A stretch of DNA of 64,000 nucleotides from Nitratireductor luteus (lineage in GTDB: Bacteria > Pseudomonadota > Alphaproteobacteria > Rhizobiales > Rhizobiaceae): NCBI RefSeq assembly GCF_026162365.1, contig NZ_JAOANW010000010.1:124001-188000 (forward strand). Reading direction: 5' to 3'. The notes under the pieces are model-generated. The model was not told where the DNA came from, made no database searches, and was given only the letters and a program-made list of their open reading frames with translations. The first letter of the stretch is position 1. The number at the start of each line of letters is the position of its first letter. Shown in pieces: positions 1 to 64,000 of the stretch. Both the position numbers and the translations under genes were made by a program.

Positions 1-278
1 CCATCTATCCCGGCTGGTATCCGGGCCGCACGCCGCATATCCATTTCAAGGCGTTTCCAGACAGCGGCAGCGTTTTGACTGGACAGATGTTCTTCCCCGA
101 TGCGCTGAGCCGCGACATCTATGAGAACATCCCGCCCTATAACGACCGCCCCCTCGACGGCATCACCTGGAATGCGCGCGATGGCATCGCCCGGCGCGCC
201 GGCGATGCCGCCCTTGCGGAAATGGCGCGGGCAGGCCAGCGTCTCGATGCGGCGCTCGTCGTGGCCGTGGCGGGCTGA
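1..278 (+). CDS. Intradiol ring-cleavage dioxygenase, C-terminal part (5' end outside window)
   Basis: Only the last 91 codons are visible, read in the frame that begins at base 3. The segment shows IYPGWYPGRTPHIHFKAF, the motif of non-haem Fe(III) intradiol dioxygenases: tyrosine ligands in the first part and the paired histidines of the HIHF segment. A family-typical FFPD follows. Family members insert O2 into catechol-type rings between the two hydroxyls (catechol, hydroxyquinol or protocatechuate beta-chain type). The short C-terminal tail and absence of a visible alpha/beta partner fit the stand-alone relatives, but the substrate cannot be decided from this fragment. The creatininase gene converges on it with a 4-base gap. 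Confidence 0.8.
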   Translation, partial: IYPGWYPGRTPHIHFKAFPDSGSVLTGQMFFPDALSRDIYENIPPYNDRPLDGITWNARDGIARRAGDAALAEMARAGQRLDAALVVAVAG

Positions 279-282
279 CCTT

Positions 283-1026
283 CTATCCCTTCAGCGCCGC
301 AAGATCGAAACGGTCGACATCGGCAAGAAGGCCGAGAAAGCCGTCGACCGCATGGTCGAGGATCGCCTTGCCCGCTGCGGCGGTCGCCGCCGCCGCGTTG
401 CCCGTCACGCCTTCGGGCGACAGATCCCGCATCTTCCAGCCGAAAGCATGCGGCCCATAGGCGCGCAGATGTTCGAAGTCGGACGCGAACCTTTCCTGCG
501 CCGATTTGAAATCCCGCGCCTTGTCCATATCTACCAGATCGGGCCGCAGCGCCAGCATGACGGAGGTCTCGATGAGCCCGCCGTGAATGCCAAGCGCCCG
601 TTCCTGCGGGGTCACGACCTCCGGCGGATAGCCGAAACGCGTCCAACTCGTGGCGACCGCCAGCATGCGGTGCCGCACGCGCAGTTCCGTCGCCACGATC
701 GTCATCAGCGGCGCGTTGCCTCCATGGGCGTTGAGCATGACGAACTTGCGCACGCCCTCGGCGTTCAACCTTTCGCCGATGCCGATCCAGCGCTCGACTG
801 CTTCGCCATAGGCGAGCGTCTCCGTGCGCTCGTCATCGCCATGCTCGATGGAATATCCGATCTTCTCGACTGGAAGGAATGTGACCGGCAGCCTGTCCGG
901 CAGGCGCTCGGCGGCGAGCCTGGCAACGCCTTCGGCGATGATCCAGTCGGTCTGCGGCGGCAGGTGCGGTCCGTGCTGCTCGGTCGCTCCCAGCGGCAGC
1001 ACCGCGATGCGTTGATGGTCGGCCAG
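283..1026 (-). CDS. Creatininase-family amidohydrolase, probable CTG start
   Basis: This family hydrolyses cyclic amides and formamides (creatinine, N-formyl or lactam substrates) with a di-metal centre. The signatures are LPLGATEQHGPHLP near the N-terminus, DTR-type HGDDERTETL, LNAHGGN and IHGGLIETS, which supply the Glu, Asp and His metal ligands. No ATG lies in frame upstream of the first motif. A consensus SD (AGGGAGG, complement of 1034-1040) sits 7 bases from an in-frame CTG at 1026, giving 247 residues; the other candidate is GTG at 1002. The N-terminus is short for the family, which usually has a helix before the first strand. The exact substrate is unknown. The neighbours (dioxygenase, MarR) suggest catabolism of an aromatic or heterocyclic compound, which is inference. 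Confidence 0.8.
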   Translation of the reverse strand: MADHQRIAVLPLGATEQHGPHLPPQTDWIIAEGVARLAAERLPDRLPVTFLPVEKIGYSIEHGDDERTETLAYGEAVERWIGIGERLNAEGVRKFVMLNAHGGNAPLMTIVATELRVRHRMLAVATSWTRFGYPPEVVTPQERALGIHGGLIETSVMLALRPDLVDMDKARDFKSAQERFASDFEHLRAYGPHAFGWKMRDLSPEGVTGNAAAATAAAGKAILDHAVDGFLGLLADVDRFDLAALKG

Positions 1027-1264
1027 CCTCTTTCCTCCCTGTCGCGAGTCTTTGTCATAAGAATGATACGCCGATTTGGCATTAGCCTGGAAAGTATCCG
1101 ATGTGCGGGCACGCTAACGCATCGGCCAAAAAATCGGAATCGGTTTTCGGAAACCGATGCGGCTGGGAATGCCGGTTGCCATGATTGGGGGGCCGGCTAT
1201 GCTTTGCCGGGGCGCGCGCTCTGGGTCGTCTCGGGCTCAAAGCAGGCCATAGAGGGATGGATGG

Positions 1265-1732
1265 ATGGCAAAGTCGTCTAAAGGTACGGTAATAAGCCGG
1301 CTGCAATCGGCCGCGCGCCTGTCACGCACCGCACTCGCGGAAAAACTTCTCGACCAGGGTCTTTACGCCGGGCAGGACAAGATCATGCTCGCGCTGTTCC
1401 AGGAAAACGGCCAGACGCCCAGCGAACTGGCCGCGAAGCTCGGCGTACGGCCGCCGACCATCACCAAAACCATCAACCGTCTGGCTGCCCAGGGCTTTCT
1501 CGAAAAGCGCGCCTCCGAGCAGGATGCGCGGCGGGCCCATGTCTTCCTCACCGAGAACGGTGAGCAGGCGATCCGCGCCATCGAGAAATCGGTGCGCAAG
1601 ACCGAGAAGCAGGCCCTGAAGAGCCTCGACAAGAAAGAGCAGAAGGCCCTCGTGAAGCTGCTGGCCCGCATCGAGGCCAACCTTTCCAGGGGCGCGCCGC
1701 AGGTCGAGGAAGAGATCGAAGAAGAGGCCTGA
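1265..1732 (+). CDS. MarR-family transcriptional regulator
   Basis: This is a 155-residue protein of normal MarR size. The winged helix is visible as QTPSELAAKLGVRPPTITKT (recognition helix) followed by the wing at EKRASEQDARRAHVFLTENG. A long helical dimerisation segment, rich in Lys and Glu, ends in an acidic tail EEEIEEEA. MarR proteins usually repress neighbouring catabolic or efflux genes and are released by small aromatic ligands. The gene lies divergent from the creatininase gene, so control of that gene or of the EamA permease downstream is plausible. ATG 1265 is preceded by a purine-rich GAGGGATGG stretch. Confidence 0.88.
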   Translation: MAKSSKGTVISRLQSAARLSRTALAEKLLDQGLYAGQDKIMLALFQENGQTPSELAAKLGVRPPTITKTINRLAAQGFLEKRASEQDARRAHVFLTENGEQAIRAIEKSVRKTEKQALKSLDKKEQKALVKLLARIEANLSRGAPQVEEEIEEEA

Positions 1733-1850
1733 GGGTGCCGCCCGCATATTGATAAGGCGTCCTTACGGTTATTCTTGATCTTGCCGAACTATACGGCACA
1801 ATGGACATCTGCGTTCGCGCATACCATTGTTCTCATCCGACTGGTCGTTC

Positions 1851-2819
1851 ATGACAGATTCCACATCGGCGGACGGCGGCAGCCGCCGCCAGCCACAACC
1901 CGAAACCGCGACCCCGGCTTCGGCGATCGGGCTGATCTTCCTGTCCGGAATGGTCCTGTCCTGCCTCGATGCGAGCGGCAAATATCTGGTGACTTCCGGC
2001 CTTGCCGCTCCCTTTGTCGCCTGGGTGCGGTTCGCGGTCCATGTGGTGCTTGTGCTGGTCCTGCTCCAGGCGTGGCGAAACCCGCGCATGTTTCACGTCA
2101 AAAGCCTGCCCTGGCAGATTATCCGCGGCTGCTTCTTGTTCGGCTCGACGGTGCTCAACTTCCTGGCGTTGAAGACGCTTCAGCTGGCCGAGACGGTGTC
2201 CATCTTCTTCTTCGCGCCGATGGTCATCACGGCGCTAGCCGGTCCGCTGCTCGGCGAATGGGCGGGCTGGCGGCGCTGGATGGCGATCATTGTCGGCTTT
2301 GTCGGTGTCCTGGTGATCACCCGGCCCGGCCTCGGCATCTTCGGCCTTGGTCACCTCTACGCCATCGGTGCCATGAGCTGCTATTCCCTCTACGTGATCC
2401 TCACGCGCCGCATGAGCGCGACCGAATCGGCCGAAAGCCTGATCTTCTATTCCGCCCTGACGCCGGTCGTCCTGATGTTCCCCGCCGTCCCGCTATATGG
2501 CGTCGTGCCGCCCGAGCCGCTGCAATGGGTTCTGCTGCTGGCGCTCGGCGTCTTCGGCGCGACCGGTCACTGGCTGATCATCAAGGCATACCGGCAGGCG
2601 ACCACCTACGCGCTGGCGCCTTACCCCTATCTGCAAATGGTCTGGATGATCGCCTTCGGCTACCTCGTCTTCAACCAGTTACCGGATTTGTGGACGCTGG
2701 GCGGCGCGGCCATCATCGTTGCGAGCGGGCTCTACATCGTGCACCGCGAACACCGGCTGCGGCTGGCCAGCCGGTCGGTACCCAACGCCGAGACGGAGCC
2801 GCTTGCGAAAAAGCTTTGA
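1851..2819 (+). CDS. DMT-superfamily (EamA) permease
   Basis: This is a 322-residue inner-membrane protein with about ten hydrophobic segments arranged as two EamA repeats (about residues 20-150 and 160-300). It begins at an ATG after a Pro/Ser-rich cytoplasmic tail; an in-frame TTG at 1827 is the alternative start. The second repeat contains the typical GATGHWLIIKAYRQA segment. DMT permeases export or import small metabolites such as amino acids, amines or drugs, and the substrate is not predictable here. It ends 69 bases before a LacI-family gene on the same strand and may be co-transcribed with it. Confidence 0.85.
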   Translation: MTDSTSADGGSRRQPQPETATPASAIGLIFLSGMVLSCLDASGKYLVTSGLAAPFVAWVRFAVHVVLVLVLLQAWRNPRMFHVKSLPWQIIRGCFLFGSTVLNFLALKTLQLAETVSIFFFAPMVITALAGPLLGEWAGWRRWMAIIVGFVGVLVITRPGLGIFGLGHLYAIGAMSCYSLYVILTRRMSATESAESLIFYSALTPVVLMFPAVPLYGVVPPEPLQWVLLLALGVFGATGHWLIIKAYRQATTYALAPYPYLQMVWMIAFGYLVFNQLPDLWTLGGAAIIVASGLYIVHREHRLRLASRSVPNAETEPLAKKL

Positions 2820-2888
2820 CCTTGAACGGCCCGATGGCATAAGCCGGGTTAAACCGTTTAAAGCGGCGCATCGCGCGGGAGGGATACG

Positions 2889-3908
2889 CTGGCGCAGAAG
2901 ATAAAACTGTCGACGATCGCCGATGCTCTCGGCGTTTCCACGGCAACCGTCTCGTTGGCCTTGCGCGACAGCCCGCTCGTCGCCGACGCCACGCGGCTGC
3001 GCATAAAGGAGCATGCGCGCGAGATCGGCTACATCTATAATCGCCGCGCCGCCAGCCTGCGCACTTCGCGCTCCGGCATCGTCGGCGTGGTCGTTCACGA
3101 CATTATGAATCCGTTCTTCGCCGAGATCCTGCGGTCCATCGAGACCGAGCTCGACAGATCGCGCCAGACCTTCCTCCTGTCGAACCATTACGATCAGCTT
3201 GAAAAGCAGCGCACGTTCATTGACACGCTGCTGCAGCTTGGCGCCGACGGAGTCATCATGTCGCCGGCCATCGGCACCCCGCCCCAGGACATCCTGCTCG
3301 CCGAGGAAAACGGCCTGCCGGCGGTGCTCATCGCGCGCTCGGTGGAGGGCGCCGCAGTGCCCGTGTTCCGCGGCGACGACGCCTACGGCATCGGCCTGGC
3401 GACCAATCATCTGATTTCGCTCGGCCATACGCGGATCGCCATGATCGGCGGTACCGATCAAACGTCTACCGGCCGCGACCGCTATCAGGGCTATGTCGCC
3501 GCCATGGAGAAGGCGGGCCTCGAGGTAAGACCCGAATGGCGTTTCCCCGGCCCCCGCACCAAGCAGGCCGGCTTCGAGATGACCGGCGCTTTCCTGGCCC
3601 TCAAGGACAAGCCGACCGCCGCCGTCTGCTGGAACGACCTCGTCGCCATCGGCCTGATGAACGGCATTGCACGCGCCGGCCTCGTTCCGGGCGTCGACAT
3701 CTCGGTAACGGGCTATGACGACCTCGAAGAAGCAGCCATCGCCACGCCGGCGCTGACGACCGTCTGGAACGGACAGCGCGAGGTGGGCCGCCGCGCCGCC
3801 CGCGTGCTGCTCGACCGCCTCAACGGCATCGAAGTCCATCCCGAACAGGTGCTGATAAAGCCCGAACTGCACGTCCGCCAATCGACCACGCAGCCGGTGG
3901 AACGCTAA
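2889..3908 (+). CDS. LacI-family transcriptional regulator, probable CTG start
   Basis: The N-terminal DNA-binding headpiece reads LSTIADALGVSTATVSLALR, a textbook LacI helix-turn-helix followed by the hinge region RRAASLRTSRSGIVGVVV, then a periplasmic-binding-protein-like effector domain (about residues 60-335). The reading frame is closed by a TAA at 2859-2861, and between that stop and the headpiece the only initiator-like codon is CTG 2889, preceded by SD GGGAGGG (2877-2883) with 5-base spacing. Starting at TTG 2955 would delete the whole headpiece. The length, 339 residues, is normal for LacI. No sugar operon is adjacent; the EamA permease upstream is the nearest candidate target. The effector is probably a sugar or nucleoside. 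Confidence 0.85.
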   Translation: MAQKIKLSTIADALGVSTATVSLALRDSPLVADATRLRIKEHAREIGYIYNRRAASLRTSRSGIVGVVVHDIMNPFFAEILRSIETELDRSRQTFLLSNHYDQLEKQRTFIDTLLQLGADGVIMSPAIGTPPQDILLAEENGLPAVLIARSVEGAAVPVFRGDDAYGIGLATNHLISLGHTRIAMIGGTDQTSTGRDRYQGYVAAMEKAGLEVRPEWRFPGPRTKQAGFEMTGAFLALKDKPTAAVCWNDLVAIGLMNGIARAGLVPGVDISVTGYDDLEEAAIATPALTTVWNGQREVGRRAARVLLDRLNGIEVHPEQVLIKPELHVRQSTTQPVER

Positions 3909-3935
3909 GCTCTCCCTACCCCGCGCTCGACTTGT

Positions 3936-4298
3936 CCCCCTCCCCTTGTGCCTACGATGTTCACACATCTTCCCCGGAAGGGGTGCCTGACATTGCAGCC
4001 GGCGTTTCTTCTCCCTTTGCGGGGGAGAAGTGGGCCGCGAAGCGGGTCGATGAGGGGGCCTCGTCCGAGACGGTCTCGGTTTGTGCAGACCGGGGCACAG
4101 CGGCAGCGGCCACGGCAGTCACGATGCAGCGTGCAACACCGCAGCGCCATTCCCCCTCACCGTCTCGCGCGTTCCGCGCGATCCACCTCTCCCCCACTTT
4201 GTGTGGGGGAGAGGAGAGGCGCCCGTCTTCACAGCCTGCGCTTCCTCGCCACCTTCGTGCTGAACGGATGTGTGAATCCGGTAGCTTGTGGGGAGGGA
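3936..4298. repeat. Composite palindromic intergenic element (RIME-like)
   Basis: The 434-base gap between the LacI and LysR genes is filled by a structured element with no credible gene. Its outer ends are imperfect inverted repeats (3936-3969 and 4267-4298) sharing CCCTCCCC and, further in, TTCACACATC. Inside are two hairpins in opposite orientation: CTTCTCCC/GGGAGAAG (4008-4030) followed by GTGGGCCGCGAAGCGGGTC-type sequence, and CCTCTCCCCCAC/GTGGGGGAGAGG (4186-4214) preceded by CCTCACCGTCTCGCGC. This layout matches the dispersed palindromic repeats common between genes in Rhizobium, Mesorhizobium and Brucella relatives. It encodes no transposase, so if mobile it would need help in trans. 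Confidence 0.7.
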
Positions 4299-4342
4299 TT
4301 GAGGGTGGAGGTCCAGACGAAGTCGAACAACAGGCCCCCTTC

Positions 4343-5248
4343 CTACTGGTGCGCCATGCTCGCCCGCGCAGCGCCCATCTGCGGCGGCACGCGCGCCAGC
4401 TCGTCCTTCAGCAGCTCGAAGATGTCCAGCGCCATGCGCAGATTGAACCTGCGTTCGTCGAAGAACATGCCGTAGCGCGCCTCGATCTGGCCCGGCAATA
4501 TCTGCGTGCAGCCATTGAGGTCGACCGCCGGATTATCGAGCGCGTAGGCGGGCAGCGGCGACAGCGCCATGCCGCTCGACACCAGCCGGCTCGCCGTCAG
4601 AATGTCGTCCACCTCGCCGACGATGTCGTAGACGACCTCGTGCTGCCGCAGCCAATCGCGAGATACGGCGCCGAGCGGAGAATGCGGTGAGGCCAGCACG
4701 ACGGGCAGGCCATGGCTTTCCGGCTTCATGAAATCCAGAAGGTGCTTCTCCCCCACCCATTTCATGGTGAATTCCGTCGACAGGTCGGGAGCGATCTCCG
4801 ACGGATAGAGCGCGCGGAAAACCGCGTCGAGCTCGCCCTGCTCATACATTTCCTCCAGCCGCCTAAAATCGGCGATCCGCCAGGACAGATTCTCCTTCAT
4901 CTTGCCGAACATTCCGGCCCGCTCCATCAACAGCGGCGCGCAATAGGTGCAGACACCGATCTTCAGCTTCGAAATGTTCTTTTCGTAGCCGACCGTCTTC
5001 AGCCGGCGCTCCAGCGTCAGCATCTGCCTGATGAGGCGGGAAATCTCTTCCTTGACGACGATCTTGTTGCCCACCTTCTTTATCAGCGACGTGCCGATGG
5101 CCCGTTCCAGCCGGCCCAGATGCATGCTGATGGCGGGCTGACTGATTCCCAGCTTCAGCGCCGCCCCGGTCAAGCTCTTGGTCTCGATCACCGCTTCCGC
5201 CGCACGCAATGTCGCGAAGGAAAGCCCCTCCTGTTTATGAACGTTCAT
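4343..5248 (-). CDS. LysR-family transcriptional regulator
   Basis: This 301-residue protein has an N-terminal winged helix-turn-helix (about residues 10-70: FATLRAAEAVIETKSLTGAALKLG, then SQPAISMHLGRLERAIG) and a co-inducer domain beginning near KLKIGVCTYCAPL. The chosen ATG (5248) has SD GGGAGG eight bases upstream; a GTG three codons earlier overlaps that SD. The region after the HTH is atypical (KKVGNKIVVKEEISRLI instead of the usual R-x-TLT segment), so it is a diverged member. No divergent enzyme gene is present: the upstream side is a gene-poor 400-base stretch. The target is unknown. Confidence 0.85.
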   Translation of the reverse strand: MNVHKQEGLSFATLRAAEAVIETKSLTGAALKLGISQPAISMHLGRLERAIGTSLIKKVGNKIVVKEEISRLIRQMLTLERRLKTVGYEKNISKLKIGVCTYCAPLLMERAGMFGKMKENLSWRIADFRRLEEMYEQGELDAVFRALYPSEIAPDLSTEFTMKWVGEKHLLDFMKPESHGLPVVLASPHSPLGAVSRDWLRQHEVVYDIVGEVDDILTASRLVSSGMALSPLPAYALDNPAVDLNGCTQILPGQIEARYGMFFDERRFNLRMALDIFELLKDELARVPPQMGAARASMAHQ

Positions 5249-5648
5249 ATTCCGCACCTCCCGATGAATATGAAGGGCGAGCCCTTCGCGCCTGTTTCAA
5301 ATACTTGCGGCATTCCACCCGCCCTTCGAGGGCAAATCTCCGCCATCACGAAGGACGCAGTCCCTCGCGGCATGAATGCCGATCCGGTTTTCTGTAACTC
5401 CGCCGGCCGTCCGCTGTCGGTCCGCGCCGAAGACTGGAACAGTCAGATTGCGAGGAAGAACACCAAAGAAGCGCCCATGCCCCGGCATGCTGATTCAACT
5501 GTAACGAGATCGGGGAATACGCCCCCACGACGAACTTCTACATCGCCAAGCGTCCCCCTTCTTGTCTTGACCGAGTAAGGCAAGATTAACGCATTAGTTG
5601 TGCATATACAACCTATGAGAGCATATTTGCACACGGATAAGCCGAGGG
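5249..5648. other. Gene-poor stretch upstream of the LysR gene
   Basis: About 400 bases with no frame that resembles a known protein. Base composition falls towards AT near 5570-5640. The first copy of the ATACAACCTATGAGAGCAT direct repeat (5606-5624) lies in this AT-rich part. The stretch should hold the LysR promoter (minus strand) near 5250-5300, but I could not pick a convincing -35/-10 pair. Confidence 0.5.
5606..5624 (+). repeat. Direct repeat copy 1 (ATACAACCTATGAGAGCAT)
   Basis: This 19-base sequence recurs at 5764-5782 with one mismatch (A to T at position 10). Its AT-rich flank and non-coding position suggest a protein-binding or recombination site rather than coding repetition. 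Confidence 0.6.
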
Positions 5649-5954
5649 GTGCCCGTGCGAGATAAGATCAAATCAAAACAAAGGCTTGAATCGCATCAAC
5701 GGAAGAAGCAAGAGGTGAAAATCCGGCCGCCGGTGCTTAGATCTCAGTCGTGCAAGCGCGAGAATACAACCTTTGAGAGCATTCGCGACTCGCTGATTTC
5801 TCTTTCCGGAAAACTGATTCGAAACGCACCATCGTCAGAGCAAAAAACATTCAGCCCGAAACTGGCCATCGAGGAAAAGCCTAAGGGCCTGACCGAGGGC
5901 CGGCGAGGGATTTTCTGGCTGGCTCAATGCACGTCGCTGCGGCAATTATCGTGA
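5649..5954 (+). CDS. Doubtful small protein, 101 codons
   Basis: The frame opens with GTG 5649 after CCGAGGG and encodes a very basic protein (KIKSKQRLESHQRKKQEVKI near the N-terminus) with no family I recognise. It contains the second repeat copy and runs 31 bases into the 3' end of the converging MerR gene, which argues against it. Codon use lacks the strong third-position GC of the neighbours. It could be a decayed gene or non-coding sequence. Confidence 0.2.
   Translation: MPVRDKIKSKQRLESHQRKKQEVKIRPPVLRSQSCKRENTTFESIRDSLISLSGKLIRNAPSSEQKTFSPKLAIEEKPKGLTEGRRGIFWLAQCTSLRQLS
5764..5782 (+). repeat. Direct repeat copy 2 (ATACAACCTTTGAGAGCAT)
   Basis: Matches copy 1 at 18 of 19 positions, in the same orientation, with starts 158 bases apart. 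It lies between the LysR and MerR genes. Confidence 0.6.
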
Positions 5955-6352
5955 TCCGCCAGGATCTGGATGACGCGACATTCGCACACCTGGCCGTGGC
6001 CGCACCCCTCCACCATCCGCTGCAGCTCGCCTCTGAGCGCCGTCAGGCGCTCGATGCGCTGTTCGATCTCGCGCAGATGACGCCCGGCGATACTGTCGGC
6101 ATCGTGACAGGAGCTCTGCGGCTCCTCCGTCATCGCCAGAAGCTCGCGAATATCGGCCATGTCGAACCCCAGCTCCCGCGCATGGCGTATGAACTTCAGC
6201 CGGTTCAGGTCGTTGTCGTCGAACTGGCGCCGATTGCCCTCGCTGCGCGCGGGCGCGGGCAGCAGGCCGATGCGCTCGTAAAAGCGGATCGTCGGCACCT
6301 TCACGCCACTCCTGCGCGAAGCCTCGCCGATGGTGATCTCGTATGCGGGCAT
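5924..6352 (-). CDS. cadR: MerR-family heavy-metal regulator (CadR/PbrR type)
   Basis: This 142-residue protein begins MPAYEITIGE with SD AAGGA. The MerR HTH is ITIGEASRRSGVKVPTIRFYE, followed by GLLPAPARSEGNRRQF. The metal site cysteines match the Cd/Pb/Zn branch: Cys82 in the SSCHDAD loop, Cys117 after the dimerisation helix, and Cys123/Cys125 in a C-terminal GHGQVCEC segment, with an extra His/Cys tail (HDNC). The protein should bind the dyad at 6364-6382 and switch on the divergent ATPase gene by DNA distortion when Cd(II), Pb(II) or Zn(II) binds. A longer start (6436) would run through that operator and is rejected. Confidence 0.9.
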   Translation of the reverse strand: MPAYEITIGEASRRSGVKVPTIRFYERIGLLPAPARSEGNRRQFDDNDLNRLKFIRHARELGFDMADIRELLAMTEEPQSSCHDADSIAGRHLREIEQRIERLTALRGELQRMVEGCGHGQVCECRVIQILADHDNCRSDVH

Positions 6353-6359
6353 TTTTTCC

Positions 6360-6389
6360 TTGCTCCTATAGCCGCTATAGGAATTAGGC
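6360..6389 (+). promoter_or_regulatory. MerR-type promoter with operator for the metal ATPase gene
   Basis: The dyad TCCTATAGCCGCTATAGGA (6364-6382) has perfect 9-base arms around one central base. It is flanked by TTGCTC (6360-6365, -35) and TTAGGC (6384-6389, -10), giving an over-long spacer of about 18 bases, as in MerR-controlled promoters, where the dyad fills the spacer. It resembles known CadR and ZntR sites (CTATAG arms). It lies 30 bases before ATG 6420. Confidence 0.8.
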
Positions 6390-6419
6390 GTCTCTTCGGG
6401 CGATATCAAGGAACGAAAA

Positions 6420-8645
<2,226 letters not shown>

Positions 8646-8651
8646 CTCTTG

Positions 8652-9578
8652 TTAAGCCCCGCGCGGCGCGCCGATGCGCGCGCGGTGCGGGGCGAACAGG
8701 CAGGCGAACGCCAGTATGATGCCCGACACCGTCGCGATCATGCCCGCCGCGCTCACCGCATTGTCGGCTCCCAGCCACAGCGGCCCATAGCCCGCCAGGA
8801 CATAGCCAAGCACAGCCGAAAGCGTCGCAAACGCAACGCTCCATGCGATCTGGGCCTCCAGACGATTGGTCATCAGCCGGGCAGCCGCCGGCGGGCAGAT
8901 GAACATGGCGATGACGATGATCGATCCCACCGCGTCGAAGGCCGCCACCGCAGCCACCGCAGCAACCACAACGAGTCCGAGGCTGACGGCGGCGGTAGGG
9001 ATACCGACGGCGCTCGCGAACCCTTCGTCGAAGGTGGATAGCTTGAGGGGCCGCCAGAATATCAGGGTCAGCAGCGCTATGAGCCCCGCAGCCGCCGCCA
9101 TTCGGAAAAGCTCCGGCGGCAGATCAGCAAGCGCGGCCGCGTCCGTCAGTGACGACCAGCCTTCCGCCGAGAGCCAGATAAGACTCTCCAGATTTCCGTA
9201 TAGGGCGTGCTCGACGTCCAGATGCACCGCGCTCGTGTCGCTCTGCTCCAGAAGCAGGACTCCGCCGGCAAACAGCGAGGTGAACGTCACCCCCATCGCC
9301 GCGCCCGGCTCGATCCTGCCGATCCGCTTGATCGCTTCGATGATGATGACCGCGACGATCGCCGCGCCGGCCGCCCCCAGCAGCATCGGCCAGGTGGAGA
9401 CGACGCCGGTGATCAGGAACGCCACCACGATCCCCGGCAGCACCACATGGCTGATCGCGTCGCCGATCAGCGCCTGCCGCCGCAGGATCAGAAAGTTGCC
9501 CGGCAGCGCACAGGCAATGGCCGCGAGAACGCCGATCAACAGCGGCGTCAGGCTGAGTTGAACGAATTCCGCGCCCAT
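8652..9578 (-). CDS. sitD: Mn/Zn/Fe ABC importer, second permease (SitD/ZnuB type)
   Basis: This 308-residue protein belongs to the ABC-3 permease family, with 8-9 hydrophobic segments. The family segments LRRQALIGDAISHVVLPGIV near the N-terminus and SIIVIAMFICPPAAARLMTN towards the C-terminus are clear. It is the last gene of the minus-strand operon (binding protein, ATPase, permease, permease), 12 bases after the first permease. It should form a heterodimeric channel with that protein. Its C-terminus is the usual length, so the regulatory extension is confined to its partner. Confidence 0.9.
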   Translation of the reverse strand: MGAEFVQLSLTPLLIGVLAAIACALPGNFLILRRQALIGDAISHVVLPGIVVAFLITGVVSTWPMLLGAAGAAIVAVIIIEAIKRIGRIEPGAAMGVTFTSLFAGGVLLLEQSDTSAVHLDVEHALYGNLESLIWLSAEGWSSLTDAAALADLPPELFRMAAAAGLIALLTLIFWRPLKLSTFDEGFASAVGIPTAAVSLGLVVVAAVAAVAAFDAVGSIIVIAMFICPPAAARLMTNRLEAQIAWSVAFATLSAVLGYVLAGYGPLWLGADNAVSAAGMIATVSGIILAFACLFAPHRARIGAPRGA

Positions 9579-9590
9579 ATTGACCTCTTT

Positions 9591-10805
9591 TCAGCTGAGA
9601 ATCGCCGTCGGCGGGCCGATAACGCGGTCGATTTCCGCGATTTCGTCCCAAGTCAGCACCGTTTCTATGGGCGTCAGCCCGTCATAACGCCCCTCAACCG
9701 CCTCGTCGGCATAGAGCTGGCGCGCGACTGCCCAGCGCTTTTCGTCCCGCAGCGCCTTGGCCGCCTGCGCCCGGCCTTTTTCCGTGGGCACCTGATCCTG
9801 GCGGATGAGCCCTTCACGGCTGAGCACAGAAAGCGTCAGCCGATCGAAGATCGGCTCGTTGTGCGCCAGAGCAAGCAGGCCCTGCCGGCGGTGCACGCGG
9901 AGCTGGAAACGCCGGCGTCGGAACAGCGCCGCCAGCATGCCGCGCCGGGGCGCGAACAGAAGCGACAGAACGAACAGGCCGAAGCTCACCAGCACGATGA
10001 TTGGCCCGGTCGGGAGATTTGGCGCGGACGCCGAAATCGCCGCGCCCAGATAGCCCGAAACGCCGCCGACCGCACCGCCGATCCAGATGACGCGGTCGGT
10101 CCTTTCGGTCCAGAACCGCGCCGTCACCGGCGGAATGATCAGCATCGCGACGATCAATATGAGACCCACGAGCTTGAGGCCGATGACCGTCACCGCCATC
10201 ACCAGCCCCATCATCGCCAGGTCCATCCGACGCACATTGATGCCTGCGGTGGCGGCGAACTCCGTATCGAAGGCGACGAGCGTCATCGGCCGCCGCAGCA
10301 GGATGACCACCGCGACCGCCAGCGCGCCGCCGACCGCGATCACCACCGCGTCGCGGAACAGCATGCCGGCGGTCGAACCGAGCAGGAACCCCTCGAGACC
10401 GGCCTGGTTGCCGCTCGACATAGATTGGATGATGGTGAGAAACACGATGCCGACGCCGAAGAAGACGGAGAGAACCGCGCCTATGGCGGCATCCTCGGCC
10501 AGCCGCGTGCGCCGCGTTATCCACTCCACTGCCAGCAGCCCGAGCCCCGCGGTTACCGCCGAACCGAGCAGAAGCCCGATCAGGTTGCGGCCATCGCCCC
10601 CGAAGGCCACCATGATCATGAAGGCCAGCCCCACACCGGGCAGCGTGGCATGCGCCACCGCATCGCTGACGAGCGCCCTTTTGCGGAGAAACAGGAAGGT
10701 GCCGCCGCTGCCGGCTGCAATACCGAGAAGCGCTGCGCCAAGCGCGACAAGCGCCGCGTTATAGCCCGATTGGAGAACAAGCGCGTTGAGGAAGATGCTC
10801 GACAT
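9591..10805 (-). CDS. sitC: Mn/Zn/Fe ABC importer permease fused to a DtxR-like C-terminal domain
   Basis: Residues 1 to about 285 form an ABC-3 permease (LRKRALVSDAVAHATLPGVG, then LILIVAMLIIPPVTARFW). The remaining 120 residues are soluble: a basic stretch after the last membrane segment, then a winged-helix-like SVLSREGLIRQDQVPTEKGR and a helix AAKALRDEKRWAVARQL. That last part parallels the TEKGR and RHRLWE segments of DtxR/MntR regulators. Similar permease-regulator fusions are known (YtgCR of Chlamydia; long MntC-type permeases of Bacillus). The canonical metal-ligand residues of DtxR are not obvious, so it may be a degenerate sensor or a docking domain. It overlaps no neighbour and sits 7 bases from the ATPase gene. 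Confidence 0.88.
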   Translation of the reverse strand: MSSIFLNALVLQSGYNAALVALGAALLGIAAGSGGTFLFLRKRALVSDAVAHATLPGVGLAFMIMVAFGGDGRNLIGLLLGSAVTAGLGLLAVEWITRRTRLAEDAAIGAVLSVFFGVGIVFLTIIQSMSSGNQAGLEGFLLGSTAGMLFRDAVVIAVGGALAVAVVILLRRPMTLVAFDTEFAATAGINVRRMDLAMMGLVMAVTVIGLKLVGLILIVAMLIIPPVTARFWTERTDRVIWIGGAVGGVSGYLGAAISASAPNLPTGPIIVLVSFGLFVLSLLFAPRRGMLAALFRRRRFQLRVHRRQGLLALAHNEPIFDRLTLSVLSREGLIRQDQVPTEKGRAQAAKALRDEKRWAVARQLYADEAVEGRYDGLTPIETVLTWDEIAEIDRVIGPPTAILS

Positions 10806-10812
10806 GAAGCGG

Positions 10813-11634
10813 CTAACCTACCGGCAGCTTCAGCTGGTCGATATGCGTCGTGGCGAGCCTGCCGCCATAGGTCTTCTGAAGGTTCTCGCCGGTGAACACC
10901 GTCGCCACCGGCCCTTCGGCAATCTTACGCACATTGATCAGAAGGACATGGTCGAAATAGTCGGCCACGGTCGCCAGATCGTGGTGGACACACACCACGG
11001 TACGTTGCTCCGCCTTGAGCGACTTCAACACGTCGATGATCGCCTTCTCCGTCGCAGCGTCGACACCGGCGAAGGGCTCGTCAAGAAGATAAAGGTCGGC
11101 GTTCTGCGCCAGCGCCCGCGCCAGGAACACGCGCTGCTGCTGTCCGCCCGAAAGCTGGCCGATCTGACGATCCGCGAAATCTGCCATGCCCACCCGCTCC
11201 AGGCAGGAAAGGGCGCGCTCGCGGTGGTTCCGCCGCACCAGGCGAACAAGGCCCAACTCGCGATAGAGCCCCATCAGCACCACATCGATGACGCGTGTCG
11301 GGAAATCCCAGTCGACGGAGGCCCGCTGCGGCACATAGGCGATGCGATGCATCGCCTTTTCGACCGGCTGGCCGAATACCGTCACCCGTCCGGAAAGACG
11401 AGGCACGATGCCGAGCGCGGCCTTGAGCAGCGTTGACTTGCCGGCGCCATTTGGTCCGATGATCGCGGTCATGGATTGAGGCGGCACCATTGTGTCGACC
11501 GAAAAGACAGCCGGCTTCTCGCCGTACGACACCGTGAGCTCGTGAACGGCCAACGGGCTGTCCCGCAAATTGACAACCGATGCCGACGGATCCCTGCGGG
11601 CAGCGATATCGATGGGTTCGGCCGCAATCGCCAT
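10813..11634 (-). CDS. sitB: Mn/Zn/Fe ABC importer ATPase
   Basis: This 273-residue cytoplasmic ATPase powers the two permeases. It contains Walker [10 protein letters not shown], the Q-loop at [12 protein letters not shown], signature [15 protein letters not shown], Walker [11 protein letters not shown] and the switch His in VVCVHHDL. The Q-loop sequence [20 protein letters not shown] is characteristic of the manganese/zinc/iron branch. It starts 3 bases after the binding-protein gene stop, so the two are translated together. Confidence 0.92.
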
Positions 11635-11637
11635 CGG

Positions 11638-12624
11638 TCAGCTCCCTGCCGACAATATACCGAGCCGCCCGCGCTCCGGCGCATCGCCACCAAGCGCACG
11701 TGTGATCCCGGTGACATTGTGGTCGATCATGCCGAGATAGGTACCCTCATAGGTGCCATCGGGGCCCATAGCATCGGAGTACAACTGACCGCCGATCACG
11801 ACCTTGTGCCCCTTGGAGCCCGCGCCCTCGATCAGCGCCCGCATATTGCGGTCCGACACGGACGATTCCACGAAGACCGCGCGAATCTTGCGGTCGACCA
11901 GAATGTCGACAAGCTCGGAGATGCGGTTGAGCCCCGCCTCGCTCTGGGTTGAAATGCCCTGAATACCCAACACTTCGAATCCGTAGGCCCTGCCGAAATA
12001 GTTGAAGGCGTCATGCGCTGTCACCAGCATGCGCGAGCCTTCCGGAACACTGGCGGTAACCTTCTTGGCATAGGCGGAAAGGTCCGCGATCTCCTTCAAA
12101 TGCGCCTCGGCGTTTTGCGTAAAGACCTCTTTGGCCTCCGGGCGCTCCGCGATGAGAGCGTCGCGTACCGTGACGACGACCTTCGACCACAGGTCGGGGT
12201 CCATCCACACATGCGGATCGTACTTGTCCTGATAGATATCGTGCGTCAGAAGAAGGTCTTTGGGCAGGCTTTCCGCAACGGCCACCACATCCCGCCGCTT
12301 TTCCAGATCGTGCATGAAGTCTTCCATCTGGGCCTCCAGATAGAGCCCGTGCCACAAGACGAGATCGGCCTTGGTCATTGCCAGGATGTCGGTGCGGGTC
12401 TGGCGATAGGCGTGCGGATCGACGCCCGGCCCCATCAGCGCCTTCACTTCGACCTGATCGCCACCGACCTGGCGGGCGGCATCGGCGATCATGCCCGTAG
12501 TGGCCACGATCGAGAGCGGCTGCTGAGCAGATGCGGGCAGAGCGCTCAAGGGCACAATACCCAAGGCTACTATAAAAAGTGCGAGCCCCGACAAAGCCCG
12601 CCGCAAACCGTCAATCATATCCAC
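11638..12624 (-). CDS. sitA: Metal-binding periplasmic protein of the importer (TroA/SitA type)
   Basis: This 328-residue cluster A-I binding protein has a cleavable signal peptide (hydrophobic segment about residues 10-28, ASA cleavage near 32). The expected metal ligands are His71 (GVDPHAY), His138 (DPHVWMD), His204 (TAHDAFNYF) and Asp301 (GMIDHN). That is the His/His/His/Asp set of TroA, which accepts both Zn and Mn. It lacks the His-rich loop of dedicated ZnuA proteins. The operator upstream looks like a manganese (Mur) box, so Mn(II) is my favoured substrate; Zn or Fe remain possible. Confidence 0.9.
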   Translation of the reverse strand: MDMIDGLRRALSGLALFIVALGIVPLSALPASAQQPLSIVATTGMIADAARQVGGDQVEVKALMGPGVDPHAYRQTRTDILAMTKADLVLWHGLYLEAQMEDFMHDLEKRRDVVAVAESLPKDLLLTHDIYQDKYDPHVWMDPDLWSKVVVTVRDALIAERPEAKEVFTQNAEAHLKEIADLSAYAKKVTASVPEGSRMLVTAHDAFNYFGRAYGFEVLGIQGISTQSEAGLNRISELVDILVDRKIRAVFVESSVSDRNMRALIEGAGSKGHKVVIGGQLYSDAMGPDGTYEGTYLGMIDHNVTGITRALGGDAPERGRLGILSAGS

Positions 12625-12687
12625 CTCTCCCTCGCGTCACGACAATCTTCTCGCGCAATTGCAACCTATTTGCAAAAAGCTCTTGGT

Positions 12688-12716
12688 CCAATACTGCAAA
12701 TGCAAATGATTTGCAA
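12688..12716 (-). promoter_or_regulatory. sit operon promoter overlapped by a Mur-box-like palindrome
   Basis: On the minus strand TTGCAA (12711-12716) and TATTGG (12688-12693) form a -35/-10 pair with exactly 17 bases between. The perfect palindrome TGCAAATGATTTGCA (12701-12715) covers the -35 and half the spacer, and single half-sites lie at 12695-12700 and 12668-12674. Rhizobial Mur-responsive sites of sit promoters are of this TGCAA/TTGCA type. Repression by a Fur-family Mur protein under high Mn is the natural reading. The regulator gene is not in the window. Confidence 0.7.
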
Positions 12717-12741
12717 GTACCGATAGCCCATCCCGCAGTCT

Positions 12742-12839
12742 GATCCGAACAGACGCTACCCATCTGCTTGGAAAAATCAGACCACAAACTATCTGGTGGG
12801 GCGATTTGTCCTGACAGATGGGTACCATCCGTCAGGATC
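12742..12839. repeat. 98-base imperfect palindrome
   Basis: The outer arms 12742-12766 and 12815-12839 match at about 19-20 of 25 positions when one is reverse-complemented, sharing CAGATGGGTA and GGATC. The inner flanks add further pairing (GTGG, GATTT, TCC). Transcribed in either direction it could fold into one long bulged hairpin. Size and shape fit a miniature inverted-repeat element or an RNA leader. No gene overlaps it convincingly. Confidence 0.6.
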
Positions 12840-13202
12840 GCACCACTAGGAAGAACGACGGCAGCCTGCCTCGAGTTCGTCCGCGATCACGGGAAAACAA
12901 GAAAATGTGATTTCAGCTTGGGTCGACAGGCAGGAAAGGTCGCGCTAACACGAAGGCGTAAAAGAAAATTACCCAATGTTTTCAAATTGTTATTACGTAT
13001 ACCTTTTTACTCGGAAGCCAAGGCAACTGTCGCGGATGCGCTTTCCAGAATATTCGCGCAGAGGTCAAAGCTGCTGTTGACGGAACCATACTGGGCAGAT
13101 CGCGGATAAAAAAACGACCGTTATCTGCCAATCGCATAAGGCAAGCCTGGGGTACTTTTTTCAGCACCGATCACGATTGCCACGAATCTCCTCCCAGGAG
13201 CG
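12840..13202. other. Gene-poor stretch between the sit operon and the MFS gene
   Basis: This region has no recognisable protein. A plus-strand frame (12768-13109, 113 codons, basic, no known motif) and a minus-strand frame (12982-13167) are open, but neither has a good SD or family resemblance. Base composition is lower in GC than the flanking genes. The stretch ends in a strong plus-strand terminator, which suggests that something here is transcribed rightwards. Confidence 0.45.
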
Positions 13203-13242
13203 GGGTTGCGGAACGGCTCACGCCGATCCGCAACCCTTTTTT
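13203..13242 (+). terminator. Strong rho-independent terminator, plus strand
   Basis: The stem GGGTTGCGGA (13203-13212) pairs perfectly with TCCGCAACCC (13227-13236), with an inner CGGC/GCCG stem in the loop, followed directly by TTTTTT (13237-13242). The T-run lies on the plus strand only, so it cannot serve the MFS gene, which is read leftwards. No annotated plus-strand gene precedes it. Confidence 0.85.
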
Positions 13243-13262
13243 CTGCCCGAGCATCGCCGTCT

Positions 13263-14495
13263 TCACCCCGCCTGCCGGACCGCCGGCATCCGCAACGCGG
13301 ACATGCTCATGACGACGGCGATTGCCGTGCATGCCGCTGCGAACACCAGGAAGCTTCCGGCAACACCCGTTTGCGCCGCCGCGAACCCCGATACGAGCGG
13401 AGATACGAACTGCCCGCTGAAAAGGGCTGTGGTCATCAGCCCGGCCGCCCGGCCGCGCTGCTGCGGGGCCACGAACTGCATGAAATGAGCCATGAAATTC
13501 GGGATCAAAGGTCCGATTGCCAGTCCCGAAATTGCCATTCCGGCGACAATCCCGGCAAAATTGAAGGCCAAGGACAGAATAGTCAGCCCCGTGGCGAGGC
13601 AGACAAAGCCCCAGGCGAAAACGGCGTGGGCCGAAAGCCGCTGGCGAATTCTGCCGTAACTCAAAGAGCCAGGCAGGGCACAGAGCGTCACCAGCGCGAG
13701 TGCGACACCGCTGAGCATCGGTCCGTCGATGCCGATCTCCACCAGCCGGAATGGAACGCGCGTCGGCAGAATGTAGAATATGGCCATGAACAGGAACGCG
13801 AGCGACCCGATCCGGGCAAACTGGGTCCACGGAAAATCCTGGCTATCGGCCTGTGCCCCATATTCGCCCGCATTTTTCCGCGCCCCGGCATATTTCGGCC
13901 CGCGCAGCACGACGCCGGCATAGACTGCCAGGGGAAGCGCGATCAAATAGGCCGCGAAAGCCCAGCGCCAGCCGAAGCCGGCGAGAAAGCCGCCCACAAG
14001 CACAAAAATGATGCCGCCAAAACTCATGGCTGCGCTCTGCCGGCCCATGAAGCGCTCGCGTGCGCCGGCTTGCCAGAGGTCGGCCGCATAAGCCCCGGCG
14101 AGCGTCATGGTGCCGGCGACGCCGATGCCTAATACCGCCCGACCGAGCAAAAGCCCCGGTATGCTGTCGAGAACGAGCCCCGATGCGCCACCAAGAGCGT
14201 ACACGATCATCGCGAGGACGAGCACGAGACGGCGCTCTGTCCGGTCGGCGACCCAGCCGATCAGGGCAGCGGTGAAAACGACGAAGATCGAGGGAAGGGT
14301 AAGGATCAGCCCGCTGAGCACCTCGATATGCGGTGTCTCGCTGAAGGCCTCGCGCAAACCCGGCAGGGACGGCGCGATCGTGGCATTCGCCATGACCGTG
14401 AGCGCCGACGTCGCCAGGATAGCGAAAGTCACGGCGGCCGGGACGGGCGCGGCCGTCTCCTGTGTTACCCCGCCCTGTACCGATTGACTGGACAT
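13263..14495 (-). CDS. MFS transporter, probable drug or metabolite exporter
   Basis: This 410-residue protein has 12 predicted membrane segments. The MFS motif A is visible between segments 2 and 3 as GWVADRTERR, with a long RxxxGxG-type segment in the fourth helix (LLLGRAVLGIGVAGTMTLAGA). The N-terminal tail is short and hydrophilic. The family exports drugs or takes up small acids, and the substrate is not predictable. The divergent LysR gene starts 117 bases away and probably controls it, a common arrangement. Confidence 0.88.
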   Translation of the reverse strand: MSSQSVQGGVTQETAAPVPAAVTFAILATSALTVMANATIAPSLPGLREAFSETPHIEVLSGLILTLPSIFVVFTAALIGWVADRTERRLVLVLAMIVYALGGASGLVLDSIPGLLLGRAVLGIGVAGTMTLAGAYAADLWQAGARERFMGRQSAAMSFGGIIFVLVGGFLAGFGWRWAFAAYLIALPLAVYAGVVLRGPKYAGARKNAGEYGAQADSQDFPWTQFARIGSLAFLFMAIFYILPTRVPFRLVEIGIDGPMLSGVALALVTLCALPGSLSYGRIRQRLSAHAVFAWGFVCLATGLTILSLAFNFAGIVAGMAISGLAIGPLIPNFMAHFMQFVAPQQRGRAAGLMTTALFSGQFVSPLVSGFAAAQTGVAGSFLVFAAACTAIAVVMSMSALRMPAVRQAG

Positions 14496-14612
14496 GTATC
14501 ATCTTCCTTTGCTGGCCCAAATCGTGGCGCGGCGGGAGGCGTCCCGCCTTGCATCCCTCCTTCTCAAATGACATGATTAGGAACAAGTCTGCGGGTATTG
14601 GAAAGACTGTGC

Positions 14613-15539
14613 ATGAATATGGATAATGAACTCGACCTTGCCGCGCTTCGCGTTTTTCATGCCGTCGTGCGAGAAGGTTCCTTTGCCGGTGGCGCCCGCC
14701 GCCTCGGCGTACCGCGCTCCACGGCATCCAAGCGCGTGGTCGATCTGGAACGATTGCTCGGCGTCCGGCTTATCGAACGCACGACGCGGCAGATGCGGGT
14801 TACGACCGAGGGTGAGGTGCTTGCCCTGCGCGCGGAGCGGCTTCTGGCGGAAGCAGGTGACATACGCCGCTCGCTAAGCGATGCGGGACAGGCGCCCCGC
14901 GGCCATCTGCGCATCGCCGTGCCGCAGCTCTTCGGGCAGATCATGATGGGCGGTATCGCGGCGAGATGCAGGGCTCGTTATCCCGAGATCACGCTCGAAT
15001 TCGTCTTCACCGACCGCCCCCCGGATCTCATTGAAGAAGGCTTCGACGCCATGATCCGCTTCGGACCGCTGGAAGACAGCACGCAGGTGGCGCGACGCAT
15101 ATCCACTGGTGCCCCGGTTCTCGCCGCCTCACCCGGCCTGGCCGGCATCGAGACTTTGGCGCACCCGCGCGATTTGATCCGGTTCCCGCTGATCGACGTC
15201 CCACTTCACTGGCGGCAAGGATGGACCTTCCATCGAGAGGACGATGTCGAGCTCATCCGCATAGAGCCGGCGCTGCGCTTCTCCTCTATGCTCGCCGCCC
15301 GCGATGCTGCGGTCGAAGGCGCCGGCATCACGCAGCTCCCGGCCATTCTGGCACGGCCGGAAATAAAGGCCGGCCAACTGGTCCGCCTCCTGCCGGAGTG
15401 GCAGGGTGCGGAGAAATCCATGTATTTCGTGTTCGCGTCGCCGCAGTCGGTCACGACCCGCCTGCGCGCCTTCCTCGATGTGCTCCTTGAGAGCCTGAAA
15501 TCGAGAAGCGAAGCTACTTCGGCTTTGGAGCCGTCCTAA
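14613..15539 (+). CDS. LysR-family transcriptional regulator
   Basis: This 308-residue protein has its N-terminal HTH as LDLAALRVFHAVVREGSFAGGARRLG followed by PRSTASKRVVDLERLLG, then the family segment RLIERTTRQMRVTTEG. The effector domain (about residues 90-295) contains GHLRIAVPQLFGQ and DRPPDLIEEGFDAMIRFG, typical of the large LysR subgroup that regulates adjacent exporters or reductases. ATG 14613 is preferred over TTG 14598. It is divergent from the MFS gene. Its stop codon overlaps the manC stop by two bases in a tail-to-tail arrangement. Confidence 0.88.
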   Translation: MNMDNELDLAALRVFHAVVREGSFAGGARRLGVPRSTASKRVVDLERLLGVRLIERTTRQMRVTTEGEVLALRAERLLAEAGDIRRSLSDAGQAPRGHLRIAVPQLFGQIMMGGIAARCRARYPEITLEFVFTDRPPDLIEEGFDAMIRFGPLEDSTQVARRISTGAPVLAASPGLAGIETLAHPRDLIRFPLIDVPLHWRQGWTFHREDDVELIRIEPALRFSSMLAARDAAVEGAGITQLPAILARPEIKAGQLVRLLPEWQGAEKSMYFVFASPQSVTTRLRAFLDVLLESLKSRSEATSALEPS

Positions 15540-16954
15540 CTGCGACCATATACGTCTTCGACGCGGACGATATCGTCTTCGCCGAGATAATCGCCCGTCT
15601 GCACCTCTATGAGCACCAGCTTGAGAACGCCGGGATTTTCCAGGCGGTGCATTGCGCCGCAAGGGATGTAGGTTGACTGGTCGGTCGTCAGCATCATCTC
15701 CTGCTCGCCATTGACCACCCGCGCCGTGCCCGACACGACGACCCAGTGCTCTGCCCGGTGGTGGTGCATCTGCAGCGATAGCCTGGCGCCCGGCTTCACC
15801 TCGATCCGCTTGATCTTGAAGCGCGGCCCCTCCTCCAGCACGGTATAGGAGCCCCAGGGCCGAAAGACCGTGCTGTGGATGCGATATGTCTCGTCGCCCG
15901 CTTCCTTCAGCTGGTTATAGAGAAGTTTCACGTCCTGCGCATGCTCGCGGGAAGCGACCAGCAAGGCATCCGGCGTGTCGGCAACAATGAGATTGTCGAC
16001 CCCGACAAGCCCTATCAGCCGGTTGCTGCCGCGCACGACATTGCCGTGCGAACCGATGGCGTTGACGATGCCGTGGATCCGGTTGCCGCTATCGTCGCTT
16101 TCGAACTGCTCCCCCAGCGCCGACCATGAACCGATATCGTCCCAGCCGATATCGCAGGCGACCACCGATACGTTGGGCGCCTTTTCAAGGACCGCATAAT
16201 CTATGGAATCGGCCCGTACCTGGGAGAACGCCTCGCCGTCCAGAGCCACCTGCTCGGTCCCCTCTCCCACCGATCTGCGCGCCTTTTCCAGGGATTCGCG
16301 GCATGCTGAAAGGATGTCCGGACAATGATCTTCCATTCCCTTGATCATCGTCTTCGCCTGAAAACAGAACATGCCCGAGTTCCACAGGAAGCGGCTCGAT
16401 GCCAGATATTCGCGCGCTGTCGCCTCGTCCGGCTTCTCCACGAAGCGCGCGACATCGGCCCCGTCGGCTTCGATATATCCGTAACCGGTCTCGGGCTGGG
16501 TCGGCTTGATGCCGAAGGTGACGATGCGCCCCTTTTTGGAAAGCGCAGCCGCCTGCTCCACCGCTTTCACCAGCGCCGGCGTATCGCCGATCATGTGATC
16601 GGCGGGCAGCACGCAAAGAACCGCGTCGCCGCCTAAAGTCTCGGCCGCCTCGAGGCTTGCCACGGCGATCGCCGCCGCCGTGTTGCGCCCGACGGGTTCC
16701 AGCAGGAAGCGCGAGCGGCCCAGATCGAGTCCCAACTGGCGGTATTCATCCTCGATGGCGAAAAACAGGTCGCGGTTGGTGACTGTGATCAGGTCCGACA
16801 TGCCAGGCAGCGCGATGGCGCGCAGCAGCGCATGCTGGATCAGCGATAGCCCATCGGCCAGCCGGATGAGCGGCTTGGGATGGTTTTCCCGCGAAAGCGG
16901 CCAAAGGCGCGACCCCGCGCCTCCGCAGATAATGACCGGTACGATGCTCGTCAT
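15536..16954 (-). CDS. manC: Mannose-1-phosphate guanylyltransferase / mannose-6-phosphate isomerase
   Basis: This 472-residue type II enzyme makes GDP-mannose for polysaccharide and LPS. The N-terminal nucleotidyltransferase domain carries IICGGAGSRLWPLSRENHPKP and, at about residue 160, FVEKPD. The C-terminal cupin isomerase domain starts near RPWGSYTVLEEG and has the metal-binding SLQMHHHRAEHWVVVSG. Length and domain order are normal. It begins at ATG 16954 rather than four codons upstream. No other exopolysaccharide gene is nearby. The 4-base overlap at 15536-15539 with the LysR gene leaves no room for a terminator between them. Confidence 0.93.
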   Translation of the reverse strand: MTSIVPVIICGGAGSRLWPLSRENHPKPLIRLADGLSLIQHALLRAIALPGMSDLITVTNRDLFFAIEDEYRQLGLDLGRSRFLLEPVGRNTAAAIAVASLEAAETLGGDAVLCVLPADHMIGDTPALVKAVEQAAALSKKGRIVTFGIKPTQPETGYGYIEADGADVARFVEKPDEATAREYLASSRFLWNSGMFCFQAKTMIKGMEDHCPDILSACRESLEKARRSVGEGTEQVALDGEAFSQVRADSIDYAVLEKAPNVSVVACDIGWDDIGSWSALGEQFESDDSGNRIHGIVNAIGSHGNVVRGSNRLIGLVGVDNLIVADTPDALLVASREHAQDVKLLYNQLKEAGDETYRIHSTVFRPWGSYTVLEEGPRFKIKRIEVKPGARLSLQMHHHRAEHWVVVSGTARVVNGEQEMMLTTDQSTYIPCGAMHRLENPGVLKLVLIEVQTGDYLGEDDIVRVEDVYGRS

Positions 16955-17061
16955 GTTGCCTGCCAATCAGATGAATAAAAATGTACCGCACTCATGACGC
17001 GGGAAATCGCGGCAATCGTAGGGCGGTCTGTTTGAGATAGGATTAATACCAGGGACCGGCG

Positions 17062-17736
17062 CTATTTGTCCTCCTGTCCCTTGATCTTGAGGCCGGCCAC
17101 CAGCATGCGCGCGGATGAGAAGAACTCGCGATAAAGGATCGAGCCGAATATCAGGACCGTCGTGGCAATAGCAGCCAGCGGCGAGATGAACCAGGCCACC
17201 GTGCCGATGGCGAAGTAATAGGCCCGGATGCCCTGGTTGAAATTGCGCGCGCCGAGGGTGTTCAGCGCCGTCATGACGTAGATCTCTTCCTTGTCGCTTT
17301 TTTCCGCGTGCTCCGCCGCGCCCAGCATGATGCAGAAATGATTGAACTGGCGGAGCGACAGCGTGAACGCCATGAAGGCCAGCACGAACATCAAGAGCAC
17401 CAGGATGAGATGCCTTTCGACATTCGCCTTGGTGATCTCCTGTTCAGGCTGGATGATGTTCACCGCCTCCACCACCGAGTTGACCTGCCCCAGCACCGCG
17501 AACAGCGCCAGTATGATGAGCACGGTGGTAGAGGCGAAGAACGAGACGGAGCTCATGAGATTGCCGGAAAGAATCGCATCCATGGGCGTTTCGCGATGCA
17601 CCGCATTCTCCACCCAGCGCCTGCGGTGCCTGCTCATGATCATCGACAGCGAAGGCCGCACGGTTTCCAGCAGCCCTGCAAGGACCGCGTAGAGAAACCA
17701 GCCGGCGATTGGGAAGAGCGATCCTGCCAGGGTCAC
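17062..17736 (-). CDS. DUF599-family inner-membrane protein
   Basis: This 224-residue protein has about four membrane segments. The DUF599 signature region after the first helix reads RHRRRWVENAVHRETPMDAIL, and the second half contains the conserved LRQFNHFCIMLG and GARNFNQGIRAYYFA stretches. The function of the family is unknown. It stands alone between manC and the beta-glucosidase gene, on the same strand as both, with gaps of 107 and 31 bases. Confidence 0.8.
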   Translation of the reverse strand: MTLAGSLFPIAGWFLYAVLAGLLETVRPSLSMIMSRHRRRWVENAVHRETPMDAILSGNLMSSVSFFASTTVLIILALFAVLGQVNSVVEAVNIIQPEQEITKANVERHLILVLLMFVLAFMAFTLSLRQFNHFCIMLGAAEHAEKSDKEEIYVMTALNTLGARNFNQGIRAYYFAIGTVAWFISPLAAIATTVLIFGSILYREFFSSARMLVAGLKIKGQEDK

Positions 17737-17767
17737 GCCATGTCCTCGGGTTGTTCGGTTATCCTTA

Positions 17768-19123
17768 TTACTCCGACCGCAGAGCTTCTTTCAACGCATG
17801 CCACGAAGCTTTCGGCGTGCGCTGCAGCGTATCGAAATCCACATGCACGAGGCCGAAGCGCTTTTCATAGCCCAGCGCCCATTCGTAATTGTCGAGCAGC
17901 GACCAGATGAAATAGCCTTTCAGCGGCACGCCGGCGTCGATGGCCTGGCGTACCTTTGCCAGATGCCGGTTGAGGAAATCGATGCGGGCTGGATCGCCGA
18001 CCGCACCGCCGGCGAGCCGATCCGCCGAGGCCATGCCGTTTTCCGTCACATAGATGGGCAGGCCCTTGGCATAGTCGCGATGAACCCGGTCGATGAAGAA
18101 CGCGAGCCCATCGGGATAAATCTCCCAGTCCATCAGCGTCTTGGGAAGCGGTCCCTCGACCTCCTTCAGCGCGGGGAACTGGCCGCTCCCGTCCGGGGCG
18201 ATGAGCTTGCGCGTGTAGTAGTTGATGCCCACCCAGTCGACCGGTTCGGCGATAATGTCGAAATCACGCTCGTATCCTTCCGGCATATGCGGCCCGAGCC
18301 CCGCCAGAACCTCCTCCGGATAGGATTTCTTGAAGACGCCATCCAGGAACCAGCGATTATAGATGCCGTCATAGAGCCTGGCCGCTTCTTCCGCCTCCGC
18401 ACTGTCGTCGGCAGGGGCGGCATATTCGAAATTCGTCACGAGGCCCAGATTCTTCATTCCCAGCGCCCGCATCGCCTGGATCGAGCGCCCGTGAGCCAAG
18501 AGCACATGATGCATGGCCCGCGCCGTCGCCCGTATGTCGCGCAGCCCGGGGGCATGATGCCCCATGAAATGGCTGAGCCAGGCAACGCACCAGGGCTCGT
18601 TGATGGGCGCCGCCGCATGGATGCGGTCGCCCACGCGGCGCATGATCACATCCGTGTAGTCGGCGAACCACGACGCGATGTCGCGGTTGCGCCAACCGCC
18701 GAGATCGGCCAGCGGCGCCGGCAGATCCCAGTGATAGAGCGTGGCGAAGGGCTTGATGCCACGCTCCAGCATGCCGTCGACAAGCCGGTCGTAGAAATCG
18801 AGCCCTTCCTCGTTCGCCCTTCCCCTGCCCTCCGGCAGCACCCGCGCCCACGACATCGAAAAGCGATAGGCATCGAGCCCTGCATCGCGCACAAGGTCGA
18901 GGTCTTCGGGCCAGCGGTGATAGTGATCGCACGCCACCGAACCATCTTCGCCGCGCGCGGTCGCGGTATTGCCGGGTGTAGCAGCGAACGTATCCCAATG
19001 CGACGCACCGCATCCGCCGAAGCGCGATCCCTCGATCTGATAACTCGAAGCGGCGACGCCGAAGAGAAAGCCTTCTGGGTAATCCGCACGTTTGCAATCG
19101 ATTACATCATATTCGCTATTCAT
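17768..19123 (-). CDS. GH1 beta-glucosidase
   Basis: This 451-residue cytoplasmic glycoside hydrolase family 1 enzyme hydrolyses terminal beta-glucosides such as cellobiose by a retaining mechanism. The N-terminus has the family motif PEGFLFGVAASSYQIEG. The acid/base is Glu176 in INEPWC, and the nucleophile is Glu361 in IYVTENGMA. Near the C-terminus, WSLLDNYEWALGYEKRFGLVHVDF is the usual aglycone and phosphate-free glucose site. ATG 19123 is chosen because the first family motif follows at once. It lies 47 bases after the AglR-like gene on the same strand, so it probably belongs to that regulator's operon. That is unusual next to an alpha-glucoside transporter. Confidence 0.92.
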   Translation of the reverse strand: MNSEYDVIDCKRADYPEGFLFGVAASSYQIEGSRFGGCGASHWDTFAATPGNTATARGEDGSVACDHYHRWPEDLDLVRDAGLDAYRFSMSWARVLPEGRGRANEEGLDFYDRLVDGMLERGIKPFATLYHWDLPAPLADLGGWRNRDIASWFADYTDVIMRRVGDRIHAAAPINEPWCVAWLSHFMGHHAPGLRDIRATARAMHHVLLAHGRSIQAMRALGMKNLGLVTNFEYAAPADDSAEAEEAARLYDGIYNRWFLDGVFKKSYPEEVLAGLGPHMPEGYERDFDIIAEPVDWVGINYYTRKLIAPDGSGQFPALKEVEGPLPKTLMDWEIYPDGLAFFIDRVHRDYAKGLPIYVTENGMASADRLAGGAVGDPARIDFLNRHLAKVRQAIDAGVPLKGYFIWSLLDNYEWALGYEKRFGLVHVDFDTLQRTPKASWHALKEALRSE

Positions 19124-19170
19124 CAAAAATCTCTTTTCTGAAAATTTGCGTCCACGCCATCCAGCCCCAT

Positions 19171-20256
19171 TCAAGCTGGGAATACCCGGTGCCTGCCGAC
19201 GGTTTCTCTCAAGGGTCCGGTCGTCGTTCCAATCACGAATTCGGCTTCCCACAGTTCCTGTCTGGGCGGGGCATTGGCGGGCGCGTCGATCCGCTCCAGG
19301 AGGATTTCCGCCGCGCGGCGCCCAGCCTCCCGAATCGAAGAGCGCATGGCGGTGAAGAACGGGATACCCCTGCCCCCACCCTCGCTCGGTGCCTGGAGAA
19401 AGGAAAGATCGTCGTCGAAGGCGATGATCGATATATCCGCTCCCGCCTTCAGCCCGAGCTCCCCCATCGCCCTGATCACGCCCATCGCCGGCAGCACGCT
19501 GGCCACCAGGAATGCGGTCGGCGGGTTATCGCCCTCGAGCAGCTTCTTGGCAACGCGGTGGCCGTAAGGCTCCACCATATCCGCTCCGAAGATCAGGCCG
19601 GCGTCGAGCGGTACGCCCCTTGCCTGATGGGCATCCTCATAGCCCCGCCGGCGTCTGCCCGCGAAGTTCATCGTCTCGATGCCGTTGACGAGCGCGATCC
19701 GCCGGTGCCCCATATCGAACAGGAACTCCGTCGCCCGGCGGAAAGCTCGCCTGTTGTTGACGTCCAGCCAGGAATAGTCGCTTGCCAGATCGTCGCACCG
19801 GCCATGGACGACGAAGGGCAATCCAAGGGAATTGAGCAGCGGAATGCGCGGATCGTTGGTTGCCGGGCCGTGGACGACGACCCCGTCGACGCGGCTTCGG
19901 CTGGCAAAATCGCGATAGACGTCTGCCTCGTCCTCGCGGGCCACCACCTTGATCAGCATCTCATAGCCGAACTGGGCATAGACCTCGCCCGCCCCCGCCA
20001 TGAAGTCGGAGAAATGCGGGTTGATCATCATATGCTCCGCCAGCGGCACGACATGGCCGATGGCGCAGGCCTTGCCCGTGGCCAGGCTGGCCGCGCTGGC
20101 GCTCGGCCGGTAGTTGAGCCGGTTGGCCGCCTCGATCACCCTCGCGCGCGTCTTCTCGTTGACTTCGGGAAAGCCGTTGAGCGCGCGCGAAACGGTGGTC
20201 GGGGAAAGACCCAACACCTGCGAAAGCCGTTTCAGATTGACCGCACCACGAGCCAC
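19171..20256 (-). CDS. aglR: LacI-family repressor of the agl operon
   Basis: This 361-residue regulator has the headpiece NLKRLSQVLGLSPTTVSRALNG followed by the hinge (NYRPSASAASLATGKACAIG) and the sugar-binding core. It starts at GTG 20256 with GGGAGAG upstream. It is divergent from aglE, and two LacI-type palindromes with a central CAAAGCGCTTTG lie in the shared intergenic region, one right in front of its own start. Repression of aglEFGAK and of itself, relieved by an alpha-glucoside, fits the Sinorhizobium agl precedent. The symbol rests on synteny plus family. Confidence 0.82.
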   Translation of the reverse strand: MARGAVNLKRLSQVLGLSPTTVSRALNGFPEVNEKTRARVIEAANRLNYRPSASAASLATGKACAIGHVVPLAEHMMINPHFSDFMAGAGEVYAQFGYEMLIKVVAREDEADVYRDFASRSRVDGVVVHGPATNDPRIPLLNSLGLPFVVHGRCDDLASDYSWLDVNNRRAFRRATEFLFDMGHRRIALVNGIETMNFAGRRRRGYEDAHQARGVPLDAGLIFGADMVEPYGHRVAKKLLEGDNPPTAFLVASVLPAMGVIRAMGELGLKAGADISIIAFDDDLSFLQAPSEGGGRGIPFFTAMRSSIREAGRRAAEILLERIDAPANAPPRQELWEAEFVIGTTTGPLRETVGRHRVFPA

Positions 20257-20273
20257 CGACGTAACTCTCCCTC

Positions 20274-20291
20274 TTTCAAAGCGCTTTGAAA
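20274..20291. promoter_or_regulatory. AglR operator 1
   Basis: TTTCAAAGCGCTTTGAAA is a perfect 18-base palindrome with the central CG typical of LacI-family operators. It lies 18 bases upstream of the aglR start, so it fits autorepression. Confidence 0.75.
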
Positions 20292-20559
20292 CTATTTCTT
20301 ATCATCCAAAACAAATCAAGGCCGTCAATTACATTCGACCCAGACATCCACGACATCGTAGCGAAAACCACTGATAAATCCGTATGTTCTGCCATGGACT
20401 GCATTGACGCGACTTGACTCAACCGACCCGAAGGGCGATGCTAAAGCAACCAAAGCGCTTTGAAGCTTTGGCGATATTGTCGAAAACGTCGTGCCAGGCG
20501 GCACGCCTGGTTCGGATTTTCTGGCTGCGGCATGCAGCAGCCGATTGTGGAGGAAACCA
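20292..20559. other. aglR-aglE divergent control region
   Basis: The intergenic region holds both operators. Between them, TTGACT (20414-20419) is a possible -35 for aglE, but no good -10 at the right distance is visible. The aglE SD (GGAGGAAA) is at about 20549-20556. I see no gene here. Confidence 0.5.
20451..20462. promoter_or_regulatory. AglR operator 2
   Basis: CAAAGCGCTTTG is identical to the core of operator 1 and lies 98 bases before the aglE start. Starts of the two cores are 174 bases apart, which would allow repression by DNA looping between two dimers. Confidence 0.7.
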
Positions 20560-21927
20560 ATGATTAGACCGAGGATTTCGGGCACGGTTGCTTGCGCGCT
20601 GTCGCTAGCGCTCACCTGCGGCGTGGCGGGGGCGCAGGAACTCAAGTTCGCGCCGGGCGAGGACAGCCGCTTCAACTGGGACAGCTATGAAGAGTTCAAG
20701 GCCGCGAACGATCTTTCAGGACAGGAGCTGACCATATTCGGTCCCTGGCTATCCGCCGACGAGGAACTGTTCGAGTCAATTCTGGCCTATTTCGAAGATG
20801 CGACCGGCGCGACCGTCAACTATTCCGGCTCGGACTCTTTCGAGCAGCAGATCGTCATCGACACGCAGTCGGGCAGCGCACCCAATATAGCCGTTTTCCC
20901 GCAGCCCGGCCTTGCCGCCAACCTCGCGGAAAAAGGCTATCTCGCTTCACTGGGCAGCGAGACCGCAGATTGGGTCAAGGAGAATTATGCTGCCGGCCAG
21001 TCCTGGGTCGACCTCGGCACCTATGCCGGCAAGGACGGGACGGAGAATTTCTACGCCTTTCCGTACAAGGCCGACGTCAAATCACTGGTCTGGTACGTCC
21101 CCGAGAACTTCGAGGATGCGGGCTACGAGGTTCCGGAGACCATGGAGGACCTGAAAGCCCTTACCGAGCAGATCGTGGCGGACGGCGAGACGCCGTGGTG
21201 CATCGGTCTGGGCTCGGGCGGCGCCACGGGTTGGCCGGCGACCGACTGGGTTGAGGACATGATGCTGCGCACCCAGCCGCCGGAAGTCTATGACCAGTGG
21301 GTCCGCAACGAGATCCCCTTCGACGACGAGCGTATCGTAGCTGCTATCGAAGAATTCGGCTGGTTCGCGCGCAATAACGACTTTGTCGATGGCGGCACCG
21401 AAGGCGTGGTCTCCACGGATTTCCGTGACAGCCCCAAGGGCCTCTTTGCCTCACCGCCCAAATGCTACATGCACCACCAGGCTTCCTTCATTCCGAGCTT
21501 CTTCCCCGAGGGAACCGAACTCGGCCTCGACGCCGACTTCTTCTATATGCCGGCTTATGAGAGCAAGGATCTCGGCAAGCCCGTGCTAGGCGCGGGAACG
21601 GTGTTCGCGATCACCGAAGATTCCGATGCAGCGCGCGCTTTCATCGAGTTCCTGAAGGCGCCCGTGGCTCATGAATTGTGGATGGCGCAGTCCGGTTTCC
21701 TGACCGCCTACACCGGGGTCAACGCCGAAGCCTATGCCAACGACCCCCTCAAGAAGCAGGGCGACATCCTGGCCAGCGCGACGACCTTCCGCTTCGACGG
21801 GTCGGACCTGATGCCGGGCCGCATCGGCGCCGGCGCCTTTTGGACGGGCATGATCGACTATGTCGGCGGCAAGTCAGCCGAAGATGTCGCGTCTGACATC
21901 CAGAAGGAGTGGGACGCGATCAAGTAG
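20560..21927 (+). CDS. aglE: Alpha-glucoside ABC transporter, substrate-binding protein
   Basis: This 455-residue periplasmic protein has a Sec signal peptide (ISGTVACALSLALTCGVAGAQE, cleavage after AGA). The body is a family 1 (MalE-like) binding protein; the segment GQELTIFGPWLSADEELFESIL is characteristic of AglE. Aromatic residues likely to stack on sugar are plentiful (VKSLVWYVPENF, FWTGMIDYVGG). ATG 20560 has a clean SD, GTGGAGGAAA. It captures alpha-glucosides such as sucrose, maltose or trehalose and hands them to AglF/AglG. A 12-base-pair hairpin follows its stop, which should raise its yield over the permeases. Confidence 0.9.
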   Translation: MIRPRISGTVACALSLALTCGVAGAQELKFAPGEDSRFNWDSYEEFKAANDLSGQELTIFGPWLSADEELFESILAYFEDATGATVNYSGSDSFEQQIVIDTQSGSAPNIAVFPQPGLAANLAEKGYLASLGSETADWVKENYAAGQSWVDLGTYAGKDGTENFYAFPYKADVKSLVWYVPENFEDAGYEVPETMEDLKALTEQIVADGETPWCIGLGSGGATGWPATDWVEDMMLRTQPPEVYDQWVRNEIPFDDERIVAAIEEFGWFARNNDFVDGGTEGVVSTDFRDSPKGLFASPPKCYMHHQASFIPSFFPEGTELGLDADFFYMPAYESKDLGKPVLGAGTVFAITEDSDAARAFIEFLKAPVAHELWMAQSGFLTAYTGVNAEAYANDPLKKQGDILASATTFRFDGSDLMPGRIGAGAFWTGMIDYVGGKSAEDVASDIQKEWDAIK

Positions 21928-21938
21928 CAGAAGCCGAT

Positions 21939-21966
21939 CGAAGAGGGCGGAACCCCGCCCTCTTCG
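21939..21966 (+). other. Stem-loop between aglE and aglF
   Basis: CGAAGAGGGCGG (21939-21950) pairs perfectly with CCGCCCTCTTCG (21955-21966) around a 4-base loop. There is no T-run, so it is more likely an mRNA-stabilising or partially terminating hairpin, comparable in place to the malE-malF repeats of E. coli. Confidence 0.75.
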
Positions 21967-22011
21967 CGGCCACTTCGGGCAGACCAAGAAGATTGAGCCG
22001 AGGGGAAAAGC

Positions 22012-23169
22012 GTGGCTATTTCAGGAACTATGGCGCCTCCGCCGCCCACCGCGTTGTCGAGACTGGTCTCGCATCTGATCACGGCTCTTCTGACGCTCGT
22101 CATCATGATTGCCGGCATTGTGATCAGCGTGGCTGCTGCCGTTGCCGCCTTCGCCGCCATCAGCCTCGTGCTACCCGACATCAAGCTGTTGACCGCCACC
22201 TTGGTGATGATCCTTGGCGTTGCCGCCTGCTTCGGCTATTTCTGGGGCTCCAACAGGCTGCTCGACACGCTCTATCCTGCCCGAGGCGAGAATGTCGGCG
22301 CCAACCTGACCAAGGCAAACGCCATCAGGCCATGGCTTTTCCTGGGTCCCGCGATCGTCATTCTGGGCCTTTATCTGGTTTACCCGGTCGTCAATTCAGT
22401 AGTCCTCAGCTTCCACGGGCCGAACGGCGAGAACTGGGTCGGCCTCGCCAATTATCGCTGGCTTGCCGGCGACGCGGCATTTCGCGAGAGCATGCGCAAC
22501 AACATCCTTTGGCTGTTCGTCGTGCCCGCCGCCGCCACCTTCTTCGGCCTTATCTCGGCCGCGCTCACCGACCGCATTTCCTGGGGCAACGTCGCCAAGA
22601 GCCTCATCTTCATGCCGATGGCCATTTCCTTCATCGGCGCCAGCGTCATCTGGAAATTCATCTACGATTATCGCGCCGCCGGCTCAGAACAGATCGGTCT
22701 CCTCAACGCCATCGTGACATCCTTCGGCTTCGAGCCGCAGGCATGGATCACGGTCCCCTTCTGGAACAATTTCTTCCTCATGGTCGTGCTGATCTGGATT
22801 CAGACCGGCTTTGCCATGGTCATCCTCTCCGCCGCTCTGCGCGGCATTCCCGAGGAGACCATCGAAGCTGCGATAATCGACGGCGCATCGCCCTTCCAGA
22901 TCTTCTACAAGATCAAGGTGCCGCAGATTTGGGGCACCATCGCCGTTGTATGGACCACCATCACCATCCTCGTGCTCAAGGTTTTCGACATCGTCCTTGC
23001 CATGACCAATGGGCAATGGGGCAGTCAGGTGCTGGCCAATTACATGTTCGACTGGATGTTCCGCGGGCTCGACTTCGGCCGGGCCTCGACCATCGCCCTC
23101 GTGATCATGGCCATGGTCATCCCCATCATGATCTGGAATATCCGCGAAGCCCGGAAGGACATCAAATGA
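22012..23169 (+). CDS. aglF: Alpha-glucoside ABC transporter, permease 1
   Basis: This 385-residue inner-membrane protein starts at GTG 22012 (SD GAGGGGAAAAGC). It is longer than MalF-type cores because two extra N-terminal hydrophobic segments (about residues 25-85) precede the conserved permease domain, which begins near NAIRPWLFLGPAIVILGLYLVYPV. The EAA-type loop that docks the ATPase is visible as PEETIEAAIIDGASPFQIFYKIKVPQ. It pairs with AglG. Its last four bases overlap the aglG start (ATGA), which implies coupled translation. Confidence 0.92.
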   Translation: MAISGTMAPPPPTALSRLVSHLITALLTLVIMIAGIVISVAAAVAAFAAISLVLPDIKLLTATLVMILGVAACFGYFWGSNRLLDTLYPARGENVGANLTKANAIRPWLFLGPAIVILGLYLVYPVVNSVVLSFHGPNGENWVGLANYRWLAGDAAFRESMRNNILWLFVVPAAATFFGLISAALTDRISWGNVAKSLIFMPMAISFIGASVIWKFIYDYRAAGSEQIGLLNAIVTSFGFEPQAWITVPFWNNFFLMVVLIWIQTGFAMVILSAALRGIPEETIEAAIIDGASPFQIFYKIKVPQIWGTIAVVWTTITILVLKVFDIVLAMTNGQWGSQVLANYMFDWMFRGLDFGRASTIALVIMAMVIPIMIWNIREARKDIK

Positions 23170-24302
23170 GCACGGCAGTCGGCAACCGCCCGGCCCTTTC
23201 GTGGGCCGTCAACCTCGCTGTCCTGCTATTGGTCGCTATCTGGACTTTGCCAACCTTCGGCATCCTCGTCTCGTCCCTTCGCGACAAGGACCAGCTCGCC
23301 GTCAGCGGCTGGTGGACCGCGCTTACATCGTCAGAGCAGAACATCATCGCCCGCGCAGCGCCTCCCGACGAGGCCGTGGAGCAAGGCGGCCAATGGATAA
23401 TCGCCGGCAATTTGTTCGAAAGCGGCTCAGGGCGGGTCAGCGCCTTCGGCACCTCCTCGCGCGAGCCCAGCGCCTACGAACCGGGTGAAGTCGTCGAGAT
23501 GCGGGGTGGCGGCACAGCTACCGTCGAGGAAAACGGCGACTACCGGCTTGTCTATTCCGAAAAGCCCGAGGGCCGGCGCGGCGAGCGCCTCTTCATCACG
23601 ATCCGCGAAGCACCGCGATTCACGACCGAAAACTACGAAAACGTCCTGTTCTCGGAAGGCATCGGCCAGAGCTTCATCAACACGCTGACCGTCACCATAC
23701 CGGCCACCGTGATCCCCATTCTGATCGCCGCCTATGCGGCCTATGCACTCTCCTGGATGCAGTTTCCGGGCCGGGCGCTGCTGCTGGCCACGATCGTCGG
23801 CCTTCTCGTCGTTCCGCTACAGATGTCGCTCATTCCGCTGCTGCGCCTCTACAACGATATCGGTATCGGCAAATCCTTCATCGGCATCTGGATCGCCCAC
23901 ACCGGCTTCGGTCTGCCGCTCGCCGTCTATCTCCTGCGCAACTACATCTCCGGCCTGCCGCGCGAGATCATCGAAAGCGCCAGGGTGGACGGCGCGTCGG
24001 ATTTCGAGATTTTCCGCAAGATCGTGCTGCCCCTGTCCTTCCCGGCACTAGCGTCCTTCGCCATCTTCCAGTTCCTCTGGGTCTGGAACGACCTGCTGGT
24101 CGCCACCGTCTTCCTCGGCAATAACGAAGAGCAGCTCGTGCTGACGGGACGGCTCCGCGAACTGCTTGGCTCGCGCGGCGGCAACTGGGAAATCCTGACC
24201 GCCTCGGCCTTCGTCGCCATCGTGGTGCCCATCATCGTCTTCTTCGCACTTCAACGCTATCTCGTCCGGGGCCTGCTTGCCGGCTCCGTCAAAGGGGGCT
24301 GA
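23166..24302 (+). CDS. aglG: Alpha-glucoside ABC transporter, permease 2 with large periplasmic insert
   Basis: This 378-residue MalG-type permease starts at ATG 23166, overlapping the aglF stop. After the first membrane segment the normal periplasmic SGWWTAL and FTTENYENVL stretches are separated by about 95 extra residues (about 58-150). The insert is soluble and rich in Gly, Glu and beta-type sequence (e.g. GDYRLVYSEKPEG). The docking loop for the ATPase is PREIIESARVDGASDFEIFRKIVLP. The frame stays open far upstream through aglF, but there is no reason to assume a fusion. It ends seven bases before the aglA ATG. Confidence 0.92.
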   Translation: MSTAVGNRPALSWAVNLAVLLLVAIWTLPTFGILVSSLRDKDQLAVSGWWTALTSSEQNIIARAAPPDEAVEQGGQWIIAGNLFESGSGRVSAFGTSSREPSAYEPGEVVEMRGGGTATVEENGDYRLVYSEKPEGRRGERLFITIREAPRFTTENYENVLFSEGIGQSFINTLTVTIPATVIPILIAAYAAYALSWMQFPGRALLLATIVGLLVVPLQMSLIPLLRLYNDIGIGKSFIGIWIAHTGFGLPLAVYLLRNYISGLPREIIESARVDGASDFEIFRKIVLPLSFPALASFAIFQFLWVWNDLLVATVFLGNNEEQLVLTGRLRELLGSRGGNWEILTASAFVAIVVPIIVFFALQRYLVRGLLAGSVKGG

Positions 24303-24309
24303 CCACTTC

Positions 24310-26004
24310 ATGAACGTCATTGCGAGCGCTCCGTCGATGAACGCGCATATCCAAACCGACAATCCGCCCGACCTGGACTGGTGGCGCGGCGCGGTGATCT
24401 ATCAGATCTATCCGCGCTCCTTTCAGGACTCGGACGGCGATGGCATCGGCGATCTCCGGGGCATCACCCGCCGGCTGCCCTACGTGGCCTCGCTCGGCGT
24501 CGATGCGGTGTGGATATCGCCTTTCTTCAAATCGCCGCAGAAGGATTTCGGGTACGATATTTCCGACTACCGCGACGTCGACCCGATGTTCGGCACCCTG
24601 GCCGATTTCGATGCGCTGATTGCCGAGGCACATCGGCTGGGCATCAAGATCATCATCGACCAGGTCTATTCGCATACATCCGACAAGCATCCATGGTTCG
24701 CCGAGAGCCGGGCGAACCGCGACAATGCCAAAGCGGACTGGTATGTGTGGGCCGACCCCAAGCCGGACGGCGCGCCGCCGAGCAACTGGCTCTCCGTCTT
24801 CGGCGGGTCGTCCTGGCAGTGGGACACGACGCGCCGACAGTATTATCTGCACCATTTCCTGGCCAGCCAGCCGGATCTCAACTTCCACAATCCCGAAGTG
24901 CAGGACGCGGTTCTCGATACCGCACGCTTCTGGCTCGACCGCGGCGTCGACGGTTTCCGCCTCGACACCCTCAACTTCTTCTTCCACAGCACCGGACTGG
25001 AGGACAACCCGGCCCTGCCGCCCGAAGAGCGCAACGCCGTGAGCACGCCGGCAGTCAATCCCTACAGCTATCAGCGCCACGTCTACGACAAGAACCGGCC
25101 GGAGAACCTGGATTTCCTAAAACGGTTCCGCACCCTCCTCAACGAATATCCGGGCGCGGTGGCCGTCGGCGAAGTCGGCGAGAGCCATCGCGGGCTGGAG
25201 CTTATCGGCGCCTACACCTCGGGCGGCGACAAGGTGCATATGTGCTATTCCTTCGACTTCCTTGCGCCGGACCCGCTGACCCCGGCCCACATCCGCAAGA
25301 CGTTGACCGACTTCGATGACAGCGCGCCTGACGGCTGGTCGTGCTGGAGCTTTTCCAATCACGATGTGGTGCGCCACGCCTCGCGCTGGGCCGACCGGAC
25401 CGAAGATCGCGACGCCTATCTGCGCATGGCCGCCGCTCTGCTCCTGACGCTCAAGGGCTCCGCCTGCCTTTACCAAGGCGAAGAGCTGGGGCTGACCGAG
25501 GCCATCCTCGATTTCGACGATTTGCAGGATCCCTACGGCATTCAGTTCTGGCCCGAGTTCAAGGGCCGCGACGGCTGCCGCACGCCGATGGTGTGGGAAA
25601 GCGGCAGCCCCAATGGCGGCTTCAGCGGCGGCCGGCCCTGGCTTCCCGTGCCGGCGGAGCACCTGCATCTTGCCGTATCGGAACAGGAGCATGGCGAGAG
25701 CCTGCTGCAGCACTACCGGATGCTGATCGCGCTGCGCAGCAGGAACATTGAGCTGACCAAGGGAACGCTGCGCTTCATCGGCGACAGCGACGCCGTGCTG
25801 GCGTTCGAGCGCCGCTTCGGCGACCGCACCATTGTGGTTGCCATCAACATGTCGGGCATCACGGCCCAGGTAGATCTGCCGGATAACGGCCTCAGGGCCA
25901 TAGCCGGTTTCGACGACAAGGCACGGCTGGAGGATGGGCGGTTGACGCTCGAGCCGTATGGATACTGGCTGGCCAGACAGCGCCAGGGGAGTGAGATCGC
26001 ATGA
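24310..26004 (+). CDS. aglA: GH13 alpha-glucosidase
   Basis: This 564-residue cytoplasmic enzyme hydrolyses the imported alpha-glucosides. The (beta/alpha)8 family 13 motifs are present: region I DQVYSHTSDKHPWF, region II GFRLDTLNF with nucleophile Asp219, region III VAVGEVGE with acid/base Glu288, and region IV FSNHDVVR with Asp352. The QxYPRSFxDxxGDGIGDLRGI start is that of the oligo-1,6-glucosidase/alpha-glucosidase subfamily. The ATG at 24310 is preferred over one 11 codons upstream that lies inside aglG. Its last four bases overlap aglK. Confidence 0.94.
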   Translation: MNVIASAPSMNAHIQTDNPPDLDWWRGAVIYQIYPRSFQDSDGDGIGDLRGITRRLPYVASLGVDAVWISPFFKSPQKDFGYDISDYRDVDPMFGTLADFDALIAEAHRLGIKIIIDQVYSHTSDKHPWFAESRANRDNAKADWYVWADPKPDGAPPSNWLSVFGGSSWQWDTTRRQYYLHHFLASQPDLNFHNPEVQDAVLDTARFWLDRGVDGFRLDTLNFFFHSTGLEDNPALPPEERNAVSTPAVNPYSYQRHVYDKNRPENLDFLKRFRTLLNEYPGAVAVGEVGESHRGLELIGAYTSGGDKVHMCYSFDFLAPDPLTPAHIRKTLTDFDDSAPDGWSCWSFSNHDVVRHASRWADRTEDRDAYLRMAAALLLTLKGSACLYQGEELGLTEAILDFDDLQDPYGIQFWPEFKGRDGCRTPMVWESGSPNGGFSGGRPWLPVPAEHLHLAVSEQEHGESLLQHYRMLIALRSRNIELTKGTLRFIGDSDAVLAFERRFGDRTIVVAINMSGITAQVDLPDNGLRAIAGFDDKARLEDGRLTLEPYGYWLARQRQGSEIA

Positions 26005-27089
26005 CGAGCGTATTGTTGAAGAATATCAAGAAGAGCTACGGCGTAACCGAAGTGATCCACGGCATCGATCTCGAGATCGAGCCGGGGGAGTTCGTCGTGT
26101 TCGTGGGCCCGTCGGGCTGCGGAAAGTCCACGCTGCTGCGCATGATCGCCGGGCTGGAATCCATTACCGGCGGCGATATGTATATCGACGACCAGCGCGT
26201 CAACGACATCCCGCCCTCCCAGCGTGGCATCGCCATGGTCTTCCAGTCCTACGCGCTCTACCCGCATATGAGCGTCTACGACAACATGGCCTTCGGCATG
26301 AAGATCGCCAAGGCTCCCAAGGCCGAGATCGAAAGGCGGGTGAAGGCGGCCGCCGAGATCCTGCAGCTCGAGCCCTATCTGGACCGCTTGCCCAAGGCGC
26401 TTTCCGGCGGCCAGCGGCAGCGCGTCGCCATCGGCCGCGCCATCGTGCGCGATCCCAAGGTCTTCCTCTTCGACGAACCGCTGTCGAACCTCGATGCGGC
26501 ACTTCGCGTGGCCACCCGTATCGAGATCGCCAAGCTCAAGGAATCCATGCCCGATTCCACCATGGTCTATGTGACTCACGACCAGGTGGAGGCAATGACG
26601 CTGGCCGACCGCATCGTGGTCCTGTCCGCTGGCCGTATCGAGCAGGTCGGTGCGCCCATCGAGCTCTATGAGCGCCCAGCCAATCTCTTCGTGGCCCAGT
26701 TCATCGGCTCGCCCGCGATGAACATCCAGCCGGCGAAGATCGAAAAGGCCGGCGAGAAGACCACCGTCAAGCTTGGCAATGGAATGGCCGAGTTGCCGAT
26801 ACCTTCCGAAGCCGGCTCCGAAGGCCGGACCGTGCAGTTCGGCGTGCGGCCCGAAGATTTGAGCATCGCCACCAACGGCAGCGGTCTGTTCAATGGCCGG
26901 GTCGATATCGTGGAATCTCTCGGCGAGGTGACGAACGTCTATCTCGACGTGGAGAACGCGCCCGAACCGGTCATCCTGAAACTGCAGGGCGTGCAGAAGC
27001 TCGGTCGCGGGGAGACCATCTCGCTCGCCGCCGATCCCGCCAAGATGCACCTTTTCAACGAGCAGGGCCGCTCGCTGCTTCATCTCTAG
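26001..27089 (+). CDS. aglK: Alpha-glucoside ABC transporter, ATPase
   Basis: This 362-residue MalK/UgpC-type ATPase has Walker A GPSGCGKST, the Q-loop in FQSYALYPHMSVYDN, signature LSGGQRQRVAIGRAIVR, Walker B VFLFDEPLSNLD and switch His in YVTHDQVEAM. The C-terminal 120 residues form the regulatory OB-fold (TOBE) domain (RTVQFGVRPEDLSI). It energises AglFG. In many rhizobia such ATPases can serve several sugar transporters. The overlap ATGA with aglA shows it is the last coupled gene of the operon. Confidence 0.94.
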   Translation: MTSVLLKNIKKSYGVTEVIHGIDLEIEPGEFVVFVGPSGCGKSTLLRMIAGLESITGGDMYIDDQRVNDIPPSQRGIAMVFQSYALYPHMSVYDNMAFGMKIAKAPKAEIERRVKAAAEILQLEPYLDRLPKALSGGQRQRVAIGRAIVRDPKVFLFDEPLSNLDAALRVATRIEIAKLKESMPDSTMVYVTHDQVEAMTLADRIVVLSAGRIEQVGAPIELYERPANLFVAQFIGSPAMNIQPAKIEKAGEKTTVKLGNGMAELPIPSEAGSEGRTVQFGVRPEDLSIATNGSGLFNGRVDIVESLGEVTNVYLDVENAPEPVILKLQGVQKLGRGETISLAADPAKMHLFNEQGRSLLHL

Positions 27090-27231
27090 CGTAAGACATA
27101 TCCGCCGGTGCCGCGCCCAATCTGCGGGCCGGGGCGTGACGCCTGGGTAAACTCGTGCTATGTGCGCGGCAACTGACGGCACCGATGGCGACGAATGTTC
27201 CCGCCGCCGCATTGATCCATTGCGTGACACC

Positions 27232-28458
27232 ATGGCCCTGACACTTGATATGACCACGCCGCAAGCGCGTGACCAGCTGCGCCCCGCCGGGCTTGCGGAG
27301 AAGAAATCGCTGATCGGCTTGACCCGCGACGAGATGGGCGCGGCGCTGGCTGAAATCGGCGTGCCGGAGCGCCAGGTCCGCATGCGCGTGCGCCAGCTCT
27401 GGCACTGGCTCTATGTGCGCGGCGTCTCCGAATTCTCGCAGATGTTCAACATCTCCAAGGAGCTGCGCGCAGCCCTCGACAGCCATTTCACCATTACCCG
27501 TCCCGAGATAGTCGAAGAGCAGATCTCCCAGGACGGCACCCGCAAATGGCTGCTGCGCTTTCCCCCGCGCGGCGCCGGCCGGCCGGTCGACGTCGAAACC
27601 GTCTACATTCCCGAGGAAGGGCGCGGCACACTGTGCATCTCCAGCCAGGTCGGCTGCACGCTCACCTGCACCTTCTGCCATACCGGCACCCAGAAGATGG
27701 TGCGCAATCTGAAGGCGGGCGAAATCCTCGACCAGCTTCTCATCGCCCGCGACCGGCTCGGCGATTTCCCCGACCACGACACGCCCGATGGCGCGATCGT
27801 GCCCGCCGAGGGGCGCAAGGTCACGAACATCGTCATGATGGGCATGGGCGAGCCGCTCTACAATTTCGAGAATGTAAAGCAGGCGCTGCTCGTCGCCTCT
27901 GACGGCGACGGTCTGTCGCTATCGAAGCGCCGCATAACGCTGTCGACCTCGGGCGTCGTGCCGGAGATATACCGCACTGGCGAAGAGATCGGCGTGATGC
28001 TCGCCATCTCGCTGCATGCCGTCCGCGACGAGCTGCGCAACGAGCTGGTGCCGATCAACAAGAAGTACCCGCTCGAAAAGCTTTTGCAGGCCTGCCGCGA
28101 CTATCCGGGCCTGTCCAATGCCCGCCGCATCACCTTCGAATATGTGATGCTGAAGGGCGTCAACGATTCCATGGATGACGCCCGCGAACTGGTGAACCTC
28201 CTGCGCGGCATCCCGGCCAAGATCAACCTGATCCCTTTCAATCCATGGCCCGGCAGCAACTACGAATGTTCCGACTGGGACCAGATCGAGAAATTCGCCG
28301 ACTACGTCAACCGCGCCGGCTACGCCTCCCCTATCCGCACCCCACGCGGCCGCGACATCTTCGCCGCCTGCGGTCAGCTCAAATCGGCCTCGGAGCGCAT
28401 GAAGAAATCGGATCGGCTCGCGCTTGAAGCGATGATGATCGCCGGGCACGGAGAGTAG
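27232..28458 (+). CDS. rlmN: 23S rRNA / tRNA adenine-C2 methyltransferase
   Basis: This 408-residue radical SAM enzyme methylates C2 of A2503 in 23S rRNA and A37 in some tRNAs, affecting translation fidelity. The 4Fe-4S cluster cysteines are Cys142, Cys146 and Cys149 in [12 protein letters not shown]. The [15 protein letters not shown]-binding segment and the C-terminal catalytic Cys in DIFAACGQL are present. ATG 27232 is chosen because homologues begin with a similar MALTLDMT-type N-terminus; a start 24 codons upstream is possible. It has 142 bases before it and is likely transcribed alone. A hairpin follows. Confidence 0.94.
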
Positions 28459-28474
28459 GCGCCCTGCCCCAAGC

Positions 28475-28502
28475 CGTCATCCGAAGGGCTTCCGGGATGA
28501 CG
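28475..28502. terminator. Hairpin between convergent rlmN and LysE genes
   Basis: CGTCATCC (28475-28482) pairs with GGATGACG (28495-28502), with an inner GAAG/CTTC. There is no U-tract. Its position between two converging genes fits a bidirectional transcript end, and the CGTCAT...ATGACG form is also that of dispersed rhizobial palindromes. Confidence 0.5.
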
Positions 28503-28580
28503 ATGGCGGATACTTCACCCTCGCCGGAACGCATCAACAAACGTCGACAGAGCTGATAGCGCAGGCGCCAGCACCCGCCC

Positions 28581-29222
28581 CTACCGCGCCTGCGCCGTCA
28601 ATATCTTCAACGCGAAGGCCGAAAACACCCCGGCGAACAGGTAGTCCACCACCCGCGTCACCTTTGGGCTTTTCCTGAGCAGCTTCGAGAACCCGTCAGC
28701 AGCCAGCACCATGGGCGCGGTTACGGGAAGCGACAGCGGAATGAAAAGCAGCCCCAGGAAAAAAAGTTGCCCCGGCGCATCGGGATCGCCCGGCGAGACG
28801 AACTGCGGCAGGAAGGTCATGAAGAAAAGGATGATCTTCGGATTCAACAGGTTGATGCCAAGGCCCGTCGCCCAGTTCCTGAACAACGAATTCCCCGCTC
28901 CGGCCTTCTTCTCCGGGGCAAAGGCCGAGCCGTGCCGGATCGCCTGGTAGGCGAGCCAGACCAGATAACCCGCGCCGAAAATCTTCAGCACCCAGAAGGC
29001 CTCCGGCGAGGCCACGATCAGCGCCGAAAGCCCGAGCGCGACCAGGCTCGTATGTACGAGAATGCCGGTCATCGCGCCGAACATGCAGGCGAAACCCGCC
29101 ACCTTCCCGTGACTCAACGCCCGGCCCACGAACAGGGTCATGTCCGGTCCGGGCGTGAGCGCTATGATGAAGGTAGCGACGGCGAACTGAAATATGACCG
29201 CGCTGGTCGGCACAAAATCCAT
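28581..29222 (-). CDS. LysE/RhtB-family exporter
   Basis: This 213-residue protein with six hydrophobic segments belongs to the amino-acid and small-molecule exporter family. The family motif after the first helix is IIALTPGPDMTLFVGRALSHG, and the second-half motif is GLGINLLNPKIILFFMTFLPQF. ATG 29222 is chosen over an in-frame GTG three codons earlier. No dedicated regulator is adjacent. Substrates of the family include lysine, threonine and homoserine lactones and cannot be assigned here. Confidence 0.88.
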   Translation of the reverse strand: MDFVPTSAVIFQFAVATFIIALTPGPDMTLFVGRALSHGKVAGFACMFGAMTGILVHTSLVALGLSALIVASPEAFWVLKIFGAGYLVWLAYQAIRHGSAFAPEKKAGAGNSLFRNWATGLGINLLNPKIILFFMTFLPQFVSPGDPDAPGQLFFLGLLFIPLSLPVTAPMVLAADGFSKLLRKSPKVTRVVDYLFAGVFSAFALKILTAQAR

Positions 29223-29321
29223 CTGAATCACCTGGAGATTGTTCTGTCGCGGCGATGCTACAGCATTGGCCTGGAAATCGAAATCAATTTGAAACGCAAT
29301 GGCAGAGCCGACGCACGGCCG

Positions 29322-29341
29322 CCTCCGCCGAATGGCGGAGG
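29322..29341. other. Perfect hairpin upstream of the first TRAP operon
   Basis: CCTCCGCC (29322-29329) and GGCGGAGG (29334-29341) form an 8-base-pair stem with a GAAT loop. It lies in the 250-base gap between the LysE gene and dctP, where no gene is seen, and may sit in the dctP leader or end an upstream transcript. Confidence 0.4.
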
Positions 29342-29485
29342 TCAGGCGAATTTATACGACTTTCGTATTAGTGGGTCTTTTCCGGGCTTCCGCTTCCGCC
29401 TCGTGTTCTTGCATGATTGGATCAGTGGGGTAATCTCTGCTTGCTCAATAACAAGAACAATGGGCACCAACGGGAGGAAATCAAC

Positions 29486-30613
29486 ATGACAGACAAGGCA
29501 CTTTCACGCCGAAAATTCCTCGGCAAGGCAACCACGGCTGCCGGCGCCGCCGCGGCCGGAACGTTGGCTGCGCCGGCCGTCCTGGCGCAGTCTCCGATAA
29601 CCTTGAAGATGCAATCGTCCTGGCCATCATCGGATGTGTTCCAGGACATGGCGAAGGAATATGTCGAGCGCGTCGAAGCCATGTCGGGCGGGCGGCTGAA
29701 GATCGACCTGCTGCCGGCGGGCGCGGTGGTGGGCGCCTTCCAGGTGCAGGACGCCTGCCATGACGGCATCCTCGATGCCGCGCACACCGTTCCGGTCTAC
29801 TGGTACGGCAAGAACAAGGCCGCATCGCTGTTCGGCACGGGTCCGGTCTTCGGCGCCGACGCCACGCAGATGATCGCCTGGATGTACCACGGCGGCGGCA
29901 ACGAGTTCTACCGCGAGCTGACCCAGGATGTCCTCGGCCTCAACATCGTCGGCTTCTTCGCCTTCGGCATGCCGGCCCAGCCCTTCGGCTGGTTCAAGAA
30001 CCCGATAGAGAGCGCTGACCAGGTACAGGGTCTCAAATACCGCACGGTGGGTCTGGCCGCCGACCTGTTCCAGGCCATGGGCGCCAGCGTGGCGCAGCTT
30101 CCCGGCGGCGAAATCGTGCCGGCGATGGAGCGCGGCGTTATCGACGCCTTCGAGTTCAACAATCCGACCTCGGACATGCGCTTCGGTGCGCAGGACGTCG
30201 CCAAGAACTACATGCTCTCCTCCTACCATCAGGCGAGCGAGTCTTTCGAGTTCATCTTCAATCGCGACCGCTACGAAAGCCTCGATCCGGATCTTCAGGC
30301 TATCCTGAAATATGCGGTGGAGGCGGTGCACCTGTCCAACACGGCACTGGCCATGGATCAGTATTCCTCCGACCTGCAGAAGCTTCAGGAAGAGTCCGGC
30401 GTCAATGTCCAGCGCACACCGGAAGAGGTCCTCAAGGTTCAGCTCGACGCCTGGGATGAGATCCTGCCCGGTCTCATGGAGGACGAGTTCTTCGCCAAGG
30501 TGGTCGACAGCCAGAAGGCCTGGTGCGAGCGCGTTGTCTTCTACACCCTTATGAACGCGCCGGACTACAAACTGGCTTACCAGCATTATTTCCCAGGCAA
30601 GATCGAATTCTGA
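29486..30613 (+). CDS. dctP: TRAP transporter substrate-binding protein (TakP-like)
   Basis: This 375-residue periplasmic protein of the DctP family carries a twin-arginine signal (SRRKFLGKATTAAGAAAAG, cleavage after VLA), so it is probably exported folded by Tat. The subfamily segment VIDAFEFNNPTSDMRFGAQDV and the later SYHQASESFEFIFN match the branch typified by TakP, which binds 2-oxo acids, but substrate choice within the branch varies. ATG 29486 has SD GGGAGGAAA. It is followed by a strong hairpin with a T-run before the permease genes, so binding protein should be made in excess. Confidence 0.88.
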   Translation: MTDKALSRRKFLGKATTAAGAAAAGTLAAPAVLAQSPITLKMQSSWPSSDVFQDMAKEYVERVEAMSGGRLKIDLLPAGAVVGAFQVQDACHDGILDAAHTVPVYWYGKNKAASLFGTGPVFGADATQMIAWMYHGGGNEFYRELTQDVLGLNIVGFFAFGMPAQPFGWFKNPIESADQVQGLKYRTVGLAADLFQAMGASVAQLPGGEIVPAMERGVIDAFEFNNPTSDMRFGAQDVAKNYMLSSYHQASESFEFIFNRDRYESLDPDLQAILKYAVEAVHLSNTALAMDQYSSDLQKLQEESGVNVQRTPEEVLKVQLDAWDEILPGLMEDEFFAKVVDSQKAWCERVVFYTLMNAPDYKLAYQHYFPGKIEF

Positions 30614-30629
30614 TCGATCGAAACGATCT

Positions 30630-30657
30630 GCGGGGCGCACGAGCGCCCCGCTTTTCT
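30630..30657 (+). terminator. Attenuating terminator between dctP and dctQ
   Basis: GCGGGGCGC (30630-30638), loop ACGA and GCGCCCCGC (30643-30651) make a perfect 9-base-pair GC stem followed by TTTTCT. Inside an operon it should act as a leaky terminator, lowering permease relative to binding-protein mRNA. Confidence 0.8.
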
Positions 30658-30677
30658 CCGGGAACCAGAGAAACGAG

Positions 30678-31298
30678 ATGCACAGATATATCCACTTCGC
30701 CGACACCGTCTCCGCATGGTTCGGCAAGGCGTTTGCATGGTGCGTCGTGCTCATGACCCTGGCGGTCAGCTACGAGGTCGTCGTGCGCTATGCATTCCGG
30801 GCGCCCACCGTCTGGGCGTTCGACCTTACCTATATCATGTACGGGACGTTGTTCATGATGGCGGGCGCCTACACACTTTCGCGCGACGGCCATGTGCGCG
30901 GCGACTTCATCTACAGGCTCTGGTCCCCCAGGACCCAGGCCAAGGTTGAACTGGTTCTGTATTTCATCTTCTTCTTTCCCGGCGTCCTCGCGCTCGTCTT
31001 CTCCGGCTGGCGCTATGCAGGCCGCTCATGGCGCTATCTCGAAGTGTCGACCATGAGTCCGGCCAATGTGCCGATCTACCAGTTCAAATCGGTGATCATC
31101 GCTGCCGGCATTTTGTTGGTCATCCAGGGCATCGCCCAGGTCTTCCGCTGCGTCATCACCATCCGCACCGGCCAATGGCCCCCCCACGCCGAGGATGTCG
31201 AGGAGCTTGAAACCATCTTGCAGAAGCAGGGCGCCGAGGCACTGCGTCACGGCAGCGAATCTATCGACATTGTCGATCGAAGGGAGCCACGGGAATGA
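30678..31298 (+). CDS. dctQ: TRAP transporter small permease
   Basis: This 206-residue DctQ-family protein has four membrane helices. The family pattern SYEVVVRYAFRAPTVWAFDLT after the first helix is clear, and the loop SRDGHVRGDFIYRLW precedes the third. The C-terminal tail (about 30 residues) is charged. It forms the membrane complex with DctM and couples uptake to a Na+ gradient. It overlaps the dctM start by four bases (ATGA). Confidence 0.9.
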   Translation: MHRYIHFADTVSAWFGKAFAWCVVLMTLAVSYEVVVRYAFRAPTVWAFDLTYIMYGTLFMMAGAYTLSRDGHVRGDFIYRLWSPRTQAKVELVLYFIFFFPGVLALVFSGWRYAGRSWRYLEVSTMSPANVPIYQFKSVIIAAGILLVIQGIAQVFRCVITIRTGQWPPHAEDVEELETILQKQGAEALRHGSESIDIVDRREPRE

Positions 31299-32713
31299 CC
31301 GACCCGCAAGTCGCCGTGGCGATGCTCGGCATTTTCATCTTCATCATTCTTCTGGGTTTCCCGATCGCCTTTACACTCATGGCCATGGGCATCGGCTTCG
31401 GCTATTACGCCTATTACGATTCCGGCCGCATGTGGATGCCCTATACGCGAGCGTTGGAGCAGGATGCGGGCACGTTCACCCTGATTCAGAACTATGCCGG
31501 CGGCTTCCTCAACAACCGCGTCTTCGACCTCTTCGTCAACCAGACCTACTCGGTGATGGCCAATGACGTTTTGACCGCAGTGCCGCTATTCCTGTTCATG
31601 GGCTATGTGGTCGAGCGCGCCAATATCGTCGACCGGCTCTTCCAGACGTTGAGCGTCACGACGCGCCGGCTGCCCGGCTCCATGGCGGTGGCAGCGCTCA
31701 TCACCTGCGCACTCTTCGCAACGGCGACCGGCATCGTAGGCGCCGTTGTCACGCTGATGGGCCTGCTTGCCTTTCCGGCCATGCTCAAAGCCCGGTACGA
31801 CACGCGCTTCGCCTCCGGTGTCATTTGCGCGGGCGGCACGCTCGGCATTCTCATTCCGCCCTCGATCATGCTTATCGTCTATGCGGCGACATCCGGCGTT
31901 TCGATCGTGAGGCTTTATGCGGGCGCTTTGCTGCCGGGTTTCCTGCTGGCTGGCATGTATCTGATCTACATCGTTGTCCGCGCCATGATCCAGCCGGGCC
32001 TGGCGCCCAAGGCGGAGAAGCTTGGCGAGGATATCGGCATCTATCAGGTCATATGGATGCTTTTGACGTCCTTTTTCCCGCTGGCAATCCTCATCACCGC
32101 AGTTCTGGGGGCGATCCTTTTCGGGTTTGCGACACCGTCCGAGGCCGCCGCGATCGGCGCGCTCGGCGGCCTGCTTCTGGCTATGGCCTACGGCGCGCTG
32201 ACATGGCAGCGGCTCCAGGAATCGGTCTACCTGACAGTCAAGACCACTGCCATGGTTTGCTGGCTCTTCGTCGGCTCCTGGGTTTTCGCTTCGGTCTTTT
32301 CCTATCTGGGCGGCGAGCAGCTCGTCCGCGAATTCGTGGAAGGCCTCAGCCTGACGCCGCTCCAGTTCCTGCTGCTGGCGCAGCTCATCATCTTCCTGCT
32401 CGGCTGGCCGCTGGAATGGTCGGAGATCATCATCATCTTTGTCCCGATCTTCCTGCCATTGCTGCCGATCTTCGACATCGACCCGCTGTTCTTCGGCATC
32501 CTGATCGCGCTCAACCTACAGACATCGTTCCTGACGCCGCCCATGGCCATGTCGGCCTACTACCTAAAGGGCATAGCGCCCCCCGGCGTGCAGCTCACCC
32601 AGATATTCTCCGGCTCCCTGCCCTATGTGGCCATGGTCTTCATCACGATGATCCTGCTCTACAATGTGCCTGCGATTATCTATTGGCTGCCCCAACTGTT
32701 CTACGGGCGTTGA
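31295..32713 (+). CDS. dctM: TRAP transporter large permease
   Basis: This 472-residue DctM protein with about 12 membrane segments forms the transport channel. It contains the conserved VPLFLFMGYVVERANIVDRLF, SVICAGGTLGILIPPSIMLIVYA-type and GFATPSEAAAIGALGG segments. The N-terminal half carries a longer than usual insertion (DSGRMWMPYTRALEQDAGTF, near residues 45-65) typical of the TakM-like group. It ends 14 bases before a small membrane-protein gene. Confidence 0.92.
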   Translation: MTDPQVAVAMLGIFIFIILLGFPIAFTLMAMGIGFGYYAYYDSGRMWMPYTRALEQDAGTFTLIQNYAGGFLNNRVFDLFVNQTYSVMANDVLTAVPLFLFMGYVVERANIVDRLFQTLSVTTRRLPGSMAVAALITCALFATATGIVGAVVTLMGLLAFPAMLKARYDTRFASGVICAGGTLGILIPPSIMLIVYAATSGVSIVRLYAGALLPGFLLAGMYLIYIVVRAMIQPGLAPKAEKLGEDIGIYQVIWMLLTSFFPLAILITAVLGAILFGFATPSEAAAIGALGGLLLAMAYGALTWQRLQESVYLTVKTTAMVCWLFVGSWVFASVFSYLGGEQLVREFVEGLSLTPLQFLLLAQLIIFLLGWPLEWSEIIIIFVPIFLPLLPIFDIDPLFFGILIALNLQTSFLTPPMAMSAYYLKGIAPPGVQLTQIFSGSLPYVAMVFITMILLYNVPAIIYWLPQLFYGR

Positions 32714-32727
32714 GGAGGCGCGAGGCA

Positions 32728-32898
32728 ATGCTACTGGACCGCGTGATCGCAGCTGCCGCGCTGGCGACGTTGACCGGTTATCTCGGGATATTCGTCTTGT
32801 CGGTACCGAGGACACCGCTTTTCATTGTGGTCGGCTTCGTGCTGGTTCTGGCCTTCTACGATTTCTGGAACCAGCTCTTCCGAAACGGCAAGCGGTAG
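32728..32898 (+). CDS. Small two-helix membrane protein of the TRAP operon (56 residues)
   Basis: The reading frame ATG 32728 to TAG 32898 is preceded by GAGGAGG and GAGG-type purine stretches and follows dctM after 14 bases. The protein has two hydrophobic helices (about residues 4-22 and 29-46), separated by SVPRTP, and ends in a basic tail FRNGKR. I recognise no named family. Its place as last gene of the TRAP operon suggests a small accessory subunit. The same frame is open for a long way upstream inside dctM, so automatic callers may place the start wrongly. Confidence 0.7.
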   Translation: MLLDRVIAAAALATLTGYLGIFVLSVPRTPLFIVVGFVLVLAFYDFWNQLFRNGKR

Positions 32899-32906
32899 CG
32901 CCAAGC

Positions 32907-34064
32907 TCAGGCTTCGCCACCGAGCCAGCTTTGCTTGACGCGGATCTGATCGTCGAGCCACACGATATCGGCGCGCGATCCCGGCTTCAGATAGCCATAC
33001 TCGCGGCCGATGCCGAGATAATCGGCCGGATAGGCGCTCGCCATCCTGAGCGATTCTTCCAGTGGCAGTTCGAGCATCTCGACGCCGAAGCGCACAGCTG
33101 AAGCCATGTCGAGATCGGACCCCGCTAGCGTTCCGTCTTCAAGCACGAGCCTGGAACACACCTCACCGGCCTCTCGATGCACGGCCCGCCCGTTGATCTC
33201 GAAGCTCTCGGCCTTGCTGCCCACCAGCGCCATGGCGTCGGTGACGTGGAAAAGCCGGCCGGGACCACGCATGGCCCGCAGCGCGATTCTGAGGGCGATG
33301 GGATCAACGTGATGCCCGTCGGCGATGATCCCGCCCCAGGCCGGGCCGTGGTCGAGCGCAGCCCCCACCAGACCCGGCGCACGGTGGGACAGGCCGCTCA
33401 TGGCGTTGAACAGATGGGTGACGCCGCGCGCGCCGGCTTCGAACAGGGCGATTGCGGTCTCGCTGGTGCAATCCGTATGACCAAGGCTGACGATGACGCC
33501 CGCCTCCGTAAGCCGCCTGATCCTGGAAGGCGATGCCTGCTCGCAGGCGAGCGTCATATGCAGGACCGGCATCTTGTCGGCCGCAGCGCAGATCTCCTCC
33601 ACATCGTCATCTTCAAGAGGCCGCATCAGTTCAGGCAGATGCGCTCCCCGGCGCGCCGGAGCCAGATGGGGGCCTTCCAGATGCAGGCCGATGATGCCCG
33701 GCTCGGACCTTGCCGCCTCGCAGGCGGCGGCAATCGCCTGGGCTGTCACCTCCCGCGTATCGGTTATCAGCGTCGGCAGCAGCGCCGTGGTGCCGCAGGT
33801 CCGATGCGCGCGGGCGATTGCCCCCATCGTCTCCGCCGTCGGATCGTTGTTGAGCATACGGCCGCCGCCGCCATTGACCTGGACGTCGATGAAGCCGGGT
33901 GCAAGCAAACCTCCGTCGAGTCGTTGCACCTCCGAGCGGTCCGCGACATCCGCCTCAGGCACGACGGCCTTGACCCGCCCCTCTTCGACGAGAAGCGCTT
34001 GACCCGCAAGCGAGCGCTCACCATCGAAGATGCGCGCTCCAGTCAGAACCAAGCTCGTCATCAA
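32907..34064 (-). CDS. nagA: N-acetylglucosamine-6-phosphate deacetylase
   Basis: This 385-residue amidohydrolase removes acetate from GlcNAc-6-P in amino-sugar breakdown and cell-wall recycling. It contains LAPGFIDVQVNGGGGRMLNND, the metal-ligand Glu in GLHLEGPHLAP, histidines in VSLGHTDCTSE and THLFNAMSG, and the catalytic Asp in VTDAMALVG. The N-terminal and C-terminal beta strands form the composite barrel typical of the family. The upstream deaminase gene overlaps its start by four bases. The pair converts GlcNAc-6-P to fructose-6-P. No GlcNAc kinase or PTS is in the window. Confidence 0.93.
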   Translation of the reverse strand: MMTSLVLTGARIFDGERSLAGQALLVEEGRVKAVVPEADVADRSEVQRLDGGLLAPGFIDVQVNGGGGRMLNNDPTAETMGAIARAHRTCGTTALLPTLITDTREVTAQAIAAACEAARSEPGIIGLHLEGPHLAPARRGAHLPELMRPLEDDDVEEICAAADKMPVLHMTLACEQASPSRIRRLTEAGVIVSLGHTDCTSETAIALFEAGARGVTHLFNAMSGLSHRAPGLVGAALDHGPAWGGIIADGHHVDPIALRIALRAMRGPGRLFHVTDAMALVGSKAESFEINGRAVHREAGEVCSRLVLEDGTLAGSDLDMASAVRFGVEMLELPLEESLRMASAYPADYLGIGREYGYLKPGSRADIVWLDDQIRVKQSWLGGEA

Positions 34065-35098
34065 AGCGTCTCCGTTACCTTGCTCAGCTTGTCCGGCGTG
34101 TCAGGATCGAACCCGCGCTCCCGCGCCACGCGCTCGATCAGCCGGTAATAGGCGACCAGCGCGGGGAGAGGATCGAGGTGGCCGCTACCCGTCGAATGCA
34201 CGGCTATGGTCTCGGCAACCGCTTGGCGCGAGGATATAGCAAAGACGTGCGCGCCCAGCCCCGCCAGCCTGTCCAGCGCTTGGCTGCTGGATTCCAGCGC
34301 CTCATCTTCCGGCACGAAGGCCAAGACCGGAAAGCCCTCGTCGATCAATTGCATGGGACCGTGCATGAGCTCCGCCAGCGAGAAGGCCTCGGCGTGCAGC
34401 TTGGCGGTTTCCTTGGCCTTCAACGCCGCCTCCAGCGCAATGGCGAAACCGGGCCCGCGCCCCGTCGTATAAACCGACCGGGCTTGCACGAACGCCGCCA
34501 AGGCCCGCTCGTAATCGGCCGAACAGGCTTCGTCGAGAGCGGTGGGCAGACGCTGCAGGCCGGCAGCCAACGCGTCGCTGCCGGTGGCCGACTGCGTGAG
34601 AGCGGCGAGCGCGGCCGCAGAAGCGATGAAGCTCTTGGTGGCCGCCACGCTGCACTCCTTGCCGGCGTGGATGGGTATCACGATATCGGCGGTGCGGGCG
34701 AGCGGGCTGTCGGCGACGTTGACGATGGCGACGGTTGTGGCCCCGCCGCTCTTGGCCGCCTCCTGGACCGCGATGATATCGGGGCTCGCCCCCGATTGCG
34801 ACACCGTCAGGTGCAGCGCGCCGGGCAAATGAAGCCGCGCATGGTAGACCGAGGCCACCGAGGGGCCGATGGAGGCGACCGGGATGCCGGCGTTGATCTC
34901 GAACAGATACTTGAAAAAGCTCACCGCATGATCCGACGAGCCGCGCGCGGCGACCGTCACGACGGGCGGCCGTCTGGCCGAGACGACACGTCCCAGCTCG
35001 GCAAAGGTCTTCGCCTCGCTCGACAGAAGGCGCTCCACGGCGGCGGCGGCCTCTGTCGTCTCCGCATGCATCAAAGACCCATTGTCGCTTTCCGTCAT
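34061..35098 (-). CDS. nagB-II: SIS-domain glucosamine-6-phosphate deaminase (NagB-II type)
   Basis: This 345-residue protein has two SIS sugar-isomerase domains, like the C-terminal half of GlmS without the glutaminase domain. The first domain shows VVTVAARGSSDHAVSFFKYLFE and LTVSQSGASPDIIAVQEAAKSGG, the second TTGRGPGFAIALEAALKAKETAKLHAEAF. Next to nagA this indicates deamination of glucosamine-6-P to fructose-6-P. Synthesis is excluded by the missing amidotransferase part. Upstream, 35136-35152 holds an imperfect ATAC...GTAT dyad that could be an operator. Confidence 0.85.
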   Translation of the reverse strand: MTESDNGSLMHAETTEAAAAVERLLSSEAKTFAELGRVVSARRPPVVTVAARGSSDHAVSFFKYLFEINAGIPVASIGPSVASVYHARLHLPGALHLTVSQSGASPDIIAVQEAAKSGGATTVAIVNVADSPLARTADIVIPIHAGKECSVAATKSFIASAAALAALTQSATGSDALAAGLQRLPTALDEACSADYERALAAFVQARSVYTTGRGPGFAIALEAALKAKETAKLHAEAFSLAELMHGPMQLIDEGFPVLAFVPEDEALESSSQALDRLAGLGAHVFAISSRQAVAETIAVHSTGSGHLDPLPALVAYYRLIERVARERGFDPDTPDKLSKVTETL

Positions 35099-35237
35099 GC
35101 CAATCTCCCGCTACGCTCCGGATGCGACCAATCTAATACCAAATATGAGTATAGCGGCTTTGACGATTGTTTCCATGTCCGCCGACGATAATTTTTACGT
35201 GCTGGTGAAGCGGCCCGAGAGGAGACAGCCCTGGCGC

Positions 35238-36104
35238 TCAGCCTTCGAGCAGCAGGCGCCGGCGCAGCGTATCGAGTTCGCTCACCCGCGTTCCGGTGAA
35301 TATCTCGAATGCATCGACGCCCTGGTAAAAAAACAGCTCATAGCCGCTGATGAAATCGAGACCCGCGGCCTCGGCCTGTTGCTTGAAGAGCGTTTCCACG
35401 GGCGTGTAGACCGCATCGAACGCCCAGGACTGGCCGGCGAAATCGGTTTCCCCGACCGGAGAGCCCGGATAGCCCGTCATACCAAGCGGCGTGCAGTTCA
35501 CAACGCCGTCGGCGCCCGTCATCGCGACCGCGACGTCGGTTTTTGCAACGGCGCTTGCCGCGCCGGCCGCGCCCAGCGCCACTGCCAGCGCCTCGGCCTT
35601 TGGCAGATCGCGGTCGATCACGCGGATTTCCTCCGCCCCGAGCGCAGCGAGGGCAAATGCGACGGCTTTCCCCACGCCGCCGCCGCCGATCAGCGCGACG
35701 ATACCCGGTTTCCGCTCTCCGAAGGCCGCTCGAAAGGCCGAGATGAAGCCCGAATAGTCGGTGTTGAACCCGCGCGCGCCGTCCACTGTCAGCTTGACGG
35801 CATTGACGGCGCCGATGCGCGCGATCATCGGATTCTCGACCTCGACCAGCTTCATGACGCGCTCCTTGTAGGGCAGCGTCACGTTGAAACCGGCCAGACC
35901 GTCCGCCAGACAGCGGGCGAAGGTCTCCTCGAATGTCAGGCCGAGATCGGACGGAATATAGAGATCGTAGCTGACCTCCAGCCCCGCCAGAGCGCCGCAG
36001 ATGCGGTGTAACACCGGCGAGCGCGAGGCGCGGATATTGTCGCCGATAAGGCCCAGCCTCACCTGACCCGGCCTGGCTTCACGGGCAGTCATGGGCATGT
36101 TCAT
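35238..36104 (-). CDS. Shikimate/quinate dehydrogenase-like enzyme
   Basis: This 288-residue AroE-family oxidoreductase has the substrate-binding SRSPVLHRICG, catalytic Lys in GFNVTLPYKERV, Asp in GFNTDYSGF, and Rossmann loop IGGGGVGKAVAFALAALG. NTDYSG rather than NTDGIG is a feature of quinate/shikimate-using paralogues (YdiB-like) rather than biosynthetic AroE. The residue after the second Rossmann strand is Asp (VIDRD), favouring NAD+ over NADP+. Those points, plus its ATGA overlap with the TRAP permease gene, suggest catabolic oxidation of imported shikimate or quinate. Biosynthetic aroE is expected elsewhere in the genome. Confidence 0.85.
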   Translation of the reverse strand: MNMPMTAREARPGQVRLGLIGDNIRASRSPVLHRICGALAGLEVSYDLYIPSDLGLTFEETFARCLADGLAGFNVTLPYKERVMKLVEVENPMIARIGAVNAVKLTVDGARGFNTDYSGFISAFRAAFGERKPGIVALIGGGGVGKAVAFALAALGAEEIRVIDRDLPKAEALAVALGAAGAASAVAKTDVAVAMTGADGVVNCTPLGMTGYPGSPVGETDFAGQSWAFDAVYTPVETLFKQQAEAAGLDFISGYELFFYQGVDAFEIFTGTRVSELDTLRRRLLLEG

Positions 36105-37396
36105 CCCTGGTAGCCAAAGATGCGGGGTAACCACAGCACCATGTCCGGCGAGAAGATGAGGATCAGCAGCGCCCCTACCAGCACGACGAAGAACGGCAGT
36201 ACGTTGCGAATGATCTCACCGAGCGGAATGCCCGTCACTGCGTTTATGACGAAAAGCAGAATGCCGTATGGCGGCGTGATCAGGCCGATCATCATATTGA
36301 CCACCGCCACCACCCCGAAATGGATGAGATCGATGCCGAGAAGCCGGCAGGTGGGAATGAAAAGCGGCACGATAACCAGGATGATCGTGGTTGCGTCGAG
36401 AAAGCAGCCAAGCAGCAGAAACAGGACATTGATGGAAAGCAGAAAGAGCACGGGGTCCATCTCCAGCCCCACCAGCGCCCCCGCCATCTGACCCGGAATA
36501 TTCTCGTTGGCCACGATATAGTTGAAGATCAGCGCACCGCCGATCACCAGGCCAACGGCCGCTGATGAGCGCGCGCTCTCCGCCAGCACGGCATAGAGCG
36601 AGCGCCAGGTTAGCGAGCGATAGAACAGGCTCGCCAGGATGAGTGCGTAGAAGGCGGCGACGGCCGCGGCTTCCGTCGGCGTGGTGATGCCGCCATAGAT
36701 GCCGTAGAGCAGAATGACGGGCATCAGGAGCGCCGGAAAGGCTCGAACCGTTAGTTGCGGCAACTCGGAAAGCGGCACGACTTCATCGGTCTCGAAGCCC
36801 CGGCGATAGGCAATGATCACATTCATGGCCATCAGCACCACGCCCATGACGAGCCCTGGAATGATGCCGGCCAGGAAAAGGAAACCGATGGAGGTATCGG
36901 AAACCAGCGCATAGAGCACCATCGGGATCGATGGCGGGATGATCGGCCCGATGGTCGCCGAAGCGGCTGTGATCGCGGCGGCATAGCCACGCGTGTAGTG
37001 GCCGGATTTCACCATCATCTCGATGATGATCTTGCCGATCCCGGCGGCATCTGCCACGGCCGAGCCGGACATGCCGGAAAAGATGAGCGATGCGACGACA
37101 TTCACATGGCCAAGCCCGCCCTTGAAGCGGCCGACCAGTGCCACGCAGAATTTCAGCAGGCGCTCGGAAATCGTACCGGCATTCATGATGTTCGCGGCCA
37201 CGATGAAGAGCGGCACGGCCAGGAGTACGAAGCTGTCGTAAAGACCCTGGATGATCTGCTCGCCAGCCAGCGCCAGATCCTGCCCGCCGACGGCCAGGTA
37301 GGCGGTCGCCGCAAGGATCAGCGCATAAGCGACAGGCATTCCGATGCCAGCCAGAAGAAAAAGCACGAGCAGACATGCGGCAAGCGCCAGGCTCAT
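36101..37396 (-). CDS. dctM: TRAP transporter large permease
   Basis: This 431-residue protein of standard DctM length has a series of about 12 hydrophobic segments, including SFVLLAVPLFIVAANIMNAGTISERL, ATIGPIIPPSIPMVLYALVS and LIHFGVVAVVNMMIGLITPPYG. It is closer to the ordinary C4-dicarboxylate/sugar-acid type than the first TRAP permease in the window. The stop of dctQ and its ATG share one base (TAATG), and its own stop overlaps the dehydrogenase start. Confidence 0.92.
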   Translation of the reverse strand: MSLALAACLLVLFLLAGIGMPVAYALILAATAYLAVGGQDLALAGEQIIQGLYDSFVLLAVPLFIVAANIMNAGTISERLLKFCVALVGRFKGGLGHVNVVASLIFSGMSGSAVADAAGIGKIIIEMMVKSGHYTRGYAAAITAASATIGPIIPPSIPMVLYALVSDTSIGFLFLAGIIPGLVMGVVLMAMNVIIAYRRGFETDEVVPLSELPQLTVRAFPALLMPVILLYGIYGGITTPTEAAAVAAFYALILASLFYRSLTWRSLYAVLAESARSSAAVGLVIGGALIFNYIVANENIPGQMAGALVGLEMDPVLFLLSINVLFLLLGCFLDATTIILVIVPLFIPTCRLLGIDLIHFGVVAVVNMMIGLITPPYGILLFVINAVTGIPLGEIIRNVLPFFVVLVGALLILIFSPDMVLWLPRIFGYQG

Positions 37397-37905
37397 TATT
37401 CAGCCTCCTGGCCGGGCGACGGATCGCCGCTGCTCAAATCCTCGACGCCGCGCCATATGCGGACGATACGCAATGCATAGGCCGCGATCACGGCCACCGC
37501 GAAAACCGCATAGATCGAGAAGACATAGTCCAGCCGGATGTGCAGGATGGCGCTCTTCTTGATCTTGTAGAAGGTGATGTAATCGAGCGTGTCCGGCAGG
37601 GCCGCGGCAAAGCCGACGATGATGGCCAGCGCCGAAATGATGACGAAAAGTTTTCGCATCCGCTTGCTGACCGACAGATAGATCACGTCGAACTTGACGT
37701 GATCGCGGTCGTCCAGAATGAACGCGCTCCCCCAGAACACCAGCCACAGCCACAGTGTCAGACTGAGCTCGACCGTCCAGCCGAGCGGGCTGCGAAACAG
37801 GTAGCGTGCGGTGATCTGAAGGATGAATATGAGAAACATGGCGGCGAGCATGCCCACCGCCACATTCTCAGCTCGCGCCCGGAAAAACCGGATAACGGAA
37901 GCCAT
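37396..37905 (-). CDS. dctQ: TRAP transporter small permease
   Basis: This 169-residue DctQ protein with four membrane helices carries the family segment LQITARYLFRSPLGWTVELSLTLWLWLVFWGSAFILDDRDHVKFDVIY. It lies 14 bases after dctP and overlaps dctM by one base. The C-terminal tail is acidic and Pro-rich. Confidence 0.9.
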   Translation of the reverse strand: MASVIRFFRARAENVAVGMLAAMFLIFILQITARYLFRSPLGWTVELSLTLWLWLVFWGSAFILDDRDHVKFDVIYLSVSKRMRKLFVIISALAIIVGFAAALPDTLDYITFYKIKKSAILHIRLDYVFSIYAVFAVAVIAAYALRIVRIWRGVEDLSSGDPSPGQEAE

Positions 37906-37919
37906 CGGTCAGCCGGTTA

Positions 37920-38915
37920 TCAAAGCGCGTTGATCTTGTCGATCATGCCTTCCGGCCAATCCTTGGCGAAATCCGACTCCAGATAGGCCTTCTGCACATG
38001 CGTGCGGAATGCTTCCAGATCCGGCTCATAAACCTCCAGACCCTGTTCGCGCATGAAAGCGACAAGCTCGTCCTCAAGCTCGAGCTGGCGCTGGCGTCCA
38101 AGGTCCGCCGCCGCGTCGGCACCCTTTTGCACCGCTTCCTGCTGCTCCGGCGTCAGGCTGTCCCAAAGCTCCTTCGAGAAAGCGATGTAATTCAGATCGA
38201 CGAGATGGCTCGTCAGAACGATCTGGCTCGTCACCTCATAGAATTTGGAGTCCTTGACGGTCGGCAACGGGTTGTCCTGGCCGTCGATGGCGCCCGTCTG
38301 CAACGCCGTATAGACCTCGGTAAAGGCCAGCGGCACCGGGTCCGCGCCGAGCGCCGAACCGAGGAACTGCCAGGCGTCGGTTCCCGGCATACGAAGCTGG
38401 ACGCCCGCCAAGTCGGCCGGCGTATTGATCTTCTTCTCCGGCTTCAGATTGACGTGGCGGCGACCCAGATAGACGACCGAGAGCAGCTTCACGCCGAGCT
38501 CGTCTTCGACCTTCTTCTTCATCGGCTCCATGAAGTCGGCGTTGAAAACCTTCACCTGATGCTCGGCATCGCGGTGCAGATAGCCCGCGGTGAAGATCGA
38601 GAACTCGGGGAAGATGGTCGCCAGCTCCTGCGCCGAGGTGATCGACATTTCCAGATTGCCGCGCGCGATAGCTTCGAGCTCCGTGCCCTGCTTGAACATC
38701 GTCGCATTGTAGTTCGGTTGATACTCGGCGAATTCGGCTACCGCCGGTCCGAACGCCTCTTCGAGCGCCACGGAGCGCTGGTCGGTGGCCGTCGCCGGCG
38801 TCGACATGCGGATGACGACCTTGTCCTGCGCCATCGCGGCGCCGGCGAGCATAGAGCCCGCCACCGAAAAGGCAGCCGTCGCCAAGAGAGCGCGACGCGT
38901 GATGGAATGTTTCAT
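37920..38915 (-). CDS. dctP: TRAP transporter substrate-binding protein
   Basis: This 331-residue DctP-family protein has a Sec-type signal peptide ending near GAAMAQD. The conserved Arg that binds the carboxylate of substrates lies in GVQLRMPGTDAW, and the family stretch YTALQTGAIDGQDNPLPTVKDSKFYEVT follows. ATG 38915 has SD GGGAGGAAA. With the dehydrogenase in the same operon, a cyclic hydroxy-acid such as shikimate or quinate is the expected ligand. That is inference from context. Confidence 0.88.
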   Translation of the reverse strand: MKHSITRRALLATAAFSVAGSMLAGAAMAQDKVVIRMSTPATATDQRSVALEEAFGPAVAEFAEYQPNYNATMFKQGTELEAIARGNLEMSITSAQELATIFPEFSIFTAGYLHRDAEHQVKVFNADFMEPMKKKVEDELGVKLLSVVYLGRRHVNLKPEKKINTPADLAGVQLRMPGTDAWQFLGSALGADPVPLAFTEVYTALQTGAIDGQDNPLPTVKDSKFYEVTSQIVLTSHLVDLNYIAFSKELWDSLTPEQQEAVQKGADAAADLGRQRQLELEDELVAFMREQGLEVYEPDLEAFRTHVQKAYLESDFAKDWPEGMIDKINAL

Positions 38916-39036
38916 TGGTTTCCTCCCGGGAATGCTTTTTGAAATGGCCTTGCCGGCCCCAGCCACGTCAACGTCGCACAGGCGGGCGATCTTTTCAATA
39001 CACGATCTATGTTTTATAGGATGATACGTCGTTTCG

Positions 39037-39753
39037 TCAGGCAGAGAGACGTTCCGCTACACGGGCCTGAATCGAATGCTCGACCCCATTCAAGATGTGC
39101 CGCCGCAGAATCGTCTTGCCCGCCTCCGCATCGCGCGAAAGCGCGGCCTGCATCAGATCGCGATGGTCCCTGGCCGCTTCCTCACCCCGAAAAGTCAAGG
39201 TAAGCATTTGATATCGCAGGTACTTATCAAAGATTTCGCCATGGGTGGACAGCAGCAGCTGCGATCCGCACGCTTGGATCAGAGCCCTGTGGAATTCCCA
39301 GTCGTAGCGCTTCCAGGTCTCACGCACCGACAGGTCTCCACTGATCATCTTGCGCTCCATCACATTGAGCTTGTGATGAGCCGCCACCACCGACGCCTCC
39401 CAGTCCACGTCGCCATCGGTGAAGGACTGTTCGAGCGCATGGCATTCCAGAAGAATGCGCAGATTGGCGATCTCCGTCAGGTCCTCGTCGGACACCGGCG
39501 CGACGGCGAAGCCCTTCTGCCCCTCGGCCCTGACAAAGCCGTCTGCCGCAAGGCGTGCAAGGATTTCCCGCAAGGTGGTGATGCTCACCTTGTAGCGGTC
39601 GCGCAGCTTCTCCAGGCGCAATCGGGCGCCGGGCGCCAGCCGCCCGAAGATGATGTCGTTGCGGATCAAACGGTAGGCCTGTTCGCCGACAGACGGGATG
39701 GATTCTTGGTCTAACATAAGGAGGAAAATAGCAGAGCTTGTTGCTTTTGCCAT
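39037..39753 (-). CDS. GntR-family (FCD) regulator of the TRAP/dehydrogenase operon
   Basis: The winged helix covers about residues 20-80 (VGEQAYRLIRNDIIFGRLAPGARLRLEKLRDRYKVSITTLREIL), followed by an all-helical FCD ligand domain with the metal-binding pattern of His and Asp (YDWEFHRALIQACGSQ; RDHRDLMQAAL). The start is uncertain: ATG 39753 gives 238 residues, while ATG 39717 gives 226 residues but lacks an SD. It lies just upstream of dctP on the same strand (a 121-base gap) and probably controls that operon. Confidence 0.87.
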   Translation of the reverse strand: MAKATSSAIFLLMLDQESIPSVGEQAYRLIRNDIIFGRLAPGARLRLEKLRDRYKVSITTLREILARLAADGFVRAEGQKGFAVAPVSDEDLTEIANLRILLECHALEQSFTDGDVDWEASVVAAHHKLNVMERKMISGDLSVRETWKRYDWEFHRALIQACGSQLLLSTHGEIFDKYLRYQMLTLTFRGEEAARDHRDLMQAALSRDAEAGKTILRRHILNGVEHSIQARVAERLSA

Positions 39754-39776
39754 AGAGGCTTTCTTGTGATATTCGA

Positions 39777-39794
39777 AAAATAATTGATTATTTT
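39777..39794. promoter_or_regulatory. Palindromic operator between divergent GntR genes
   Basis: AAAATAAT-TG-ATTATTTT is a perfect palindrome with 8-base arms in the 52-base gap between the two regulator genes. Its length and two-fold symmetry suit a GntR dimer, and it would overlap both promoters. Confidence 0.65.
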
Positions 39795-39805
39795 CCAAAT
39801 CCAGC

Positions 39806-40513
39806 ATGAAAGACCGCATGAACGCGCTCGCCGACATCCGAAAGGAAACGCTGTCCAGCCGCATTGCGGCGGATCTGCGATCGTCCATCCTGCGGGGGGA
39901 TATTGCGCCGGACGAGAAGATCAATCTCGACCGCGTTCGCGAGCAATTCTCGACCAGCGTCACACCGCTTCGCGAAGCAATGTCGCGGCTGGTCGCCGAT
40001 GGCCTGGTGGTCTTCGAGGATCAGCGCGGCTATCGCGTCACACCGGTATCGCTGCGGGATCTCGATGAGGTCGTCCGCCTGCGCACGGACCTTGAAACGC
40101 TGGCTCTTGGCTATGCCATCCAGTCGGGCGATCTGGACTGGGAGGGCCGCGTCGCCGGAGCGCTCTACAAGCTGACGCGCGGCGAACGGAATGGCGATGC
40201 AGAAAACGATGTCGAGACATGGGAGCGCGCCCATGCCGATTTCCACCTGACCCTGATCGATGGCTGCGGCATGCCGCATCTGATAGGGTTCTGCCGCATG
40301 CTCCACAATCTCAACGACCGCTATCGCCGCATCTTCCTCGAACGGCCCGCCGGCGACCCCGACCCTGACGGAGAGCACCGCAGGATCGGCGAAGCCGCGA
40401 TGGCCCGGCGCGCCGACGAGGCCACGGAACTGTTGAAGGCCCATATCGCCCGCACCGGAGCCCGCCTGCGTACAGCCCTTCAAGCGCGCTCGCAGAAGGA
40501 ACCGGCGAAGTGA
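39806..40513 (+). CDS. GntR-family (FCD) transcriptional regulator
   Basis: This 235-residue protein has the N-terminal HTH (SRIAADLRSSILRGDIAPDEKINLDRVREQFSTSVTPLREAMSRL) and an FCD effector domain with VETWERAHADFHLTLIDGCG and GEHRRIGEAAMARRADEATELL. It is divergent from the other FCD regulator and 78 bases upstream of aroQ, so it is probably the first gene of the aroQ-oxidoreductase-permease operon. ATG 39806 is used; ATG 39818 is an alternative. The two FCD regulators are different from each other in sequence and may read successive pathway intermediates. Confidence 0.88.
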   Translation: MKDRMNALADIRKETLSSRIAADLRSSILRGDIAPDEKINLDRVREQFSTSVTPLREAMSRLVADGLVVFEDQRGYRVTPVSLRDLDEVVRLRTDLETLALGYAIQSGDLDWEGRVAGALYKLTRGERNGDAENDVETWERAHADFHLTLIDGCGMPHLIGFCRMLHNLNDRYRRIFLERPAGDPDPDGEHRRIGEAAMARRADEATELLKAHIARTGARLRTALQARSQKEPAK

Positions 40514-40591
40514 GGGCCCTACACCCTCGAGCACGGCACTGCCTCATTGCCTTCGACCCATTATCCCACCGAAAAAGCTGACGGAATCATC

Positions 40592-41035
40592 ATGGCTAAG
40601 AAGATCTACATATTGAACGGCCCCAACCTCAATCTCCTGGGCAAGCGCCAGCCGGAAATCTATGGCCATGAGACCTTGGCCGATGTGGAAAGCGCCTGTC
40701 GCAAGGAGGCGTCGAACGCCGGGCTGGAGATCGCCTTCCACCAGTCCAACCACGAGGGTGCGATTATCGATCTGATCCACGAAGCACGAGACAGCGGGGC
40801 GGGCATCGTCATAAATCCGGGGGCGCTGACGCACACATCCATCGCCGTCCTCGATGCGCTCAACGCGTTCGAAGGGCCGGTTCTCGAAGTGCACATCTCC
40901 AACGTGCACAAGCGCGAGAGCTTCCGGCACCATTCCTATGTCTCCCTGCGGGCCGATGGCGTCATCGCCGGCTTCGGCACCCAGGGCTATCAGCTCGCCG
41001 TGCAGCGCATGATCCGGCTTCTGGGAGTGCAATAA
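40592..41035 (+). CDS. aroQ: Type II 3-dehydroquinate dehydratase
   Basis: This 147-residue enzyme, which dehydrates 3-dehydroquinate to 3-dehydroshikimate, has a normal length for the dodecameric type II family. It contains [20 protein letters not shown] with catalytic Arg and Tyr, [30 protein letters not shown] and the catalytic His in [14 protein letters not shown]. Its place with a permease, an oxidoreductase and FCD regulators suggests a catabolic copy (quinate pathway) instead of the biosynthetic one. The stop shares one base with the next start (TAATG). Confidence 0.92.
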
Positions 41036-42072
41036 TGGCGGTGCGGATCGGCGTGGCCGGCGCAGGCGCGATGGGCGTGCGTCACGTTGAAGCCATGAGG
41101 GCGTGCCGCGACGCCGAACTGGCTGGCATCGTCGATCCATCGGGTAGCGCGGCCGCTTATGCCGAGCAGGAAAAGGTCGACCATTTCACCAGCCTGGCGG
41201 ATGCATTTTCATCCGGAAGCCTGGATGCAGTGATACTGGCGACCCCCAACCAGCACCATGTGGAAGGTGCGCTCGAATGCATCGAGGCTGGCATTCCCGT
41301 GCTGGTGGAGAAGCCGCTGGCAACCGACCTTGCCGGCGCGCTCCGGCTCGTAGGGCGTGCGGAAGCGCTGAACGTTCCCCTTCTGACGGGCCACCACCGC
41401 CGCCATAACCCGCTGGTCCAGGCCGCCAAGGCGCGCATCGAGGCCGGCGATCTCGGCCGCATCGTCGCCGCCCACGGCATGTTCTGGGCGATGAAGCCGG
41501 ATGACTATTTCGACATCGGCTGGCGGCGTCAGAAGGGCGCCGGCCCCATCTATCTCAATTTCATCCACGACATCGACCTCATGCGCCATCTGGTGGGTGA
41601 GGTCGCGTCCGTCCAGGCAGTCGAAACCAACGCCATCCGAGGCAACGAGGTCGAGGACGCGGCCGGAATGCTGATGACCTTCGACAATGGCGCGATCGGC
41701 ACCTTCACGGTTTCAGACAGCATCGTATCGCCGTGGAGCTGGGAGCTCTCCTCGCGCGAGAACCCCGCCTATCCGCCGGCCGATGCGACCTGCTACTGGA
41801 TCGGCGGTACGCAGAGCTCGCTGGAGCTGCCGAACGCGGCACTCTGGTCGCACGCCGAAAAGCCAAGCTGGTGGGAACCCATCGGGCGAACGCCGCTCAT
41901 GCGCCATTCCGCCGACCCGCTGGTCCTGCAGGTGCAAAACCTCGCCGACGTCGTGGCCGGCCGCGCGAGGCCGGTCGTCTCCGGCCGCGAGGGATTGAAG
42001 ACACTGGCCATCATCGATGCCATCAAGGAGGCGACAGCCTCGGGAAAGACGGTTGAACCTGGCCGCTTCTGA
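41035..42072 (+). CDS. Gfo/Idh/MocA-family oxidoreductase
   Basis: This 345-residue NAD(P)-dependent dehydrogenase has the Rossmann motif GVAGAGAMGVRHVEAM, the EKP motif (LVEKPLA, about residue 97) and a likely catalytic His in NFIHDIDLMRHLVGEV. The family oxidises cyclic polyols, inositols and sugar acids. Coupled to aroQ, an attractive guess is oxidation of quinate or a related cyclitol carboxylate. The C-terminal domain shows a Trp-rich stretch (SPWSWELSSRENPAYPP) that probably lines the pocket. Confidence 0.88.
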   Translation: MAVRIGVAGAGAMGVRHVEAMRACRDAELAGIVDPSGSAAAYAEQEKVDHFTSLADAFSSGSLDAVILATPNQHHVEGALECIEAGIPVLVEKPLATDLAGALRLVGRAEALNVPLLTGHHRRHNPLVQAAKARIEAGDLGRIVAAHGMFWAMKPDDYFDIGWRRQKGAGPIYLNFIHDIDLMRHLVGEVASVQAVETNAIRGNEVEDAAGMLMTFDNGAIGTFTVSDSIVSPWSWELSSRENPAYPPADATCYWIGGTQSSLELPNAALWSHAEKPSWWEPIGRTPLMRHSADPLVLQVQNLADVVAGRARPVVSGREGLKTLAIIDAIKEATASGKTVEPGRF

Positions 42073-42099
42073 GAATTTCGAGCTGAAAAGCATCCTGAA

Positions 42100-43044
42100 A
42101 TGGCGATATTGCCCTCCATTCTCCCGCTTTTTGCGGTCATAATCGTCGGTTTCATCGCCATTCGCAGCGGTTATGTGGTGGCCGAACAGATAAAGCCCGT
42201 CAGCGATTTCGTCGTGAAGATCGCGCTTCCGGCCCTCATCTTCAACGCGCTGACGTCGGTTCCGCTGGCCGAAGCGGTGAGCTGGTCGTTCATGGCCGCT
42301 TATGCAGGCGGATCGATGTTCATCTTCCTTTTCGGAATGCTGGCCGCCCGCAATCTTCTGGGAATGGAAACCGGCCATTCCGCCCTCGCCGGTCTTGGCA
42401 TGGCAAACTCCAACAGCGCCTTCATGGGGTATCCGATTGCGCTGACGGTGATCGGCGCCCCGGCCGGCGCGCTTCTTGCCCAATGCATGATTATCGAGAA
42501 CCTGGCGCTTATTCCACTGGCCATGGCGATCGCCGACTCGGCGCGCGCCGGCGGCGGCAATGGCTGGCGCCCGGCGCTCGGGCAAGCGGCGCGCAACGTC
42601 GTTCGCAATCCCATCATCCTGGCGATGCTCGCGGCGGTTCTGGTCACTGTCGTCGGGCTGCCGGTGCCTGGCGTCATCTCCTCGGCGATCGACATGCTGG
42701 CGCGCATCGCGGCACCGATCGCGCTCTTCGTCATTGGTGGCACCCTCGCCTCGCTGCCGCTCGCCGGTGTCTACCGCAGGGTGAGCCTGATCGTCGCCGG
42801 GAAGCTGCTGCTGCATCCGCTGATCATCTTCGCCGCGCTCAGCCTGGCGCCCGGCATCAGCGAAACTACATTTATCGGCGGCGTGATCTTCGCCTCGGTT
42901 CCCATGCTCAGCATCTATCCGTTATTGGGCCAAAGAAGCGGCATGGTGCTCGTCACTGCTACCGCGCTTCTGGTGGCCACGGTCCTGTCCTTCATAACCG
43001 TTCCGGCGGCAATCGCCATCGTTCAGCATTTGCAGGCCCCTTGA
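42100..43044 (+). CDS. AEC-family permease (auxin efflux carrier superfamily)
   Basis: This 314-residue protein has 10 hydrophobic segments in two inverted halves. The family features are FVVKIALPALIFNALTS after the first helices and GMANSNSAFMGYPIALTVIGAP in the crossover. AEC proteins transport carboxylates such as malate or malonate, or aromatic acids. It is the fourth gene of this strand's operon, 27 bases after the oxidoreductase. It may export a pathway product or add a second uptake route. Confidence 0.88.
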   Translation: MAILPSILPLFAVIIVGFIAIRSGYVVAEQIKPVSDFVVKIALPALIFNALTSVPLAEAVSWSFMAAYAGGSMFIFLFGMLAARNLLGMETGHSALAGLGMANSNSAFMGYPIALTVIGAPAGALLAQCMIIENLALIPLAMAIADSARAGGGNGWRPALGQAARNVVRNPIILAMLAAVLVTVVGLPVPGVISSAIDMLARIAAPIALFVIGGTLASLPLAGVYRRVSLIVAGKLLLHPLIIFAALSLAPGISETTFIGGVIFASVPMLSIYPLLGQRSGMVLVTATALLVATVLSFITVPAAIAIVQHLQAP

Positions 43045-43258
43045 AACGGCACTGCCGGGCGAGTTCGACACGATCTCAGCCCGACCTGTCGGATTGCGAA
43101 GGGTTCTTCGTCCTATGGTCAGCGTTGGCGAAAACGCATGAGATGGAGAGGAGAGCCCCATGTTTAGAGCACGAACCTCGAGAAGTCCTTGCCATCCTTC
43201 GGGGTAATTCCATCTGACTGCAAAAGCTGTGGGCGCCTTTCTCGCGATACTGCCTTGC

Positions 43259-43528
43259 TTAACCGAGAACGACTCGCGCAACATCATCTTCCGTCACGTC
43301 GACCATCGGCCGCTCGATCCTGAAAGCCTGCGGGCTTTGCCCCGGCCGCAATATGCCGATGACCGTTTCGACGTCCGGACATCCGGGTTCGCGGCAGGTG
43401 ATCTGACTGACCGACACGACGACCTCGTCCTCGAGTCCTAACCGCGTCCGCAACCATTTCTTGATCAGCGCGGATTCGGCGGGCGAGCGACGCGGCCTCG
43501 GTGCGAACAGATTTGCAAAGCTACTCAT
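43259..43528 (-). CDS. Conserved small protein with CxEPGCP motif
   Basis: This 89-residue soluble protein has the core VSQITCREPGCPDVETVIGILRPG followed by an IERPMVDVTEDDVARV tail. The paired cysteines in a Cys-x4-Cys turn suggest a redox or metal role. I recall similar short proteins in other Alphaproteobacteria without an assigned function. It is divergent from the oxidase operon, and the palindrome at 43604-43619 lies between them, so shared control is possible. Confidence 0.65.
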   Translation of the reverse strand: MSSFANLFAPRPRRSPAESALIKKWLRTRLGLEDEVVVSVSQITCREPGCPDVETVIGILRPGQSPQAFRIERPMVDVTEDDVARVVLG

Positions 43529-43603
43529 TCCTTCAACCCTTTCCCGTCGGTAGACGGAGCGCGATGGCCTCCCGCATGTTTTCTCCTTCGCAGATTCGGC
43601 TTA

Positions 43604-43619
43604 TTATGTAATAACATAA
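43604..43619. promoter_or_regulatory. Palindrome upstream of the oxidase operon
   Basis: TTATGT-AATA-ACATAA has perfect 6-base arms in an AT-rich island between the small CxEPGCP protein gene and the ctaG-like gene. It probably marks a dimeric regulator site overlapping one or both promoters. The regulator family cannot be told from the sequence. Confidence 0.55.
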
Positions 43620-43701
43620 CAAATCGGCAGACGATGTTCTAGTATTACGCTATCGGCATCATGCAAACGTCATGTGCGAGGTGAAATTCCCTACGCGGCT
43701 A

Positions 43702-43710
43702 CCCCCCCCC
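43702..43710 (+). other. Run of nine cytosines in the oxidase operon leader
   Basis: A C9 homopolymer lies about 90 bases upstream of the ctaG-like start. Such tracts slip during replication and are also prone to sequencing error. No reading frame that matters crosses it, so any effect would be on promoter spacing or leader RNA. Confidence 0.6.
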
Positions 43711-43802
43711 GGATGTGCGATTTCTGGAGGTTGTCCCTTTGTACGCCCCGGACAACTCAGGAATGCGGGGGAACATTGAGGCAGCTTTCGTGTTCAACAG
43801 CC

Positions 43803-44375
43803 ATGGTGGATTTGACTGGCCATCTCGCAAACCATATGGCTCTGCACATCCTGGCGATGAACTTGCTGGCGCCAGCCCTAGTATATGCGCGGCATCGGGC
43901 GCGGCGAAACGTTTTGCTGCCGTCGACCGGTATCGCGACATCGTCCGCCTTGCAGCTTGCGATCTTATGGGCCTGGCACGTTCCAGCGGCCTTCGCTACG
44001 GCCTCTACTCAACCGATCATGGCCGCTGCGATGCATCTTTCGCTGTTGCTGGCGGCGCTCCTGTTCTGGCGCGCGGTATTTCACGCCGCAAGCGTCTCGC
44101 CATGGCGTTCGATCGCCGCTCTTCTGGTGACCGGAAAGCTGTTCTGCCTGCTTGGCGTCCTTCTCGTCTTTTCGCCCCGGCCGCTTTACGAGCCAACGGG
44201 TTATCCGGCCACCATGTCCACGGCCATCCTGCTGGCTGATCAGCAAATGGCGGGCCTGCTCATGCTCATCATCTGCCCCCTTACCTATGTGCTCGCCAGC
44301 ATCATAATCGCGCACCGCTGGATCGCCTCGGACGAGCAGAAGGGTGGATGGCTTTTCGAGCGGTTGCGGCCGTGA
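43803..44375 (+). CDS. CtaG-like cytochrome c oxidase assembly protein
   Basis: This 190-residue membrane protein resembles the caa3-type CtaG family. It has about five hydrophobic segments with conserved His and acidic positions: NHMALHILAMNLLAPAL, ILWAWHVPAAFATAS, AMHLSLLLAALLFWRAV and LADQQMAGLLMLIICPL. Family proteins help to insert copper into oxidase. It is shorter at the N-terminus than many relatives; ATG 43803 is the first start before the conserved core, although the frame is open back to 43674. Its stop overlaps the start of the cytochrome c gene (GTGA). Confidence 0.8.
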   Translation: MVDLTGHLANHMALHILAMNLLAPALVYARHRARRNVLLPSTGIATSSALQLAILWAWHVPAAFATASTQPIMAAAMHLSLLLAALLFWRAVFHAASVSPWRSIAALLVTGKLFCLLGVLLVFSPRPLYEPTGYPATMSTAILLADQQMAGLLMLIICPLTYVLASIIIAHRWIASDEQKGGWLFERLRP

Positions 44376-45478
44376 GATTGCATTATCCGCGTGATCTGAG
44401 CTGGCGAAGGGCGTTGCTCTGGCTTGTGGCCTACTTGGCGATAGGTGCAGTCGGAGCCACGCTCTTTGCCGCCTCGGGCATCTACAATGTCGCGGCCTCC
44501 GTACAGCATTTCCAGATAACGGAGCGCATCATCAAGTTCGTTCTCAACCGGTCGGTCGCAGTCCACAGTCCCGACGAAGTGCCGACGGATATCGGCGACG
44601 ACCGCCTGGCACAACTGGGTGCACGCCATTTCCGGCTTGGCTGTGCCCCATGCCATGGCATGCCCGGCGAGGACGCCAGTCCGGTCATGCAGCAGATGTA
44701 CCCCGCGCCTCCGAGGCTTGAGCACGCCGCGCTGAAATGGGAGGCGGCCGAACTCGCCTGGATCATCGACAATGGGCTGAAATTCACCGGCATGCCGGCC
44801 TGGGCCGGGCAGGGTAGAATGGACGAGGTCTGGGCGTTGGTCGCCTTCCTGCGCCGTCTGCCAAATGCAGATAAACAGGAAATCTCCGAACTTGCCGGCG
44901 GCCCCGATGGGATTCCCATGCTCGCCGATCAATCGACGGTAGCGCAATCCTGTATCTCCTGCCATGGAAACCAGGAGCAGCCGCCGGTCTCGCCGGAAGT
45001 ACCATCGCTTTCCGGTCAGCCTCGGGCCTATTTGCAGCGCGCATTGTTGGAATACCGCGCCGATCTGCGCCAGAGTGGCATGATGGAGCCGATCGCCGAG
45101 GCGCTTGACGATGCAGCGATCGAACGTCTCGCCAGCCGCTTCGCCGCTCAATCACTGCCTGTCGCGCAAAACCTGGAACTGACACGCGGAGAAGTCGATC
45201 GCGGCCGGACCATCGCCACGGTCGGACATCCGGGTGGCAACGTGCCGCCATGCCTTTCATGCCACGGCGCCGGAGCTTCGGAACTGTTCCCGCGGCTTCG
45301 AGGGCTCTCGCAAGAATATATCGTCGGCCAGTTGCACCTCTTCCAGTCAGGCTCCCGCAGCCAGACCGCGTATGGTGCGATCATGTCGACCGTAGCCCGC
45401 CGTCTGACAGCCGAAGACATGGAAGACGTCGCAGCCTTTTTCGCTGGTCAGCCTGAAGCGAGGACCGCCGGCCGATGA
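44372..45478 (+). CDS. Membrane-anchored three-haem cytochrome c
   Basis: This 368-residue protein starts at GTG 44372 inside the stop region of the previous gene. A single N-terminal membrane helix (about residues 15-35, ALLWLVAYLAIGAVGATLFAA) anchors three c-type haem domains: CAPCH (about residue 92), CISCH (about 194) and CLSCH (about 299). An axial Met is visible in FTGMPAWAG. The second and third domains resemble the tandem cytochrome c4/c554 type. It should pass electrons to the cytochrome domain of CoxB. Its stop overlaps coxB by four bases. Confidence 0.9.
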   Translation: MRLHYPRDLSWRRALLWLVAYLAIGAVGATLFAASGIYNVAASVQHFQITERIIKFVLNRSVAVHSPDEVPTDIGDDRLAQLGARHFRLGCAPCHGMPGEDASPVMQQMYPAPPRLEHAALKWEAAELAWIIDNGLKFTGMPAWAGQGRMDEVWALVAFLRRLPNADKQEISELAGGPDGIPMLADQSTVAQSCISCHGNQEQPPVSPEVPSLSGQPRAYLQRALLEYRADLRQSGMMEPIAEALDDAAIERLASRFAAQSLPVAQNLELTRGEVDRGRTIATVGHPGGNVPPCLSCHGAGASELFPRLRGLSQEYIVGQLHLFQSGSRSQTAYGAIMSTVARRLTAEDMEDVAAFFAGQPEARTAGR

Positions 45479-46467
45479 CGTGGCATGCGCGCATAGCATC
45501 CCTCGGCGGGATGCTCCCCATTCTTGCCGGATGCGGCGGCGTCCAGTCGGCACTGGAGACGACAGGACGCGAGGCGGCGGACATATATTTCCTGTTCATC
45601 GTAGCCACGGCGCTCAGCATAGCCATCACGCTGCTGGTTCTGGTCCTGCTCGTGGTCGTTCTGTGGGGGCCGTCGAAATGGCGCGACCGGCTTGGCTCCG
45701 ACCGGGTCGTGATCGGCGGCGGCGTTGTGCTGCCGATCGTCCTGCTCAGCCTGCTGCTCGGCTACGGCCTATTCGTTCTGGACGCGGGCGCCTCGCGCAC
45801 CGCGCACGCCAAAGATGACGGCATCACGATCGTCGGCAAGCGCTGGTGGTGGGAGGTCGCCTATGCCACGGCTGACGGTGAACAGGTTGTCAGCGCCAAC
45901 GAATTGCGCCTACCGGTGGGGCGGCCCGTGACCCTTCACCTTGAAAGCGACAACGTGATCCACAGCTTCTGGGCTCCCCAACTCGCCGGCAAACTGGACA
46001 TGATACCAGGCCGCACCAACAGTCTGGTCGTCGAAGCGACGGAGCCGGGCGTCAGTCGCGGCCAATGCGCGGAATATTGCGGTGGGGCGCACGCGCTCAT
46101 GGCCTTCTTCATCATAGCCATGCCGCCCGATGAATATGATGCTTGGCTGCAGGAGGAAGCCGCGCCGGCACGCGCACCCGAGACCGGGATTGCGCAGCGT
46201 GGCCAAGCCCTTTTTCTCGAAAATGGCTGCGGTGCCTGCCACACGGTGCGCGGAACCCAAGCCGGCGGGACGATCGGCCCCGACCTCACCCATGTCGGCT
46301 CACGCCGCTCGCTGGCGGCAGCGACCCTTCCCAATGATGCGGAGGCCTTTGCCCGCTGGATCAAGGACAATCAGCACATCAAGCCCGAGAACCTGATGCC
46401 TCCCTACGAAAACCTCGAGCCGGACGATCTTACCGCCATAGCGGCATATCTGGAGGGGCTGGATTGA
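45475..46467 (+). CDS. coxB: Cytochrome c oxidase subunit II fused to cytochrome c
   Basis: This 330-residue caa3-type subunit has a lipoprotein signal (PILAGC, Cys20), two membrane helices (about 37-62 and 79-102), and a cupredoxin domain with a complete CuA site: His163, Cys198, Glu200, Cys202, His206 and Met209 (GQCAEYCGGAHALM). The C-terminal cytochrome c domain carries CGACH (Cys252, Cys255, His256) and the axial Met of ENLMPPY. Electrons enter through haem c, pass to CuA and then to subunit I. Its stop lies 3 bases before the next gene's ATG. Confidence 0.94.
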   Translation: MTWHARIASLGGMLPILAGCGGVQSALETTGREAADIYFLFIVATALSIAITLLVLVLLVVVLWGPSKWRDRLGSDRVVIGGGVVLPIVLLSLLLGYGLFVLDAGASRTAHAKDDGITIVGKRWWWEVAYATADGEQVVSANELRLPVGRPVTLHLESDNVIHSFWAPQLAGKLDMIPGRTNSLVVEATEPGVSRGQCAEYCGGAHALMAFFIIAMPPDEYDAWLQEEAAPARAPETGIAQRGQALFLENGCGACHTVRGTQAGGTIGPDLTHVGSRRSLAAATLPNDAEAFARWIKDNQHIKPENLMPPYENLEPDDLTAIAAYLEGLD

Positions 46468-46469
46468 AC

Positions 46470-47543
46470 ATGCCTGACTTCAGCGCGCTCCCCCTACCCC
46501 TGAACCTCGTGCTTTTCACGGCGGGGGCCGTTGTCGTGTGGTTCGCCGGCAGCCGCCTCACCTATTATGCGGACGCCATCAGCAACGCCACGGATATCGG
46601 CCAGGCCGCCATCGGCATCATGCTCCTGGCGGGCGTTACCTCGCTTCCCGAAATCGGCGTGACGGCCACCGCTGCTATTGCCGGCAATGCCGACCTCGCC
46701 GTCAACAACCTTTTCGGCAGTATCGCGCTGCAGGTGGCCGTGCTTGCCGTGGTCGACTTCCTGATCGGAAGAAAAGCGCTTACTGCAGCGGTGGCTGATC
46801 CCACCGTCATTCTCCAGGGCAGCCTCAACATCATCATGATTTCGGCGGCCGCCGCGGCAATGGTCATCGGCGATGTCAGCGTCTTCGGTGTCGGCTTGTG
46901 GGCGTGGGGAGCGATCGCCGCCTATGTCTCCTGCATCCACATACTGTCACGGGGACGAGGGCGCCGGCCCTGGCTCGCCGCCGGCAACGAGCGCGTGGAA
47001 CGGGAGCCGGTCGGGGAGAACCAGGACCACGGCTCGTCAGCCTCCGACCGCGAGTCCAAAACCCTGCGCAGCCTCGTTGTAAAGACTGCCGGGGTCGCGG
47101 CGATCATCCTCGTGGCGGGATATGTCGTCGCCAAGTCCGGCGAAGCGATCGCGGAACAGACCGGCCTCGGTTCAAGCTTTGTAGGTTTCGTGCTGGTCGC
47201 CATTGCCACTTCCCTGCCGGAGCTCAGCACCGCCCTGTCGGCCGCAAGGCGCGGCCTTTTCACAATGGCGATATCCGACATCCTGGGCACCAACCTGATC
47301 AATATCGCGATGATCTTCCTGGTCGACCTGCTCGACACCGGTGAGCCGGTGATCGGTCGCATGGGCCCCTTCGCGATTTTCGGCGCGTTGCTGGCGGTGG
47401 TGCTGACGGCGCTGTTTCAGGCTGGCGTGGCTGAGCGGCGCGACAAGGCCATCCTGCGCATGGGCTACGACTCTCTGCTGGTGCTCATCGTATATGTCGG
47501 CGGCGTCGTCCTTCTCTATACCTTGCGGAGCACGGGAACATGA
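46470..47543 (+). CDS. CaCA-superfamily cation exchanger (Na+/Ca2+ exchanger fold)
   Basis: This 357-residue membrane protein has two inverted alpha-repeats. The first reads GVTSLPEIGVTATAAIAGNADLAVNNLFGSIALQ, the second ATSLPELSTALSAARRGLFTMAISDILGTNLIN. The G-x-SLPE acidic residues and Asn/Ser positions of the cation sites are present in both halves. A charged loop of about 40 residues separates the halves. Such proteins exchange Ca2+ (or K+, Na+) for H+ or Na+. Its coupling between coxB and the fused subunit I/III gene, with a 3-base gap before and a 4-base overlap after, is unusual. Confidence 0.9.
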   Translation: MPDFSALPLPLNLVLFTAGAVVVWFAGSRLTYYADAISNATDIGQAAIGIMLLAGVTSLPEIGVTATAAIAGNADLAVNNLFGSIALQVAVLAVVDFLIGRKALTAAVADPTVILQGSLNIIMISAAAAAMVIGDVSVFGVGLWAWGAIAAYVSCIHILSRGRGRRPWLAAGNERVEREPVGENQDHGSSASDRESKTLRSLVVKTAGVAAIILVAGYVVAKSGEAIAEQTGLGSSFVGFVLVAIATSLPELSTALSAARRGLFTMAISDILGTNLINIAMIFLVDLLDTGEPVIGRMGPFAIFGALLAVVLTALFQAGVAERRDKAILRMGYDSLLVLIVYVGGVVLLYTLRSTGT

Positions 47544-50077
47544 GCAACGCGAACCACAAGCTTCCCAATCCGGAACCGCGCTCCGAACGCGAAGTCGACG
47601 AACTCCTGCGCATTTGGGCGACACCCAAAGGCTGGAGGATCATAACCGCCGTCAACAACACGGTGATCGGCCTCCTCTACATTGGTGCCGCTTTCCTCTT
47701 CTTCCTGATGGCCGGGGCGTTGGCGCTCTTGATGCGGACACAGCTGGCTGTGCCGGAGAACGATTTCCTCAGCCAGGACTTCTACAATCAGATCTTCACC
47801 GTGCATGGCACCACGATGATGTTCCTGTTCGCCGTGCCGGCGGTAGAAGCCCTGGGGGTGATGCTCCTGCCTCAGATGCTCGCCGCGCGCGACCTTCCCT
47901 TTCCGCGCCTCAGCGCCTTTGCAATCTGGGCCTATGTGGTCGGCGGCCTCGTCTTCTTCTCGACCGTTTTCTACGACCTGGCGCCCAAGGGCGGCTGGTT
48001 CATGTACACGCCGCTGACGCTGAAGGAGTTCTCGCCCGGCGACAATGCCGATTTCTGGCTGCTTGGCATCGGCTTCATCGAAATCTCGGCCATCGCCGGC
48101 GCGGTCGAGATTGTCGTCGGCACGCTACGCACCCGCCCGCCGGGAATGTCGCTGACCAAGATGCCGATCTTCGCGTGGTCGATGCTGATCTTCGCGGCCA
48201 TGATCATGTTCGCCTTCCCCGCGGTTATCCTGGGAACGATGCTGCTCGAGATTGAGCGTTCCTTCGGTTGGCCGTTCTTCACCGCAGCCAAGGGCGGTGA
48301 TCCGCTGCTCTGGCAGCACCTGTTCTGGTTCTTCGGCCATCCGGAAGTCTACATCATCTTCCTCCCGGCGGCGGGCCTTGTTTCGATGATCGTTCCGACC
48401 ATGGCCCGCCGGCCGCTGATCGGCTACCGGCTGATCGTGGTAGCGCTTATCGGCACAGGTTTCTTCTCGTTCGGCCTGTGGGTTCATCACATGTTCACCA
48501 CGGGTATTCCCACGCTCAGTCTCGCCTTTTTCTCGGCGGCGAGCATGGCTGTCGCGATACCGTCCGGCATCCAGGTCTTTTCCTGGATCGCCACCATGGC
48601 GGCGAGCAAGGGCCGCTTCCGCATCAACACGCCATCGCTCTTCGTGATCGGCTTCCTCGTCATCTTCACGATCGGCGGAATGACCGGCATAATGGTGGCT
48701 CTGGTGCCGGTGGATTTCCAGGTGCACGACACATATTTCGTGGTCGCCCATTTCCACTATGTGCTGATCGGCGGAATGGTGTTTCCGCTTTTCGCCACCT
48801 TCTACTACTGGATGCCGATGGCGACGGGAAAGCTGTTGTCGGAAGCGCTCGGCCGCTGGGTGTTCTGGTTGATGTTCGCCGGCTTCAACATCGCCTTCTT
48901 CCCGATGCACGTAACGGGCCTGCGGGGCATGCCGCGCCGAGTGTGGACCTATCCCGGCGATCTTGGCTGGGATGCGCTTAACATGGTCTCGACCGTCGGC
49001 GCCTATATCTTCGCCGCCGGCGTGCTCGTCTTCCTGTTCGACCTTTCGCGCAGCCTCCTTTACGCCAAGGCCGCACCGGACAATCCGTGGGGAGCCGGCA
49101 CTCTCGAATGGCTGCCGAACGACCTTTACGCCATGCGCAGCATTCCCTTTGTCACCAGCCGCGAGCCGGTATGGGACCGGCCCAGCCTTCCCGAGGAAGT
49201 AAGGGCCGGGCATCACTTTCTGCCCAATGCGCCGACCGGAGGGCGCGAGACGATCGTCACCTCAGCCGTCGAAGCGGAACCGCAATACATCATCCAGATG
49301 CCCGGTCCCGGCTGGGCGCACCTGATCGCCGCAGTATTCACGGCGGCGTTCTTCCTGTTGCTGACGGTCAAGATCGTCGTGCCGGCGATCATCTGCGGCA
49401 TTGTCGCCATCACCGCCTGCCTGGTCTGGGCATGGGGCCTCGATCCCGGGCCGTCCAAGGGAGAAGTGGAAATCGGCGCCGGCATCCGGCTCCCCACCTA
49501 TGCGAGCGGTCCCTCGTCCCATTCCTGGTGGGCGATGATCGTGCTGATCTTCGTCGCCTCCTCTCTCTATATCGCCTATGTCTTTTCGTACCTCTATCTA
49601 TGGGTGGTCTCTCCGGACGTCTGGGCGCCGCTTGGCTCTCCGGCCCTGCCGCCGCCCGCCTGGCCGGCGGCGAGCCTTCTGCTGACGCTGGCCGGCACGG
49701 CGGCAATATGGCTTGCGGGCCGCCTGCTTCCCGCCCCCGGCACGCGCAATGCCGTATCCCCGGGCCTCAACGCGGCGGGGGCGCTATGCCTCGTCGCCGC
49801 CATTGCGCTGGAAATCCTCGGACACTGGGGCACCGGGTTGCGTCCGACCGAAAATGCCTATGGCGCGCTGGTCTACATGCAGAGCGCGCTGAGCGGCCAG
49901 CTCGCCTTCGCCATTTTCATCATGAGCGGCTTCGCGGTCGCCCGGGCGGTGACGGGCAGGCTAGACCGCGTGCGCCGGGTCAGCTTCGACAACTGCGCCG
50001 TGCTCTACTATTACGCGGCGCTTCAACTTGTCGTCGGCCTGCTTTTGATTCACGGGTTCCCAAGGGTGGCGGGCTGA
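47540..50077 (+). CDS. ctaD: Cytochrome c oxidase subunits I and III fused
   Basis: This 845-residue haem-copper oxidase core reduces O2 to water and pumps protons. Subunit I metal ligands are complete: His89 and His406 (low-spin haem a), His404 (haem a3), His267, His316 and His317 (CuB), and the cross-linking Tyr271 in GHPEVY, with Glu269. From about residue 660 a subunit III-like part (SSHSWWAMIVLIFVASSLYIAYVFSYLYLW) follows, as in some caa3 oxidases. The K-channel lysine position is Gln345 (PSGIQVFSW), and the D-channel NN pair after FPR is Ser125-Ala126, while the entry Asp118 is kept. The ATG overlaps the exchanger stop. Confidence 0.94.
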   Translation: MSNANHKLPNPEPRSEREVDELLRIWATPKGWRIITAVNNTVIGLLYIGAAFLFFLMAGALALLMRTQLAVPENDFLSQDFYNQIFTVHGTTMMFLFAVPAVEALGVMLLPQMLAARDLPFPRLSAFAIWAYVVGGLVFFSTVFYDLAPKGGWFMYTPLTLKEFSPGDNADFWLLGIGFIEISAIAGAVEIVVGTLRTRPPGMSLTKMPIFAWSMLIFAAMIMFAFPAVILGTMLLEIERSFGWPFFTAAKGGDPLLWQHLFWFFGHPEVYIIFLPAAGLVSMIVPTMARRPLIGYRLIVVALIGTGFFSFGLWVHHMFTTGIPTLSLAFFSAASMAVAIPSGIQVFSWIATMAASKGRFRINTPSLFVIGFLVIFTIGGMTGIMVALVPVDFQVHDTYFVVAHFHYVLIGGMVFPLFATFYYWMPMATGKLLSEALGRWVFWLMFAGFNIAFFPMHVTGLRGMPRRVWTYPGDLGWDALNMVSTVGAYIFAAGVLVFLFDLSRSLLYAKAAPDNPWGAGTLEWLPNDLYAMRSIPFVTSREPVWDRPSLPEEVRAGHHFLPNAPTGGRETIVTSAVEAEPQYIIQMPGPGWAHLIAAVFTAAFFLLLTVKIVVPAIICGIVAITACLVWAWGLDPGPSKGEVEIGAGIRLPTYASGPSSHSWWAMIVLIFVASSLYIAYVFSYLYLWVVSPDVWAPLGSPALPPPAWPAASLLLTLAGTAAIWLAGRLLPAPGTRNAVSPGLNAAGALCLVAAIALEILGHWGTGLRPTENAYGALVYMQSALSGQLAFAIFIMSGFAVARAVTGRLDRVRRVSFDNCAVLYYYAALQLVVGLLLIHGFPRVAG

Positions 50078-50078
50078 C

Positions 50079-50450
50079 ATGAGCGAACGTGAGGACTTTT
50101 TTCCGCCAACGAGGAAGCCTTCGACAACCGGCACCCTGGTCTATCTCATGTTCGGTCTGCTGGTCTGGGCGGCGCACCTCACCATTGTCTATGGCGGCCA
50201 TACGCTGCTTTGTGCGTTGGGTTTCCCGCCGGAAGCGGCAAGCTGGCTGGTGATTGCGGCGACAGCGGGCGCGATGCTTGTCGTTGTGTGCTTCCTCACA
50301 TGGCGGAAGCCGTGGGCTCGGATGACAAGCCTGCCGCCCGACCGGACAATAGACCTGATCGCCCGCCTGATCGCCATTCTGTCGCTCGTCGACATTTTGT
50401 GGGCAGGCGCGGCTATCGCCTTCGTAACCTCCTGCTCCCAAGGGAGGTAG
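50079..50450 (+). CDS. Small three-helix protein of the oxidase operon
   Basis: This 123-residue membrane protein has three hydrophobic segments (about residues 20-42, 52-72 and 95-117). It begins 1 base after the oxidase stop, so it is translated in the same operon. I recognise no named family. The position suggests a subunit IV-like accessory protein. His residues in the first helix (WAAHLTIVYGGHTLL) could bind metal or haem, but this is speculation. Confidence 0.75.
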   Translation: MSEREDFFPPTRKPSTTGTLVYLMFGLLVWAAHLTIVYGGHTLLCALGFPPEAASWLVIAATAGAMLVVVCFLTWRKPWARMTSLPPDRTIDLIARLIAILSLVDILWAGAAIAFVTSCSQGR

Positions 50451-50504
50451 CGGTTCCAGCGCTGAAATCTATGGAATTTTGCCGCCAGGCAGAATCACCT
50501 GACG

Positions 50505-50564
50505 TCCGCACGCAATGCGGAAAACCAAAAGCTGGAGCGTCCTTTGTTGCGTCCGAATGGACGC
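50505..50564. terminator. Two hairpins between the converging oxidase and SDR genes
   Basis: TCCGCA/TGCGGA (50505-50521) and GCGTCC/GGACGC (50549-50564, loop GAAT) lie in the 122-base gap between the oxidase operon and the SDR gene. The first is followed by AAAACC on the plus strand (no T-run), so efficient intrinsic termination is doubtful. Location is the main argument. Confidence 0.35.
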
Positions 50565-50572
50565 ACGGCGTG

Positions 50573-51445
50573 CTAAAGCATCGGACGGCCGCCGGTGACC
50601 TCGATCAGCGCTCCGGTCGTATAGCTCGCCTCGGACGATGCCAGGAGCACATATGTCGCCGCCAGTTCCGCAGGCTGACCTGGTCGTCCCATCGGCGTGT
50701 TCTTACCGAAGTTTTCTACCCTCTCCGCCGGGAGGGTGGAAGGAATGAGCGGGGTCCAGATCGGCCCGGGCGCGACGGCGTTCACCCGCACACCATCGTT
50801 CGCGACCATGCCGGCAAGGCCGGCAGTGAAATTGGCAATGGCGCCCTTGGTTGTCGCGTAGGCAAGCAGCGAAGGCGACGGGTCGGTCGCGTTGATCGAC
50901 GATGTATTGATGATCGAAGAGCCCGGCTTCATATGCCGCAGCGCCTCCTTGCACAGATAGAACATCGCATCGACATTCGTGCGGAACGTCAGATCCCACT
51001 CCTCCGTCGTGATGTCGTCGATGCTCGCGAAGCTCGCCTGATGCGCCGCATTGTTGATCAGTATGTCGAGGCGGCCGAACTCGTCCAATGTGCGCTTCAC
51101 AAGCGACTTGCAGTGGCTTTCGTCACCGATGTCGCCCGGAGCCAGGATTGCCTTGCGCCCAGCATCTTCTACCCAGCGGGCGGTTTCCTCCGCATCGCTA
51201 TCCTCGTTCAGATAGGAGATGACGACATCGGCTCCCTCCCGTGCGAAGGCAATCGCGACCGCCCGCCCTATCCCGGAATCCCCGCCCGTGATCAGCGCTA
51301 CACAATCAAGCAGCCGGCCGTGCCCCTTGTAACTGTGCTCGCCGTGATCCGGCGTCGGATCCAGTTCAGCCGTCAGGCCTGGCATGTCCTGGCGCTGTTT
51401 CGGAAATGGCGGTTCGGGATATCCGGTTCGTAGATCATTTGCCAT
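50573..51445 (-). CDS. SDR-family NAD(P)-dependent oxidoreductase (YhdF/YghA type)
   Basis: This 290-residue protein has the long N-terminal extension typical of general-stress SDRs (YPEPPFPKQRQDMPG, then DPTPDHGEHSYKGHGRL), the cofactor motif ITGGDSGIGRA, NNAA and the catalytic Ser and Tyr-x3-Lys in SSIN...YATTKGA. Relatives act on small alcohols, aldehydes or sugars and are often stress-induced. ATG 51445 begins with MANDLRTGYPEPPFP, which matches the family N-terminus. It stands alone, divergent from an alpha/beta hydrolase gene. Confidence 0.9.
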   Translation of the reverse strand: MANDLRTGYPEPPFPKQRQDMPGLTAELDPTPDHGEHSYKGHGRLLDCVALITGGDSGIGRAVAIAFAREGADVVISYLNEDSDAEETARWVEDAGRKAILAPGDIGDESHCKSLVKRTLDEFGRLDILINNAAHQASFASIDDITTEEWDLTFRTNVDAMFYLCKEALRHMKPGSSIINTSSINATDPSPSLLAYATTKGAIANFTAGLAGMVANDGVRVNAVAPGPIWTPLIPSTLPAERVENFGKNTPMGRPGQPAELAATYVLLASSEASYTTGALIEVTGGRPML

Positions 51446-51717
51446 GGCAGACCTCAATATTGAACCGTCAAACCTGCCAGTACAGGTTTTGTTCCAGTGA
51501 CGTGATCGGAAGCACATCGCTGAAAATTGGGTCCCCAAGGTTCGCCTGATTTGGACCTGTTCGGGGGCCATTCCAGAAATCAGGATGCCGCCTGAACTCA
51601 ATGGCTGGAGACCAACAATTGCACCGGCGGCTGTTCCTTTCGCTGACGGCAGTGCCAATGCTGCCCACTTCTTTTCCGTCCTCAGTCACGGCACAAGCAG
51701 CTCAGGAGAAGAACGAT

Positions 51718-52536
51718 ATGACCACCCCCGCGGAAGCTGGATATGCCCCCGTCAACGGGCTTGAGCTGTACTACGAGATCCACGGCGCGGGTAAGCCATT
51801 GATCCTTCTTCATGGCGGTATCGCGGCATTCGAGCTCTTCGAAACGAGCCTGCCGGTCTTCTCCAAGAGCCGGCAAGTGATCCTCGTCCACCTGCAAGGA
51901 CATGGCCGGACAAGGGATATCGATCGGCCGCTTCGGTTCGAATTCATGGCCGATGACATCGCTGCGTTGGTGGCTCACCTCGGTATCGGGAAGGCCGATG
52001 TGATGGGCTATTCCCTCGGCGGCGGCGTGGCCATTCAACTGGCGATCCGGCATCCGCAAGCTGTTGACCGGCTGGTGGTCGTTTCCGAGGCTATCAAGCG
52101 CAGTGCCTATTATCCGGAAGTCGTTGCCGCCTTCGACCAGATGGAGGCGATGGCGCCACAGATCGGTGCGAACGTCGCGCAATCTCCTCTGGCCGAGCTC
52201 TATTCCGATGTGGACTGGGTACAGCTTTTCACCAAGATGGGAGACCTTCTCAAGCGCGACTTCGACTGGTCCGAGCAATTTGCCGGGATCTCGTCGCCGA
52301 CCATGCTGGTTTTTGCCGACGCGGACGCCCAGACGCCCGAATACATCATGGAGGTCTGGCGCCTTCTCGGCGGTGGCCAGCGCAATGCCGGACTTGATGG
52401 TTCGTTGAGACCGCAGGCGCGGTTGGCGATCGTTCCCGGTACGACCCATTACAACCTGGTGGCAACACCGGTCGTCGCGGAACTCGTCGCTCCCTTCCTC
52501 GATGCCGAATTGCCGCAGCCGTCGAGCGCAAACTGA
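51718..52536 (+). CDS. Alpha/beta hydrolase
   Basis: This 272-residue protein has the alpha/beta-hydrolase fold: oxyanion-hole HGG in ILLHGGIAAFE, nucleophile Ser in GYSLGGGVA, acid Asp in ADADAQTPEY and His in PGTTHYN. ATG 51718 has a good SD (AGGAGAAG). The frame extends upstream to ATG 51601 and would add RRLFLSLTAVPMLPTSFPSS, which looks like a signal peptide, so a longer exported form is possible. The substrate is unknown. The genes that follow on the same strand may form one transcript. Confidence 0.85.
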   Translation: MTTPAEAGYAPVNGLELYYEIHGAGKPLILLHGGIAAFELFETSLPVFSKSRQVILVHLQGHGRTRDIDRPLRFEFMADDIAALVAHLGIGKADVMGYSLGGGVAIQLAIRHPQAVDRLVVVSEAIKRSAYYPEVVAAFDQMEAMAPQIGANVAQSPLAELYSDVDWVQLFTKMGDLLKRDFDWSEQFAGISSPTMLVFADADAQTPEYIMEVWRLLGGGQRNAGLDGSLRPQARLAIVPGTTHYNLVATPVVAELVAPFLDAELPQPSSAN

Positions 52537-52580
52537 CAGCGCAATCCCCATCTCTTGCCAACCCTCCACGGGTGACAACA

Positions 52581-53411
52581 ATGATAGACAACCGACCTAT
52601 TCTCATCATTGGCGGACGCGGCAAGACCGGCGCCCGCGTCAACTCGCTGCTTAACGAGCGCGGCATTGCCACACGGCCCGTCTCACGCGCCAGCAATATC
52701 CCGTTCGACTGGACGAAGCGCGAAACATGGGCCCCGGCGCTCAATAGCGTCTCCAAAGCCTATGTTACTTATCAGCCCGATCTGGCGGTGGATGGTGCTG
52801 AAGAGGATATCGCCGAGCTTTCCCGTCTTGCGCGTGAAGAAGGGCTGGAGCATGTCGTGCTCCTGTCCGGACGCGGCGAGCCCGGGGCGCAGCGCGCCGA
52901 GGCCGCGCTGCAGGCTTCCGGCGTCGGTTGGACGAATGTACGGGCCAGCTGGTTTAATCAGAACTTTTCCGAGGGACCATTTCGTGACGGCATCCTGGCG
53001 GGCGAATTGGCGCTACCGGCCGAACCGATTCCCGAACCCTTCATCGACGCCGACGATATCGCCGATGTCGTGGTCGAGGCGCTGACCGCGGATGGTCACG
53101 CCGACCGGCTCTATGAAGTGACGGGACCGCGCGCGATCACCTTTGCCGAGGCGGTGGACGAGATGGCTAAGGCGGTGGGCCGGCCGATCCGCTACCGGCA
53201 GATTCCGGTGGAGGCGTTCGTCGAACAGATGCGGCCCTATGCGCCCGAAGACATCATCACTCTGCTCGTGGAGTTGTTCACGGTGGTGCTCGACGGCCGC
53301 AACGTCGAAGTCATGAGTGGGGTAGAAGAGGCGCTCGGGCGTGCGCCTGTCGATTTTTCGGACTTCGCAAGACGTGCGGCAGCGACCGGCGCATGGGAGG
53401 CTGGCAGCTGA
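52581..53411 (+). CDS. NmrA-like NAD(P)-binding protein
   Basis: This 276-residue atypical SDR has the N-terminal Rossmann loop IIGGRGKTGARV. It lacks the Tyr-x3-Lys catalytic pair and fits NmrA/HSCARG-like sensors or quinone reductases. The segment VVLLSGRGEPGAQRAEAALQASGVGWTNVRASWFNQNF is typical of the family. ATG 52581 is chosen over GTG 52572; neither has a clear SD. The stop overlaps the start of the next gene (TGATG). Confidence 0.85.
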   Translation: MIDNRPILIIGGRGKTGARVNSLLNERGIATRPVSRASNIPFDWTKRETWAPALNSVSKAYVTYQPDLAVDGAEEDIAELSRLAREEGLEHVVLLSGRGEPGAQRAEAALQASGVGWTNVRASWFNQNFSEGPFRDGILAGELALPAEPIPEPFIDADDIADVVVEALTADGHADRLYEVTGPRAITFAEAVDEMAKAVGRPIRYRQIPVEAFVEQMRPYAPEDIITLLVELFTVVLDGRNVEVMSGVEEALGRAPVDFSDFARRAAATGAWEAGS

Positions 53412-53893
53412 TGCAGACGGTCATTACCTCTCTTCTGTGGTTCGTGGCCATCGGATGCGGGTTGATTGCCGGTCTCTACTTCGCCTTCTCGACATTCATC
53501 ATGACGGCTCTAGGTCGCATGGAGGCGGCGCAGGGTGTCGCCGCGATGAACTCCATCAACTCGACGATCGTCGGCTCACTGTTCATGCCGCTATTCTTCG
53601 GCACGACGATCGCCGCTGCCGCGCTAGCGGCGTTCTCCCTGCTACGCTGGAGCGAACCCGGTTCGGCGGCGATGCTAGCGGGCGGTCTGACCTATCTGAT
53701 CGGCATGTTTGGATGCACGATCGTCTACAATGTACCGCTCAACAACGAGCTCGAACGGAACGCAGCCGGCGCGGCGGACGTATGGGTACGCTATTTGAAG
53801 GATTGGACCTTCTGGAACCACATACGAACCGTCGCCTCGACGGCCGCGATGGTGTTTTTCATCGTTGCGCTTCTTGCCGGGCGCTCTGACTAG
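53411..53893 (+). CDS. DUF1772-family membrane protein
   Basis: This 160-residue protein has four hydrophobic helices and the conserved features of the DUF1772 (anthrone-oxygenase-like) family: GLIAGLYFAFSTFIM, MNSINSTIVGSLFMPLFFG, VPLNNELE and the C-terminal WNHIRTVAS. The family is often next to NmrA-like genes, as here, with coupled translation. Biochemical role in bacteria is unknown. Confidence 0.85.
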   Translation: MQTVITSLLWFVAIGCGLIAGLYFAFSTFIMTALGRMEAAQGVAAMNSINSTIVGSLFMPLFFGTTIAAAALAAFSLLRWSEPGSAAMLAGGLTYLIGMFGCTIVYNVPLNNELERNAAGAADVWVRYLKDWTFWNHIRTVASTAAMVFFIVALLAGRSD

Positions 53894-53925
53894 CATCGAC
53901 GAATCTGAACCTGACCGGAAGAAAG

Positions 53926-54513
53926 ATGGAGATAAGCCAGTTTCGCAGGAACGCCGACGGGGAAAATGTCGCATGGGCCATATGGCGGCGACTTGACACG
54001 CCTGGACACGACGCAGCGCGACTCGTCCGGTCCGGGGCAGGGTATTTGCTGGCAGGAACCGCTGTATTCCTGCACCCCAAAGGACCCGCGTGCATCAGGT
54101 ACCGGGTCCACGTCGACCACGAGTGGAACACTATCGACGGCCATGTTGAAGGGTTCGTCGCCGGGGAGACGGTTCGGCACGAAATCGGGCGCGACGGTGA
54201 CTGTTGGCGGCTGGACGGCCGAAAGATGCCCGATACGGCACCGCTACGGGATCTCGATCTCGGCTTCACGCCGGCCACCAATCTGCTTCAACTGCGGCGC
54301 GCCGGGCCCCGGCTTGGTTGCAGCGTGGAACTGACCGTGGCCTGGTTCGATATCGGCGAAACCCGGATCACGTCATTACCACAGGCCTATGTCCGGCGAA
54401 GTGAGAGAACCTACGAATACTCGGCGCCGTCCGTTCCTTATGAGGCGGTGCTGGAAATGGCGCCGAATGGCTTCGTCCAAAGCTATCCCCGTCTATGGAC
54501 GATGGAAACGTAG
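53926..54513 (+). CDS. Putative glycolipid-binding protein (DUF1089/PF06475 type)
   Basis: This 195-residue soluble protein matches the pattern of the family: ARLVRSGAGYLLAGTAVFL, CIRYRVHVDHEWNTIDGHVEG, DGRKMPDTAPLRDLDLGFTPATNLLQLRR and AYVRRSERTYEYSAPSVPYEAVLE. Structures of relatives suggest a two-fold beta barrel that binds lipids or glycolipids. The normal length argues that the gene is intact. It follows the DUF1772 gene by 32 bases. Confidence 0.82.
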   Translation: MEISQFRRNADGENVAWAIWRRLDTPGHDAARLVRSGAGYLLAGTAVFLHPKGPACIRYRVHVDHEWNTIDGHVEGFVAGETVRHEIGRDGDCWRLDGRKMPDTAPLRDLDLGFTPATNLLQLRRAGPRLGCSVELTVAWFDIGETRITSLPQAYVRRSERTYEYSAPSVPYEAVLEMAPNGFVQSYPRLWTMET

Positions 54514-54649
54514 GCCGGGGCGAGGACACAGCAGGCATGATTGATGCAGCAGATCATCCATAACTCACGCGACCGCGTCTACGTCGCAATGCCGCTCTTC
54601 ATCCAGCGAGCACGCATGGTGGAAATCGAAGCTATCGTCGCACCTTGAA

Positions 54650-54880
54650 ATGCAATTTGCTGTCCCAAGAGAAACTGCCGAGATGCGCGGTGATGTCATG
54701 GCGAAGAGTGGAGAGCGCTACGACAACGAATACTGCTTCATATTCCGCTTCCGGGACGAAAGATCGCCGAAATAACTGAATATTGCGACAGCGACCTCAT
54801 TGCGCGTCCTGGGCTCATACGAAGATGCGGTCGAAGCCGTAAAGGCTAAGTCCGGACGAAGCTGCGGAGACACAGAATGA
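54650..54880 (+). pseudogene. Decayed SnoaL-like (NTF2 fold) gene, C-terminal remnant
   Basis: From ATG 54650 the frame reads RGDVMAKSGERYDNEYCFIF then FRFRDE before stopping at TAA 54773. A shift of frame at about 54758 restores KIAEITEYCDSDLIAR, and a second shift near 54812 restores LGSYEDAVEAV. This is the C-terminal part of the SnoaL/ketosteroid-isomerase-like family broken by small deletions. The N-terminal half is not found. The former stop (54878-54880) overlaps the next start, as in a once-coupled operon. Confidence 0.75.
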
Positions 54881-55083
54881 TCGACCTGACAACCTTGATT
54901 GCCTACATCGTCATCGTGCTGGGCTTCGTATTCATTCCGGGCCCGGCCACGCTGCTCACGGTTGCGCGCGCCACGAGTTTCCTCTCAACCGCCTTTTGCC
55001 CTCCGGTCATAGATTCCCAACTTGGCTCCATGGTTTTTCCGGATGGCGGAACTTTTGGAACACCACAAACGGGAGCTAATTGA
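54877..55083 (+). pseudogene. Truncated LysE/RhtB exporter, N-terminal fragment
   Basis: The first 34 residues (LTTLIAYIVIVLGFVFIPGP then ATLLTVARATS) are the start of a LysE-family exporter with its PGP motif. From about 54979 the frame continues in unrelated sequence and stops after 68 codons, so the gene was cut, probably by a deletion or insertion. The 190 bases after the break have lower GC and no recognised gene. Confidence 0.75.
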
Positions 55084-55168
55084 GAGCTAGTTGTGTGCCG
55101 CGGCATACGCAAAGCCGGCGGCAATCTCAGGACAGCTGAGCCTGCCTGCAAGGACAAGGAGCCGACCG

Positions 55169-55801
55169 ATGGCTGACGCCCACCTTCCCGGCCTTCTGCT
55201 CGCCTGGACCGCATATGGGCTGGGAATACTCAGTCCCGGCCCTAATGTGCTCGCCGTCATGGGAACGTCGATGGAACACGGTCGGCGGGCCGGCGTCACG
55301 CTGGCGGCCGGCATGATCAGCGGCACGCTCGTCTGGGGCACCGCCACACTGCTTGGGCTGACGACTTTGCTGGCAATCTACGCATCGGCCCTCACATTCA
55401 TCAAGTTCCTCGGAGCGGCTTATCTTCTTTGGCTTGCCTATAAATCCTTCCGCGCCGCTCTGAGCAGTCGATCCGACCGTCCCGCCGGGCTCGAATACAA
55501 CCAGGACGCCCGAAAGCTGTATGTCCGCGGACTGGCCATTCAGCTCAGCAATCCCAAGGCGGCGCTGACCTGGATCGCGATCATGTCGCTTGCGGTGCGC
55601 GAGGGCTCGCCCCTCTGGGTGGGGCCGGCAGTGGTCGCCGGGTGCCTTGCGATCTCTTTCAGCGGACACATCGCCTACGCGCTGCTGTTCTCGGCGCCGC
55701 CGGTCGGCCGCGTCTATCTGCGCACGCGGCGCTGGATCCAGGGCGGCCTTGGCGTCTTCTTCTGCTTCGCCAGCTGGAAACTGGTTACGGCGCGCTTCTA
55801 G
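55169..55801 (+). CDS. LysE-family exporter
   Basis: This 210-residue membrane protein has six hydrophobic segments, the family motif LGILSPGPNVLAVMGTSMEHGRRAG and the second-half GLAIQLSNPKAALTWIAIM. ATG 55169 has SD AAGGAG. Its stop overlaps the stop of the convergent MocR gene by one base pair each way (55798-55801). LysE exporters are common partners of MocR regulators, so the pair may be functionally linked. Confidence 0.87.
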   Translation: MADAHLPGLLLAWTAYGLGILSPGPNVLAVMGTSMEHGRRAGVTLAAGMISGTLVWGTATLLGLTTLLAIYASALTFIKFLGAAYLLWLAYKSFRAALSSRSDRPAGLEYNQDARKLYVRGLAIQLSNPKAALTWIAIMSLAVREGSPLWVGPAVVAGCLAISFSGHIAYALLFSAPPVGRVYLRTRRWIQGGLGVFFCFASWKLVTARF

Positions 55802-57255
55802 ATTGTGCCGAAACCCAATCCCGACAACTCGGCGATCGCCGGTTCAATATGTTTTGCCTCGATCATCCCGAAGCCGAATACGAAGCCCCTCTGCGCGGTG
55901 TCGCGCGAGGCATAGCGCGCGATATCCTCGACCCTGATGCCCCTCGCAGCGGCAGCGCCAACCACGGCCTGCTCGTCGCCCGGCGCAGTCAATGCCGCCG
56001 CGAGATGAACCCCGGCATGGGCGCGGAATGGGCGCAGATGATCGCCCAAATGGGTCTCCAGGGCAGAGCGCAGCGCCTCGTGCCTCGCCGAATAGATCCT
56101 GCGCATCTTGCGGACGTGACGCGCCAAATGGCTTTCGGCGATGAAATCGGCGAGCGCGAGTTGGTTGATCAGGGGGCTATGCTGGTCATTCAACTGCTTG
56201 GCCAGCGTCAGCGCGTAGCGCGCCCATTCCGGCGCCACGACGAAGCCCATCCGAAGGGCCGGGAACATGCTCTTGGAAAACGTGCCGACATAGAAGACCG
56301 AGCCCGAGCGGTCGAGCGTCTGCAACGCATCGAGCGGCATGCCGCTGTGTCGAAACTCGCTATCGTAGTCATCCTCGACGATGACAGCGCCGAAGCTCTC
56401 GGCGAAATCGAGCAAGGCCGTGCGCCGGCGTGCCGACATGGCGACACCGAGGGGGAACTGGTGCGAGGGCGTCACGCAGATGACACGCGCACTCGGCGGC
56501 AGCCGGTCCACGACAAGCCCTTCCTCGTCCACGGGAATGGAAAGGACTTTTGCGCCTGCCCCTACGAACGACCGGCGTGTCGGTCCGTATCCCGGGTCTT
56601 CCAGAGCGACCTCGGTTTCCCCCGGCGTCACCAGAATGCGTGCGATCAGATCAACCGCCTGCCTTGTGCCCGCCGTCACGACAATGTCCTCCGGCTGGCA
56701 CGCAACCGCGCGAACGAAGGAGACGTGGCTGGCGATCGCCCGGCGCAGAACTGGTTCGCCGGCCGGATCGTGCTCATGGACCGGGCTTCTGGCAACCCTG
56801 CGTGCCGCGCGCGTCGAAAGCCGCTGCCAGATGTCGAACGGAAACTCGCTGTCGGGCATGCCAGCAACGAAGTCGTAGCGGTAGGTCTCGCCGCTGCACG
56901 TTTCAGCAAGCGGCCGCCACCCGCGCCAGATGGGAGCCAGCCGTTTGTCGGCAACAGGGTCGACCTGCAGCGGCGCCTTGCGGCGCTCCAGTCGCGGGCG
57001 CACATCCGCAACGAAGGTGCCCGCGCCCCTTCGCCCTTCGACATAGCCCTCGCTCAGCAACATGTCATAGGCAGCGATCACCGTGTTACGCGATATGCCG
57101 AGACCTCTTGCCAACGCCCGCGTCGGCGGCAACCGAAGTCCGGCCTGAAGCCGTCCGTCGATGATCGCGGCTCGCAATTGCCGGTGCAGCGAACGCAGAA
57201 GCTCGCGCGAACCCTTCTCCGGCAGGGCGATGGCGATGTCGAGAATTGGCTCCAT
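55798..57255 (-). CDS. MocR/PdxR-type regulator (GntR HTH fused to aminotransferase fold)
   Basis: This 485-residue protein has an N-terminal GntR winged helix (ELLRSLHRQLRAAIIDGRLQAGLRLPPTRALARGLGISRNTVIAAYDMLLSEGYVEGRRGAGTFV) and a class I aminotransferase-like domain with the PLP site: DYDSEF Asp, YVGTFSKSMFPALRMG with the Schiff-base Lys. Regulators of this family sense PLP or PLP-amino acid adducts. The intended target may be the LysE exporter or the disrupted gene on the other side. The frame stays open upstream but ATG 57255 fits family length. Confidence 0.9.
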   Translation of the reverse strand: MEPILDIAIALPEKGSRELLRSLHRQLRAAIIDGRLQAGLRLPPTRALARGLGISRNTVIAAYDMLLSEGYVEGRRGAGTFVADVRPRLERRKAPLQVDPVADKRLAPIWRGWRPLAETCSGETYRYDFVAGMPDSEFPFDIWQRLSTRAARRVARSPVHEHDPAGEPVLRRAIASHVSFVRAVACQPEDIVVTAGTRQAVDLIARILVTPGETEVALEDPGYGPTRRSFVGAGAKVLSIPVDEEGLVVDRLPPSARVICVTPSHQFPLGVAMSARRRTALLDFAESFGAVIVEDDYDSEFRHSGMPLDALQTLDRSGSVFYVGTFSKSMFPALRMGFVVAPEWARYALTLAKQLNDQHSPLINQLALADFIAESHLARHVRKMRRIYSARHEALRSALETHLGDHLRPFRAHAGVHLAAALTAPGDEQAVVGAAAARGIRVEDIARYASRDTAQRGFVFGFGMIEAKHIEPAIAELSGLGFGTI

Positions 57256-57362
57256 GAACTTCCGACCAATAGACCTGTCTTGGAACCATATCGCCGGGCA
57301 CTTTTGCCTGCAACGCACATTGCGTGCCCGTTGGAGACGAATGTTAGGGCGAGGAACCGGCG

Positions 57363-57602
57363 ATGATCGACCTCTATTTCTCACCGACGCCAAACGGCCT
57401 GAAGCTGAAGCTGAAGCTGTTCTTCGAGGAGACAGGTCACATCGCCGCCGGATCCTGTGCAACCGGTTGCATATGGCGCATTGCACACGTTGCGCTGGCG
57501 CATACCGCTGGTTACAAGCAGCCTCAGCACCGGCTATTGTTTCGTCGTTCCGACGGATCGGTAGGACCGAAGACTTTGAGGGCTTTTTTGCTGCGAGATT
57601 GA
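57363..57602 (+). pseudogene. Glutathione S-transferase N-terminal remnant
   Basis: The frame starts MIDLYFSPTPNGLKLKL, matching the first strand of glutathione S-transferases (thioredoxin fold, with the Ser/Thr-Pro region), but after about 18 residues it turns into unrelated sequence and ends after 79 codons. It lies directly upstream of MocR on the opposite strand, where such regulators often control the divergent gene. It is best read as a broken gene. Confidence 0.5.
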
Positions 57603-57633
57603 TGCGCGACAGAATTTGGAATGAGTGGCCGTC

Positions 57634-58638
57634 ATGACTCATAGCCCACCGGACAAGTTCAAGATTCTCCGTATTACCTGGAGGGGCATGGAGGCCATAG
57701 GCTTGTCGCCCGCGGTCGTGCTGCGTCAGGCGCGGCTGCCGGCAACGCTGCACCTCGGGGAAGGAGGTCTGGTTACGACCGCCCAGTACTTCGCGCTCAT
57801 GCGGGCGGCGGAGGAATTGTGCACTGACCCCGGCGCGGGGTTCACGGCGGTGATGCGAAACGATCCATCCTTGCTTCCGCCGTCCAATCTGGTTGCCTAT
57901 TATGCCCGCGACTACCGGGACGGCCTGGCGCGAACCGCACGCTTCAAGTCGCTTTTTGTCCCGGAGCGGATCGACAACGTCCCGGACGGGGACGACTGGA
58001 TCATCTCGGCCAAATGGTTCTATGCCGCCGAAAGCGAGCCTCCGATTTTAACCGACATCACCTTCGCGGCGCTCATGGAACTCGGGCGCAGGAACACGGG
58101 CGTGCAGATTGTGCCCCGGCGAGTCGAACTCGAGCGGCCGGAAGACAAGAGCGGTGTCCATGAGAACTATTTTGGCTGCCCGATCCGCTTCGGCGCGCCG
58201 CGCAACATCCTGGTCCTCAAGGGAGAAGATCTTGACCGCCCGTTCCGGAGCCACAATCCGGAATTGCTCGACATGCTGAGCCCAGCGCTCGCCGCCGCAC
58301 TCGCCGAGCTGACCGCACAGGGCTCGATCGGCGAGCAGGTCAAGGCCGTCATGAAGAAGATGCTTCCGAGCGGACGACCCGAGCTTCGTGACGTGGCGCG
58401 CGAACTCGGGATGAGCGAGCGCACCCTGCAGAGACGTGTCGCCGAAGAAGGCGGGAGCCTGCGCCAGCTGCTTTCGGAGGCCCGTCAGGAACTCGGTCGC
58501 CAGCTCCTTCTCGAGCCCGCGATGGATATCGGCGAGGTAGCGTATCTGTTGGGATTTGGGGACTCAAACTCCTTCTACCGCGCCTTCCGCGCCTGGGAGG
58601 GAACGACCCCGGCCCGCTGGCGACAGCTTCAATCGTGA
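57634..58638 (+). CDS. AraC-family transcriptional regulator (OruR/ArgR-like N-terminus)
   Basis: This 334-residue protein has the arabinose-binding-like N-terminal domain of the ornithine/quorum regulator type (FALMRAAEELCTDPGAGFTAV ... SNLVAYYARDYRDGLARTARF) and a C-terminal double HTH: LPSGRPELRDVARELGMSERTLQRRVAEEGGSLRQLL and DIGEVAYLLGFGDSNSFYRAFRAWEGTTPARWR. ATG 57634 is preferred over GTG 57625. The neighbours give no clear target. The GST remnant upstream suggests it once sat in a detoxification cluster. Confidence 0.88.
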   Translation: MTHSPPDKFKILRITWRGMEAIGLSPAVVLRQARLPATLHLGEGGLVTTAQYFALMRAAEELCTDPGAGFTAVMRNDPSLLPPSNLVAYYARDYRDGLARTARFKSLFVPERIDNVPDGDDWIISAKWFYAAESEPPILTDITFAALMELGRRNTGVQIVPRRVELERPEDKSGVHENYFGCPIRFGAPRNILVLKGEDLDRPFRSHNPELLDMLSPALAAALAELTAQGSIGEQVKAVMKKMLPSGRPELRDVARELGMSERTLQRRVAEEGGSLRQLLSEARQELGRQLLLEPAMDIGEVAYLLGFGDSNSFYRAFRAWEGTTPARWRQLQS

Positions 58639-58718
58639 ATAAAGCCGGCGCCTGACCGCCCCGCATTGCTGCGCAGCGGTTCGAGGGGATTTAGCGGAGC
58701 GGACCAGAGGCTGTGCTT

Positions 58719-59648
58719 TCAAGGCTTTCGTGCCGCTCCAACCTTTATTGTTCTCCAGGCAATCCGCATCTCCATCGCCATCTCCGCGCCTGGCTCCAAT
58801 ACGCGCAGCCCCGGCATGCCCTGCTGATTGAACGCATCCACGGCGTGCGTGACGGGCTCGAAGCAGAAGAAGTCCGCGTTCCCATCAGGCGAGAAGACGA
58901 TTGCAACGTCCATGTCCGGCGCGGTGATCTCGACGGACAGGCCCAATTCCGGTTGGAGGACGGTCGCGCTGCCCCGCCAGCCGGTATAGGCGTTGTTGAT
59001 CCAGCTTCGCGGAAGGGCGCGCAGGCGCCGGAAATCGAAATCCGCCGCCATCTCGATCGGCCGTTGTTCGGTGGGCAAATGACGCGCGTCCTCCAGCCAC
59101 ACATGCGTCGCGTCGAATGCAAGACCCGTCCCCTCGCGGCGCGGAAACCACGGGTGGAACCCGCCGCCGAAGGGCAGGCGCGAGCCGGTGTTGGTCACCC
59201 TCACCCGCGCAAGCAAAGTTCCATTCTCGAGAGCGTAGGTCAGCTCGGCAGCGTAGCGAAAGGGACCGATACCGCCATCGGGCAGGGAAAGCGTGGCGGA
59301 CGTGCCCGTGGCGGCCAGAACCTCCCATTCGCGCAGGAACGCATCGCCATGAGCGGGGAACTCCTGCCCGTCGATATTGCAAGGAACGGCGTGAAACGCC
59401 TCCCCGAAGTTAAACCCGCCCCCGGATATGCGGTTCGAAAACGGAATGAGAACGTTGTTGGCCAGTCCGAAGGCGTCTGCGCCCGGCCTCGCATTCCGCA
59501 GCACCGGAACGAGGCCATCCGCGAGTTTCGAGTCGAAACCGGCAAGGCCACCGCCCAAAGCGGGCGCAACCGTCACTCGGCTGTGCGCATCACTCAGTTC
59601 CAGGAGCCTTGCCACCCTGCCGTCCCCATCGATGCGGCCATGAGACAT
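58719..59648 (-). CDS. Aldose-1-epimerase family protein
   Basis: This 309-residue mutarotase-fold protein has the expected His in GFHPWFPRREG, an earlier Asn-Arg (IPFSNRISGGGF) and a C-terminal Glu in FFCFEPVTHAVDAFN that would act as the catalytic base. It interconverts alpha and beta anomers of an aldose. It ends the minus-strand sugar ABC operon, 16 bases after the FadR-like regulator, which fits use of the sugar imported by that transporter. ATG 59648 gives normal length; an upstream start is inside the regulator's end. Confidence 0.87.
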   Translation of the reverse strand: MSHGRIDGDGRVARLLELSDAHSRVTVAPALGGGLAGFDSKLADGLVPVLRNARPGADAFGLANNVLIPFSNRISGGGFNFGEAFHAVPCNIDGQEFPAHGDAFLREWEVLAATGTSATLSLPDGGIGPFRYAAELTYALENGTLLARVRVTNTGSRLPFGGGFHPWFPRREGTGLAFDATHVWLEDARHLPTEQRPIEMAADFDFRRLRALPRSWINNAYTGWRGSATVLQPELGLSVEITAPDMDVAIVFSPDGNADFFCFEPVTHAVDAFNQQGMPGLRVLEPGAEMAMEMRIAWRTIKVGAARKP

Positions 59649-59664
59649 TTCTCTCAGGCGGATA

Positions 59665-60402
59665 TCACCGCCCGCCGCCGCGCCGCGCGATGACCTTCGA
59701 CAGATCGTCGCTGGCAACAGTGATCAGCCCCGTCATCAGCCGCCGCGCCTCTGCGGGCCGGCGCATGCGGATCGCCTCGAGCACCTCGCCATGCATGTCG
59801 AGTGTCGCGGCGTAGTTCTCGGATGCCGACGTCGTGAGACGGAAAGCATGGCGTAGCGCCGATCCTATGACCGATCCGAAATTCATGAAAACCGCGTTGC
59901 GGCTGGCTGTCAGCACCGCAAGGTGGAAAGCCTCGTCCGCCTTGACGCTGGCATCGATGTCGCTGGGTGACGCCCGCCGCATCTCGTCATAGGCGGCTTC
60001 GATCCTGCCGAGATCCTGGCCTGTGGCCCGCTCCGCCGCCAGACCCGCGGCCGCCGGTTCGATCACCTGCCGCGCCTCGTTGAGGCCGCGGATGAAATCG
60101 AAATCCGGCTCCAGCTCCTCGCGCCATGCCAGAAGCTCCGGGTCGAGCTGGTTCCAGTGCTCGGCCGGCAGGACGACCGTTCCCGTGCGCGTGCGGCTTT
60201 CGATCAGCCCCTTGCCCGCCAGTGTGCGGATGGATTCCCTCAGTGCGGTGCGGCTGACAGCCAGGGATTCGCCCAGTAGGGACTCGGCCGGCAATTTCTG
60301 GCCCGGCTGCAATTCCCCCGACAGTATCCGCTTGGCCAGGGTGCTCGTCACATGGTCGCGCGGGCGCGCCCGATCCTGTCCATTGCCCGAAAGCCTCGTC
60401 AT
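59665..60402 (-). CDS. FadR-type GntR regulator of the sugar operon
   Basis: This 245-residue protein has a GntR winged helix (RDHVTSTLAKRILSGELQPGQKLPAESLLGESLAVSRTALRESIRTLAGKGLIESRTRTGTVV) and an FCD domain with the metal-binding pattern (DASVKADEAFHLAVLTAS; LDMHGEVLEAIRMR). The sequence WNQLDPELLAWR is typical of the galactonate/sugar-acid branch (DgoR-like). It is encoded in the operon three bases after the permease gene and probably autoregulates. The effector is likely the imported sugar or its acid. Confidence 0.88.
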   Translation of the reverse strand: MTRLSGNGQDRARPRDHVTSTLAKRILSGELQPGQKLPAESLLGESLAVSRTALRESIRTLAGKGLIESRTRTGTVVLPAEHWNQLDPELLAWREELEPDFDFIRGLNEARQVIEPAAAGLAAERATGQDLGRIEAAYDEMRRASPSDIDASVKADEAFHLAVLTASRNAVFMNFGSVIGSALRHAFRLTTSASENYAATLDMHGEVLEAIRMRRPAEARRLMTGLITVASDDLSKVIARRGGGR

Positions 60403-60405
60403 CGC

Positions 60406-61398
60406 TCAGCTCCGGTTCAAACGGTATTCGGCCAGAAGAACGGCCAGGATCAGCAGGCTGCCCTTGGCAAGCATCTGGTAGAAGGTGGGAACGCCGGTCA
60501 GAATCATGCCGTTGTTGAGAATCCCGATAATGGCGACGCCCAAAAGCGCCCCGATGACAGTGCCCTTGCCCCCCTGCATGGCGCAACCGCCCAGAAAGGC
60601 CGCCGTGATCGCCTCCAGTTCCAGCCCCTCCGATCCCGAGATCGGCTGACCGGAGCCGGTGCGCGCCGCAAGCAGTATGCCGCCGATGCCGGCGACCATG
60701 CCGCTGAGGACGTACATGCCGACACGATAGCGCTTAATATCCATTCCCGACAGGCGCGCAACCACCGGATTGCCGCCGATGGCGTAGATGTTGCGCCCCA
60801 CGATGCTCTTGTGAAGAAAGACATAGAACACGACCGCGACTCCGATCAGCACCCAGATGGGTGCCGGCAGGCCGAGAAAACGGCCCACGCCGAGAAGGCG
60901 GAACGTGTCGTTGAAGATCGAGATGGATTGCCCGTTGGAGATGATAAAGGCGATGCCGCGGAAGATCGCCATGGTGCCGAGGGTCACGATGATCGCGTTC
61001 ACCCGGCCATAGGTGATCACCAGCCCGTTGAACAAGCCGGCCGCCGCCCCTATCGCCACGCCGGCCAGCGGGCCGGCAGCCGCCCAACCCGTCGCGTCGA
61101 TCGCCATGGCGGTGGAAACGGTCGTCAGGCCGACGATGGCACCCACCGAGATATCGAGCCCGCCCGACACGATCACCGCGGTCTGCGAGATCGCCAGCAC
61201 GCCGAGAATGGCCACGCCCATGCCGATGTTGAGAATGTTGCGGCTGGAGAAAAAGACGTCTCCGCGCAGGATGCCGAACAGGACCAGCAACGCGATCAGC
61301 GCCAGGATAAGGCTCGCATTGTGGATGCCGACCCGCTCGACCAGATCCGCCAGACGCGCTCCTGCTCTTGTCCGGGGCGTTTCCGCGTGTGCACTCAT
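60406..61398 (-). CDS. Sugar ABC transporter permease (RbsC/AraH type)
   Basis: This 330-residue inner-membrane permease has about 8-10 hydrophobic segments and the family stretches SQTAVIVSGGLDISVGAIVGL, GLFNGLVITYGRVNAIIVTLGTMAI and LGGCAMQGGKGTVIGALLGV. It forms the homodimeric channel for the binding protein encoded upstream. Its start overlaps the ATPase stop by four bases. Confidence 0.92.
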   Translation of the reverse strand: MSAHAETPRTRAGARLADLVERVGIHNASLILALIALLVLFGILRGDVFFSSRNILNIGMGVAILGVLAISQTAVIVSGGLDISVGAIVGLTTVSTAMAIDATGWAAAGPLAGVAIGAAAGLFNGLVITYGRVNAIIVTLGTMAIFRGIAFIISNGQSISIFNDTFRLLGVGRFLGLPAPIWVLIGVAVVFYVFLHKSIVGRNIYAIGGNPVVARLSGMDIKRYRVGMYVLSGMVAGIGGILLAARTGSGQPISGSEGLELEAITAAFLGGCAMQGGKGTVIGALLGVAIIGILNNGMILTGVPTFYQMLAKGSLLILAVLLAEYRLNRS

Positions 61399-62930
61399 GC
61401 CGTTCTTACCTCTTCGTCCGGGGGGTGGGCGCCGCGTTCAGCGCTCATGGCTGCTTTCAGGATGGCGTTCTCGTTCATCTCGTCGCCCGTCAGTTCCGCG
61501 GTGAGGCGCCCGCCCGCCATCACGAGGATGCGGTCCGACAGGCCCAGAAGCTCCGGCATTTCCGACGAGATGACGATGACGCCGAGGCCGTTGCGCGCAA
61601 GGTCGGCTATGAGGCGGTAGATCTCGCTCTTGGTGCCCACATCGATGCCGCGCGTGGGCTCGTCGAGGATGAGCGCTTTCGGCGCGCGCGCCAGCCAACG
61701 GGCGAGGACGACCTTCTGCTGGTTGCCGCCCGAAAGGTGGGAGACGGGGGTGTTGAGGCTGGGCGCCTTGATCGACAGCCGCTCGGCGATACCGTCAACG
61801 ATCTCGGTGGCCTTGCGCCGGTCGAACAGGCCGAAACGCGATACCCGGTCGGGAATGCACAATGTCGCATTGTCGAGGATCGAGCGCAGCAGAAGCAGCG
61901 CCTCCTCCTTGCGGTCCTCCGGCGCGAAGCCGAGACCGGCAAGGATGGCATCGCCCGGACGGCCGGAGGGGATGGCTTTGCCGTCCACCTCCACCGTGCC
62001 CGCACGTCTCGCGTGAAATCCAAAGACGCCCTTGGCAAGCTCCGAGCGTCCGGCACCCACCAGCCCGCCGATCCCCAGAACCTCGCCCGCGTGAAGCTCG
62101 AAGGAAATATCGCTGACATGCTCGGTCGACATGCCCCGCACGGACAGGACGCACCGTTCCGTCGGCGGCGTCCGTTCGGGAAACATCTCCGTCAGGTCGC
62201 GGCCGACCATCTTGCGCGCGATGCTCTCTTCGCTCGCTTCGGCGACGGGCTCGATATCGATCAGCCGCCCGTCGCGCAGCACGGCGATCCTGTCGGCGAT
62301 GTCGATGATCTCGCGCAGGCGATGCGAGATGTAGATGATCGACACGCCCTCGCCGCGCAGCCGGTGGATCACCTCGAACAGCCGCTGGCTCTCCTCGCCG
62401 GTGAGCGAGGAGGTCGGCTCGTCGAACGCGATGATGCGGCCGCCAGCGTGCACCGCGCGCATCACTTCGATCATCTGCCGCTGGGCAGGCCCCAGCCCGA
62501 CGCAGTGCTGCTGAGGCGCAAGCTCGCGCTCCATGCCGAAGAGTTTCAGCATCTCGCCGGCACGGGCGTAGAGCGTTTTCCTGTCCAGAAACAGGCCGCC
62601 CCTGTGCGGCAGTGCGCCGGGATAGATGTTTTCGGCGACGCTGACGTGGGGAATGATTTCCGGTTCCTGGTGGATAACGCGCACGCCGGCCGCATGACCG
62701 TCTCGCGGACCGGAGAAGGCGACGGGCTGGCCGTCGAGCAGAAGACCTCCGCCATCCGGCGGAAACACGCCCTCGATGATGCGCGTCAGCGTCGATTTGC
62801 CGGCCCCGTTCTCGCCGACCAGCGCCAGCACCTCGCCCGCCCGCAGGGTCAGCGATACGTTCGACAGCGCCTGTACGCTGCCGAAGCGCTTGCTGACATT
62901 GTCCAGTTGCATGATGTCGTTGTCAGGCAT
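61395..62930 (-). CDS. Sugar ABC transporter ATPase with two ABC domains (RbsA/AraG type)
   Basis: This 511-residue protein has two tandem ABC domains. The first has Walker A GENGAGKST, the unusual signature LGPAQRQMIEV and Walker B IIAFDEPTSSL. The second has a degenerate Walker A (GGLVGAGRSELAKG), signature LSGGNQQKVVLARWL and Walker B ALILDEPTRGID. The asymmetric pair is typical of monosaccharide importers, where only one site is fully active. It lies 57 bases after the binding-protein gene, with a hairpin between. Confidence 0.93.
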   Translation of the reverse strand: MPDNDIMQLDNVSKRFGSVQALSNVSLTLRAGEVLALVGENGAGKSTLTRIIEGVFPPDGGGLLLDGQPVAFSGPRDGHAAGVRVIHQEPEIIPHVSVAENIYPGALPHRGGLFLDRKTLYARAGEMLKLFGMERELAPQQHCVGLGPAQRQMIEVMRAVHAGGRIIAFDEPTSSLTGEESQRLFEVIHRLRGEGVSIIYISHRLREIIDIADRIAVLRDGRLIDIEPVAEASEESIARKMVGRDLTEMFPERTPPTERCVLSVRGMSTEHVSDISFELHAGEVLGIGGLVGAGRSELAKGVFGFHARRAGTVEVDGKAIPSGRPGDAILAGLGFAPEDRKEEALLLLRSILDNATLCIPDRVSRFGLFDRRKATEIVDGIAERLSIKAPSLNTPVSHLSGGNQQKVVLARWLARAPKALILDEPTRGIDVGTKSEIYRLIADLARNGLGVIVISSEMPELLGLSDRILVMAGGRLTAELTGDEMNENAILKAAMSAERGAHPPDEEVRTA

Positions 62931-62949
62931 CGCGTTCCCTATGCCGGTA

Positions 62950-62978
62950 CGGGGCAGGAGATTGAGCCCCCTGCCCCG
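62950..62978 (-). other. Stem-loop between the binding-protein and ATPase genes
   Basis: CGGGGCAGG (62950-62958) and CCTGCCCCG (62970-62978) form a 9-base-pair GC stem with an 11-base loop, in the short gap after the binding-protein stop. There is no T-run. It should protect the 3' end of the binding-protein message and raise its yield over the downstream genes. Confidence 0.7.
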
Positions 62979-62987
62979 ATCCGCACG

Positions 62988-63965
62988 TCAGTTGCACAGG
63001 CGCTCTTCGTAGAGTTCGAAGTTCTCGGCCGAGATATATTCAGGCTGCGTGTAGGTGGTGGTCGGCAGTTCCTCGCCGTCGCGGATATTCTTGACCAGCA
63101 GTTCCACCGCCTGGGCGCCATGGTTTTCCGAGTTCAACCACATGGTGCCGCGGAAGGCCGACGGCCGTCCCGAACCGAAGGCGTCACAGGCGCGGCTTCC
63201 GTCGATGCCCACGCCCATGCCCTGCTCCGCCCCGTAACCCGCATTCTCCAGCGCACGCGCCGCGCCCAGAACGCCGTCATCGTTGCAGGAATAGAAGATC
63301 CAGTGCGTGACCTGGGGATTGGCCGTCAGCGTCGTGGTCATCGCATCGATGGAACCGACCATGGTGTTGTCGTAGGGCACGCGGACGATGTTCTCGGGAT
63401 CGAAATCGGGAACCGCCTCGAGGAAGGCCTCCTCCGCACCGCGGTTGCGCTGCATGCAGGTGTCGGCCTTGCGGTCCTCGATGGAGGCGATACGGACCTC
63501 ATCCTCCTCGGCCCAGTTCTCCTGCTTGTAGAGCTCGGCCAGCTTCTCACCGACCCTGAGCCCGATATTGTGTGCGTTCAGGCCCACATACGGAACCTGC
63601 GTCTCGTCCTCGAAATAGATGTCGTCGTCGACGGCCACCAGCGGCACGCCGGCCTCCTTCGCCTTCGCCGCGACGACCGGCCCGAGCGCGCGGTCGGGGA
63701 CCACGATGGCGATGCCGTCCACGCCGTCGCCGATCATCGTGTCGAGCGTGGTGATCGTCAGATCGGCGTTGAACTGGACGTCCTGGGCGACGAAGTCCGC
63801 ACCCATTTCGGCCGCCTTCTGACGGGCGCCATCCACCTCCGCGACGAACCATGGATGGTCGCCCATCTTGTTGATATAGCCGATCTTGATGTCTTCAGCC
63901 TGGGCCGGCAAAGCGATGGCGGCGCTCACCATGGCGATACCGGTCAAAAGTTTAAGCGATTTCAT
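62988..63965 (-). CDS. Sugar ABC transporter substrate-binding protein (AraF-like)
   Basis: This 325-residue periplasmic protein has a Sec signal peptide (SLKLLTGIAMVSAAIALPAQA). The fold is a class I sugar-binding protein. It aligns in places with E. coli AraF: a PDRALGPVVAAKAKEAGVPL then VAVDDD segment and THWIFYSCNDDGVLGAARALENAG. Ligand candidates are L-arabinose, galactose or fucose. An AraA/B/D catabolic set is not in the window. The start (63965) has SD GGGAGGAAGAC on the minus strand. Confidence 0.88.
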   Translation of the reverse strand: MKSLKLLTGIAMVSAAIALPAQAEDIKIGYINKMGDHPWFVAEVDGARQKAAEMGADFVAQDVQFNADLTITTLDTMIGDGVDGIAIVVPDRALGPVVAAKAKEAGVPLVAVDDDIYFEDETQVPYVGLNAHNIGLRVGEKLAELYKQENWAEEDEVRIASIEDRKADTCMQRNRGAEEAFLEAVPDFDPENIVRVPYDNTMVGSIDAMTTTLTANPQVTHWIFYSCNDDGVLGAARALENAGYGAEQGMGVGIDGSRACDAFGSGRPSAFRGTMWLNSENHGAQAVELLVKNIRDGEELPTTTYTQPEYISAENFELYEERLCN

Positions 63966-64000
63966 GTCTTCCTCCCTGGTTGCTTTTTCAGTCGTGGTAG

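What the first reader, a model, noticed from the sequence alone, without database searches (positions are those of the whole stretch)
43803..50450. Cation exchanger built into a caa3-type oxidase operon
A CaCA-family exchanger gene lies between coxB and the fused subunit I/III gene with a 3-base gap and a 4-base overlap, so all are coupled. The operon also has a three-haem cytochrome c and an extra small membrane protein. A stable link between a respiratory proton pump and a Ca2+ (or Na+/K+) antiporter would be a new functional unit.
Basis: partly seen in the sequence, partly recalled or inferred. Interest (0 to 1): 0.7.

Follow-up and report, generated by a model that had tools for sequence, protein, structure and literature searches.

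The report
Stress-linked oxidase operon with ion exchanger
In many alphaproteobacteria a gene for a sodium/calcium-type ion exchanger sits between two core genes of a respiratory oxidase, in an operon that carries the mark of general-stress control; the link is old and selected, but some lineages have lost the exchanger and kept the oxidase.

Summary
The window carries a six-gene operon: ctaG, three-haem cytochrome c, coxB, a CaCA exchanger, subunit I with a probable subunit III part (coxAC), and a small three-helix protein. It is no chance insertion: the exchanger lies at exactly this place in 22 of 31 operons of one well-supported oxidase clade, over six GTDB families, S. meliloti pSymB included. 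It is under purifying selection, keeps both SLPE motifs and has the NCX fold. Likeliest history: one gain, then repeated loss; nine operons lack an intact exchanger, five with scars, and no residue elsewhere in the operon tracks it. So it looks like a coupled accessory transporter, not an obligate subunit. New here: an EcfG/RpoE2-type promoter motif precedes ctaG in 25 of 30 operons, 1.7 expected. I read it as a general-stress respiratory module whose antiporter exports Ca2+ or a similar cation at the expense of respiration. Ion, direction and physical association are untested. My searches found no report of it.

The parts
43770..43794 (+). EcfG/RpoE2-type promoter motif GGAAC-N17-GTT upstream of ctaG
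   Evidence: motif upstream of ctaG in 25 of 30 operons; consensus recalled; the same motif flanks the host's nepR locus (L135)
43803..44375 (+). ctaG, caa3 oxidase assembly membrane protein (longest ORF from GTG 43674)
   Evidence: PF09678 E 3.6e-17
44348..45478 (+). three-haem c-type cytochrome
   Evidence: PF13442/PF00034; three CXXCH in 31 of 31 operons
45475..46467 (+). coxB, subunit II with C-terminal cytochrome c domain (caa3 type)
   Evidence: PF00116, TIGR02866, PF00034 at 240-329; one CXXCH in 31 of 31
46470..47543 (+). CaCA-family cation exchanger (NCX/YrbG-like), SLPE in both repeats
   Evidence: PF01699 E 7e-23; E63 and E253 invariant; model mean pLDDT 81, best PDB matches NCX_Mj
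47540..50077 (+). coxAC, oxidase subunit I with probable subunit III part; K-channel Lys position is Gln345
   Evidence: PF00115 E 9e-148; COX3 part only weakly shown
50079..50450 (+). small three-helix membrane protein, also found in 6 of 9 exchanger-free sister operons
   Evidence: model mean pLDDT 89; no Pfam family over cut-off for the window protein, no PDB fold match at E<=0.001

Best explanation
A respiratory module of the general stress response. EcfG turns on one transcript that makes a caa3-type cytochrome c oxidase (subunit II with its own cytochrome c domain, subunit I probably fused to III), its three-haem electron feeder, its assembly factor CtaG, and an NCX-type cation antiporter made in step with the oxidase by translational coupling. 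The oxidase builds proton-motive force under stress (osmotic shock, drying, heat, starvation). The antiporter spends part of it, directly with H+ or through Na+, to expel Ca2+ or a similar cation that enters stressed cells. The exchanger is a partner by co-expression and shared energy, not an essential subunit, and can be lost. SHOWN by computation: gene order, age of the link, selection, fold, conserved ion-binding Glu, promoter motif, repeated loss. INFERRED: EcfG dependence, ion, direction, energetic coupling.
For: Same order in 22 of 31 operons; oxidase clade supported at 99, with 9 exchanger-free sister operons (56-66% identity) outside it. Operon exchangers form one clade, 90/88. dN/dS of the exchanger 0.08-0.26 over 8 pairs, coxB 0.10-0.24 (dS above 1 in five of the 8 exchanger pairs, so those values are rough). 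Both SLPE motifs, D272 and G275-N277 invariant in 21 of 21 aligned (an intact 22nd, L042, was left out there). NCX_Mj is the best PDB match by profile and by fold. GGAAC-N16-18-GTT upstream of ctaG in 25 of 30 operons; random 450-base windows average 1.7 of 30, maximum 7 in 1000 trials. The host has nepR with the same motif facing both ways beside it. In G010 a sister-type exchanger follows a distant oxidase of this kind on the same strand.
Against: No expression or transport data were seen. The main text of the S. meliloti RpoE2 promoter paper (PMC3616915, word search and passages) does not hold 'cytochrome'; its supplements could not be read. The motif is missing in 5 of 30: L098 in the window's family and L114, L116, L117, L121 in two other families, so stress control may not hold there. 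The reverse strand of the same windows has the motif in 8 of 30. The exchanger was lost repeatedly with the oxidase kept. The K-channel Lys is Gln in 44 of 44 aligned oxidases, so proton pumping by this oxidase is itself unproven.
Confidence: 0.5

Rival explanations
1. The exchanger is a physical accessory subunit of the oxidase: it sits in the complex beside subunits II and I and exchanges a cation locally against the protons that the oxidase moves.
For: Gene lies between coxB and coxAC with 2-base gap and 4-base overlap; same place in 22 of 22 operons that have it intact.
Against: Eight operons lack it with the rest found; no residue of the partners tracks its presence; in two operons (L042, L121) the exchanger tree disagrees with the oxidase tree, so exchangers look replaceable.
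Confidence: 0.15
2. The exchanger serves oxidase or cytochrome c biogenesis, by setting Ca2+ (or another metal) in the periplasm for metal sites or for cytochrome c maturation.
For: The operon also holds the assembly factor ctaG.
Against: Oxidase operons without it are common; the SLPE motifs speak for NCX-like cations, not copper. Metal sites of the oxidase were not tested here.
Confidence: 0.12
3. The exchanger acts as a relief valve or pH/voltage balancer: it lets protons or Na+ back in against a cation when respiration overshoots under stress.
For: Gene overlap with the oxidase gene; EcfG-type promoter motif.
Against: No direct evidence; direction of transport unknown.
Confidence: 0.12
4. 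Historical accident: an exchanger gene landed once in a good stress operon and is kept for its own separate job.
For: Homologues of the sister subfamily lie elsewhere without cox genes found nearby; 4 of 8 genomes that lost the operon copy, and 2 of 12 that kept it, have a homologue of 40% or more elsewhere (p 0.16).
Against: Retained at one place over six families at down to 48% identity; five further exchangers of other subfamilies lie within 10 kb of oxidases of this kind, 0.23 expected (one of the five, in G105, is beside an operon that already has its exchanger).
Confidence: 0.11

Closest known systems
caa3-type cytochrome c oxidase, A family, with fused subunit I/III (Thermus I+III, 2yev, listed; COX operon type a of Degli Esposti, PMC4013037, passages seen)
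   Same: Long COX1 with C-terminal extension, subunit II with cytochrome c domain, ctaG nearby, active-site motifs kept
   Different: An exchanger gene inside the operon, a three-haem cytochrome c, an unassigned three-helix protein, and Gln in place of the K-channel Lys
NCX_Mj, Na+/Ca2+ exchanger of Methanocaldococcus jannaschii (3v5u, 5jdm)
   Same: Fold (5jdm: TM 0.68 by query, 0.82 by target) and SLPE in both alpha-repeats
   Different: About 18% identity; in the window protein Gln at the N81 position and Thr at the S236 position (NCX_Mj numbering recalled), an extra Asp (D272); encoded in an oxidase operon
EcfG/RpoE2 (PhyR-NepR) general stress regulon of Alphaproteobacteria
   Same: GGAAC-N16-18-GTT upstream, host has nepR
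   Different: Dependence not measured; no caa3 operon named in the passages seen of PMC3616915
Mrp antiporters and their kin in complex I (recalled, no call)
   Same: Idea of an antiporter coupled to a respiratory enzyme
   Different: Unrelated protein family; here no sign of an obligate complex

Membership tests
CaCA superfamily (Na_Ca_ex) | Two alpha-repeats with acidic ion-binding motif | tested here: met
   PF01699 E 7e-23 over cut-off, two stretches; SLPE at 60-63 and 250-253 invariant in 21 of 21
CaCA superfamily (Na_Ca_ex) | NCX/CAX fold | tested here: met
   Foldseek: the 25 best rows are NCX_Mj, CAX, NCLX, YfkE or VCX1; 20 rows have E<=0.001
CaCA superfamily (Na_Ca_ex) | Ca2+ or other cation exchange | not testable with these tools
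   needs transport assay
NCBIfam TIGR00367 calcium/sodium antiporter | Curated score cut-off | tested here: not met
   89.3 bits against 179.65: related, not filed as that family
A-type (caa3) haem-copper oxidase | Subunit I family and active-site residues | tested here: met
   TIGR02891 693.3 bits over 670.75; H267, E269, Y271, R466, R467 in 44 of 44; HH and HxH motifs in the printed rows
A-type (caa3) haem-copper oxidase | Subunit II with cytochrome c domain | tested here: met
   TIGR02866 151.6 over 147.7, PF00034 at 240-329
A-type (caa3) haem-copper oxidase | Subunit III present (here as fusion) | tested here: inconclusive
   no COX3 match for the window's part; PF00510 E 0.01 (16.2 bits, cut-off 23.8) for the S. 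meliloti one; none for three others
A-type (caa3) haem-copper oxidase | Lys in the K channel (K354 of Paracoccus, recalled) | tested here: not met
   Gln in 44 of 44 rows; the four PDB relatives printed have Lys
A-type (caa3) haem-copper oxidase | Haem a and a3, proton pumping | not testable with these tools
   needs spectra and proteoliposomes
EcfG general stress regulon | EcfG-type promoter | tested here: met
   25 of 30 upstream regions, the window among them, 1.7 expected
EcfG general stress regulon | Host has EcfG/NepR/PhyR | tested here: met
   NepR E 1.4e-15; neighbouring sigma-factor-like and PhyR-like ORFs seen in L135 by eye, not scanned with profiles
EcfG general stress regulon | Loss of expression in an ecfG mutant | not testable with these tools
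   -

The most novel reading that the evidence does not exclude
The operon makes a stress-induced respiratory supercomplex in which a caa3 oxidase without the usual K-channel lysine and an NCX-type antiporter work as one machine, so that oxygen reduction directly drives Ca2+ (or other cation) extrusion.
Probability: 0.1. Interest if true: 0.85.

Novelty: new variant of a known kind. Interest (0 to 1): 0.52.

Why it matters
It links three things usually studied apart: a terminal oxidase, a calcium-type antiporter and the alphaproteobacterial general stress response. A standard laboratory symbiont (S. meliloti, pSymB) carries the whole operon, so it can be tested at once. Natural exchanger losses beside kept operons give ready-made comparisons, and the Gln in place of the K-channel lysine in the whole oxidase clade tests how essential that lysine is.

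Tried and rejected
Chance insertion: rejected by the survey. Non-functional exchanger: rejected by dN/dS, invariant ion-binding residues and fold. Link between exchanger and the K-channel Lys-to-Gln change: rejected, since Gln is in 44 of 44 rows, with or without exchanger. Strict subunit: weakened by repeated loss. Compensation by a paralogue after loss: 4 of 8 against 2 of 12, p 0.16, not shown. Genomes with the close oxidase clade are richer in such homologues, 6 of 20 against 4 of 277, p 8e-6 (counts read by me). Small protein as a known subunit: no match. Subunit III part of coxAC: only one weak match (one search shows that the distant L050 oxidase shares this part, 27% identity).

Literature: all ten searches; those asking for exchanger or antiporter with the oxidase were 8, 11, 12 (no paper), 44 (20 of 24 papers listed) and 66 (15 of 55 listed, none with 'calcium exchanger'). 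Most subscription journals are not in that library, so 'no report' is limited to it. Searches asked about the K channel and gave nothing to the point.

Slips. A first motif scan missed the window because I took the wrong ctaG start (43674); the scan from 43803 found it. In one search the column labelled N131 was one residue off (it reads the Leu before it); the right column shows Ser, Gly or Thr in the rows printed. Losses number nine operons if each is separate; the tree needs 10 changes of the label, 9 forced by starred branches, but re-gain by exchange is possible (L042, L121), so I claim the five with scars: L091 and L097 (internal deletions), L099 (broken), L093 (coxB runs into the stop-and-spacer sequence that ends the exchanger of its nearest relative L042), L094 (the first codons of the exchanger run into coxAC). 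L099 is a second copy in G105 whose coxB is also out of frame, so only eight operons show loss with the rest kept. The expectation uses place lists copied by hand: 60 of 61 exchanger rows (a second piece in G105 left out) and 130 coxAC rows (the last five, weakest, left out), and a uniform 5 Mb genome.
Full report
WHAT IS THERE. The window holds a + strand operon of six genes: ctaG, a three-haem cytochrome c, coxB with a C-terminal cytochrome c domain, a CaCA exchanger, a long subunit I gene (coxAC, with a probable subunit III part) and a small membrane protein. coxB ends at 46467, the conserved ATG of the exchanger is at 46470 and its stop overlaps the ATG of coxAC by four bases. The host genome holds one further exchanger gene (G000:C2), 32% identical, not on the contig of the coxAC match.

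IS IT CONSERVED. In 297 genomes of the GTDB family, 53 had an exchanger match at E<=1e-20 and 111 a coxAC match at E<=1e-180. The coxAC matches fall into a close set of 21 places in 20 genomes (71% identity or more) and the rest (52% or less). In the close set the exchanger is intact between coxB and coxAC at 12 of 21 places and not at 9 of 21. In 397 genomes of the order, with coxAC matches taken at E<=1e-300, six genomes of three other families (f5, f6, f34) have a coxAC of 72-75%, and 6 of 6 have the exchanger in place; nine genomes with coxAC of 56-66% have no exchanger match at E<=1e-30 in the genome and none in the fetched operon regions. In 385 genomes of the class, two more, outside the order (f144, f196), have the full operon; coxAC was not searched there, so operons without exchanger in the class at large are not counted. 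In 219 genomes of the phylum no further operon exchanger was found at E<=1e-50 (the one other hit, G821, has no cox match in its short flanks). A named genome scan gave two loci with the full operon, one of them apparently the same contig as G291. Plasmid records: 84 with an exchanger match at E<=1e-30, 65 of them Sinorhizobium; S. meliloti 1021 pSymB has all six genes in order. One Azospirillum and one Leisingera record that I opened show no cox gene beside the match.

HISTORY. A tree of 44 coxAC proteins puts the 31 operons of the close clade together (support 99), with nine exchanger-free operons and four more distant ones outside. Twenty-two of the 31 have an intact exchanger. The 22 exchangers form one clade against 19 others (90/88; 88% of 200 bootstrap trees), broadly following the oxidase tree, but L121 and L042 sit elsewhere than their oxidases, which points to exchange or re-gain. 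Loss left traces: L091 and L097 keep about 50 first codons and the last few; in L093 coxB runs into the stop-and-spacer sequence that ends the exchanger of L042; in L094 the first codons of the exchanger run into coxAC; L099 is broken into pieces in two frames. L099 is a second copy in its genome and its coxB is out of frame as well, so it is a decaying operon rather than a clean loss. The exchanger was thus most likely gained once near the base of the clade, kept over long times, and dropped several times.

SELECTION AND STRUCTURE. dN/dS over eight pairs is 0.08-0.26 for the exchanger, 0.10-0.24 for coxB and 0.05-0.15 for coxAC (synonymous sites are near saturation in the more distant pairs). 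S60-E63, S250-E253, D272, G275-N277 and Q90 are invariant in 21 of 21 aligned operon exchangers. By alignment to NCX_Mj the two SLPE glutamates correspond to E54 and E213 (numbering recalled). The AlphaFold model (mean pLDDT 81, pTM 0.82; residues 170-198 below 50) finds NCX_Mj first among PDB chains, then CAX, NCLX and YfkE. It is thus very likely a working cation exchanger; which cation is unknown.

REGULATION. GGAAC-N16-18-GTT, the EcfG/RpoE2-type promoter (consensus recalled), lies upstream of ctaG in 25 of 30 operons whose upstream DNA is at hand (18 of 22 with exchanger, 7 of 8 without; L094 left out, contig edge), against a mean of 1.7 and a maximum of 7 of 30 in 1000 sets of random windows from the same loci. 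The five without it are L098, L114, L116, L117 and L121. The reverse strand of the same stretches has 8 of 30, more than chance too, perhaps because neighbours are stress genes. Four of the nine sister operons have it within about 200 bases upstream of the aligned ctaG start on the same strand. The window's copy is at 43770-43794, close to the ATG at 43803. The host has nepR, and the motif faces both ways beside it, towards nepR with a sigma-factor-like gene and towards a PhyR-like gene. Dependence on the sigma factor is therefore likely but not measured.

HOW IT PROBABLY WORKS. I read it as a general-stress respiratory module: oxidase, its electron feeder and assembly factor, plus an antiporter made in step with them, which uses the gradient built by respiration to remove Ca2+ or a similar cation. 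The dispensability of the exchanger, and the lack of any residue in the partners that tracks it (largest frequency differences 0.46-0.60, 95% permutation limits 0.64-0.71), speak against a strict subunit. A second, different association supports a functional tie: in G010 a sister-type exchanger lies behind a 42%-identical oxidase of this kind on the same strand, and with four more exchangers of other subfamilies (one of them, in G105, beside an operon that has its own exchanger) five in all lie within 10 kb of such oxidases, against 0.23 expected for random placement (hand-copied lists, simple uniform model).

WHAT IS KNOWN. A word search of the main texts of two papers on alphaproteobacterial and bacterial oxidase operons found none of the words calcium, antiporter or exchanger (PMC4013037; PMC6431628; passages seen). 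Passages of PMC2912261, PMC10315480 and PMC3596328 and PMC3616915 do not name this operon. Ten full-text searches gave no report of a CaCA gene in an oxidase operon (listings only, beyond the papers just named). One annotated S. meliloti plasmid record calls the gene 'sodium:calcium antiporter' and the next gene ctaD, so the parts are annotated; the conserved unit and its promoter seem undescribed.

A SIDE RESULT. In 44 of 44 aligned subunits I, with or without exchanger, Gln stands where A-type oxidases have the K-channel Lys, and Val or Ile at the N113 position; the rows printed have Ser, Gly or Thr at the N131 position. The K-channel change is a property of the wider oxidase clade and not of the exchanger link, but it makes the energetics of this oxidase an open question.

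None of these changed my odds.

Noticed in passing
window 48572-48574 (coxAC residue 345): The K-channel Lys position of subunit I is Gln (PSGIQ) in 44 of 44 aligned alphaproteobacterial oxidases of this kind, with or without the exchanger; D124 and E278 equivalents are kept.
   Followed up: partly
window 50079-50450: Small three-helix membrane protein with W30, Y38, C45 and C119 invariant in 21 aligned members, no known family or fold; found also in exchanger-free sister operons.
   Followed up: partly
L091 7930-8200, L097 11870-12200, L093 6770-6900, L094 2370-2510: Natural losses of the exchanger that leave remnants of it while coxB and coxAC stay side by side.
   Followed up: yes
L050 (G010:C11) 3211-9300: A distant oxidase operon of this kind with a sister-type exchanger behind it on the same strand: a second, different association.
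   Followed up: partly
L048 3598-6135, L050 10242-12743: Sister-type exchangers lie beside a large protein joining an epimerase domain, SPW repeats and a VKOR domain.
   Followed up: no
L038 2265-3332, L006 13655-14791, L100 10393-11706, L133 11435-12466, L132 about 13990-15030: Further, distant CaCA exchangers (27-32% identity) lie within 10 kb of oxidase operons of this kind.
   Followed up: partly
window 51471-51495: EcfG-type motif on the - strand inside the longest ORF of the SDR dehydrogenase (50573-51658) but just ahead of a later in-frame ATG, so perhaps its promoter; the gene ends facing the operon.
   Followed up: no
L121 and L042: Exchanger tree and oxidase tree disagree for these two operons, suggesting swap or re-gain of the exchanger inside a fixed operon.
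   Followed up: no
L099 (G105:C2) 5700-12300: A second, decaying copy of the operon: exchanger in pieces and coxB out of frame, while the genome keeps an intact copy on another contig.
   Followed up: partly
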